Translations under genes and position numbers: made by a program | In this document: positions 1 to 37,140 of the stretch, one piece after another | How positions within the stretch are numbered: the stretch's first letter is position 1 | How the letters are laid out: every line of letters starts with the position of its first letter | Origin: an uncultured Lachnospiraceae bacterium | Lineage (GTDB): Bacteria > Bacillota > Clostridia > Lachnospirales > Lachnospiraceae | Direction of reading: 5' to 3' | NCBI GenBank assembly: GCA_947165275.1 | Contig: CAMUZQ010000020.1 | Location: forward strand, 1-37,140 | DNA length: 37,140 nucleotides | Notes under the pieces: model-generated | The model's input: the letters and a program-made list of their open reading frames with translations, nothing else | What the model was told of the DNA's origin: nothing | Databases searched by the model: none

Positions 1-210
1 AGATATCGCCGAAATCAGCGTGCCAAAACCGCCGCGCGTAATTCGCCGTTTGACAGTCAGATCACTGCCGATACTGCTCAGCAAACTGTTCCCTTTTTTG
101 TTTTTCGTGGCTGCCTTAAGCAGTGCATTGTTTTCAATGCTCCCGCTTCCGATCCCTGGTATGCCTGCCCGCTGTGATGACTCATTCAGCATCCTTGTAG
201 TAACTCTCAT
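1..210 (-). CDS. Partial hypothetical protein, N-terminal 70 residues
   Basis: This is an open frame on the minus strand that starts at an ATG at 210 and runs off the left edge without a stop. The ribosome site AGGAGGTGGAG lies just upstream of the start, so translation from here is well supported. The product opens MRVTTRMLNESSQRAG and is rich in Ser, Asn, Lys and Gly, with no membrane segment or signal peptide in the visible part. The opening MRVTTRML resembles the first residues of flagellar hook-associated proteins and of small Clostridia proteins found near flagellar genes. That resemblance is weak and I do not assign a function. The rest of the gene is outside the window. Confidence 0.6.
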   Translation of the reverse strand, partial: MRVTTRMLNESSQRAGIPGIGSGSIENNALLKAATKNKKGNSLLSSIGSDLTVKRRITRGGFGTLISAIS

Positions 211-238
211 GATGGTCTCCACCTCCTGACATTTTTAA

Positions 239-252
239 GACGCTTTTGCGTC
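239..252 (-). terminator. Short hairpin, possible weak terminator
   Basis: GACGC-TTTT-GCGTC is a perfect 5-bp stem with a 4-base loop. It lies between the broken kinase gene and the left-edge gene. On the minus strand it is followed by TTAAAAATG, which is a poor U-tract, so this is a weak call. Confidence 0.2.
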
Positions 253-321
253 CTGCCTGTCCTCTATTTCGGCTTCCTGCGCAGGATATGAACCTTGTTT
301 TTATAAATGGGCTTTTTTATG

Positions 322-858
322 TCATGAGTGGTCAGGATACTGCATCATAGCGTCCACCGTAACGCTGTTCCCATCCTGTGAAAACACCAGCGTCCCGTAA
401 TACCTTTCGCATATTGCCAGGCTGTTTGGGATTCCCAGCCCGTGGCCGTCCTCATCGTTAGTATCAGCCACCGGGAGACACACTCCCGGATCGATCTCCA
501 GCCTGCCATGGAAAGAGTTCTTTATCTCCATAAATAGAAATCCGTTCCTTTCAGATATACGCACAGATACAAACGGAGTATCATTGTTTTGCATGGCTGC
601 ACCATGAATCGCATTATCTGCGAGATTTCCCAGAAGGACAGCTGCATCATACTGCATAACATCCGGAAGCCTCTTTATTTCTACAAATGCAGTGAAGACG
701 ATCCCAAGCCTGTCTGATACCGCTGCCTTATCATTCAGTTTTTCCGTCGGCATGGGCCCGAAGCTGTTTTCTAAAAAATATAATTGTACTATACTTGTTG
801 GAGGGGATGAAATGAAAATTCCACCTGAAATACTCGCCGTCGAAAGACCAAAAAACAC
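322..858 (-). pseudogene. Truncated GHKL sensor histidine kinase (AgrC-like C-terminus)
   Basis: The C-terminal ATPase half of a quorum-sensing type histidine kinase survives. The N-box LLGNLADNAIHGA, the phrase FLFMEIKNSF and the G-box GHGLGIPNS followed by ICERYYGTL are the order seen in GHKL (HATPase_c_5) kinases that pair with LytTR regulators. The membrane sensor domain and the dimerisation helix with the phospho-acceptor His are missing. The frame opens only with a GTG inside sequence shared with a transposase fragment, and there is no ribosome site. The family is normally about 400-450 residues; 178 remain. I infer a gene cut by insertion and later decay of a mobile element. No partner response regulator is visible. 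Confidence 0.7.
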
Positions 859-1187
859 AGTAATATATGCAAATATACCCTGCGGCTGAACATTCCCATA
901 TCCCCTGCCTGCAACCCTTTTTCACGGCTGCCATATTTGCGGACCTTTTCAAACTCGTATGTCAGGCAGACGGTAAGTCCATAAGTTCCGACTTCGTCAG
1001 GGCACATGTTTGCGGTATCTTCCATCCGCTTCAGTACCTTGTCTATTTCGGGTCGTATCCATCTGACGTCATATTGAGCTCTTGTTATGAAGTTATATGA
1101 TTCCTGAAACATCAGTGACAGGTTATCTTCCGGATAAAAGCCACAATCGCTGATCACCTCGGATTGCTGCAAACCCAGTATGTCCAA
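850..1187 (-). mobile_element. Remnant of IS4/IS1634-like DDE transposase
   Basis: The minus-strand frame reads SDCGFYPEDNLSLMF, then YNFITRAQYDVRWIRPEI, DEVGTYGLTVCLTYEFEKVR, and RRVYLHILL. This order (D-x-GF-[YF]-x-x-[DE]-N, a strand with FI, a G-x-[TS]-V stretch and an RR-x-YLH block) matches the middle of IS4/IS1634-type transposases. The N-terminal DNA-binding part and the C-terminal YREK signature are absent. The frame starts from TTG right after an in-frame stop and runs into the broken kinase in a different frame. It is therefore a dead fragment. The family call rests on pattern memory and could be a neighbouring DDE family. Confidence 0.6.
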
Positions 1188-1193
1188 CTTTAG

Positions 1194-1258
1194 CTGGACT
1201 TATTTCGGCGGCGTAAATCTTCTGCTGATGAAAGTTTGCGCCGCTGGAATTAGTCCAG
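1194..1258. repeat. 65-base imperfect palindrome
   Basis: The left arm begins CTGGACTTATTTCGGCGGCG and the right arm is close to its reverse complement, ending GGAATTAGTCCAG. About 25 bases pair on each side with a few mismatches around a loop of roughly 15 bases. It lies between the transposase remnant and the last gene of the biosynthetic operon. There is no U-tract after it on either strand, so a simple intrinsic terminator is unlikely. It may be a mobile-element end or a small palindromic repeat. Confidence 0.6.
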
Positions 1259-1286
1259 TTTATTAGGAAATGATCTACTGGATTAC

Positions 1287-2213
1287 TCAAAAACGTGCAA
1301 TCCAGTCCAGAATGCCGATCAGATCCTGAAGATACTGAAACGGATCATAAGTTTCAGCAGTCACGATCTGACTGTCCGGGATGCATCCGATCACATCCAG
1401 ATCGAGGGGTAGTTTTTCATTCAAGAGACAGAAGGCAAGCTGCAAAAACTGACGGTTGCAGTAACGGTTGCTGGTGATCGCAAGCAGGGACTCGGAAGGG
1501 CCGGGGGTTTGCAGGCCGGTTTCGCTTAAATAAAACAAAAAAGTATCTCCGGTATCAGCTCTGCGGACGGCAGGTTCTGTGGAAGGCGCGGCAAATACGC
1601 GGAAAGCACAGCCCCTTTTGCGCTCTGCGTATTCCCGGATGCAGGAGATGCGGTTCAGGTTCCGGTCTCCTTCAAACGAATCGGAAAATCCGCCTTCAGG
1701 CAGTTCAAAGGCAGAAGAGAACGCATCCGTGAGTACGCCAAACTCCGTTTCAGAAGCAGAAGAAAAAGAGGACCCTTCCCGCTCCTTCGGGTTAACCGGA
1801 CGATAGCAGGAAAGTCCGTCCACGGAGAGGGTAGACGGATCGATCCATTGCGAGGCATAGTGCGCTCTTGTGAAACAGACATTCACAGCCCCTCCCAGGA
1901 TCAGGAGACGGCTGTGTGATTTTTTTACCGGCGCATTAATATGAAAAAAACCAAGCTCTGCAAAGAGAGGGTACAGGCTCTGGCGAAGGGAGGAAAGCTC
2001 TTGTAAAGGTTCCATAACCTGCGTTTCCAGAACCCTTCCGCCATCTCTTTTGCGGCCATTATAATCTTTGGCGATCCGGTCATGGCTTGTATGAAGAAGC
2101 GAAAAAAGCTCCGCAAGCGCTTCCTGCCCTAGAAAATCTTCCATCTGTTGTTTCAGCAGAGAAAGACGCTCCCCTGCCGGGATCGATCTGTCCGGCATTA
2201 TGAATCGAAACAT
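1287..2213 (-). CDS. Unknown protein, last gene of the MurA/MurC operon
   Basis: I do not recognise a family. The 308-residue product is soluble and lacks a signal peptide. Noticeable parts are a hydrophobic strand LLILGGAVNVCFTRAHY near residue 105, which looks like a Rossmann-type beta strand, a Ser/Glu/Phe-rich middle, and a C-terminal part with ITSNRYCNRQFLQLAF, DLDVIGCIPD and a closing helix PFQYLQDLIGILDWIARF. The ribosome site GAGGG precedes the ATG at 2213. It sits 66 bases after the glycosyltransferase on the same strand, so co-transcription with the MurA/MurC operon is likely. Its job is probably accessory to that pathway, but nothing in the sequence shows an enzymatic activity. Confidence 0.7.
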   Translation of the reverse strand: MFRFIMPDRSIPAGERLSLLKQQMEDFLGQEALAELFSLLHTSHDRIAKDYNGRKRDGGRVLETQVMEPLQELSSLRQSLYPLFAELGFFHINAPVKKSHSRLLILGGAVNVCFTRAHYASQWIDPSTLSVDGLSCYRPVNPKEREGSSFSSASETEFGVLTDAFSSAFELPEGGFSDSFEGDRNLNRISCIREYAERKRGCAFRVFAAPSTEPAVRRADTGDTFLFYLSETGLQTPGPSESLLAITSNRYCNRQFLQLAFCLLNEKLPLDLDVIGCIPDSQIVTAETYDPFQYLQDLIGILDWIARF

Positions 2214-2279
2214 ATTTTTTCCCTCTATTGTAGTCTTAGCCTTTTTCTTTGTTTTCGTTTGATCCTGCCCGGGACGGCG

Positions 2280-3179
2280 TCAGATGTCCGGGTGCTCCGT
2301 TTTTCCGGCAGCGAGCGCCGCACGGATCAGCGGCAGGTTCTCTTTCTCTTCTTCGGGATGCTGCGAAAACCGGGCCATTGTCTTTTCGGCCTCTCTTGAG
2401 AGATCATAGTTTCTAAATGCTTCCCGTTCTTCATCTGTCGTTCCCTTCGACAGCTTAAAGAAGCAATCCATCTTTGCCTGATGAAGGCTCATCACCCGGC
2501 GGAAGTATCCCGGAATATGTCGGGAGGACATGGACGATAAGCTGCGCTGCATATATTTCAGCATGACAGGCGAAGAGGTGGAAACCGCGCCGCATCCTTC
2601 CAGAAAACGGTAGTTAAACAGGCGGTCTTCCCCGAAATCCGTCTGCTCGTCAAAACGAAGATGGAGCGCTTCGATTACGCTCCTCCTGTAAAATTTGTTG
2701 CAGTTGGAATAGATCAGCAGCCTGCGCGTCCGGATGTAGTCGTCCGCAAAGGAGGAAACATCCGGGTAGTCCTTATCCTCAAGAAACTGCACAGAGCCTG
2801 TGCCGTCAAGCAGAACGCGCTCAATGCCAAAAATATACAGGTCCGACCCTTTTTCCAGAAGCGGAAGGCTCTTTTCAAGAAAGCCTTCCTGGAGACAGTC
2901 ATCACAGTCCACAAAGGCCGCGAACCCTCCTTTTGCAGCATCAAGCCCTGCGTTCCTGGCGCCGGAAGCACCGCGATGCGCCGCGTAAAGAATATGCAGA
3001 TTCTCCCTTGTCCCTTCATAGGAAGCGAGGAGTTCCCTTGTGCCATCTTCCGAGCCGTCATCGACCACGATCAGCTCGCAGTTGGAAGGAAGCTGAAGGA
3101 GGACCGAGTCCAGGCACTGCGCAAGACAGGCTTCGCAGTTATAGGTCGGAACGATCACGGAGAGCAAAATGTTTTTCAT
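2280..3179 (-). CDS. Family 2 glycosyltransferase
   Basis: This is a GT-A fold, inverting, nucleotide-sugar dependent glycosyltransferase acting at the cytoplasmic face. Visible motifs are VIVPTYN at residues 9-14, VVDDGSEDGT at 38-47, the GASGARNAGLDAA loop at 70-82, the metal-binding DCDD at 91-94 and a late FGEDRLFNYRF that supplies the catalytic-base region. At 299 residues it has the usual size of a single-domain GT2 and has no membrane segments. I chose the ATG at 3179 because GGAG lies seven bases upstream. An ATG five codons earlier overlaps the MurA stop and lacks a ribosome site. It would add a sugar to, or polymerise, the product of the adjacent MurA/MurC steps. The acceptor is unknown. 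Confidence 0.9.
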   Translation of the reverse strand: MKNILLSVIVPTYNCEACLAQCLDSVLLQLPSNCELIVVDDGSEDGTRELLASYEGTRENLHILYAAHRGASGARNAGLDAAKGGFAAFVDCDDCLQEGFLEKSLPLLEKGSDLYIFGIERVLLDGTGSVQFLEDKDYPDVSSFADDYIRTRRLLIYSNCNKFYRRSVIEALHLRFDEQTDFGEDRLFNYRFLEGCGAVSTSSPVMLKYMQRSLSSMSSRHIPGYFRRVMSLHQAKMDCFFKLSKGTTDEEREAFRNYDLSREAEKTMARFSQHPEEEKENLPLIRAALAAGKTEHPDI

Positions 3180-3190
3180 ATGCCGGCTCC

Positions 3191-4447
3191 TCATTCTGCG
3201 TGGATGTCCGCTCCCAGTTTTGACAGTTTGCCGACAATGTCCTGATAGCCCCTTTCAATGAGCCGGACATTGCGGATCTCGGTTCTTCCTCTTGCCGCAA
3301 GAGCCGCGATTATCATTGCGGCACCGGCTCTCAGATCACAGGCTGTCAGAGAAGCCCCGTTCAGTTCTCCTCCGCGGATCACGGCATGCTGACCGTTAAT
3401 ATCGCTCAAGGCGCCCATGCGTCTTAATTCTTCCAGATAGCGGAACCGGTCGGTCCAGACTGCTTCGTATATGGAGCTGCTCCCGTCTGCAAGACACATA
3501 AGTGCGCCGATCTGCGGCTGCATATCCGTTGGAAATCCGGGGTAGGCAGCAGTGATGATATCAGTGCTTTTGAGCCTGCCGTTTCTTGTTACCTGAACGG
3601 ACCCGTCCCCTTCCTTCACTGAGACATTCATGTCTTTCAGAACATCAGCGATGCAGGAAAGATGCTCCGGTATCACATTACAGATTTTAACCGAACCGCC
3701 TGCGGCCGCAGCCGCAGCCATATAGGTGCCGGCTTCGATCTGATCGGGGATCAGGGAATATTCGCCGCCATGCATGGAGGAAACCCCATGAATTGTGATC
3801 GTGTCCGTACCGGCACCGCTGATATCCCCGCCCATCGCATTGATGAATCCTGCCAGATCGACAATGTGTGGTTCCCGTGCGGCATTCCGGAGCATGGTGT
3901 CACCGTCCGCAAGGGCAGCGGCCAGCATCAGATTCATGGTGGCGCCGACCGTCACCATGTCAAAGCATATGTCTGCCCCGTGGAGTTTTTTGCCTTCCGG
4001 GATTGTTACACGGATATAGTTGTCATAAAGCTGCACAGCAGCCCCCATTGCCTCAAACCCTTTCAGATGCTGATCAATGGGGCGTTTGCCAAGATCGCAG
4101 CCGCCGGGAAGCGGCGATGAAGCGTCTCCTGTGCGGGCAAGCAGAGCCCCTAAAAAGAAATGGGATGCGCGCATCCGCACGCCAAGCTCCGCAGGAACTG
4201 CGTGGCTTTCGATCCTCCGGCAATCGATCTCCAGAACAGAGCGGTCAATATGCCGGTGCGTTACGCCCAGAGAATCCAATATGTCCAGCGTAAGCCGCAC
4301 GTCATGGATATCGGGTACATTGCGGATCCGGCAGATGCCTTCAACCAGTAAAGTTCCGGGAAGAATGGAGGCCGCAGCGTTTTTAGCTCCGCTGATCGTA
4401 ACCTCTCCGAAGAGTTCTCTTCCGCCATTGATCACATATTTTTCCAT
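3191..4447 (-). CDS. murA: UDP-N-acetylglucosamine 1-carboxyvinyltransferase (MurA), cluster copy
   Basis: MurA transfers enolpyruvate from PEP to UDP-GlcNAc, the first committed step towards UDP-MurNAc, in the cytoplasm. The 418-residue length is typical. The family hallmarks are present: SGAKNA with Lys22, the catalytic-loop motif PGGCDLGKRPID with Cys117, and the YPGFPTDMQPQ segment with its Asp. The Cys means a fosfomycin-sensitive type. It lies 34 bases after the PP-loop/MurC fusion and 11 bases before the glycosyltransferase, so it is inside a specialised operon and not in a division/cell-wall cluster. Firmicutes often have two MurA paralogues. This copy is probably the dedicated one for the cluster product, but it could also serve normal peptidoglycan synthesis. 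Confidence 0.93.
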   Translation of the reverse strand: MEKYVINGGRELFGEVTISGAKNAAASILPGTLLVEGICRIRNVPDIHDVRLTLDILDSLGVTHRHIDRSVLEIDCRRIESHAVPAELGVRMRASHFFLGALLARTGDASSPLPGGCDLGKRPIDQHLKGFEAMGAAVQLYDNYIRVTIPEGKKLHGADICFDMVTVGATMNLMLAAALADGDTMLRNAAREPHIVDLAGFINAMGGDISGAGTDTITIHGVSSMHGGEYSLIPDQIEAGTYMAAAAAAGGSVKICNVIPEHLSCIADVLKDMNVSVKEGDGSVQVTRNGRLKSTDIITAAYPGFPTDMQPQIGALMCLADGSSSIYEAVWTDRFRYLEELRRMGALSDINGQHAVIRGGELNGASLTACDLRAGAAMIIAALAARGRTEIRNVRLIERGYQDIVGKLSKLGADIHAE

Positions 4448-4481
4448 ATATCAGCCCCTGCCCGGTCGTTTCAAGACCGTT

Positions 4482-6959
4482 TTATGCATTCCCCTTCTCT
4501 TCAAGCATTTCGTTCAGCATATAGATATTGCCGCAGCCAAGAGTGATCACAAGATCCCCTTCTTTCAGATGTTCTCTCAGCATCTTCGCGGCATCTTCAA
4601 ACGCAGGCGTCAGCCTTGCGTCAATACCGTTTTGACGCATGCCATCGACAAGCATGCCGGAGGTGATATCGCCGGGATCATCTTCCCTGGCCGCAAAGAT
4701 ATCGGTGAGCAGAACGACATCTGCCGCTTTTGCGCAGGTCAGATAATCCGCGAACAGGGTTCTGACCCGGCTGAAGGTGTGAGGCTGGATCACCGCCCAC
4801 AAACGTCCGCTGCGGCAGCGCTTTCGCGCGATGCAGATCGCGTTTTTCATCTCTTCCGGATTATGTCCATAGTCATGGAAAAGTTCCGCGCCCTGCAGCA
4901 TTCCTGTTTTTTCAAAACGCCGGTGCGCGCCGCGAAACCTTCTTATACTGTCTGCCGCCGCATTCATATCAGTGCCAAGGTGATGAGCCGCCGCAAGGGC
5001 GGCAAGGGCGTTCATCGCATTGAACATGCCCGGAACGCCGGTGTGAACGGTGCAGAGCAGTTTTGTCCCGTAGTACATTTGAAACGTGACATAGCCGTTT
5101 TCATCCTCTGAAGCCCCCGCCATCCGGTAGCTGCAGCCTTCCTTTGTACCGAATGTCTCTGTTCGGCAGGGAAGAGCAGCCATCTGCCTGACCACTCTTT
5201 CATTGTCCCCGTTTCCGAGTGCCCAGCCGTCTTCTGGAAGTTTCCTCAGAAAGTCTCCGAAAGCGCTCTCAATTTCATCGATATCGCGGTAGTAGTCCAG
5301 ATGATCCGCGTCAATATTTAAGAGCAGCGCACAGGTGGCGTGAACATTCATAAAATTCCGGCGGTATTCGCAGGCCTCAGTTAAAAAGAGCTCGTTTCCG
5401 CCGGAACGGACGCTTCCGCCGATCGCATCCAGAACGCCGCCGATATGTACCGTTGGATCCTGCCCTGCCTCCACTAAAATCTGTGTGAGCATGGAGGTCA
5501 CGGTTGTTTTTCCATGCGTTCCGCACACGGCAAAAGAACGTTCAAATTCCTCAGACAGCTGGCCAAGGAGGACAGAGCGTTCAATGACGGGGATGCCTTT
5601 TTTTCTTGCCGCCTTTAGCTCCACATGATCATATGGGATTGCCATGGAATAAACGATCAGATCTGCGCCGTCAACATTTTTTGCGCTGTGTCCCGCGGTT
5701 ACGCAAATCCCTTTTTCCCGAAGCAGGCGCATGCTGTCGCCGTCGATCCTGTCCGAACCGGTCACCGTAAAGCCGCGGTCTTTCAGAAGGAGCGCGATCC
5801 CGCACATACTCGCGCCGCCAATCCCGATCATATGTACGTGTTTTCCGGCAAAAGCGTGAAAGTCTGGTGGGTCCGGAAGATAAGGGCTCTTTCTGTACAG
5901 CGCATTCAGCTTTTCTTTTTTGTCATCCAGACGATGCTTCTCCAGCAGCTCGAGCATTTTGTAATAGCTGCCCCGGTTCTTTTCCGCCTCTTCTTCCAGG
6001 ATACGAAGGGCTTCTTCCCTTGTTGCGAGACCATACCGGACCATCGCGGCCATTCGGAAATCCATTTCCGTATATCCCAGAAGTCCGTAATAAAAGGCAT
6101 CCTTGATATCTTCAATATCGCAGTCAAAGTGCCAGCTCCGGTTTGTTTTTTTCCAGCCGTATTTTTCCCTGACGAACGCTTCAACAAAGTCCGGATCATT
6201 TTCAAAATAGGCATCAAAATCAAACAGCTGAATGTTTTCTCCGGCCTTCATCTGCCGGTTCGCGGTGTTGTTGCTCTTATATTTGAGATGATGGTCACGT
6301 TCAATAACCATCAGATTATCCTCATAGTCAATCGCAGGATAGTCCTTGAGCAGCCGGCGAAGGCCGTCATCAAGATCGCCTTCCGGCGAGCAGGCGGCGA
6401 TCAGTTCTTCTTTGAAAGGGGCAAGCTCCAGATAGGAAGCGCCGCTGAAATATTTGTGAATGCCATTTTTCAGGCCAAGTTCATAAAGATTCAGCGTGAT
6501 CCCGTACCTGCAGCCGGCACATAAAAGCACCCGTACCATTTCGGGGCGGGGATCATCCAAAAAGATGCCCAGATTCCTGCAAAATCTATTATATGCCGCA
6601 TCATCCCGGTGCACAAGCAGCTGTGTTCCCAGAAGTTTCTGTGTCTTTCGTACATTCTCCATGGCAATCTCATTGGTGATCTCCGGCCGGTAAAAACAGA
6701 ATGCGGTGACACGGTCTGCACCGAGCATTTCTGTAAGTTTTATCCACATATAGATGCTGTCTTTGCCTCCGCTCACCGTGACTCCGACTTTTTCTCCGGG
6801 CGAAAGGGAAAGATCCGCGATCAGACGGTCTGCGCCCTTAAACGTTTTCTTCTGAAAATTGCGGCAATACTTACATATGCCATTTTCATCAAGCTCCGCA
6901 AACCGGTAAGCTGCCGTAAGGCCGCAATGCTTGCATCTTTCTGCAGTTTCCAGTTTCAT
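4482..6959 (-). CDS. murC: Fusion of PP-loop N-acyl-sugar amidotransferase-like ATPase and MurC ligase
   Basis: Two enzymes are joined in 825 residues. The N-terminal part (about 1-365) has zinc-type pairs CKHC (9-12) and CKYC (29-32), the PP-loop SGGKDS (63-68) and a CAGC pair (147-150). This layout is that of WbpG/PseA-type N-acetyl-sugar amidotransferases, which adenylate a carbonyl and replace its oxygen with nitrogen. The C-terminal part (about 369-825) is a complete MurC, the UDP-MurNAc:L-amino acid ligase. It shows the IGIGGASMCGIA nucleotide fold, P-loop GTHGKTT (480-486), EACEYRRNFM, NIDADHLDYY, HDYGHNPEEM and IQPHTFSRV. The usual HHP is HNP here. GAGGGAG precedes the ATG at 6959. 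The PP-loop assignment is firm as a fold and tentative as a reaction. No glutaminase partner is seen in the window. Confidence 0.92.
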   Translation of the reverse strand: MKLETAERCKHCGLTAAYRFAELDENGICKYCRNFQKKTFKGADRLIADLSLSPGEKVGVTVSGGKDSIYMWIKLTEMLGADRVTAFCFYRPEITNEIAMENVRKTQKLLGTQLLVHRDDAAYNRFCRNLGIFLDDPRPEMVRVLLCAGCRYGITLNLYELGLKNGIHKYFSGASYLELAPFKEELIAACSPEGDLDDGLRRLLKDYPAIDYEDNLMVIERDHHLKYKSNNTANRQMKAGENIQLFDFDAYFENDPDFVEAFVREKYGWKKTNRSWHFDCDIEDIKDAFYYGLLGYTEMDFRMAAMVRYGLATREEALRILEEEAEKNRGSYYKMLELLEKHRLDDKKEKLNALYRKSPYLPDPPDFHAFAGKHVHMIGIGGASMCGIALLLKDRGFTVTGSDRIDGDSMRLLREKGICVTAGHSAKNVDGADLIVYSMAIPYDHVELKAARKKGIPVIERSVLLGQLSEEFERSFAVCGTHGKTTVTSMLTQILVEAGQDPTVHIGGVLDAIGGSVRSGGNELFLTEACEYRRNFMNVHATCALLLNIDADHLDYYRDIDEIESAFGDFLRKLPEDGWALGNGDNERVVRQMAALPCRTETFGTKEGCSYRMAGASEDENGYVTFQMYYGTKLLCTVHTGVPGMFNAMNALAALAAAHHLGTDMNAAADSIRRFRGAHRRFEKTGMLQGAELFHDYGHNPEEMKNAICIARKRCRSGRLWAVIQPHTFSRVRTLFADYLTCAKAADVVLLTDIFAAREDDPGDITSGMLVDGMRQNGIDARLTPAFEDAAKMLREHLKEGDLVITLGCGNIYMLNEMLEEKGNA

Positions 6960-6973
6960 AAAATCTCCCTCTT

Positions 6974-8080
6974 TCAGATCATATCTTTATAGGATCCCGC
7001 ACTGTCAGGAATCGGGATCAGATCGCAGACCATTTCCTCTGTCTGCCTTCCGTAAGGGTGTACCATACCCGAAATCGCATATCGGTATCCTTTTTCCCGC
7101 ATGGCCTTGAGAGCAGTGATCTCCAAAGCTCTCGCAATCCCGCCATGGGATCTTGCGGAAGGGATCACACCCATAGGACCCAGAAAATTCTTCGCAGGAG
7201 TCTCGATTGCGTAGAATCCGAGGATCTCCCGGTTCTTAACCGCGACATAGCAATCTCCGCGGATCAGGGAGGGAAGGGATTCGTCTGCCCACGATAGCGC
7301 AAAATTATCCTTGATAAAATCATAGACTTTTGAAATGTTCATCGGCATCACGCGCTTGATCTCAATTCCCCCGGCCTCAAGATTTTGGAAGAGCTCAGGA
7401 TCCTCATGGATCCCATAGAGCTTGAGCAGCAGGTCTGGCGCTTCCGGATGCCGGGCCGGATCCACCTTCAGATAGGCTTCCGCAAAGCGTGTGTTTTCAT
7501 GCCTGAACAGTTGTGCTGCCCGAAACGCATTCAGCGACAGGATGATCTCTTCCTGCGTGTGCTGATCTTCGTGAAAACGGATCAGTTTTTGTTTTTTTTC
7601 AATGATATCGGTGATATCAGCAAAATGCGTTGGTTTATGGAACGGAGCGAAAATCTCATAGGAATAGCATGCGGCTTTTGCCTTCTGGGAGCGGATGGCT
7701 TCAATGCAATAGGCTGTCGCATGCCGGTGATCAGGATGGAGGCTTTCCAGCCAGGGCAGAAAGATCACCGTATAGGGCGTAAAGTCGATTTTGCGCACAG
7801 CTTCGGGATGAAGTGACAGCTTTGTATCTTCGATGCCGAGCCAGGTGAAGGCATGGGGCTTTACAAAGTCCATTTCCGCTTCGAACTGCTTTTTCCGGAT
7901 GAGGGCTTCCTCTTCAATCGGCATTTCGGGGTTTCCATGGCTTCCGTCTGTCAGCACAAACACATCGGTCTGATCCGGAGCAAGAAGGAGCGGGGCAGAG
8001 GCACCGAGGCATTCATCGTCCGGATGCGGCGCGATCACCGCGATCCTGTCATCCTTTGAAAATATAAGCTCATGTATCAT
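6974..8080 (-). CDS. PIG-L/LmbE deacetylase fused to GNAT acyltransferase
   Basis: Residues 1 to about 210 are a zinc-dependent PIG-L/LmbE N-acetyl-sugar deacetylase: the metal motif HPDDECLG is at 19-26, the second metal His pair HPDH at 115-118, and an R-x-x-Q-F-x-A-E helix lies between them. Residues about 238-368 are a GNAT acyltransferase with the acyl-CoA loop R-SHGGIARAL at 310-319 after the strand GPMGVIP. Such a fusion would remove an N-acetyl group and put on another acyl group, that is, edit the amide of an amino sugar. The start at 8080 has GGGGAG upstream. It is 18 bases behind the acyl carrier protein and 14 bases ahead of the PP-loop/MurC gene, which suggests an ACP-borne acyl donor. 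The exact substrate is inferred. Confidence 0.88.
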   Translation of the reverse strand: MIHELIFSKDDRIAVIAPHPDDECLGASAPLLLAPDQTDVFVLTDGSHGNPEMPIEEEALIRKKQFEAEMDFVKPHAFTWLGIEDTKLSLHPEAVRKIDFTPYTVIFLPWLESLHPDHRHATAYCIEAIRSQKAKAACYSYEIFAPFHKPTHFADITDIIEKKQKLIRFHEDQHTQEEIILSLNAFRAAQLFRHENTRFAEAYLKVDPARHPEAPDLLLKLYGIHEDPELFQNLEAGGIEIKRVMPMNISKVYDFIKDNFALSWADESLPSLIRGDCYVAVKNREILGFYAIETPAKNFLGPMGVIPSARSHGGIARALEITALKAMREKGYRYAISGMVHPYGRQTEEMVCDLIPIPDSAGSYKDMI

Positions 8081-8098
8081 TGTGTTTTCTCCCCGTTT

Positions 8099-8323
8099 TC
8101 ATTCAGATAGTCTGGTGATCAGTTTCCAGATCGATTCTGCGGAATTAAAATTTTCGGCTGTCAGATATTTGGGCCCTATCTCAACATCCAGTTCCATTTG
8201 GATCGCGTCTATGATGGCGATCATATCTATGGAGCTTAGCACCCCTCCGGATATCAGCTGCGTTTCGGTTTGAAAGTCCACATCCGGCCGGATTTCTTCC
8301 AGCAATTCCATCAGTTTCTGCAT
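8099..8323 (-). CDS. Acyl carrier protein, DltC-like size
   Basis: A 74-residue four-helix carrier protein of the PP-binding family. The phosphopantetheine site reads GGVLSSIDM, so Ser31 is the expected attachment residue. The Asp that normally precedes it is replaced by Ser30, which is unusual. The distal part ELDVEIGPKYLTAENFNSAESIWKLI matches the helix 3 and 4 pattern of stand-alone carriers such as DltC. AAGGAGA lies nine bases upstream of the ATG. It is the second gene of the operon, between the flippase and the deacetylase/acyltransferase. It could hold an acyl group for that GNAT domain or an aminoacyl group for a ligase. No adenylating enzyme for loading is visible in the window. Confidence 0.85.
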   Translation of the reverse strand: MQKLMELLEEIRPDVDFQTETQLISGGVLSSIDMIAIIDAIQMELDVEIGPKYLTAENFNSAESIWKLITRLSE

Positions 8324-8339
8324 AGATGATCTTCTCCTT

Positions 8340-10118
8340 TTATTTTTTTGCCTTGTTCTTAAAAGTGAAAGTGGTGTAGTTCAGATTCAGCACATACTGG
8401 TAGTTGACCTGATCGGCCAGTTTTTTGATGAGGTTATAATTGTCCGTGATCAGGGCCTCTTTCTGTGTATCCTGGTCCAGCGCGATGCATTGGCCGCTAT
8501 CCAAAGTCGCAAAAACCGCATTGTTTTTATCCAGAAAACGGATCAGGATCACCGCGGAGGTCACGTCATCCTGATCTCGGAAACCTGTCTTTGACACAAG
8601 CGAATTGGCTGATCTTACATAGGCCACCATTTCTTCGACACACAAGGCGATCTTATAGGAAATTCTCGGGCTGATCCCTTTTTCATCCGCGAAACGGCGG
8701 ATATGTCTAGATGCCTCCACAGCATCCTCGGGTTTTACAGACAGATAAAGCACGATCGTGTTTCGGTCAAGGGATTCTTCACTCAGCATCAGCTTGCGGT
8801 ACCGCATAATGAACAGCATCAAAATGATCAGTTCACTTACAGCGTAGGAAATATAAACAAATGGTCCCGGCGTGATGAGTGAAATGAGGAACGCAAAAAC
8901 AGGAACCAGCGCATTGCCTCCGAGGGTAAGCGCGGTTGTGAAGCGAATATCTTCTTTAACGCTCAGATACAGCCGGAAGAGGAAGCTGAGTCCCCGGAAA
9001 ATAAAGAGGATCGAAAATATGCGAAGGCAGGCGAAGCCTTCCTGCGGAATCTCCCTGATCCCGTTAATGGAAAAGACAAGTCCCGGGAGCAGCTCAAAAA
9101 GAAGGGTGACAGTGCCTATGATCAGGAACACAAACACGGCTCCCTGCCGGAGGATCTCTTTTACAGCCATTGTGTCCTTTGCTCCAACAAACAGTCCCAT
9201 CAAAGGCCTCAAGCCGGACTGTATGCCAAGGATCAAGACATTGGCTAAGTTCAGACAGAAAGAAACAGACCCATTGATCACTCCGCCGTCCATTCCGAAT
9301 ATGTTCATTACGATCCGGAGAACAATATAATTCTGTACTGCGCTGATGATCGGAAAGGCAGCGTCCGGGAGACCGCATTTGAGAATGCTGCCGAAGAGGC
9401 GGGGATCAGGCCTGAGGTCGCGGGTTTTGTAAAAATCTGTTTTTTTCCAGAGATAAATGACTGTTGAGGAGCATCGGATAAGATTTGCGGCTAAGGTGCC
9501 AAAGCCGGTTCCGGCAACGCCCAAATGAAAAACTGCAACAAAGAGCAGGTCAAAAGCAAGATTTGCAAGGGCTTCAGTGATCGTAAGCGTCATCAGGACT
9601 TTCATTCTCCCCGCGACCTGAAGCTGCAAAGTTCCCACTGTCGATATCAGGGAGAACGGGGCGCTCAGCATAGAGCCGATGGCATACTGCCAAATCATGT
9701 GATGCATGTCCGGAGACAGTCCATAAGAGTTTATGATGATAATGTTAATGGGGATCTGAATGAGTCCCACAAGCAGCGCCATTCCGATCATAATATAAAA
9801 GGAAGCCCCTTTGATCTTTGAGACAGCCTTGGTGTCATTGCGGCCTACGGCAGTCGAAATGCTTGTTGAGATCCCGCAGGCGGCAATCGTTGAGAATGCG
9901 CCAATAAAAACTGAGATAGGAAAGAAAATGTTTATGGAGGAGAACGCCTCTTTTCCGACAAAGTTTCCTGCGATGATCCCGTCCACGGAGGAGATCAGAA
10001 GCACGGAAAGATTTGTAATGATCATGATCGGAATATATTCAAAAAGCTTGCACCTGACAAGTTCCTCCTCCCCCAAGTTTCGTTTATATTTTTCCAATCC
10101 TTTTTCAGTAGTGTTCAT
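8340..10118 (-). CDS. MATE-family exporter fused to GHKL-like ATPase domain
   Basis: Residues 1 to about 450 carry about twelve membrane segments of the MATE/MOP-flippase type, with the opening IPIMIITNLSVLLISSVDGIIAG and an internal repeat. MATE and MOP members export drugs or flip lipid-linked glycans. The last 140 or so residues are soluble and resemble a serine-kinase/anti-sigma type GHKL domain: strand ...NTIVLYLSV, helix YKIALCVEEMVAYV where the N-box would be, and a C-terminal NLNYTTFTF strand. The Asn of the N-box is not present, so ATP binding may be lost. It is the first gene after a strong promoter. In this operon the natural role is export of the finished glycan product. The role of the tail is unknown. 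Confidence 0.85.
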   Translation of the reverse strand: MNTTEKGLEKYKRNLGEEELVRCKLFEYIPIMIITNLSVLLISSVDGIIAGNFVGKEAFSSINIFFPISVFIGAFSTIAACGISTSISTAVGRNDTKAVSKIKGASFYIMIGMALLVGLIQIPINIIIINSYGLSPDMHHMIWQYAIGSMLSAPFSLISTVGTLQLQVAGRMKVLMTLTITEALANLAFDLLFVAVFHLGVAGTGFGTLAANLIRCSSTVIYLWKKTDFYKTRDLRPDPRLFGSILKCGLPDAAFPIISAVQNYIVLRIVMNIFGMDGGVINGSVSFCLNLANVLILGIQSGLRPLMGLFVGAKDTMAVKEILRQGAVFVFLIIGTVTLLFELLPGLVFSINGIREIPQEGFACLRIFSILFIFRGLSFLFRLYLSVKEDIRFTTALTLGGNALVPVFAFLISLITPGPFVYISYAVSELIILMLFIMRYRKLMLSEESLDRNTIVLYLSVKPEDAVEASRHIRRFADEKGISPRISYKIALCVEEMVAYVRSANSLVSKTGFRDQDDVTSAVILIRFLDKNNAVFATLDSGQCIALDQDTQKEALITDNYNLIKKLADQVNYQYVLNLNYTTFTFKNKAKK

Positions 10119-10150
10119 ATACTTCGAGAATCTCCTGTCTGTTGAAATTC

Positions 10151-10179
10151 TTGAAAAAACACAATTAGTTTATTATACT
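10151..10179 (+). promoter_or_regulatory. Sigma-A promoter of the ATP-grasp gene
   Basis: TTGAAA (10151-10156) and TATACT (10174-10179) are separated by 17 bases on the plus strand. Transcription would start near 10186 and give a leader of about 140 bases before the ATG at 10325. Confidence 0.75.
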
Positions 10180-10200
10180 CTTAAGAAAAATTGAAGTCAA
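10172..10200 (-). promoter_or_regulatory. Sigma-A promoter of the MurA/MurC operon
   Basis: On the minus strand TTGACT (10200-10195) and TATAAT (10177-10172) are separated by exactly 17 bases. This is close to consensus and drives the seven-gene operon that starts at 10118. The -10 box overlaps that of the divergent promoter. Confidence 0.8.
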
Positions 10201-10243
10201 CAAGGATGCTGAAAAACCAATACAGCTCCACGGGCCTGAATTT

Positions 10244-10296
10244 ACAGGCTCTCCCGCTCCTCAAAGACTTTTTTAATTCATCGCGGGGGAGCCTGT
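10244..10296 (+). promoter_or_regulatory. Leader hairpin before the ATP-grasp gene
   Basis: ACAGGCTCTCCCGC (10244-10257) pairs with GCGGGGGAGCCTGT (10283-10296) over 14 positions with one T/G wobble, around a 25-base loop that contains TTTTTT. No U-tract follows, so it is not a normal terminator. It lies in the untranslated leader, about 28 bases before the start codon, and could affect mRNA stability or translation. Confidence 0.55.
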
Positions 10297-10324
10297 ACAA
10301 TAGCGGGAAGAGGAGGAGGAGGTT

Positions 10325-11479
10325 ATGAGTTCTTTTGAGGCAGAATATCAGGATGCATATAAAAAAGTAATTGCCATAAAAAAAGAGTATTTCACACATA
10401 TGCTGGAAGAATATAATCAGAAGCTGCTTGAAAAAGTGGAGAACGGCGGCTGGAAGAAAAGCGAACAAAGCGAGGCATATCGCACGGCGGTGCTTCCCTA
10501 TTGGAAACCGTTCGGATATGTTCCAAAACAGTTCTGGTTTGAGCTGAACGGTTCGAGAGAGAAGCAAATGAACCCGCGTCTGATCCCCTCGGATCTTTAT
10601 TATAATGAGCTCCTTCCCTATCTGAATAATCTTCCGTTTCGCTATGCGCTGCAGGACAAGTGTTTTCTGGATATGAAATTTCCGGACGTATTGCAGGCTG
10701 TTACGGTCGTGCGCAGAATTGCCGGTACATACTTTGACCCGCGGATGAATGTGATCACGGAACAGGAAGCGCTTGCGCTCTGCAGGTCTTGTGAAACAGA
10801 TATTTTCATCAAACCATCGCTGTATACGGGATCGGGAGCCGGGATCAGCAGGCTCCGGCCGTCGGAATGTACGGCAGAAGCGGTTTCGGCACTGTTTGAG
10901 AAAACCGGAGCGAATTTCATCGTGCAGGAGAAGATCGCACAGCACGCAACGCTTGCGAAACTGAATCCAGACTCGGTCTGTACCATCCGTGTGCTTTCTC
11001 TTTTTTGGAAAGAGGAGGTCACGATTCCCCACACCATGATCCGTGTAGGGCTTCCTGGTTCTGCCTGCGTTTCCGACAATGGGGGGTATTGCGCAGAAAT
11101 TCTTCCGGATGGATGCCTGCATCCGAAAGCCTTTCGGGATGAAGAAAACTGGTTTGACGCGAAGGCGGAAGGACTCTATGATGATTCTCTGATTATTCCG
11201 AATATGGACAGGATCAGGGAAATCGTCCGGAAAATCCATCCCCGCATGAGCCATTTTAAATGGATTGGCTGGGATTTCACGCTGGATGAAAACGGCAATG
11301 CATTGCTGATCGAATTCAACACAGCACCCGGAGATGATGTGCAGCGAGTCTGTGCACGTCCTTTATTTGACGGAAAAACGGATGAGGTATTACAAGATTT
11401 CTTTTTTGATCGTTCGCTCGAAGGCAGCCAGCTTCCAAACTGCCGCTGCTTAAGCAGCGAGATCCGGAGGTATCTGTAA
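10325..11479 (+). CDS. Sugar-transfer-associated ATP-grasp ligase
   Basis: A 384-residue ATP-grasp enzyme of the type found beside glycan-assembly genes (ATPgrasp_ST). Visible parts are FIKPSLYTGSGAG at 161-173 with the ATP-binding Lys163, FIVQEKIAQHATLAKLNP at 198-215 with the adenine-contacting stretch, SVCTIRV, and the magnesium-binding block GWDFTLDENGNALLIEFN with Glu330 and Asn332. ATP-grasp ligases join a carboxylate, through an acyl phosphate, to an amine or thiol. A very strong ribosome site GAGGAGGAGGAGG precedes the ATG. It is transcribed away from the MurA/MurC operon from an overlapping promoter. I infer that it adds an amino acid or similar group to the cluster product. The substrate is not visible. 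Confidence 0.88.
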   Translation: MSSFEAEYQDAYKKVIAIKKEYFTHMLEEYNQKLLEKVENGGWKKSEQSEAYRTAVLPYWKPFGYVPKQFWFELNGSREKQMNPRLIPSDLYYNELLPYLNNLPFRYALQDKCFLDMKFPDVLQAVTVVRRIAGTYFDPRMNVITEQEALALCRSCETDIFIKPSLYTGSGAGISRLRPSECTAEAVSALFEKTGANFIVQEKIAQHATLAKLNPDSVCTIRVLSLFWKEEVTIPHTMIRVGLPGSACVSDNGGYCAEILPDGCLHPKAFRDEENWFDAKAEGLYDDSLIIPNMDRIREIVRKIHPRMSHFKWIGWDFTLDENGNALLIEFNTAPGDDVQRVCARPLFDGKTDEVLQDFFFDRSLEGSQLPNCRCLSSEIRRYL

Positions 11480-11489
11480 GGAACTGTTC

Positions 11490-11632
11490 CATCATTGTTG
11501 TCGGCGCAAGGATCACGCAGTTCACGCCCTGTGCTTTCAGCCGGCTGTAGAGTGAGTACCCCAGGCATCCGGCCTCGTACCCGCATACGAAGTCGAAGCC
11601 ATCGCCGAGCTCCTTCTTCAGATTATTTTTTC
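11490..11632 (-). mobile_element. IS110-family transposase remnant
   Basis: The minus-strand frame encodes about 45 residues ending in a stretch typical of the DEDD catalytic domain of IS110 transposases: DFVCGYEAGCLGYSLY, then RLKAQGVNCVILAPTTM. The frame is closed upstream by a stop and loses similarity at the end of the ATP-grasp gene, whose stop codon is ten bases away. Only a small inner piece of a roughly 400-residue protein remains. It marks an old insertion or recombination point at the right border of the biosynthetic island. Confidence 0.78.
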
Positions 11633-11873
11633 ACCATCAGTGTTCTCCCATCCCAACAAATTCGGGAATATGTTCATTCAGTTAAAACGTAGTTCCTGAT
11701 ATTAGATGTCTAATTTCTTTGATATCTGATTCTATATAATGCAAAGTTGTATCAGGTATGTTTGGTATTAGTTTACATACATTTTTACGTACGTCTTTGT
11801 GTGTAAATACGTAAATATCAGTGGTTATTAGTGGTTATGAATGTATTCCACCACTTATCTGAAAGTAAAAGAA
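11633..11873. other. AT-rich spacer without genes
   Basis: No ORF with a ribosome site is visible here. The stretch contains an inverted pair TTTACGTA (11784-11791) and TACGTAAA (11808-11815) with a 16-base gap, and a short tandem repeat of GTGGTTAT near 11820-11838. I see no promoter that would serve a neighbouring gene. Confidence 0.4.
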
Positions 11874-11912
11874 AAGCCCGTAAACACCGCAAATATAGTG
11901 TTTTTCGGGCTT
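11874..11912 (-). terminator. Terminator after tRNA-Trp
   Basis: AAGCCCG-TAAACAC and GTGTTTTT-CGGGCTT form a strong hairpin. On the minus strand it follows the tRNA by two bases and is followed by a T-rich run (CTTTTCTTTT), as expected for an intrinsic terminator. Confidence 0.75.
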
Positions 11913-11913
11913 A

Positions 11914-11985
11914 CAGGGGAAGAGGGATTCGAACCCCCATGAGCGGTTTTGGAGACCGCCAGGCTAGCCATTGCATCATTCCCCT
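11914..11985 (-). tRNA. tRNA-Trp (anticodon CCA)
   Basis: On the minus strand the acceptor stem AGGGGAA pairs with TTCCCCT, with G as discriminator. The anticodon arm GCGGT-CTCCAAA-ACCGC gives the anticodon CCA for the codon UGG. The T arm is GGGGG-TTCGAAT-CCC-type with a normal TTCGAAT loop. The D stem (ATGC/GCCT) has one mismatch. The 3' CCA is not encoded. A terminator follows directly. Its 3' end faces the biosynthetic island, which is the side where tRNA-targeting integrases insert. Confidence 0.88.
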
Positions 11986-12048
11986 TTGTATGCGCGTTCA
12001 TACCCATCTATTTTACTCATAAGTGCCCCTGAGGTCAAGAAAAAAAAA

Positions 12049-12168
12049 TCAATTCATTATATGCTCCTTTATTCCCATGACCACCTGGTCTCCTGTTTTA
12101 TCCGGAAACAGTTTTTTTACAAGATCCCGCACCGCCTGAAGATGATATCTGCCTTCAGAATCCGCCAT
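12049..12168 (-). CDS. Small 39-residue ORF after the arabinofuranosidase
   Basis: The frame starts with ATG two bases after the stop of the GH51 gene and encodes a 39-residue, Lys/Asp-rich product beginning MADSEGRYHLQAVRDLVKKL. A GAG in the end of the upstream gene could act as a weak ribosome site and the tight spacing suggests translational coupling. The peptide looks amphipathic and helical. An eight-T run follows the stop. It could be a true small gene at the end of the arabinan operon or the N-terminal relic of a lost gene. No family is recognised. Confidence 0.4.
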   Translation of the reverse strand: MADSEGRYHLQAVRDLVKKLFPDKTGDQVVMGIKEHIMN

Positions 12169-12170
12169 GA

Positions 12171-13682
12171 TTACTCTTTTTTTACTCTTATCTCAACCAC
12201 ACTGCCTCTGGGAAGCGAAAGCCTTATATCATTTTCCTCGGTACTGTATCCGGTAAATTCCGTTTCCTGTACCTTATCAGGCGCATCGAATGTGTTCATA
12301 TCATGTACATCGCTGCCCGTGACAATATTGGCTTCCGCTATCTTATAAAGCTTATCCTCTGAAAAATGAATCGTCAGGTCCTGACTTTCCGTAACAGAAA
12401 GATTATTTACCGTAATAGTGATGACCCCGTCCTTTTCCGATACGGACTCTGTTATCCCGGGTACTGTCCATTCACCTGTTCCGACCTCACCTTCACCTGT
12501 AAGAGAGCTCTCAAGGAGCTCTGCACCCTGATGGTGCCTGTACATATGAAATACATGCCAGGTAGGTGTCTTGACCATCCTTTCGCCCTCGGTCAGTATA
12601 ACCGCCTGAAGCACATTTACCATCTGTGCTATACATGCCATCTTCACACGGTCGCAGTGCTTATTGAAAACATTCAGGGAGATTCCCGCCACAAGAGCAT
12701 CCCTGACTGTGCTCTGCTGATAAAGGAATCCGGGATTCGTACCGGGCTCCACCGTATACCATGTGCCCCACTCGTCCACAGACAGTCCGATTTTCTTTTC
12801 CGGATCGTACTGGTCTATTATAGCGCTGTGCCGGCGGATAAGCTCGTCAATATACAATGCCTTATTCAATGTTCTGTACCATGCTTCATCATCATATTCT
12901 GTAGCGCTTCCTTTTATTTCCCAGCCGTCAGGATGAGTGTAATAATGAAGCGAGATGAAATCCATGAAGCCGTGGAACTGTTCCGGCACATGATCAAAGC
13001 AGGTTTTCATGACACCCTCAGTCCAGAAATAATCTGCAACATTTGCGCCGCAGGCAACCTTCTTTATCAGATGATCCTCATTATACTGTCTCACATAAGT
13101 CTGATAACGGCGATACTCATTTGCGTAATGCTCGGGCGTCATATTTCCGCCGCAGCCCCAGTTTTCGTTTCCGACGCCGAAGAAATCCACCCTCCAGGGC
13201 TCTTCGTGACCGTTTGCCTTACGGAGATCCGCCATGGGCGATACCCCCTTGAAGGTCATATATTCCACCCATTCAGACATTTCCTGAACCGTACCGCTTC
13301 CGAGATTTCCGTTCACATAGGTCTTGCAGCCTATCTGACGACAGAGCTCCATGAACTCATGCGTTCCGAAGCTGTTATCTTCAGTCACACCACCCCAGTG
13401 GGTATTGATCATCTTCTTCCTTCCGCTCTTCTCTCCGATCCCGTCCTTCCAGTGATACTCATCGGCAAAGCACCCTCCCGGCCATCTGAGTACAGGAACT
13501 TTTATCTCCTTAAGCGCGTTTACGACATCCGATCTCATCCCGTTTACATTTGGTATATCCGAACCCTCCCCCACGTAGAGTCCTTCATATATACATCTTC
13601 CCAGATGCTCCGAAAAGTGCCCGTAGATCTCAGGCTCTATCCTTCCGAGTTTCTTTGCTTCATTGATCACAAGCTTTGCCAT
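12171..13682 (-). CDS. Alpha-L-arabinofuranosidase, GH51
   Basis: This cytoplasmic retaining enzyme releases terminal arabinofuranose from arabino-oligosaccharides. The 503-residue length fits GH51. The TIM barrel carries the acid/base Glu173 in [11 protein letters not shown] and the nucleophile Glu304 in [23 protein letters not shown] is a family signature, and a beta-sandwich closes the protein. No signal peptide is present. I chose the ATG at 13682 because GGAGG lies just upstream. A start 15 codons earlier would overlap the preceding gene and lacks such a site. It is the last enzyme gene of the arabinan operon and follows two GH43 genes, so it would finish the oligomers that the transporter imports. 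Confidence 0.95.
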
Positions 13683-13696
13683 TTTCAAATACCTCC

Positions 13697-15223
13697 TTAG
13701 CTTTCCCTGATATACTTTATACCCCAAATTGAATGATTATTATCTCCTATGCCCGTAAAGCACAAGGTTCTATTTCCCGCCTCGTCCGTCATCTCCACAA
13801 GCACGCCGTGATATGTCACTCCGTCTGTTGTGATATCTGCAAAACATGTTCCTTCATCTATATTATAACTTCCGGTAAGACCTCCGGATATCTCACCACC
13901 GGAAAAAGTGCATTTTACGGCTTTATTTACTTCCGCATCAATCCCGAGACCGTGATCCAGAATATATACGGTACCATCCAGATCCTTTTTGCCATACCCT
14001 TTTTCAGACAGTACTTCACCGTCAGTTGCAAAGGGAAAAATACACGGCCAGCCTTTCTCATTCAGCGCCATCTGATGCACTCTGGGTTCATGATATTCAC
14101 CTATCCCTGCAAATCTTTGATGATAAACGATATAAAGCCTGCCGTCCGATTCAAATACAGACTGACCGCCCGGTGCCATATATTCCTGCGTAAGCGAGGG
14201 AAGTGTGTAATTTCCCATCAGCTTGGTGCCGTAATTTTCGAAATGGTCCAGATCATCATTTATCCCGAGAGTATGTCCCGAGGCATCCTCATATACTCCG
14301 TCCGGCTTATCACTTCTGAAGACCCTTATCTGGTAACCGCCTTCCCTCTGCAGATTCCCATAGGAAAGGAAAAGATAATAATAACCGCTCCTGCTGTCAT
14401 ACTGGATATATGGTCCTTCTATGGCATGATGAAATCCTCCCACAAGCCTTTTTCCGAAGTACGCATCCACACCTTCTTCATCATCTGTTTCAGGATGAAC
14501 AGGCTCATTGGTATCCGGATCAAGCTCAAGCAGGAATATTCCCCCTGACCAGGATCCGTATACCATCCACATACGGCCTTCCGCATCGTAGAACATAGCG
14601 GGATCGATCGCGTTAGGCCAGTATTGGTTATTATAGCCCACTGCCGTTATGTACCGGTCCCTGACAGACTTATCCTTTCCCATTATGTCATAGTAATTTG
14701 TTTTGCTTACATTGGGTTTGGTGAAGCCCGAACAGAGTACCGTTCCCCGGTAATTATACGGTCCGCCGATATCCCTGCTTACAGCATAGCAAAGGTCCGA
14801 CATTATATAGGAGCTCGTCGTGCAGAAATACATGACATATTCCTTCCGCTTCTCATTATATATGATGCTTGGAGCCCATACCGAGTACCCGTTATCGCTG
14901 TTCTTTCCTACAAAAGAAAATGCGTCAAAAGGCTCTGTCAGAAGATTATCATATATCTTATTGTCAGCGTCGACACCGTCGGCCCACATCGTAAAGTTCT
15001 TAAGATCTCTTGTCACGGCCGCAGTCATATGCGAGCCATAGCAATAGAAACTGCCATCATCCGCTTCAATTATAAAAGGGTCGTGCAATGAGCTTCCCGC
15101 GCTGAAAGCTCCCTTTTTGATCTCCTCCTCAGGAAGCTCCGCCGGAACTGAAGCTGTACTCCCGCATCCCGACAGAAGCACCGCCGCTGCTAAAGCCGCC
15201 ATATATACGCTCACAGTCTTCAT
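13697..15223 (-). CDS. Surface lipoprotein GH43 endo-arabinanase
   Basis: A lipoprotein signal [20 protein letters not shown] places the modified Cys at residue 20, so the enzyme is anchored outside the cell. The catalytic module is a five-bladed GH43 propeller: base Asp48 in LHDPF, the pKa-modulating Asp in NAIDPAMF and the acid Glu in AIEGPY. The following roughly 100-residue beta domain is usual for two-domain bacterial endo-1,5-alpha-L-arabinanases. The ATG at 15223 has AGAGGA upstream; a GTG ten codons earlier overlaps the previous stop. In this operon it would cut arabinan at the surface into oligomers for the ABC transporter. The endo mode is inferred from domain layout. Confidence 0.9.
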
Positions 15224-15249
15224 TTGTTTCCTCTGGTCTGCCTGTACTG

Positions 15250-16203
15250 TCACTCATGATAAGAAAACACCGGCCTGTCGTTTTCATCCCAGCAGATCTT
15301 CATCAGCTGAGCGTGACGATTGGGATTATAAAGAGGATCCCCTTCTATGACCGCTTCTTTTCTGGCGTGATATACCATGATGTCATTTCCGTTTTCATCC
15401 TTTGTAAAGGAATTATGACCCGGACCGTAGAGTCCGATCGACTCATCAGTTTTAAGCACCGGATACCGCTCTTTTTTCCATGCCCTTGGGTCCAGTATTT
15501 CCGCATCCTCAGAAATACTCAGCATGCCCACACAGTATGCAGCCCCTGTTTCGCTTGCCGAATATGTCAGATAGAGCATCCCGTTGTGCTTGATGACTGC
15601 CGGACCCTCATTCACCCAGAATCCGACTCTTTCCCAGTCATAATCCGGACCAGTGAGGAGAACCTGAACAGTCTTAAGCTTATGAGGGTTCTCCATTTCG
15701 GCGATATAAAGATTACTGACCTTTTTCCCTACCCCGACTTTTTCAGCCCAGACATAATAATATCTGCCCTTTGTCTCAAAAACCGTTGCATCGAGTGAGA
15801 ATTCCTCAAATGAAAAATCATCATCGTCAGCTCTCTCCATCTTTCCGAGCTCCGTCCATTTACCGTTTACCGGATCTTCATCACCACACTCAAGCACGTA
15901 AGGCCTCAATGCCCAGATGTCCTCTTTATCACTTCCGGCAAAATATACATACCATTTTCCGTTCAGATGATGAAGCTCCGGCGCCCAGATATTATAACTC
16001 ATGGGACCTGACTCGTGTCTGTGCCATATTTCTGTTTCTTCCGCTTCAGGCAGGTCTGCCAGACTTTTTGCCCTGCGCAGCACTATGCCGTCATATTCAG
16101 GCACTGAAGCAGTGAAATAATAAGTACCGTCTGTATGTCTGTAAACATACGGATCTGCTCTCTGCAGTATCCATGGTTTGTTGTATTTCAGCTCTTTATC
16201 CAA
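15250..16203 (-). CDS. GH43 exo-type arabinofuranosidase/arabinanase
   Basis: A 317-residue, single-propeller GH43 without a signal peptide, so it is probably cytoplasmic. The base Asp17 is in the opening RADPYVYRHTDGTYYFTAS, a phrase common in the GH43 subfamily of exo-1,5-alpha-L-arabinofuranosidases. The Asp in LDATVFE and the acid Glu in VNEGPAVI complete the triad. GPGHNSF supplies the calcium or metal His position. It lies 24 bases after the second permease gene and overlaps the region just ahead of the lipoprotein GH43. It would trim imported arabino-oligosaccharides together with the GH51 enzyme. The linkage preference is inferred from context. Confidence 0.9.
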   Translation of the reverse strand: MDKELKYNKPWILQRADPYVYRHTDGTYYFTASVPEYDGIVLRRAKSLADLPEAEETEIWHRHESGPMSYNIWAPELHHLNGKWYVYFAGSDKEDIWALRPYVLECGDEDPVNGKWTELGKMERADDDDFSFEEFSLDATVFETKGRYYYVWAEKVGVGKKVSNLYIAEMENPHKLKTVQVLLTGPDYDWERVGFWVNEGPAVIKHNGMLYLTYSASETGAAYCVGMLSISEDAEILDPRAWKKERYPVLKTDESIGLYGPGHNSFTKDENGNDIMVYHARKEAVIEGDPLYNPNRHAQLMKICWDENDRPVFSYHE

Positions 16204-16227
16204 ATCCTGATCTCCTTCAGTCTGCTT

Positions 16228-17115
16228 TTATCCTTTAACTGCGCCGGCAGTCATTCCATCAATAAGGTATTTCTGGAAAACCAGGAATACGATAAGAACC
16301 GGCAGTATCGAAAACATCGATCCGGCAATAAGCACATCATAATTGTTTCCGTACGGTGTAAGAAGTGTGTTCAGTCCTATAGGGAGGGTGAACTTTGCTG
16401 CCGAACGATACACAAGCATGGGCCAGAGGAGATTATTCCAGGACCCCATGGCTGAGAGGATAGCCATTGAAGCAAAAGCAGGCTTCGTGATAGGCATCAT
16501 GATCTGTACGCAGATACGGTATTCATTGGCTCCGTCGATTCGTCCTGCATCCAAAAGCTCCTTGGGCAGTCCCAGCATGTATTGTCTGAAAAAGAATATG
16601 GTGCCGGCAGCACACAGTCCCGGAAGGATAACTCCCCATGTGCTGTCAATGAGCTTGAAGCTTATGATCTCCTGATAAAGAGGCAGCATAAGTATTTCAA
16701 AGGGAACCATCATAGTCGCAATCACAAGAAAAAAAAGGAAATTCTTGAACCTGAAATCATACATCGACAATCCGTATGCTATGAAGTAACATATGAGCAG
16801 AGTTCCCGCAACGGTTATGAAAGTAAGGAAAAGGCTGTTCCTGAACCACATGAAATACTTAGCCGAATCCTCCTGTCCGCCTTTTCCTCCGAAGAGGTAG
16901 ATATAATTATCAAATGTCATCGTGCTGAAATCAAGATCTATCGAAAGCCCCTTTCTTATCAGCTCCCTGCCCGGCCTGAAGGAAGCCAGAAGGCCGGCAA
17001 ACAAAGGGAAGGCTATCAAAGCCGAAAGTATGACAAAAAATGCCGTGGCAAGTACAGAGAGAATGCTGCGCTTCGCACCGCCGATCTTTTTTGACTCATT
17101 ATTTTTTGCCATCAT
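16228..17115 (-). CDS. Sugar ABC transporter permease (MalG/UgpE type)
   Basis: An inner-membrane permease of the carbohydrate uptake class CUT1, 295 residues with six membrane segments. The EAA loop that docks the ATPase reads ELLDAGRIDGANEYRICVQIMMPITKPA. The C-terminal DGMTAGAVKG is the usual end of this family. The start overlaps the stop of the other permease by ATGA, so the two are translationally coupled. AAGGAGGAG precedes two adjacent ATGs, and the second (17112) has the better spacing. No ATPase gene is in the operon. CUT1 systems in Firmicutes often share a single MsmK-like ATPase encoded elsewhere. Confidence 0.93.
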   Translation of the reverse strand: MMAKNNESKKIGGAKRSILSVLATAFFVILSALIAFPLFAGLLASFRPGRELIRKGLSIDLDFSTMTFDNYIYLFGGKGGQEDSAKYFMWFRNSLFLTFITVAGTLLICYFIAYGLSMYDFRFKNFLFFLVIATMMVPFEILMLPLYQEIISFKLIDSTWGVILPGLCAAGTIFFFRQYMLGLPKELLDAGRIDGANEYRICVQIMMPITKPAFASMAILSAMGSWNNLLWPMLVYRSAAKFTLPIGLNTLLTPYGNNYDVLIAGSMFSILPVLIVFLVFQKYLIDGMTAGAVKG

Positions 17116-18029
17116 CTCTCCTCCTTCTTAAATGTACCTGTAGCAACAAGCTGTGCCATATTGATTATCAGCGCTACAACAAGCAGTACCAGACCTACAG
17201 CTGAAGCATATCCCATCTGATTCTTTTCTATTCCGCGTTTATACAGGTATCCGACTATCGTAAGTCCGATATTATTCGGTGATGAATTGCCTGCCCAGAG
17301 CATGAAGCTCTCAAGGAACATTGCAAGTCCTGCATAGATCGAGATTGTCAGAACATAAATAATAGTAGGTTTCAGGAGAGGTATGGTGACATAGCAGAAT
17401 TTCTGCCATGAAGTCGCTCCGTCTATATCAGCCGATTCATAAAGCGCTGCATCTATACCCTTAAGTCCGGACAGGAAATACAGCATATTCACTCCCGTCC
17501 ACCGCCAGCAGCAGAGCAGCAGCAGCGCAAAATATGCGGACGGATACATTTTCAGCCATTTGATCGCAGGATGGCCGAAGAAATCCAGCACCTGATTCAT
17601 AAAGCCGGTCTTATATTCCGAGAACATAAGCCTGAAAAGTGTACCGGAGATAACCACCGAGGTCAGTGCCGGAACATAGAGTACTGCCTTCCATACCCCC
17701 TTTGCTTTTACAAGGTTGCTGTCTATGAGTACAGCCCAAAGCATAGGGAAGGGGAGCAGCAGAACAAGTGTCAGCAGCATATACATTATTGAATTAAAGA
17801 CTGCCTGATGAAACACGGCATCCTTTGCAAGCTTGGCATAATTATTGAAACCCACCCACTCGGCTCCGCCCGGCTTTATATCCTGAAAGCTCATTGTTAT
17901 CGTACTTATCATCGGATATACCCAGAATATGCAGAAGCTTAAGATAAACGGCAGCACGAATACGTAAGGTGCCGTCTTCTGGGAATATATAAATTTCGCA
18001 AACGCATTTCCCTGTTTATTCTTCTCCAT
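17112..18029 (-). CDS. Sugar ABC transporter permease (MalF/UgpA type)
   Basis: The partner permease, 305 residues, with six membrane segments beginning in PYVFVLPFILSFCIFWVYP. The EAA loop is ALYESADIDGATSWQKFCYVTIPLLKPT. It follows the binding-protein gene after a hairpin and is coupled to the next permease through an overlapping stop/start. With that protein it forms the channel for arabino-oligosaccharides or a related plant-wall sugar. The substrate is inferred only from the adjacent GH43 and GH51 genes. Confidence 0.93.
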   Translation of the reverse strand: MEKNKQGNAFAKFIYSQKTAPYVFVLPFILSFCIFWVYPMISTITMSFQDIKPGGAEWVGFNNYAKLAKDAVFHQAVFNSIMYMLLTLVLLLPFPMLWAVLIDSNLVKAKGVWKAVLYVPALTSVVISGTLFRLMFSEYKTGFMNQVLDFFGHPAIKWLKMYPSAYFALLLLCCWRWTGVNMLYFLSGLKGIDAALYESADIDGATSWQKFCYVTIPLLKPTIIYVLTISIYAGLAMFLESFMLWAGNSSPNNIGLTIVGYLYKRGIEKNQMGYASAVGLVLLVVALIINMAQLVATGTFKKEER

Positions 18030-18092
18030 CTTTCATTACCCCTTTTCGCATGACGTCCCTGCGTCGTAAAACAATCCATCTTTTTTGAAAAC

Positions 18093-18116
18093 AGGGGCTG
18101 TCTTCCGACAGCCCCT
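18093..18116 (-). terminator. Intercistronic hairpin after the binding-protein gene
   Basis: AGGGGCTGTC and GACAGCCCCT form a perfect 10-bp stem with a four-base loop. On the minus strand it is followed by GTTTTC, a weak U-tract. Its place between the binding protein and the permeases fits partial termination or 3'-end protection, which would give more binding protein than permease. Confidence 0.7.
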
Positions 18117-18142
18117 ATGAAGGTTTAACCTGCTCCCGAGTA

Positions 18143-19588
18143 TCACTGCTCCAGATCTACCGCATCCTGCAGCTCCTGCAGGGCCTCTGACACGTCCATA
18201 TTCTGCTCAAGAACCTCGTTTGCCGTTGTCGTACAGAAGTACTCATTGATCGTGGGGCTTATAGCCACTACGGATATCTTGCCTATACCGTCCTTGACCT
18301 TATTAAGCACATCATAAGGATAATTACGGAAGAACTTATTATAAGGATTACTGTCGTCATGAGCGAAAGCATCATCTGTCCAGAGCGCTGTATTACATAC
18401 ATCAAATCCGAGATTCTCCCAGATATACTTTTCACCTTCTTCTCCCATCTTTGCCCAGCAGATAAACTCTGCCGCAAGATCTCCTGCCTCTGACTGCTGC
18501 GTGACAACTGTACCTGTGCCTCCGATACCTACTGAATGTCCCTGACCCTTCTCAAATACCGGACAGGGTGCCAGATACCAGTTGCCTTCCTCCTCAGGCA
18601 TATAGTTAAGGAAACGGCTCATATACCATGCTGCCTTGGGGAAGGAGACAATGTTATGATCAAGTATGTTCTGGAAACCGGCCTCGAGGTCTATATGTCC
18701 GTCGGGAGATATTTCAGCGAGACCGCTCTTAAGCCACTCCTGCTGCATTGTGAGCATCTTGTTCACGGAATTCAGCTGAACATTTGCAGGATTCTCAAAG
18801 CCGCCTGTCCAGTCCTCGCCATACTCAGCCATGGCAAGCCACATCCAGTCTGTTCCGCCTGTATCGACTGATGTCCAGTATTTGCCCTCAGGCCTTCCGA
18901 TACCCTCGAGATATTTCTCGCCGAGCGCAACCCACTGATCCCAGGTTTCGACCGCATCTATATCAGCCTGTGAAAGACCTGCTTCCTCCATTGCAGCGAG
19001 ATTGTAATACATAAGTGTGGCTCCTACATGAAAGGGAGCACCGTAGTAATTTCCATCCTCACCGGAGTATGTTTCAAGACGGGACTTTACCATTGTCGCC
19101 TCATAGGGCTTTATCTGATCGTTCAAAGGAACCAGCCCCTCTGACTGATAAGCCACAACGTTGGGGAACTGACCCACCTCGACATCACAGATATCCGGTG
19201 CTCCGGTGCCCGTCTGAAGGCTCATTATCATCTTCTGATGCATATCACCGTAAGGATACGTCACTGTGGTAAGACGGATCTGCTTATCCGGATTCTCCTT
19301 GTTCCACTTCTCACACATATCGCGATAGAATGTACCGTGAAGTTCAACGAATGTCCAGAGCTCCAAAGGTGTCCCGTCCTCAGGACCTATTGTATCGGTT
19401 ACAACTTCATCCTCTGCCGAAGCCCCATCTCCGGCATCTTCAGTCGATGCTTCGCTTTCTGCTCCGGATGATCCTTCGGCATCAGCTGAGGCTGCTCCGT
19501 TGTCAGAGCCTGCTGCTCCTCCGCAGCCTGAAAGAATGGTTGCCGTCATAGCTACTGTGAGCAGTATGCTGACCAGCTTCTTTTTCAT
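18143..19588 (-). CDS. Sugar-binding lipoprotein of ABC transporter
   Basis: A 481-residue extracellular solute-binding protein of family 1. The signal peptide ends in the lipobox ILSGCGG with the modified Cys at residue 22. A linker of about 45 residues rich in Ala, Ser, Gly, Asp and Glu spaces the domain from the membrane. The mature part begins PLELWTFVELHGTFYRDMCEKWN, the usual first strand and helix of CUT1 binding proteins. AGGAGG precedes the ATG. It is the first gene of the arabinan operon and faces the divergent regulator. It would capture arabino-oligosaccharides made by the surface GH43 enzyme. Confidence 0.94.
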   Translation of the reverse strand: MKKKLVSILLTVAMTATILSGCGGAAGSDNGAASADAEGSSGAESEASTEDAGDGASAEDEVVTDTIGPEDGTPLELWTFVELHGTFYRDMCEKWNKENPDKQIRLTTVTYPYGDMHQKMIMSLQTGTGAPDICDVEVGQFPNVVAYQSEGLVPLNDQIKPYEATMVKSRLETYSGEDGNYYGAPFHVGATLMYYNLAAMEEAGLSQADIDAVETWDQWVALGEKYLEGIGRPEGKYWTSVDTGGTDWMWLAMAEYGEDWTGGFENPANVQLNSVNKMLTMQQEWLKSGLAEISPDGHIDLEAGFQNILDHNIVSFPKAAWYMSRFLNYMPEEEGNWYLAPCPVFEKGQGHSVGIGGTGTVVTQQSEAGDLAAEFICWAKMGEEGEKYIWENLGFDVCNTALWTDDAFAHDDSNPYNKFFRNYPYDVLNKVKDGIGKISVVAISPTINEYFCTTTANEVLEQNMDVSEALQELQDAVDLEQ

Positions 19589-19666
19589 AGTCTGTTTCCT
19601 CCTGTTTTTGTGGTTATATCTTTTTACCTTCTGCCTTTTTGAGATTATTCATCTCCTGTGAAACCC

Positions 19667-19698
19667 ATATTAAGGCACGATCCATATCTGTGTCAATA
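19667..19698 (-). promoter_or_regulatory. Probable promoter of the arabinan operon
   Basis: A perfect -35 box TTGACA (19698-19693) is followed by TAATAT (19672-19667), but the spacing is 20 bases (19 for TTAATA). This is longer than optimal. A promoter with bad spacing and a putative regulator site right behind it would fit control by an activator. The -10 choice is uncertain. Confidence 0.45.
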
Positions 19699-19699
19699 A

Positions 19700-19724
19700 T
19701 TATTTTAGTTTTATTCGAATTATT
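19700..19724. promoter_or_regulatory. Putative operator A, next to the arabinan promoter
   Basis: One of three related 25-base sites with the shared pattern AATnnTTTTnGTTTT, then TTC, ending in AATTA or AATAA. It begins one base behind the -35 box of the arabinan operon. It matches site C at 20 of 25 positions. The region is AT-rich, so some similarity is expected by chance. Confidence 0.4.
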
Positions 19725-19830
19725 TTATATTATTATAAATTTACTTCGGATTTTGCTAAATTTATCTTCAACATTACCGTATTTCTAACTTATTCAAAAA
19801 CTATTTTGTGCACTTTGACTACGGGCGCTT

Positions 19831-19855
19831 AATCGTTTTCGTTTTTTCAGAATAA
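19831..19855. promoter_or_regulatory. Putative operator B, upstream of the regulator gene
   Basis: The second copy of the 25-base pattern. It matches site C at 19 of 25 positions. It starts exactly 20 bases before site C and shares five bases with it, so the two would lie on the same face of the helix about two turns apart. Confidence 0.4.
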
Positions 19856-19875
19856 TTTTAGTTTTTTCTAAATTA
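19851..19875. promoter_or_regulatory. Putative operator C, next to the regulator promoter
   Basis: The third copy. Its core TTTAG-TTTTTT-CTAAA is a perfect dyad. It ends four bases ahead of the -35 box of the regulator gene, a place suited to autoregulation. Confidence 0.45.
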
Positions 19876-19879
19876 AATA

Positions 19880-19907
19880 TTGACCTTCATTTTGATTATG
19901 CTATAAT
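19880..19907 (+). promoter_or_regulatory. Promoter of the regulator gene
   Basis: TTGACC (19880-19885) and TATAAT (19902-19907) are 16 bases apart. Transcription would begin near 19914, about 30 bases before the start codon. Confidence 0.7.
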
Positions 19908-19942
19908 GGGTTAAACGGAAAAACAAAGAAAAGAGGATGATA

Positions 19943-20869
19943 ATGCTTCATATAGAGAACCTCAATGACGGACTTGAACTTTTCAAAGCTTTGGGCTCAG
20001 AGGTAAGGATAGAGATCATCAATCTGCTTCTGTCAAACAAATCCATGAATATGAACGAGCTTGCAGACAGACTCGGGATCTCAAACGGTGCTCTGACGGC
20101 ACATATCAAAAAGCTCGAGACCTGCGGTATCGTTTCCATTTCCAGCGAATCCGCCCGTCACGGAAATCAGAAGATATGCTCTGTGCATGTTGATAAGATC
20201 CTTATAGATGTGATCAAAACCTCTTCCTCATCCAGCATATACCGCTCTGAGATAAAGATCGGACATTATTCAAATCATGAAGTTTATCCGACCTGCGGTC
20301 TTTCCACCCCGGAATCTATGATAGGCGAGGTCGATGACCCAAGATATTTCTCCCATCCCGACAGGTACAATGCCGATATACTATGGTTTACAAAGGGCTT
20401 CGTGGAATATGACATTCCTAATTTCATCCCGCCGAACCAGAAGATCACCGAGCTTATGATCGAAGCGGAGATCTCCTCCGAGGCTCCGGGTGTGAACAGC
20501 AACTGGCCCAGCGATATAAGCTTCTATCTGAACGGCCGCAATATAGGCCTTTGGACCTCACCGGGGGATTTCGGAGATGTACAGGGTATATTCACACCGG
20601 ACTGGTGGTATCCCAACTGGAATCAATACGGTCTCCTGAAAATGCTGGTGATAAATCGCCACGGTACCTTCATAGACGGAAGGAAGATATCTGATATAAC
20701 AATAGATGAATTTGAGCTGACGAGCACGAGCAGCATGCAGTTCAGATTTGCGGTAGAGGAAAGTGCTCAAAATGTAGGAGGTCTGACCATATTCGGCAAG
20801 ACCTTCGGCAATTATGCCCAGGACATTACTGTCGGTATAGGATACGAGCCGCTGGAAAACTTATCCTGA
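19943..20869 (+). CDS. ArsR-type regulator with large C-terminal ligand domain
   Basis: Residues about 8-75 form a winged helix of the ArsR class: LFKALGSEVRIEIINLLL, then MNMNELADRLGISNGALTAHIKKLETCGIV as the recognition helices. The remaining 230 or so residues are beta-rich and Trp-rich (NSNWPSDISFYLNGRNIGLW, DWWYPNWNQYG) and look like a carbohydrate- or ligand-binding sandwich. Normal ArsR proteins are only about 100 residues and sense metals; no metal-binding Cys pair is seen here. I chose the ATG at 19943 because AAGAGG sits six bases upstream, while the ATG at 19937 touches that site. It is divergent from the arabinan operon and so is its likely regulator, with an arabinose oligomer as a plausible signal. 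Confidence 0.88.
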   Translation: MLHIENLNDGLELFKALGSEVRIEIINLLLSNKSMNMNELADRLGISNGALTAHIKKLETCGIVSISSESARHGNQKICSVHVDKILIDVIKTSSSSSIYRSEIKIGHYSNHEVYPTCGLSTPESMIGEVDDPRYFSHPDRYNADILWFTKGFVEYDIPNFIPPNQKITELMIEAEISSEAPGVNSNWPSDISFYLNGRNIGLWTSPGDFGDVQGIFTPDWWYPNWNQYGLLKMLVINRHGTFIDGRKISDITIDEFELTSTSSMQFRFAVEESAQNVGGLTIFGKTFGNYAQDITVGIGYEPLENLS

Positions 20870-20876
20870 AAAATCA

Positions 20877-21155
20877 TCACCATTTTTTCACAGGACATCT
20901 GCTATAGGACGCATAGGCACGAAACTCCACGTAGCACCCGCAGGCTTCACAGGTAGCTTCCGCAAGCTTTTCGCATTTTCTGCATATGCCCAGTCTCATC
21001 TCATAGACCTCCTCTGAAGCCCGGTCCTCAGGCTTTATTGCTGCCAGATATTTTTTCAGATCCTTTTGATCCTCCTCCGCAAGATCCCGGAGGAGGCATT
21101 TTTTACATATCCTAACATTTTCCATACTGTAAGCAGACGTATTTACTGCATTCAT
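20877..21155 (-). CDS. Cys-rich DUF6171-like protein
   Basis: A 92-residue soluble protein with CKKC near residue 18 and a second group CRKC, then CEACGC and a final Cys in SRCPVKKW. The pattern C-x-x-C-LLRD and RLGICRKCEKL, CGCYVEFRA fits a small zinc-binding family of Clostridia annotated as DUF6171. The function is not known. Its ATG overlaps the stop of the C11 protease gene (AAATGA), so it is translationally coupled to it. It ends seven bases from the convergent regulator gene, with no clear terminator between them. Confidence 0.75.
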   Translation of the reverse strand: MNAVNTSAYSMENVRICKKCLLRDLAEEDQKDLKKYLAAIKPEDRASEEVYEMRLGICRKCEKLAEATCEACGCYVEFRAYASYSRCPVKKW

Positions 21156-23587
21156 TTCAGAGGCTCAGTCCAGTAGACCTGGTCATATATATCCGTAAAC
21201 CTGTACAGGGCCACACGGCTTTCTCCTATGTCGGTATTATATATATCGAGTCTTGCGGTATCTACAGTCAGAGGCTCTCCGAGATAATAGCTGTCATTCA
21301 GCTTCCCGTCATATGAGTAATAATCGCACAGGAATCTGAGCTCATCTCCATCCTTGAGCTCTGTCAGTCCTCTGGATACCGTCTCTGTTATATCCTCTGC
21401 ATAGTCGGGATCGGCACCTGCCACATAGCCATACGGTTTTTCATTATCAAAGATCAGTATAAGCTTCACTCTTTCCCCGTTAAGCAGAGCCGGCACGTAT
21501 CCGGTTATGGTATAGCTGTCGCCGTCCTCCACCGTATCTGTATGATAATAAGCGACCGGCTGCCCGTCTATGGAGAGCCATGTACCATCATCATCGGGTA
21601 TCAGTCTGTCATCCTCTATCGAATACAGATTATCAAGTCCCAGATCCGCATAGCCCTCGCCCGTATCATAGTACATATTCAGATCCACTGAATGCACAAG
21701 GCTCCATTGATCTTCGGGAAGCTGTATATACTGTCCACTGTCGTCCTTCTGCCAGACAAGCAGTCCTGCATCAAATCTGTTATCGGAAATGAACTGAGCC
21801 GTTTCCTCATCGGAGAGGCTTCTTCCGCTGAATATGTCCGAGGCTCCCGACATACCCGAGAGCATTGAGATCATGTCCGTCAGCTGAGTGAGGCTCTGCG
21901 CTGCGGAGCCGCCCTGGGATCCGGCTGAGCCGCTTCCGAGAAGTATCGTAAGAGGTGAGGGCATCGTACCGCTGTATTCACTGCCTCCACCCGCTGCCTG
22001 TCCTGCAAGCTCCAGACTTGCAAACTCCCTTATACAGGATGAATACTCCGAATCAAGACCTATCTGATCATAGGTATTGACCGCCTTGCTTACAGATGAA
22101 GTCTTCCTGTAGGGGAAATACACTGATATTCCGTAAGCATTCGTCATATTGGAGGATGTACGGTTATATTTGACCGCAGACAGAAGGGTATCCGCAAGAG
22201 CCTTGCCTTCATCTGTACCAAGATTCTGAGCAAAATTAACAAGATCTATCTGATCTATCTTCGTGGAAACCGCAAACTCCCTGACATTGCTCCTGGCATC
22301 GGATACAGCCTTATATTCTCCGTCCTTTATCAACTGTGTCGTATCCCTTGAGAAAGCCTTGAAATCATCTCCTACCGTTGCCGAAAGCTCCGCAAGATCC
22401 ACTATGGAAAGCGTGGTTTTCTGTCCGTAACAATTCCTGGCGCATACATCCACAAAATCATCCGCAATATTCTTCCCTATCTCTATTGTAGGCATCGAGG
22501 TATCCCGGGACAGCGCCGTCAGCCAGTTTGTATAATACCAGCCTACACCCGGCTCGGTCTCCTCTGAGGCTATCATGTAATCTGCATACTCTGCAGCCAT
22601 TATATCTGTCTCAACCGTAGCCATAAGGCAGGCATCGAATCCTATGAAGTCGTATTTTATCCCGGCATCCTTCAATGCGGTATTTATCCCGGCAAGGGAC
22701 ATTGACCCGCTGCCAGCATGCTTTTCATCATATCCGTAGCCGGATATGGAGCCGCCGCCATGATCCCAGAATATGAGCATGTTTCTGTTTGCCGGATAGT
22801 TGCTGCTGCAGTATTTTATAAATTCCGTAAGTGTCGAAGGGTCAGTCATCGTCTTGTTCCCGAGGTTTTTTTCAAGACATTTCAGACCTCCGTCCTTCAC
22901 CTGATATATCTGGTTGGATTTGCTGCTTACTATATTATTCTTCCAGGATTTACAGCCTCCCGTATATACAAGGAGATTTACCTTATCCGAAAGCGTCGCC
23001 TTTGTCATCTCAGTCAGATCGTTTGTTGCCATTCCGCTCCTGGATTCCAGATCAGTGCCACAAAGATAGACCATTATGGTCACGGTATCGTCACCGCCGC
23101 CCCTGACGGAAGTAAATCTTTCTCTTGCCGACGGATCCACAGCTGTGTCAAGCACTCCCGTATTATTATCCCCTGTCCATCCCTCGGAAGTAGAGCTTAT
23201 ATTACCGAAAAGTCCGGCGAGAGAGCCTCCGGTATATCCGCCTCCGCCTGCAGAGGAGGCACCTGTCTGCTGTGAAACATCCTGTGACTGGGCTGTCTGA
23301 CTCTGCTGTGCTCCCGTATCCTGCGCCTGCTCTTCATATGCCGGGGTGTCTTCACTGCCGATCATCGTAGAGATACCGGCTCCTCCCCCGCCCAGAAGCA
23401 TGACGATCAGGGCTATTATCAGGCCCATCCTGCCTCCGCCCCCGTTTCGTGACCCTCCTCCTCCGGAGGAGCTGCTGCCCATGGCAGAGCCTGAACCGAC
23501 CTGTCCCATGCCCGAAGGGCCGTGCAGTGTGACTCCTTTTCCGCCTTCTCCTACTCTTTTCTGTCTGGCTCTGGGTTTATTATCCAT
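21152..23587 (-). CDS. Clostripain-family (C11) cysteine protease with membrane anchor
   Basis: C11 peptidases cut after Arg or Lys at the cell surface or outside the cell. The catalytic His276 is in LIFWDHGGGSISGYGYDE and the catalytic Cys320 in FIGFDACLMATVE, each at the end of a caspase-like strand. The first 50 residues are basic then very Gly/Ser-rich, followed by one membrane segment GLIIALIVMLLGGGGAG (about 55-71) and a low-complexity Gln/Ser/Gly linker to about 160. The C-terminal 230 residues form an extra beta-rich domain. The ATG at 23587 has GTGAGG upstream; an in-frame start 39 codons earlier has none. The product is likely a type II membrane protein with its protease domain outside. 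Confidence 0.9.
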   Translation of the reverse strand: MDNKPRARQKRVGEGGKGVTLHGPSGMGQVGSGSAMGSSSSGGGGSRNGGGGRMGLIIALIVMLLGGGGAGISTMIGSEDTPAYEEQAQDTGAQQSQTAQSQDVSQQTGASSAGGGGYTGGSLAGLFGNISSTSEGWTGDNNTGVLDTAVDPSARERFTSVRGGGDDTVTIMVYLCGTDLESRSGMATNDLTEMTKATLSDKVNLLVYTGGCKSWKNNIVSSKSNQIYQVKDGGLKCLEKNLGNKTMTDPSTLTEFIKYCSSNYPANRNMLIFWDHGGGSISGYGYDEKHAGSGSMSLAGINTALKDAGIKYDFIGFDACLMATVETDIMAAEYADYMIASEETEPGVGWYYTNWLTALSRDTSMPTIEIGKNIADDFVDVCARNCYGQKTTLSIVDLAELSATVGDDFKAFSRDTTQLIKDGEYKAVSDARSNVREFAVSTKIDQIDLVNFAQNLGTDEGKALADTLLSAVKYNRTSSNMTNAYGISVYFPYRKTSSVSKAVNTYDQIGLDSEYSSCIREFASLELAGQAAGGGSEYSGTMPSPLTILLGSGSAGSQGGSAAQSLTQLTDMISMLSGMSGASDIFSGRSLSDEETAQFISDNRFDAGLLVWQKDDSGQYIQLPEDQWSLVHSVDLNMYYDTGEGYADLGLDNLYSIEDDRLIPDDDGTWLSIDGQPVAYYHTDTVEDGDSYTITGYVPALLNGERVKLILIFDNEKPYGYVAGADPDYAEDITETVSRGLTELKDGDELRFLCDYYSYDGKLNDSYYLGEPLTVDTARLDIYNTDIGESRVALYRFTDIYDQVYWTEPLK

Positions 23588-23681
23588 TTTTTCCTCACTC
23601 CCGTACATCCGGATACAGCTGTTCCGGCTCCGGATCCTTTTTTTGATTTCAGATGCCTGGCACCCTTTTGATCCAGACATA

Positions 23682-23711
23682 ATTTTATCTGCTCCCGGGT
23701 CCATAGGTCAA
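23682..23711 (-). promoter_or_regulatory. Probable promoter of the C11 protease operon
   Basis: TTGACC (23711-23706) and TAAAAT (23687-23682) are 18 bases apart on the minus strand. This would give a leader of about 90 bases before the start at 23587. Confidence 0.5.
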
Positions 23712-23749
23712 ATGCGTTCGTCCTCTCTCTTTATCTTCATTATCACATT

Positions 23750-23758
23750 TGGTATAAT
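23750..23758 (+). promoter_or_regulatory. Extended -10 promoter of the CDF transporter gene
   Basis: TGGTATAAT is a perfect extended -10 element. No good -35 box lies 17 bases upstream. The ATG of the transporter begins seven bases after the -10 box, so the start codon falls where transcription should begin. Confidence 0.55.
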
Positions 23759-23765
23759 CTGTTGC

Positions 23766-24887
23766 ATGACTAAAAATGAAAGCAGAGAAAAACAGATAAT
23801 CAGGACGAGCATCACAGGTATTGCCGCAAACATCCTGCTTGCCGCCTTCAAAGCAGCCGTGGGACTGGCTTCAAATTCAGTAGCCATCCTTCTGGATGCA
23901 GTGAACAATCTTAGCGACGCACTTTCATCGACGATAACCATCATAGGGACCAGACTCGCCTCCAAGGAGCCTGACCGGGATCATCCGCTCGGACATGGCA
24001 GGATCGAGTACCTTAGCGCGATGGTCATTGGCGGTATCATAGTATATGCAGGTATATCAGCCCTCATAGGTTCGATAAGAAAGATCATTTCTCCCGAGGT
24101 GCCTGATTACACCCTGCCGGCCCTTATCATTGTCGCTCTTGCTGTCATCGTGAAGCTCCTCCTTGGAAGATATGTGGGCAGGGTAGGAAAAACGGTTAAT
24201 TCCGATTCCCTTATCGCATCAGGGAAGGATGCTGTTTCCGATGCAGTACTGTCAGCAGCCACTCTGGCTGCTGCGATCTTCTTTCTGCTCACGGGCATAA
24301 GCATTGAGGCTTACCTCGCTGCATTGATCTCCGTTGTGATAATAAAGGCCGGCTATGATATATTGAAGGAAACTGTGAGTGAGATCCTCGGAGAGCGTAT
24401 CGATGCCGAGACCGCCGCCAGCATAAGAAAATGCATCCTTGAATCCCCTGAGGTATACGGAGTGTATGACCTTGTTATTCATAATTACGGTCCCGATACC
24501 CTGGTAGGCTCCGCCCACATAGAGATACCTGATACAATGACTGCAGACGAGATAGACAAGCTTCTCCGTACCATAACCGAAAGAGTATATTTATCGCACG
24601 GCATAGCAATGACCGGTTTATCCATTTATTCAATGAATACAAAGGATGATGAAGCCTCCAGGATACGCAGTGAGATATTAAACCTGGCTCTTGCCGAGGA
24701 TTATGTCCTGCAGATGCACGGGTTTTATCTTGATAAAAAGGAGCGCACTATCCGCTTCGATCTGGTGCTGGATTTTGATGCCCCTGACAAAAAACAGATA
24801 TGTGATCATTTAAGGGACAGCGTCTCTGCTCTGCATCCGGATTATGATATTTACGTCACTCCGGATTACGACATTGCTGATCTGTAA
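23766..24887 (+). CDS. Cation diffusion facilitator, probable Mn(II) exporter
   Basis: A 373-residue proton-driven divalent metal exporter of the inner membrane. Six membrane segments are followed by a cytoplasmic domain. The metal site of the family comes from TM2 and TM5: Asn47 and Asp51 in LLDAVNNLSD, and Asp155 and Asp159 in SGKDAVSD. The Asn-Asp-Asp-Asp set is that of the Mn(II) exporter MntE, whereas zinc exporters have His-Asp-His-Asp. HPLGHGRIEY at 73-82 is the family loop. The C-terminus has a second beta-alpha-beta repeat, longer than usual. I chose 23766 because an ideal promoter lies just upstream. An ATG at 23712 would add a hydrophobic stretch and has no ribosome site. Confidence 0.88.
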   Translation: MTKNESREKQIIRTSITGIAANILLAAFKAAVGLASNSVAILLDAVNNLSDALSSTITIIGTRLASKEPDRDHPLGHGRIEYLSAMVIGGIIVYAGISALIGSIRKIISPEVPDYTLPALIIVALAVIVKLLLGRYVGRVGKTVNSDSLIASGKDAVSDAVLSAATLAAAIFFLLTGISIEAYLAALISVVIIKAGYDILKETVSEILGERIDAETAASIRKCILESPEVYGVYDLVIHNYGPDTLVGSAHIEIPDTMTADEIDKLLRTITERVYLSHGIAMTGLSIYSMNTKDDEASRIRSEILNLALAEDYVLQMHGFYLDKKERTIRFDLVLDFDAPDKKQICDHLRDSVSALHPDYDIYVTPDYDIADL

Positions 24888-24888
24888 A

Positions 24889-24918
24889 AAAGCCGGGCAA
24901 ATCCTGCCCGGCCTTTTA
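24889..24918. terminator. Bidirectional terminator between CDF and peptide genes
   Basis: GCCGGGCA (24892-24899) and TGCCCGGC (24905-24912) form a perfect 8-bp stem with a 5-base loop. It is flanked by A6 on the left and CTTTTA on the right, so it can end transcription from the CDF gene and from the convergent small-protein operon. Confidence 0.88.
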
Positions 24919-24941
24919 ACCATTTATCCTGTTCCCTGCTT

Positions 24942-25214
24942 TTATGACATTGTACCATTATGATGCTGATTAAGAATACTTGATACATCCTTAACAGGCA
25001 CTGTAGAAAGATAATACTCGGGATCATTGATAGGTCCGTTGTACTTGCCGAGAAGCCATTTCCAGTCTGCTGCGCTGATCTTGATAGCTGCGCCCGTCTG
25101 ATCCGTGAAGGTGACAGTTCCGGCATTGTCATAATTATAGCCGTACTTCGTCTTGCCTGCGCCTCCGCTGACCTCATTAAGCTGCTCGTCATTAAGCCGA
25201 TTGTTTCCACTCAT
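24942..25214 (-). CDS. Double-glycine-leader secreted protein 1
   Basis: A 90-residue protein with an 18-residue leader that ends LNDEQLNEVSGG. This has Leu at -12, Glu at -9, Leu at -7, Val at -4 and Gly-Gly at -2 and -1, the set recognised by C39-peptidase ABC exporters of bacteriocins and signal peptides. The mature part would be 72 residues, hydrophilic, Tyr- and Asn-rich, without Cys or a long hydrophobic core (AGKTKYGYNYDNAGTVTF and onward). AAGGAGG lies eight bases before the ATG. It is the last gene of the sigma-factor operon and ends at a strong terminator. A class II bacteriocin, a signal, or a matrix protein are all possible. Confidence 0.82.
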   Translation of the reverse strand: MSGNNRLNDEQLNEVSGGAGKTKYGYNYDNAGTVTFTDQTGAAIKISAADWKWLLGKYNGPINDPEYYLSTVPVKDVSSILNQHHNGTMS

Positions 25215-25274
25215 TTTATCATCCTCCTTAAATTAATATAAATTAATATATATAAATCAATGATCATACACTTT

Positions 25275-25544
25275 TCAGCTTTGTGATATCAGATCTCTAA
25301 GCTGCGAATCTGTAAGCTTTGCTCCTCCGGAAAGATTATAGCAGTCGCACATTCCAAACGCCACACTCTCGCTCACCTCAACTCTCTTTCCGTCAAGCAT
25401 GGTCGAATATACTTTCTTGCCGGCCTTATTCTGTATGGTAACTCCGGCCTTCCTCAGATCAGGATCGGTATATCTGATCCTGTCGACTCCCCCGCTTACA
25501 CCCTCAAGCATATCATCATCCAGTTTCATTATCCTGCTGTCCAT
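25275..25544 (-). CDS. Double-glycine-leader secreted protein 2
   Basis: An 89-residue protein whose first 19 residues end LDDDMLEGVSGG, again the Leu(-12), Leu(-7), Val(-4), Gly-Gly export leader. The mature part is about 70 residues, basic at first (VDRIRYTDPDLRKAG) and with a Cys pair in GMCDCYNLSGG. The start at 25544 follows GGAGG by four bases. Reading from an ATG nine codons earlier would give a Gly/Pro-rich extension without a ribosome site. It lies 75 bases after the ECF sigma gene and 60 bases before protein 1, so the three genes form one unit. The second GG late in the protein is not placed as a leader. Confidence 0.82.
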   Translation of the reverse strand: MDSRIMKLDDDMLEGVSGGVDRIRYTDPDLRKAGVTIQNKAGKKVYSTMLDGKRVEVSESVAFGMCDCYNLSGGAKLTDSQLRDLISQS

Positions 25545-25619
25545 TTTTCCTCCTTTACCCGGTCCCGGCATCCCGTGAGACCCCTTTTATCCTGATTATT
25601 TATACACTCCTGAATTTTA

Positions 25620-26138
25620 TCAACTCTCTATATTCTTATACGAACTGAAATCAACTATGGCAGATGTTTTTGAAAAAATCTTTTTCATTGCGTTCAGAGC
25701 ACTGTTATGTCTTAATTTCACCTGACCATAGGACATATTTGTTTCCTTCTCTATATCCTTCAATGACTTATTCTGATAATAATGCATGATGATCACGAGC
25801 CTCTCCTCCTCGGAGAGCTTCTTCAGCGCTTCTGCAAGCTCCTCCAGCGTCTCCCTGTTGAGCAGACTGCTGTCCACACTAAAATCAGATGAGATATCCT
25901 CCGGTATCTCCTCCGAAGTCTTATGTGTCCGATAGTAATCTATTATGGAATTTCTTGCTATAGTGTATACCCAGGTTGAGACCGCTGCCTTCTCCTTATC
26001 ATAATCATTTATCTTATTCTGTATTTTAAGGAACACATCGGAACATATATCCTCGGCATCCTCTATACTCCCGACCTTGCTTTTTATATAGCTCAGTACC
26101 TTGTCATGGTACTCTTTATAAATTTCCTCTATGTTCAT
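25620..26138 (-). CDS. ECF-type RNA polymerase sigma factor
   Basis: A 172-residue sigma-70 family factor of the extracytoplasmic-function class, with only regions 2 and 4. Region 2 has SIEDAEDICSDVFLKI and STWVYTIARNSIIDYYR, which bind the core enzyme and the -10 element. Region 4 has LKDIEKETNMSYGQVKLRHNSALNAMKK, the helix-turn-helix for the -35 element. I chose the ATG at 26138 because AGAGG is five bases upstream; a GTG two codons earlier is inside that site. No anti-sigma gene is next to it. Two double-glycine proteins follow in the same operon, so their expression and the sigma factor are linked. Confidence 0.92.
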   Translation of the reverse strand: MNIEEIYKEYHDKVLSYIKSKVGSIEDAEDICSDVFLKIQNKINDYDKEKAAVSTWVYTIARNSIIDYYRTHKTSEEIPEDISSDFSVDSSLLNRETLEELAEALKKLSEEERLVIIMHYYQNKSLKDIEKETNMSYGQVKLRHNSALNAMKKIFSKTSAIVDFSSYKNIES

Positions 26139-26186
26139 ACTCACCTCTGTCAGCGCCGCTCGATTAATCAGGTCGTCCGGTACATA

Positions 26187-26215
26187 ATTGTATCATGCAA
26201 ATTGCCGGCTGTAAA
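26187..26215 (-). promoter_or_regulatory. Promoter of the ECF sigma/peptide operon
   Basis: TTTACA (26215-26210) and TACAAT (26192-26187) are separated by 17 bases. Each box has one mismatch to consensus. Transcription would start about 40 bases before the sigma-factor ATG. Confidence 0.6.
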
Positions 26216-26225
26216 AACAAAATTG

Positions 26226-27242
26226 TCAGTGATTATACACAAATATGAGATATATCACACTCAGCAGTACCAGCTTGAATATCCATTTTCTGCGTGTATC
26301 CCTTATATAGCCCGCATACTCCCTCAGTATCGCATTTACTGAAAAATACAGCTTTGTGACCGCTCCGTATCCTATGCACCGCAGCTTCAGCCTTCTGGTT
26401 ATGAGCAAAGCCCTCATCAGATGATAGGAGCTTGTCACCACGGCGGTTTTCCCCTTCGCACCGGCATCCATCAAAGCCGATGAAAGCCTGAGATTTTCCT
26501 CTGTATTTCGTGATCTGTTCTCTTCGATTATATCCTCCGCTGCAACTCCGGCCTCCATGGCATAATTTGCCATGGCCCTGCTTTCAGGCACAGGTTCATC
26601 ACTGCCCTGTCCTCCTGAGAATATAAGCCTTGCCCCGGGATTATTCCTGTATACCTCTATCCCCTTATCTATGCGTGACCGGAGAAGAGGCGTAGGCTTA
26701 TCGCCCGAAAGTCCCGCCCCCAGCACTACAACATAAGCCAGGCCCTGATCCTTTTTGAAATGCAGCATATTCAGCAGGCCCGACAGCACAAAGGATGCAA
26801 GCTCTATTACAAAAAGCAGGGATATCAGGGTCATATACCAATAGATATATGCCGCCGGTCCGCTCGCCGTCACTTCAAAGAAAAAAGGATAGATTATATC
26901 AAAAGCGATAAAAGCCGCTGCAAGCCCCAGAGCAAGAGTGTTTCTGAACTTTATCCCCTCCTGTTTCAGAAGGACTATGCCACCGATAAAAAACAAAGGT
27001 ATCATGGCAACCGGATAAGCGACCAGCAGGATCCCCAAAAAGATCAGCTCAGCATCCAGAAGCAGATGCAGCAAAATATGTGCCGAGAACCATTCCGGTG
27101 CAGACTGCGCCAGACTTATAAGATACGCCCCCAGAAGAGCGGCTGTAAGCAAAAGCAGAAATCCGCTCATTATCGTACGTCTTTCAAAAATCATCACCGC
27201 GATCCAGAGAACCGCGGACAACAGGAACAGGATCAGCAGCAC
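26226..27242 (-). CDS. YdcF/ElyC-type (DUF218) membrane protein
   Basis: The first 165 or so residues hold about six membrane segments. The rest is a DUF218 domain: YVVVLGAGLSGDKPTPLLRSRIDKG, then LIFSGGQGSDEPVPESRAM, ENRSRNTEENL and TSSYHLMRA, which are its conserved loops. Members such as SanA and ElyC influence peptidoglycan lipid-carrier use and envelope permeability. The exact reaction is not established. A GTG start is two bases after the stop of double-glycine protein 3, with AGCAGG inside that gene as ribosome site, so the two are translationally coupled. Confidence 0.88.
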   Translation of the reverse strand: MLLILFLLSAVLWIAVMIFERRTIMSGFLLLLTAALLGAYLISLAQSAPEWFSAHILLHLLLDAELIFLGILLVAYPVAMIPLFFIGGIVLLKQEGIKFRNTLALGLAAAFIAFDIIYPFFFEVTASGPAAYIYWYMTLISLLFVIELASFVLSGLLNMLHFKKDQGLAYVVVLGAGLSGDKPTPLLRSRIDKGIEVYRNNPGARLIFSGGQGSDEPVPESRAMANYAMEAGVAAEDIIEENRSRNTEENLRLSSALMDAGAKGKTAVVTSSYHLMRALLITRRLKLRCIGYGAVTKLYFSVNAILREYAGYIRDTRRKWIFKLVLLSVIYLIFVYNH

Positions 27243-27244
27243 TG

Positions 27245-27481
27245 CTACGACCTGCTGTTTTTCTTATACCAGGCCCCTATATCCTTAGGTATGCCATCAT
27301 TGACCCATTTTTGGAAGCTGGAGATGAATTCCGCTCTGGATTCCATCCCGTTTCCCTTTTCATTTTCCTTGCCCTTCCAATAAGCTGAAAAACGTCTGTA
27401 AAGAGGATCGCTCTCCATATCATACTCGACAGCGACTCCGCCTGAAATATTCTCCAGTTCATCATCAGTTAAGATCATCAT
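27245..27481 (-). CDS. Double-glycine-leader secreted protein 3
   Basis: A 78-residue protein with a 15-residue leader ending LTDDELENISGG, the same leader pattern as proteins 1 and 2. The mature part of 63 residues is charged and Trp/Tyr-rich (DPLYRRFSAYWKGKENEKGNG, then FQKWVNDGIPKDIGAWYKK) with no Cys. The start at 27481 follows GGGAGA by seven bases; the ATG ten codons upstream lacks a site. It lies between the HD phosphohydrolase and the YdcF gene and is coupled to the latter. The leader is strong evidence for export by a C39 transporter. The cargo has no family I recognise. Confidence 0.78.
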   Translation of the reverse strand: MMILTDDELENISGGVAVEYDMESDPLYRRFSAYWKGKENEKGNGMESRAEFISSFQKWVNDGIPKDIGAWYKKNSRS

Positions 27482-27562
27482 CTTCAAATCTCCCTGTACA
27501 CTCTGCAGCAATCACATTCCCTCTGTCATATATACGAAAAGGACACAGGCTGTGGCAGATTT

Positions 27563-28078
27563 TTATGCCACTTGTTCCGAAAGCATCTGAATCATCCCGT
27601 TTCTTTCCTCAAGGGTGACAGACGGCCGCCCCAGCTTCTCCCTTGCTGCTGCCAGTTTATCCGCCAGTACCAGGATCCATCCCTCCTTATATCTGGGAAA
27701 CTGTATCTTGAGAGGAAACATATGGCACAGTATGGCATTTCTCACTCTCTCGTTGCTCTTTCCCGTGACCTCCGTATATCTGTCTGCCGAATGTCTGGGA
27801 TGCCAGATCAGACATTGGAAATTATTCACGAATTTCTCGTATCTGCCGATGATACCGAGATCGTGGCACAGGCATGCTGTTATCACATTTTCAAGGGTCT
27901 CGTTATCAGTATAACCGTGACGGAGACAGATCTTCACTGCCTCTGCGGTCACCCCGAGAGTATGATCCCCCACCGTTGTAGACATATGGTGTGTCTGTCC
28001 GAAGGTTTCCTTAAACTCTTCTGAAATAAGTATATCTTTCCCGTATTTTAAGATCAGAGCCTTTACATCATCACTCAT
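27563..28078 (-). CDS. HD-domain phosphohydrolase
   Basis: A 171-residue cytoplasmic protein with the metal set of HD hydrolases: His39 in VGDHTLGV, the pair His72-Asp73 in ACLCHDLG and Asp140 in LVLADKLAA. HHMSTT and WHPRHSAD provide further His residues. Such enzymes hydrolyse nucleotides, (p)ppGpp or cyclic dinucleotides; no extra domain or GYP motif points to one of these. It lies 30 bases after the 1221-residue protein gene on the same strand, and 80 bases before double-glycine protein 3. Operon membership with both is likely. Confidence 0.88.
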   Translation of the reverse strand: MSDDVKALILKYGKDILISEEFKETFGQTHHMSTTVGDHTLGVTAEAVKICLRHGYTDNETLENVITACLCHDLGIIGRYEKFVNNFQCLIWHPRHSADRYTEVTGKSNERVRNAILCHMFPLKIQFPRYKEGWILVLADKLAAAREKLGRPSVTLEERNGMIQMLSEQVA

Positions 28079-28108
28079 ATAAATGCCGTCTGCCTCCGTT
28101 CTCCATCT

Positions 28109-31100
28109 TCATCCCATGATCGACGAGCGAAGCACGGCTCTCCAGTTGCCCGACGGTCCCCCGACAGCTGCGATCAGCTTTTCAAGCTTGACCTCCTTAA
28201 ATCTGGCCAGATTCGTCTGCTTCTGTGCGCCGTACCTTTCATCACCCTGTCCTGCGATATTCAGGAATGGCTGCATCATTGTTATCGCAAGTGAGGACTC
28301 TCCTTCACTCTTATTATCCTTACGTATCAGATAATGAGTATCTATTGCCATAAATATCCGGGCAAGATCCACCAGATAGTGTTTGTTCCGGATGCCTGTC
28401 TCACGCTTCAGCGCGTCATTAAAGCCTGCATACCTGGCATATTTTGCATCACCCATAGTCATGGCTACATTTTCCGTGAAATGATTATAATCATGCACCT
28501 TCCCTACCAGCCAGCCTACGAAATCTACAGCCTTGGCCGCAAGCTTGAAAGGAAAAGCCACCGGATTGAACCATGCAAATTTTGAACCCATGCCTATAAA
28601 ATTGCCCACGCCGCCTATGATATTGGAGGCAATATTGGATACCGCCGCCTTTCTTGCCGCTCTTGCTCTTGACTTCGCAAGAGCGAGGAAATACCGTGCC
28701 TGTGAGTTGTTTTCATCTGCCAGCCCTTCTTTCTGCTGCCTTGTCTCCAGAGTCTCCTCCGTCACCGGCTGCCCCTGCTGCATAAGAGATGCCCTTTTTG
28801 TATGAAACTCGGTCATGGCCGTGTTGAGCTCTCTGTCAGAGCTGTCCATCTTATGTATTTCATTTGATGCACGTATGTACCCGATCGTATTGGCTATTAT
28901 CTCCAAAATGTTTTTTACGGCTCCTATACTGAAAACAATTCCTGTTACTATAGAATGATCGACCCACCAGTAAACGAAATCCACAAGATTTCCAAGCATA
29001 TTTGCAATGAGCTTAAGCAGATCCATGACCAGGATCGTTGTCGACAGACCCTTTTGTTTTGCATCCCTGATCATTTTTATCTGTCTTACTGTCTTGGCGA
29101 TATTCTGAACGAAATCGATAAGGGTCTGGATCGTTCCAAGCGCAGACATTGAGTTTTTGGCCTCGCTGCTGACCTCTCCCTTTTTGTTTATTCCTCCTGT
29201 CTGTGAAGCGATTATCCCGGGGATGGGTGCAAGAGCGATACCAAAATTTCTCGAGGACTTATTCACAGCCTCTGCATAATTCATATTGAAATCATTGCAG
29301 ACCTGCTTTATGTCTCCCTCATACTTCATCGTCTTGAGATCTTTGTTGGTTGCGGCAAATCCACCTGAAATAGTATTAAGCAAAGTACCGTCCCAAAAGC
29401 TCTGCCTGAGATTGGTAAACGAAAAGAAGCTGTCCCTTTTGGCTGCAAGCTCTTCGGTATAGATCTGTAATTTATCCGGCATCAGGGAACCACCGATATC
29501 AGTGAGGTCAAATGATCTGTTTTTTCCAAACTCCTCCAAAAGACCGATACGCATCATGTATCCGTTTGAATGCACACGATCTGCCTTATATTTATATCTT
29601 CCTCCCAGTCTTACGGCAATATCTTTGGCAATATCCCAAAGGGCCGGGACATCCTCTGAAAGCATGGAAATAGCGAGCTTGCAGAGTCCGTCTTTATCTC
29701 CCCTGTCAAATGTCGCTCTCACCTTGTCCTTGAGCAGATTCAATGTGACCGGCTGCTGTGCCTGCTGGTCTCCCTCCTGGTTTTGTCCTCCAACATATAA
29801 ATCCAGAACCACCATAGCCTCCGCAGCCGGATCATTTGCTGTTCCTGCTCTTTCCTGGAGATCAACCTTTGCATCGGCTATCTCATGGGTATAGTAGTTT
29901 GTTGCATCATACGTAGAATAATACTGTATCGTTGCCGCATTTACATGTCTGAAGAAATCAGATCTGCGGATAGCACGCCGCAGGGTCTCCTCCTGCCCTG
30001 CCTTATCCCAATTCACACCTTTGGACTGGCTCATATCCTGCATATCTGAATAATTCCCGGACAGGAATTCTCCATTATCATAAAATCCGCTTACAGACCC
30101 GTCTCCATTTCGTCTTCTGACGGAATAGATCTTTGCGGATTTTTCGGATCTTAAGAAAGCTCCGTTGGCTCCACGCTCATCGGCAACGAGATTCATATCT
30201 GCGGCAGCTGCTCCTGCATCTTCATTAGCATTCCGTGCATCGGCAAGCTCCTGTGATGTCATCTTGTTACGCTCTGCCCTGGATGCACCTGTGTCCTGCA
30301 GCTCACCATTCGTATTATTTGTGTACTGCCTTCTGGATCTATATCCCCTGAAGTCATTCAGGAGCTTCATACGTACTCTTGTGACCCGGTTTGGTTCGGC
30401 AGCCTGCTCATCACCTCTTGTTTTTATCCCCTCCGCAAATGCCTGAAATACCATTGCATGATGGTACTTGATGGGAAGATGGGCATCCTGGGTATTCAGT
30501 GAACCCTCCTTTATCTGTCTTCCGTTTATTATCCTTAATTCCGGAGCCACTGAGTAGGGATTGTCCGATATATTATTTACTATATTGTTTATCTGGTCTC
30601 TGTCGAATTCCCCGCTGTATTCAGCTATGTCCTTTGATGTTTTTACTCCTCCTTCAGGCTGTCCGTTTCCTTGCAGGTCATCCCTGATAGTGCGCTCATT
30701 CTGACCCAGACTTCTGGAAAAAACATAATATTGATTTGCCAGCCGGTCATATCTCCTGTAATGTTCCCTGAAGGTATTTGCCCTGTATGCTTCCCGGATC
30801 CTGATCCAGCGCTCTGAGGCTGCGTTTATCTGCTGCTTGAGATCAGCAACCTCTTCTCTTGCCCTGACAGCAGACTTCCTGGCGCTTTTCAGACGGCTTC
30901 CTGCAAAAAAGTTATTATTGATCGACCTGAAGAACCCTGCCCTGTCTCCTGCATTTATTCTGATATCTGCCTGGAGGTCAAGCAGCTTATTAAGATCAGC
31001 CTGACGCTCCCTTACACTGTTGTCATCCTCTATATTTACTTCATTCTGCACGATCTGAACAGGAGCTCCCTGAAGGAGATCATTCTGTACATTTTCGGGC

Positions 31101-31774
31101 TCCGGAACCGGGTTTACTGCCTGTCCCTGAAGCTCCTGTCCCCCTGGATTCACTCCTTCCGCGCCCGGATTCTGTTGATTGCCGGGAGGTTCCTGCCCCT
31201 CCTGTACAGGCGGCTCGACTGCCGCCCCCTCCTGAGCTATAGGCTCTGCTTCGGCCATAACGCCGGGCTGCTCCGGAACAGCTCCGGGCTGCTCTATCAC
31301 CGGCGCATTTTCGACTCCGGGCAGATGCGCCCCTCCTGCTTCAGGAGGAAGTCCTGCCTGAGCTGAGGCAATGATAGAGTCGATCTGAGTCTGGGCTTCT
31401 GTCGCACTTTGTCTGTTGATCCTGGCTAATGCCTGAAGGTACTCTGCATATGTGATCTGACTTTTTCTGGCTGACGTCTTTGCCTTCTCTATGAGAGGAA
31501 GCACCTTCGTCCTTCCATATTCCTCATTGGCCCTTTTCATGCTCAGAGCATCCCTCTTGGATGCCTGATTCTCCTTCCTGAGCTTTTGAAGGATGGTATT
31601 CCTGACTCCCTCGGCAACCTCTGCCCTGCCCTCTTCATTCTCAAATACCGCTTCTCCCTTGTCCATAAACGAACGGAAATTTTCGTCCAGATTGGCATCA
31701 TTTGCCAAAGATCCGACGTCACTTATGAGCCCGCTGTCAAATTTCATCTTCTTTGCGGCTTTTGGTCTGGGCAT
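28109..31774 (-). CDS. Very large protein of unknown function (1221 residues)
   Basis: I recognise no family. There is no signal peptide; the N-terminus is basic (MPRPKAAKKMKF). Residues about 1-135 look helical, about 138-265 are a low-complexity linker rich in Pro, Glu, Gln, Gly and Ala, and about 265-350 is a charged helical part with coiled-coil character. The middle is Asn/Asp/Arg-rich. Two hydrophobic stretches follow: about 911-977, with WWVDHSIVTGIVFSIGAVKN, and about 1045-1093, with NIIGGVGNFIGMG. The tail is soluble. AAAGGAGG in the end of the preceding gene serves as ribosome site, two bases after its stop. The pairing with a small chaperone-like protein suggests a secreted or structural effector, but this is inference. 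Confidence 0.85.
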   Translation of the reverse strand: MPRPKAAKKMKFDSGLISDVGSLANDANLDENFRSFMDKGEAVFENEEGRAEVAEGVRNTILQKLRKENQASKRDALSMKRANEEYGRTKVLPLIEKAKTSARKSQITYAEYLQALARINRQSATEAQTQIDSIIASAQAGLPPEAGGAHLPGVENAPVIEQPGAVPEQPGVMAEAEPIAQEGAAVEPPVQEGQEPPGNQQNPGAEGVNPGGQELQGQAVNPVPEPENVQNDLLQGAPVQIVQNEVNIEDDNSVRERQADLNKLLDLQADIRINAGDRAGFFRSINNNFFAGSRLKSARKSAVRAREEVADLKQQINAASERWIRIREAYRANTFREHYRRYDRLANQYYVFSRSLGQNERTIRDDLQGNGQPEGGVKTSKDIAEYSGEFDRDQINNIVNNISDNPYSVAPELRIINGRQIKEGSLNTQDAHLPIKYHHAMVFQAFAEGIKTRGDEQAAEPNRVTRVRMKLLNDFRGYRSRRQYTNNTNGELQDTGASRAERNKMTSQELADARNANEDAGAAAADMNLVADERGANGAFLRSEKSAKIYSVRRRNGDGSVSGFYDNGEFLSGNYSDMQDMSQSKGVNWDKAGQEETLRRAIRRSDFFRHVNAATIQYYSTYDATNYYTHEIADAKVDLQERAGTANDPAAEAMVVLDLYVGGQNQEGDQQAQQPVTLNLLKDKVRATFDRGDKDGLCKLAISMLSEDVPALWDIAKDIAVRLGGRYKYKADRVHSNGYMMRIGLLEEFGKNRSFDLTDIGGSLMPDKLQIYTEELAAKRDSFFSFTNLRQSFWDGTLLNTISGGFAATNKDLKTMKYEGDIKQVCNDFNMNYAEAVNKSSRNFGIALAPIPGIIASQTGGINKKGEVSSEAKNSMSALGTIQTLIDFVQNIAKTVRQIKMIRDAKQKGLSTTILVMDLLKLIANMLGNLVDFVYWWVDHSIVTGIVFSIGAVKNILEIIANTIGYIRASNEIHKMDSSDRELNTAMTEFHTKRASLMQQGQPVTEETLETRQQKEGLADENNSQARYFLALAKSRARAARKAAVSNIASNIIGGVGNFIGMGSKFAWFNPVAFPFKLAAKAVDFVGWLVGKVHDYNHFTENVAMTMGDAKYARYAGFNDALKRETGIRNKHYLVDLARIFMAIDTHYLIRKDNKSEGESSLAITMMQPFLNIAGQGDERYGAQKQTNLARFKEVKLEKLIAAVGGPSGNWRAVLRSSIMG

Positions 31775-31776
31775 GT

Positions 31777-32376
31777 TTATTCCTCCTTTGTTCCCTCTTT
31801 TTCAAGCTCTTCGAGGTATTTCTCCAGGGCCTTGATCCTGAGATCGATATTATTCAGATCCGTTATGGAATCGAGATAGTCCATATACTCTTCCAGAGTG
31901 ATGGTTTCCGGATCCTCGCAAAGAAACAGGACAAAATCGACAAAAAGATCCAACTGATCATAAAGAGATCCCAGATAAAATCTGATATTCTGACGCTCCG
32001 CCTCAGGAGCCTCCAGGTTTACAGGCATCCTGTAGCTAAGATAAACCTGCTGCAGAGGAGCATAGTATCCGAAGCATCCGAAGGCAGGGAAAGCGCCTGC
32101 GGATATTGCTGTATTCAATTCATTCAGTCCCATGACTATTTTGGGTACCAGCTCATCCTCGATATTCTGTGCAAGAGTTGTATGGAAATGAAGCACTGGA
32201 TATAACGTTTCAGGATCCATATCAGTTTCAAAGGCGGCCTCGAAGATAACACTGGAATTCGTGACACCCATATTCTCCACAAGGGATCTGAGCACATCCC
32301 CCCTTTTGATGCATTCGCCAAACAGCTCCTTCATATCCTCGGATAAAAACTGCTCAAATTCACTAATTGAATTCAT
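31777..32376 (-). CDS. Small acidic protein, chaperone- or YbjN-like
   Basis: A 199-residue acidic protein without signal or membrane segment. The middle (SSVIFEAAFETDMDPETLYPVLHFHTTLA, then FGYYAPLQQVYLSYRMPV) has the alternating strand pattern and the aromatic L-S-Y-R strand seen in YbjN-like and type III secretion chaperone-like folds. The C-terminus is a Glu/Lys-rich helix, LRIKALEKYLEELEKEG. I did not recognise a named family. It is the first gene of its operon and its end carries the ribosome site of the 1221-residue protein, so the two are made together. A cognate chaperone or adaptor for that protein is the best guess. Confidence 0.7.
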   Translation of the reverse strand: MNSISEFEQFLSEDMKELFGECIKRGDVLRSLVENMGVTNSSVIFEAAFETDMDPETLYPVLHFHTTLAQNIEDELVPKIVMGLNELNTAISAGAFPAFGCFGYYAPLQQVYLSYRMPVNLEAPEAERQNIRFYLGSLYDQLDLFVDFVLFLCEDPETITLEEYMDYLDSITDLNNIDLRIKALEKYLEELEKEGTKEE

Positions 32377-32415
32377 TCATATCTCCCGAAATAAGAAAAC
32401 AGAAATCCCGACTAA

Positions 32416-32443
32416 AGTATATTGTAACATTTTTCAGGTTACA
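32416..32443 (-). promoter_or_regulatory. Promoter and dyad before the large-protein operon
   Basis: TGTAAC (32443-32438) and TATACT (32421-32416) are 16 bases apart. TGTAAC also pairs with GTTACA nine bases on, giving a dyad at 32423-32443. TGTAAC resembles -35 boxes of ECF sigma factors, so control by the nearby ECF factor is possible. A repressor site is equally possible. Confidence 0.45.
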
Positions 32444-32452
32444 GAAAAGACA

Positions 32453-33118
32453 CTATCCCTGTGATTCGGATTCGATATACTCAGCATCTACCACCTTATC
32501 AAGTTCGACGAGCATCCACCTGAGTTCCATCGGTTTTGTGTCCTTGACCGAATATACATCTGTTTCAAGTATCCAGTCCTTGTCCTCCTCACTCCTGAGG
32601 ATCCTGTTCCCCGTGACCACATAGCCCTGATCCGCCAGAAAACGGGTTATATCCTGTACGCTTCCCTCGGGAGTTATAGTGATCCTCAGCCTCATATCCG
32701 TCCTTAAAACACCAAGAGACGCTTTTTTCTGAAACATGACCTGGATGATGATGACCAGAATCCCGGTTGTAAATCCGAGCTCATACATTCCCGCCCCGAA
32801 GGCCAGACCGACGGAAGATGTAGTCCAGATACCTGCGGCTGTGGCCATTCCCTGAATTATGTTATGCCGGACAAAGATTATGCCTGCTCCAAGAAAACCT
32901 ACTCCTGAGACAACCTGAGCCGCAAGTCTGGCAGGATCTCCTGGTTTTACATCCGTGAATCCGTATTTGGAGATCAGCATGACAAGAGCCGCCCCCATTG
33001 CTACTATCGCATGAGTTCGTATGCCGGCCTCCTTTGACTGACTGTGTCTCTCGAATCCGATCCCTCCGCCCATCAGTGCGGCACAGAGGATCCTGAATAT
33101 CCATTCATATTCCTGCAT
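32453..33118 (-). CDS. MgtC/SapB-family membrane protein
   Basis: A 221-residue inner-membrane protein. The N-terminal half has about five membrane segments with the family phrases GGGIGFERHSQSKEAGIRTH, VVSGVGFLGAGIIF and GMATAAGIWTTSSVGLAFG. The C-terminal 80 residues form a small ACT-like cytoplasmic domain. MgtC in pathogens restrains F-type ATPase and helps growth at low magnesium; the role in commensal Clostridia is unclear. The gene follows the CmpB-type gene on the same strand after 86 bases. It is separated from the large-protein operon by that operon's own promoter. Confidence 0.92.
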   Translation of the reverse strand: MQEYEWIFRILCAALMGGGIGFERHSQSKEAGIRTHAIVAMGAALVMLISKYGFTDVKPGDPARLAAQVVSGVGFLGAGIIFVRHNIIQGMATAAGIWTTSSVGLAFGAGMYELGFTTGILVIIIQVMFQKKASLGVLRTDMRLRITITPEGSVQDITRFLADQGYVVTGNRILRSEEDKDWILETDVYSVKDTKPMELRWMLVELDKVVDAEYIESESQG

Positions 33119-33204
33119 GATGCACTTTATCCCCGCTGTCTGTCATTTTTCCGTTCCCTTTTTACCATCCTTAAGGAGCTGTACTCTTTCCCTGATACAG
33201 GTAT

Positions 33205-34122
33205 TCAGGATACAGTCCTTTCCCTGAGTTTTGATATTATGTCCTGATACCTGCTGTGACCGTTCTCCGAATAATTATTCAAAAGCATCCCTGTCCCGAA
33301 AAGCTTATGATACATAAGCTGCTTTTTCATATGCTCATACTGTTCTTCCAGGGCCTTACGATGATCCGCCCTTGCCTTTTCGCGCCGGTCACGGGCCTCC
33401 TGCACCGAAGCCTTGATCTCTTCGCGCATAAGCGCGTTTTTCTGCTTTCCTTCCTCGATCCTGTCCACTGTTTTCAGAGTGGTTCCGGCTATCACCTCCG
33501 ACATTCCGTCACTAAGCTTAAGTATCGCAGCCTCCATGTTTTTCATCTGCTCCAGCTGCCTGTTAAGCTTAAGTATCGTCATAACGGTGATTACCAGATC
33601 GAACGCAAAGATCAGATACATGATCCCAAGCATTATCTCATCTGCAAGTACCGGTATCATATCTATGATCCTGTCAAAAAAAGGCTGTACCACCCTCAGA
33701 ACAAAGGCAATGGCAAGTCCCCATATGATACTGAAACCCAGACAGATATATCCGTTCAGATTGAACTTTCTGTCCCTGTAATCCCACCATCTCGCATGAA
33801 AGAGCTTATCCAGAAGGAAGCCGGCGATCAGCTCTATCAATGTTGCAAAGATCATACCAACGAAAAAGAGAAGCGGAGTGCTTGCCTTTTCAAGATCCGT
33901 TTCCACGCCAAAGAGGCTGCCAAGGATATTCAGGACCGAAAGCACCAAAATTACCCCGCAGCCATATACGGGACACAGAGGACCGTTAAGAAATCCCCTG
34001 TTTACAACCTTGCCCATCGTTACGGCATGGAAGCTCACCTCTATCATCCACCCAAGTACTGAATAGATCATAAAATACCACAGTACCTTATATACAGTCA
34101 TTCCGAATACTGCAGCCGTCAT
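33205..34122 (-). CDS. CmpB-type membrane protein (putative ABC-transporter type IV)
   Basis: A 305-residue protein with about five membrane segments in the first 200 residues. The family signature is clear: YSVLGWMIEVSFHAV, VVNRGFLNGPLCPVYG and ARWWDYRDRKFNLNGYICLGFSIIWG. The last 100 residues are a charged coiled-coil tail (LMREEIKASVQEARDRREKARADH), which is longer than the basic family and unusual. Despite the database name, transport has not been shown for this family. The start is 14 bases after the small amphipathic protein gene, so they are probably co-transcribed. Confidence 0.85.
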   Translation of the reverse strand: MTAAVFGMTVYKVLWYFMIYSVLGWMIEVSFHAVTMGKVVNRGFLNGPLCPVYGCGVILVLSVLNILGSLFGVETDLEKASTPLLFFVGMIFATLIELIAGFLLDKLFHARWWDYRDRKFNLNGYICLGFSIIWGLAIAFVLRVVQPFFDRIIDMIPVLADEIMLGIMYLIFAFDLVITVMTILKLNRQLEQMKNMEAAILKLSDGMSEVIAGTTLKTVDRIEEGKQKNALMREEIKASVQEARDRREKARADHRKALEEQYEHMKKQLMYHKLFGTGMLLNNYSENGHSRYQDIISKLRERTVS

Positions 34123-34136
34123 CTCACCACGCCGCC

Positions 34137-34481
34137 TTAATCCTCGATCGAATCCTTTATCAGCCTGATCCCTTCTTCTATAGCTGTATCAAGGAAAGTC
34201 CTCTTGTTTCTTTTCGCTCTTTTTTTCACTCCGGTCAGGAAGCTGTCGATCATGTTTTTGGTCTCGATTATGGTCTCCACTGTTTCCTTTACACCCTCGA
34301 TGACACCTTCAGCCACCTCCTCAAGCATATCTCCCACAGGATCGCTGCTCTCGATATTATTCAATCCTGTAGTAGGTATGAATATCCGCCTTTTCAAACG
34401 ATGCGGGGCCTTTTCCTGCATTGTCCTGTATAATGTACCGTTGTCATTATGCATCTTCATGCTGATCTCTTCTCTTTTCAT
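34137..34481 (-). CDS. Small amphipathic hypothetical protein
   Basis: A 114-residue protein with no recognised family. The first 45 residues are basic (APHRLKRRIFIPTTG). The rest is a long amphipathic helix: GDMLEEVAEGVIEGVKETVETIIETKNMIDSF, a basic KKRAKRNKR and a last acidic helix. It could bind the membrane surface. GGAGGAG precedes the ATG at 34481. A hairpin separates it from the AarF gene upstream. It leads into the CmpB gene after 14 bases. Confidence 0.65.
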   Translation of the reverse strand: MKREEISMKMHNDNGTLYRTMQEKAPHRLKRRIFIPTTGLNNIESSDPVGDMLEEVAEGVIEGVKETVETIIETKNMIDSFLTGVKKRAKRNKRTFLDTAIEEGIRLIKDSIED

Positions 34482-34515
34482 CTGTCTCTCCTCCTCAAAA
34501 CATATTTCTTAAATC

Positions 34516-34541
34516 AGAGCCGTCCATGAAGGGACGGCTCT
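34516..34541 (-). terminator. Intergenic hairpin after the AarF gene
   Basis: AGAGCCGTCC and GGACGGCTCT form a perfect 10-bp stem with a 6-base loop. On the minus strand the tail is GATTTAAG, a poor U-tract. Because it lies downstream of the AarF stop and ahead of the next minus-strand gene, partial termination or processing is likely. Confidence 0.6.
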
Positions 34542-34590
34542 TTGCAGACCAAAGGGATTCCATGCTGTCCCGGGATGCTCCGGTTCTCCG

Positions 34591-36357
34591 TCATTTTCCG
34601 TTCATCTGTTTAATGGAATAAATACCCAGGGCTATGGAAAACAGGAATCCGACCGCTGACATCAGCGGCATTCCGCTCTTCATTGACGGGCCTATATGAG
34701 TCAGGCAGAGCACACAGGAGCCGGTAAATATCACACAGGAAAAAATCGCCAGAATGATGTTCCTTATCAGGAAAGAAAGGGAATTCATCAAAGATTCATA
34801 TCCCATAAGCTCCAGATTGATCTTCATATTGCCCTTTACTATATCCTTGAGGGCATCTGCTGCGAGGGTGGGTATCCTGGCGGCCTTCTTGCCCATGGAA
34901 AGGATATCACCGCCTGCCTCCAGCAGCTTCTGCTTCATATCAAAATTCTTCTTTGCCCTCTCCATGAATTTATCAGACAGCAGCTGAAACAGATTGAGTG
35001 CCGGGCAAAGCTCCTCTATCACACCCTCTATCATGATCAGTGAGCGGAGCAGCATCGTAAACTCTGAAGGCAGTGTAATGTAATTAGCCGCTGCCAGATC
35101 CGAAAATCCCGCAAACATTTCATCCACATCCACGTCTTCTATACTGGTTCCGGTCATGAATTTATTCATAAAGGTTTCCACATCCTTCATGAGCTTGTTG
35201 CTGTCCGTTTTCGGGGATGCGGTACCCATGGACATGGCAGCCGTGACTATATCCTCAGCATCACCCTGGATCACTCCCATGACTATCTTTGAGACCATAT
35301 TGATATTTGATTCACTGATCCTTCCGATCATCCCGAAATCTATCCAGTAGGGGATTCCGCCGGCAAACATTATATTACCCTGATGAGGATCCGCATGGAA
35401 CATTCCCACGTCCAGTACCTGATGCACGTAGTTGTTCACTATCCTTGCTCCGACGTCCTCTATGTCATATCCTTCGCTTTCGATGCGTTCCTTATCCGAT
35501 ATGGAATATCCTTCCACATATGTCATGGTAAGGATCTTGTCGGTGGAAAGCTCATCGATGATCCTGGGACATGACATCTGCTCCTCATCCTCGATGCACT
35601 TCTCTCTGAACTCCCTTGTATTATTCGCCTCTATCGTAAAATCCAGCTCTTCCTTTGTCACAGTCTCAAACTCTTCAATGACAGACACGAGGTCTATCAT
35701 GCTGGTGCCGTCACCGCTGTCCGAGACCACATTCACTATACCGCCGAGCTTTTTTAAGAGTTCGAAGTCCTCATACATCATCTCTGCGATAAGCGGCCTC
35801 TGAACCTTGGTAACTACCTTGGTGCCGTCCTTCAGCACACCGTAATGCGCCTGGGCTATGGAGGCCGAACCGATGGGCTTGTCCCGGAATTCACTGTAGA
35901 TCTCATCTATCTTTTTGCCTGTCTGATCCTCTATCACAGCCTTCGCCACCTCGGGATCGAGAGGCTGCACCCTTTGCCGGAGTGTGACCAGCTCTGCGCA
36001 GTATCTCTCAGGCAGAAGATCCGTACGGCTTGATATTATCTGTCCGATCTTCACATATGTCGGTCCCAGATCCTCGAGAGTTGTACGAAGCTCCTCGGGA
36101 GTAAGCCCTCCGGCATAGAAATTATGCCTTGCGAAGATCCCCATTATCTCTGCGCCCCTGGTCTTCTTCTGGACCTTCATCAAGGTGATCTCTTTTGAAA
36201 GCAGGTGCTTCAGCTTATCACTTATCTCTCTTGCAGGCTGTTCCTTCACCGGTTTCTTATTAACCGGATTTTCCTCCTGGTTTTCAAGCTGTGTCTGGAT
36301 TATCTCCTTCAGCCTGGTCTCCTGAACATCTCCGGCTTTTTCTTTATTTTCGCTCAT
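34591..36357 (-). CDS. AarF/UbiB (ABC1/ADCK) family atypical kinase
   Basis: An atypical protein-kinase-like ATPase of about 588 residues. The family features are in order: the KxGQ motif in YVKIGQIISSR, the Ala-rich-loop position GSASIAQAH, the ATP-binding Lys in VVTKVQRP, ELDFTIEANN, the catalytic HADPHQGNI and the metal-binding IDFGMIG. Two membrane segments close the protein (IILAIFSCVIFTGSCVLCL and MSAVGFLFSIALGIYSI). UbiB proteins support isoprenoid-lipid metabolism, mostly ubiquinone. An anaerobic Clostridia cell makes no ubiquinone, so the target here is unknown. The ATG at 36357 has GGGGAG upstream; one seven codons earlier overlaps the HdeD stop. Confidence 0.9.
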   Translation of the reverse strand: MSENKEKAGDVQETRLKEIIQTQLENQEENPVNKKPVKEQPAREISDKLKHLLSKEITLMKVQKKTRGAEIMGIFARHNFYAGGLTPEELRTTLEDLGPTYVKIGQIISSRTDLLPERYCAELVTLRQRVQPLDPEVAKAVIEDQTGKKIDEIYSEFRDKPIGSASIAQAHYGVLKDGTKVVTKVQRPLIAEMMYEDFELLKKLGGIVNVVSDSGDGTSMIDLVSVIEEFETVTKEELDFTIEANNTREFREKCIEDEEQMSCPRIIDELSTDKILTMTYVEGYSISDKERIESEGYDIEDVGARIVNNYVHQVLDVGMFHADPHQGNIMFAGGIPYWIDFGMIGRISESNINMVSKIVMGVIQGDAEDIVTAAMSMGTASPKTDSNKLMKDVETFMNKFMTGTSIEDVDVDEMFAGFSDLAAANYITLPSEFTMLLRSLIMIEGVIEELCPALNLFQLLSDKFMERAKKNFDMKQKLLEAGGDILSMGKKAARIPTLAADALKDIVKGNMKINLELMGYESLMNSLSFLIRNIILAIFSCVIFTGSCVLCLTHIGPSMKSGMPLMSAVGFLFSIALGIYSIKQMNGK

Positions 36358-36370
36358 ATCTGCTCCCCCT

Positions 36371-36919
36371 TCAGTCATTGCTTATCGGCCACACCCATAT
36401 CAGGCGCAGTGCGCTGACTATGGAAGAAATCACTATAGTTATCCCTATTGCCTGTTTGAAAGCACCGGGCTCGTCCCACCATGGATTAAATAATATGATG
36501 AATCCGGAAACGATGAGCAGGATATATAACGGGATCAGCATCCACCAGCCCTGACGCCGTGAACGTCTGGAATACACCCAGGCGTGGAATACCCCGTGAA
36601 ATCCCGAAAGGATAAGGATCACTCCGAAAAGCGCGCCGAGAACAAATATCACATTATCCTGGAAGATCAATACCGCGATCCCCGCTATCCCAAGCACAAG
36701 AGCTGCAGTAAGTAATATGAAATTTATAAGTGATTTTCTGCTGCCCAGATAATCAAAGATCATATTCAGTGAGATTATGATCATAACAGCACCCATCCCC
36801 TCTATCAAAGGCTGGAGATATAACTCAGGCAGCATCAGAAGCACGATCCCGAAAGCCAGCAAAACTATCGAGGTCATAATGGCATTTCGCCGTAAACTGT
36901 TCAGACCTTCAAAAATCAT
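36371..36919 (-). CDS. HdeD-family (DUF308) membrane protein
   Basis: A 182-residue protein with six membrane segments in three pairs, such as AIMTSIVLLAFGIVLLMLPE and VIFVLGALFGVILILSGF, as in HdeD. HdeD was described in acid resistance of enterobacteria; the molecular role is not clear. I chose the ATG at 36919 because AAGGAGG is five bases upstream, inside the earlier possible reading frame. The next gene, AarF, starts 13 bases after this stop, so the two form an operon. Confidence 0.88.
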   Translation of the reverse strand: MIFEGLNSLRRNAIMTSIVLLAFGIVLLMLPELYLQPLIEGMGAVMIIISLNMIFDYLGSRKSLINFILLTAALVLGIAGIAVLIFQDNVIFVLGALFGVILILSGFHGVFHAWVYSRRSRRQGWWMLIPLYILLIVSGFIILFNPWWDEPGAFKQAIGITIVISSIVSALRLIWVWPISND

Positions 36920-36962
36920 TTCATCCTCCTTGTAATGATTCAAAGTCTAAAAAAACGATAGT

Positions 36963-36971
36963 ATTATACCA
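36963..36971 (-). promoter_or_regulatory. Extended -10 promoter of the HdeD/AarF operon
   Basis: TGGTATAAT on the minus strand is a perfect extended -10 element and lies about 45 bases before the HdeD start. No clear -35 box is seen. The same box with one change (TATAAC) occurs in each copy of the adjacent 82-base repeat. Confidence 0.6.
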
Positions 36972-37140
36972 CATACCTGGGCAGGCGCATAGTTTCGCTG
37001 TTTCACCATTGCAGGAGCTCAAAACCAGCCAAAGGGCTGGTTTTGTTATACCACAATCACCGGCAGGCGCATAGTTTCGCTATTCCACCATTGCAGGAGC
37101 TCAAAACCAGCCAAAGGGCTGGTTTTGTTATACCACAATC
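36964..37140. repeat. 82-base tandem repeat, just over two copies, continues past the edge
   Basis: TTATACC recurs at 36964, 37046 and 37128, exactly 82 bases apart, and the sequence between is almost identical. Each full unit contains GGCAGGCGCATAGTTTCGCT and a perfect 10-bp hairpin AAAACCAGCC-AAAG-GGCTGGTTTT (centred near 37033 and 37115). On the minus strand each hairpin is preceded by a TGTGGTATAAC extended -10-like box. The first junction varies most. More copies may lie to the right. Confidence 0.92.

Follow-up and report, generated by a model that had tools for sequence, protein, structure and literature searches.

Several described systems resemble parts of the locus reported here. 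The early peptidoglycan pathway includes MurA and MurC. In butirosin synthesis, the ATP-grasp enzyme BtrJ charges the acyl carrier protein (ACP) BtrI, and WbpG and PseA are members of the WbuX family of N-acetyl sugar amidotransferases (TIGR03573). BtrJ-like enzymes have been named as ATP-grasp proteins (PMC4431377), and a WbuX family protein is included in the gene set of an exopolysaccharide pathway (PMC11340318). Glucosamine N-acetyltransferases include GlmA, the protein of structures 5KGA and 5KF1 (PMC10936415), and RmNag, which uses acetyl-CoA (PMC4680927). Some Frankia strains carry two MurCs (PMC7231273). Our literature search returned no peptidoglycan-derived secondary pathway of the kind considered below and no fusion of a PP-loop protein with MurC.

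The window (the whole stretch of DNA analysed, 37,140 nucleotides) contains a tightly packed minus-strand operon of seven genes at positions 1287-10118, with an ATP-grasp gene divergent from it (Table 1). From the MATE end, the operon encodes a MATE-HATPase protein, an ACP, a PIG-L-GNAT protein, a PP-loop-MurC fusion, a MurA, a family 2 glycosyltransferase (GT2), and a 308-aa protein; the intergenic gaps, in the same order, are 16, 18, 14, 34, -4, and 66 bases. The reading frames of all eight genes, including the ATP-grasp gene, are intact. The genes named in an earlier note on this DNA were all found in their places (ORFs, Pfam, NCBIfam); that note omitted the seventh gene and the C-terminal HATPase-like domain of the MATE protein. 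The single promoter it proposed is plausible: There is a candidate site upstream of the MATE gene, but the scanned region holds 10 promoter-like sites against a shuffle mean of 12.6, that is, no excess.

Table 1. Features of the operon and the divergent gene, in window positions
Feature	Position	Strand	Family or basis
308-aa protein, no family match, last gene of the operon	1287..2213	-	ORF
Family 2 glycosyltransferase, 304 aa	2280..3194	-	PF00535 (Glycos_transf_2)
Second MurA, 418 aa, catalytic-type cysteine C117	3191..4447	-	TIGR01072
PP-loop ATPase (1-370) + MurC (371-825), one 825-aa ORF	4482..6959	-	TIGR03573, TIGR01082
PIG-L deacetylase (about 1-195) + GNAT acyltransferase (about 200-368)	6974..8080	-	PIG-L PF02585
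Acyl carrier protein of 74 aa; GGVLSSIDM contains the candidate serine	8099..8323	-	Similarity to G082 ACP
MATE-family exporter + C-terminal HATPase_c_2-like domain, 592 aa	8340..10118	-	MatE
Promoter-like site TTGACT-17-TATAAT, ends 53 bases before MATE start	10172..10200	-	11/12 consensus
Sugar-transfer-associated ATP-grasp ligase, 384 aa, divergent	10325..11479	+	ATPgrasp_ST PF14397

GC content is uneven within the operon, from 45.8% in the ACP gene up to 55.0% in murA; murA and the GT2 gene (53.2%) exceed the ten measured genes of the right flank (45.0-49.9%). A tRNA-Trp gene adjoins the operon, and a search bearing on integration found no direct repeat of its end in positions 1-12100 (seed 12, length 14). 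An IS110-like transposase remnant supposed at 11487-11624 (46 aa) was rejected, having no Pfam match. The PADLOC defence-system models gave 0 matches for the six of eight locus proteins submitted. With PHROGs (five of the eight), the fusion (E 2.8e-4) and PIG-L-GNAT (E 5.5e-9) both matched families of unknown function, and the remaining three proteins matched nothing. Chance matches to neurotoxin chains (E 0.17 and 0.21) were disregarded.

Both Mur enzymes of the operon are second copies, as had been suggested: A housekeeping murC (474 bits) and a housekeeping murA (543 bits) are found elsewhere in the same genome. The opposite case named in the earlier note, a genome with no other murA and murC, falls away because these separate copies exist. 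Its further claim that this is not the standard peptidoglycan set also holds, MurD-F, MraY, and MurG being absent from the operon proteins (Pfam, NCBIfam); there is no murB in the operon either. The operon MurA (MurA2) passes TIGR01072 (498 bits; cut-off 392.7), misses the narrower model PRK12830 (509.9 vs. 552), and is 47.7-50.6% identical to 12 other MurAs. Aligned with the solved MurA chain 6cn1, its C117 in GGCDLGKRP pairs with GGCAIGSRP, and it retains GAKNA, FPTDMQ, and RGY; these Cys, Lys-Asn, Asp, and Arg motifs we take to be the catalytic motifs of MurA. An extra MurA by itself means little, because about 143 of the 348 genomes of the family, the host included, have two MurA matches (E <= 1e-60), and we ruled out a second MurA alone as a telling sign. 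A second MurC is rare: Two MurC matches occur in 2 of the 348 genomes.

The MurC half of the fusion (MurC2) passes TIGR01082 over residues 374-818 (405.2 bits; cut-off 335.1) and retains the ATP-site motif GTHGKTT. Its identity to 24 housekeeping MurCs is 36-44%; one of these is the host's own copy, which shares 52-63% with the other 23. MurC2 groups with the second MurC of genome G979 in a 100/100 clade, and a long branch of ∼4.3 changes per column (2.42 + 1.9 about the midpoint root) separates the pair from the remaining MurCs. The two share T533R, N534R, H646F, K685T, H700N, A809C, D811N, and G816N (fusion numbering), each at a position invariant in all 24 housekeeping MurCs. MurC2 also reads DYGHNP where the 24 housekeeping MurCs agree on DYAHHP. 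From the residue changes we predict an altered sugar-side pocket in MurC2.

The PP-loop half matches TIGR03573 over residues 8-333 (E 1.7e-13), at 50.7 bits against a family cut-off of 203.2 that it does not reach, and has no Pfam match. C9, C12, C29, C32, and SGG[K/R]DS are common to all six aligned PP-loop proteins; the CxxC...CxxC and SGGKDS motifs that this half carries are presumably marks of the WbuX family. No HisH/HisF-type or glutaminase partner supplying ammonia was detected among the operon proteins (Pfam, NCBIfam). None of the other genomes searched yielded the fusion, and the PP-loop half has only distant homologues among them. Contig scans for close relatives of residues 1-370, using exact 8-residue patterns from one protein and thus insensitive, gave 49 matching stretches in genome contigs and nine in viral contigs, with 0 confirmed in either; a plasmid search returned two Agrobacterium records at 22% identity. 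The PP-loop proteins that align with that of the fusion adjoin ACP-like genes and activating enzymes in genomes G082 and G131.

PIG-L-GNAT had been read as an editor of N-acyl groups, which agrees with its nearest solved relatives (diacetylchitobiose deacetylases and, weakly, GlmA). The PIG-L half passes PF02585 (43.2 bits; cut-off 28.2), its PHPDDE and HPDHR motifs are intact in all five proteins compared, and, at E 1e-9, it matches PDB chains annotated as diacetylchitobiose deacetylase, the top two PDB matches being listed as uncharacterized. Of its three closest relatives, two are labelled Lachnospiraceae. The GNAT half lies below the PF00583 cut-off (16.7 of 20.7 bits), which a 41% identical homologue in locus L034 passes (23.9 bits). 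A four-sequence GNAT profile has its best PDB match in 5KGA/5KF1 (whole-chain E 1.2e-4 and 1.3e-4), a weak match in which no single stretch reaches significance (best i-Evalue 0.73, mainly the CoA-binding motif). Two distant GNAT relatives adjoin GH3 hydrolases. An AlphaFold2 model of the protein is good in parts of PIG-L only. Since the GNAT is fused to PIG-L and lies beside an ACP, acyl exchange rather than simple acetylation is suggested.

The ACP itself falls under the curated cut-offs (NCBIfam, 23.3 of 72 bits; PP-binding PF00550, 13.9 of 20.8) and shares 47% identity with a small protein encoded in a G082 operon that also has an adenylation domain. Its candidate phosphopantetheine serine, S31, is conserved in three of three aligned sequences and pairs with GGILDSFDM of the G082 ACP; the operon contains no adenylating enzyme for it. 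The MATE protein (MatE, 65.1 bits; cut-off 24.9), GT2 (PF00535, 117.6; cut-off 23.3), and the ATP-grasp ligase (84.2; cut-off 31.4) pass their models. The C-terminal 143 aa of the MATE protein match HATPase_c_2 at E 0.005 and 17.3 bits, below the cut-off of 27.4. Pfam, NCBIfam, PHROGs, and PADLOC gave nothing for the 308-aa protein, and at pLDDT 37 its AlphaFold2 model cannot be used; a DUF218 assignment, prompted by a GT2-DUF218 fusion in genome G233, found no support (BLASTP best E 2.3; hhalign probability 0.1).

Sub-blocks of the operon recur in other genomes. Locus L034 of G233 shares three genes with it within about 9 kb: PIG-L-GNAT (50% identical, full-length), GT2 (57% identical to the GT2 half of L034:7889-9355, which differs in carrying a DUF218 domain), and MATE-HATPase (40% identical end to end with L034:9406-11139). 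L034 also encodes an AMP-dependent ligase (STAS-AMP ligase), and the same 20 kb has no match to MurA, MurC, PP-loop, or ACP. Because this core lacks MurA, MurC, and PP-loop, the Mur part was apparently added to a core distinct from it. In L046 a MATE-HATPase gene is followed by a 68% identical PIG-L, and in L047 a 65% identical PIG-L adjoins an M15 peptidase and a transglycosylase. In G979, which has a single MurA only, the second MurC adjoins broken GT2 remnants of the same family as the operon GT2. G082 has a set of ACP, PP-loop, and MBOAT, probably of the glycan-acylation kind. The expectation of a gene set travelling as one unit is therefore not borne out, the fusion having turned up in a single genome among those searched and the G233 core having no Mur genes; given that single find, conservation cannot show that all the genes act in one pathway.

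Our preferred reading, to which we give a probability of roughly 0.4, is that the operon, rare and mosaic, has taken over the opening steps of peptidoglycan-precursor synthesis and that its product is a small, exported amino-sugar conjugate instead of cell wall. The genes and their layout, the extra copies, the divergence of MurC2, and the recurring sub-blocks are observed; we infer every reaction, the reaction order, and the product. The core would swap the N-acyl group of an amino sugar, glycosylate it, and export it; a muramyl-type branch (MurA2, MurC2, and PP-loop) would have been added. MurA2, with its conserved catalytic motifs, would form an enolpyruvyl ether on UDP-GlcNAc or a close analogue. 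An assumed housekeeping MurB would reduce the enolpyruvyl group, or the group may stay; MurC2, with its predicted changed sugar-side pocket, would ligate an amino acid to the resulting carboxylate. In the least certain step, suggested by similarity to WbuX, the PP-loop domain would use ATP to activate a carbonyl, either on the same substrate or on the group bound to the ACP, for amidation or amidination. PIG-L would strip the N-acetyl group of a hexosamine, and the GNAT may add another acyl or aminoacyl group, delivered by the ACP, to the amine; the ATP-grasp ligase could charge the ACP like BtrJ or add a further amino acid. GT2 would then add a sugar, and the MATE protein would export the product.

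Several observations weigh against this scheme: The PP-loop half does not reach its family cut-off, the operon offers it no ammonia-supplying partner and the ACP no dedicated adenylating enzyme, the scores behind the GNAT and ACP assignments are weak, as is the GlmA match, and the use of acetyl-CoA by RmNag (PMC4680927) calls the link between GNAT and ACP into question. The single find of the fusion, the G233 core without Mur genes, the lack of an operon MurB, and the uncharacterized status of the two best PDB matches of PIG-L also count against it. We are more doubtful about a bolder version, in which the extra MurA and MurC were recruited outside wall synthesis to make an exported muramyl-type conjugate with its N-acyl group exchanged, and the fusion activates two carbonyls on one substrate.

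The same genes might instead make an antibiotic against MurA and MurC, MurA2 and MurC2 serving as insensitive spare targets that protect the producer. Both extra copies come from the first part of one pathway, the operon includes a MATE exporter, the MurC2 changes may include pocket residues, and feglymycin, a natural peptide, reportedly inhibits both enzymes (PMC10745416); if this were true, the operon would be a lead to a compound inhibiting MurA and MurC. We consider it unlikely, given the fusion of MurC2 to a PP-loop enzyme, the many invariant positions altered, exceeding what resistance should need, and the retention of MurC2 in G979 despite its broken GT2 and lone MurA. No likelier is a stress or sporulation branch in which MurA2, MurC2, and PIG-L-GNAT supply a modified (de-N-acetylated or re-acylated) UDP-muramyl precursor to the wall. 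The neighbours of PIG-L in L047, the commonness of second MurAs in the family, and the two MurCs of some Frankia strains (PMC7231273) agree with it, but it leaves GT2, MATE, and ACP without an evident role, the operon proteins include no MurD-F, MraY, or MurG, and a wall pathway would be expected to be commoner than two MurCs in two of 348 genomes.

Somewhat less probable still is the decoration of a capsule or teichoic-type glycan with an activated lactyl or muramyl sugar bearing an unusual N-acyl group. GT2 and ATPgrasp_ST, which is associated with sugar transfer, fit glycan loci, as do the WbuX family protein of an exopolysaccharide pathway (PMC11340318) and the probable glycan-acylation set of G082; however, the operon has a single glycosyltransferase, and its proteins include no polymerase, lipid-carrier sugar transferase, or chain-length regulator (Pfam, NCBIfam). 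We regard as improbable that the genes are a decaying or chance assembly beside tRNA-Trp and have no joint function. The fusion was seen once, the G979 remnant is degraded, and the adjacent tRNA gene and the uneven GC, with MurA and GT2 above the flank, would suit such an assembly, but all eight frames are intact, the genes are separated by 14-66 bases apart from one 4-base overlap, and G233 also groups MATE, GT2, and PIG-L-GNAT.

If the exported-conjugate reading is true, the start of the peptidoglycan pathway also supplies exported small molecules, and a PP-loop-Mur ligase fusion is a new pairing of carbonyl activation with amino-acid ligation. Animal innate immunity senses muramyl compounds, a point of importance should the host be a gut bacterium.

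Compared with the early peptidoglycan pathway, the operon MurA and MurC pass the family models and keep the main catalytic motifs, but they are second copies, with MurC fused to a PP-loop protein and changed at otherwise invariant positions, in an operon whose proteins do not include MurB, MurD-F, MraY, or MurG. The Frankia pair is alike in that one genome holds two divergent MurCs; there, however, the two are considered peptidoglycan enzymes, of which one replaces the other, and the abstract mentions neither a fusion nor a sugar-editing operon (PMC7231273). The Cys4 and SGGKDS motifs and the match over most of the PP-loop half recall WbuX, whereas the subthreshold score, the joining to MurC, and the missing HisH/HisF partners set it apart. 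An ACP, an ATP-grasp enzyme, and group transfer onto an amino sugar are reminiscent of the butirosin side-chain pathway, although transfer here would be by the GNAT, and loading of the ACP by the ATP-grasp ligase is assumed. GlmA is the best, if weak, PDB match of the GNAT profile, and RmNag has a GNAT fused to GH3 (PMC4680927), just as distant relatives of the operon GNAT lie next to GH3 genes; unlike either, the operon GNAT is fused to a PIG-L deacetylase and adjoins an ACP.

The operon is real and unusual. The genes named in the earlier note were all confirmed in the window, where seven intact ORFs follow one another in the order MATE transporter with a C-terminal HATPase-like domain, ACP, PIG-L-GNAT, PP-loop-MurC fusion, MurA, family 2 glycosyltransferase (GT2), and a 308-amino-acid protein of no known family. 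The intergenic gaps are 16, 18, 14, 34, −4, and 66 bases, and an ATP-grasp gene (ATPgrasp_ST) starts 206 bases from the operon on the opposite strand. The window MurA and MurC score above curated cut-offs. Weaker similarity underlies the assignment of three other parts, namely the PP-loop and GNAT halves and the ACP, which score below theirs.

Coordinates of the operon, its surroundings, and loci elsewhere
Location	Feature	Remarks
G000:C20:1-37140	Window	Own assembly: 2.88 Mb, 153 contigs, 96% complete
Window 10118 -> 1287	Seven-gene operon	Minus strand
Window 322-1187	Fragment of a GHKL ATPase (HATPase_c_5, 49.7 bits), no visible membrane part	ORF in another frame precedes; perhaps a broken sensor kinase adjoining the operon
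Window 11914-19588	tRNA-Trp next to the ATP-grasp gene, followed by an arabinan or xylan utilization cluster	Encodes an arabinofuranosidase, two GH43 proteins, and components of an ABC transporter
L043:3305-3613 (own genome, C137)	Small ORF resembling a Nif11-type leader peptide (by reading)	Close to regulatory genes of phosphatase-like, STAS, and HATPase types
L034:2312-4219 (G233)	STAS fused to AMP-dependent ligase	Near MATE-HATPase protein
L047:1870-5853 (RUG11951 contig)	MATE-HATPase and PIG-L	Adjoin M15 peptidase and transglycosylase
L127:3650-9861 (G082)	Consecutive PP-loop, adenylation domain, formyltransferase, ACP, MBOAT, and a further protein	Last protein has GDSL/DUF1574 matches below cut-off
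L012:129-3379 (G131)	Run of two ACP-like proteins, an aminoacyl-tRNA-synthetase-like protein (Pfam tRNA-synt_2b), a PP-loop protein, and a GNAT-like protein	Two ACPs and GNAT assigned by reading; one ACP by tblastn

Outside the window, the genome has one further murC (474 bits) and one further murA (543 bits), both above curated cut-offs. The operon genes are therefore not the housekeeping copies, which removes the objection, raised in the earlier note, that the genome might hold no other murA and murC. A second MurA is ordinary: by hand count, approximately 143 of 348 family genomes, including this one, have two matches (E ≤ 1e-60), and among the matches listed no MurA is >51% identical to the window MurA. 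MurC matches occur in 336 of the 348 genomes at the same threshold, with two matches in only two of them, the genome itself and G979; since at most four candidates were scored per genome, a weak second MurC could escape this count.

Between the window MurC and the second copy (MurC2) of G979 identity is 59%, and it falls to 36%–44% against 24 housekeeping MurCs, a nonrandom sample made up of the genome's own copy, the best-scoring genus and family copies against the window MurC, and copies from the genus of G979. The own housekeeping MurC shares 52%–63% identity with the other 23. In a tree the window MurC and G979 MurC2 group together (support 100/100), separated from the housekeeping MurCs by a branch of ∼4.3 changes per column (2.42 and 1.9 on either side of the midpoint root); two rows, those of G979 MurC2 and of the housekeeping copy in this genome, were flagged as long. 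The two share eight replacements (T533R, N534R, H646F, K685T, H700N, A809C, D811N, and G816N; fusion numbering) at positions invariant in all 24 housekeeping MurCs. The first two turn EACEYTN into EACEYRR, a change that we take to lie on the sugar side, and H700N falls in DYAHHP, which becomes DYGHNP. The nucleotide-binding motif GTHGKTT is intact in the alignment, as are the putative counterparts of the residues that hold L-alanine in the Haemophilus influenzae MurC structures (Tyr and the first His of DYGHH, and His and the last Arg of QPH..SR.R). From the alignment, MurC2 reads as a putative amino-acid ligase with an altered sugar-side substrate.

The fusion itself was found once, in this genome, across searches of overlapping genome sets. 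Against the genus, the whole-fusion query matched over residues 1–825 in one of 48 genomes; in the other 47 the matches start at residue 352 or later, in or adjoining the MurC half. The PP-loop half matched five of 299 family genomes (E ≤ 1e-5), namely this one and four distant cases (25%–35% identity over part), two of which begin like class II glutaminases by reading (L011 and L013) and two of which adjoin ACP-like genes (L012 and L014). This genome was the sole match among 392 order genomes (E ≤ 1e-10), and one of two among 299 phylum genomes (E ≤ 1e-8), the other being G928, whose protein has a glutaminase-like start. None of three chosen genomes (G979, G233, and G280) matched (E ≤ 0.001).

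The claim that the gene set travels as a unit finds no support; sub-blocks of it occur in other genomes. PIG-L-GNAT matched five of 250 family genomes (E ≤ 1e-10): this one, G233 (full length, 50%), G112 and G011 (PIG-L part only), and G024 (GNAT part only). The ∼9-kb G233 locus (L034) comprises the STAS-AMP ligase, PIG-L-GNAT, what reads as a ComEC-like gene, a GT2 fused to DUF218, and MATE-HATPase, with GT2 57% and MATE-HATPase 40% identical to those of the window and the order MATE then GT2 in common; MurA, MurC, PP-loop, and ACP queries found no match in 20 kb (E ≤ 1e-6). In G979, MurC2 is unfused and preceded by remnants of the window GT2's family, in two frames with the middle missing; 20 kb of this locus gave no hit to MurA, PIG-L, or PP-loop, and one MurA matched genome-wide. 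A collection scan with a two-sequence alignment placed relatives at no fewer than 268 sites, of which 80 were kept. Among the matches listed are three close PIG-L relatives (59%–67% identity over part), on records labeled Lachnospiraceae (L046 and L048) and Clostridiales (L047). L046 has MATE-HATPase, PIG-L, and a separate STAS protein; in L034 such anti-sigma-type modules (STAS and HATPase) form part of two proteins encoded together, an enzyme and a transporter. L048 has PIG-L without a match to other operon genes. The MATE-HATPase of L047 is 24% identical to the window MATE, and the M15 peptidase and transglycosylase at that locus are a hint of a possible cell-wall substrate for PIG-L relatives in this clade.

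Alignable with the window PP-loop at 20%–23% identity are PP-loop proteins that adjoin ACP-like genes in G082, where the ACP is 47% identical to the window ACP, and in G131. The G082 genes perhaps form a pathway in which an amino acid carrying a formyl or amidino modification is used to acylate a surface glycan. An extra CxxC (147–150) of the window PP-loop is present in the G082 and G131 proteins and absent from three with the glutaminase-like start. Given these neighbors and the shared CxxC, an ACP-bound group is at least as likely a target of the PP-loop as a Mur substrate.

The metal-type motifs of the PIG-L half are intact, and it matches four PDB sequences (E 1.6e-12 to 1.1e-9), the first two uncharacterized and the third and fourth named diacetylchitobiose deacetylase. 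A four-sequence GNAT profile has as top PDB match one tandem GNAT protein (5KGA, 1.2e-4; 5KF1, 1.3e-4; whole chain), weakly, with a best single stretch of i-Evalue 0.73; PMC10936415 names it glucosamine N-acetyltransferase GlmA. Two distant GNAT relatives (G024 and a Rhizobium plasmid) adjoin GH3 hydrolases. Fungal RmNag, of demonstrated glucosamine N-acetyltransferase activity (PMC4680927), combines GNAT and GH3 within a single polypeptide. On such similarities PIG-L-GNAT is best read as a putative N-acyl exchanger acting on a hexosamine, and the adjacent ACP suggests an incoming acyl group other than acetyl.

The core of the operon would then activate an acid, exchange the N-acyl group of an amino sugar, transfer a glycosyl group, and export the product, and a muramyl-type branch would be an addition to this core. 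Three main rivals stand beside this pathway. MurA and MurC could be spare target copies conferring self-resistance, and feglymycin shows that a single compound can inhibit both enzymes (PMC10745416). The operon could also supply an alternative peptidoglycan precursor route, or decorate a surface glycan.

To a specialist, the notable features would be the fusion of PP-loop with MurC and the divergence of MurC2, within a claim limited by the single genome in which the fusion is seen. In searches of the open-access literature, preprints aside, the titles and abstract openings among the papers listed yielded no such operon or fusion. The nearest case there is the Frankia MurC1/MurC2 pair (PMC7231273).
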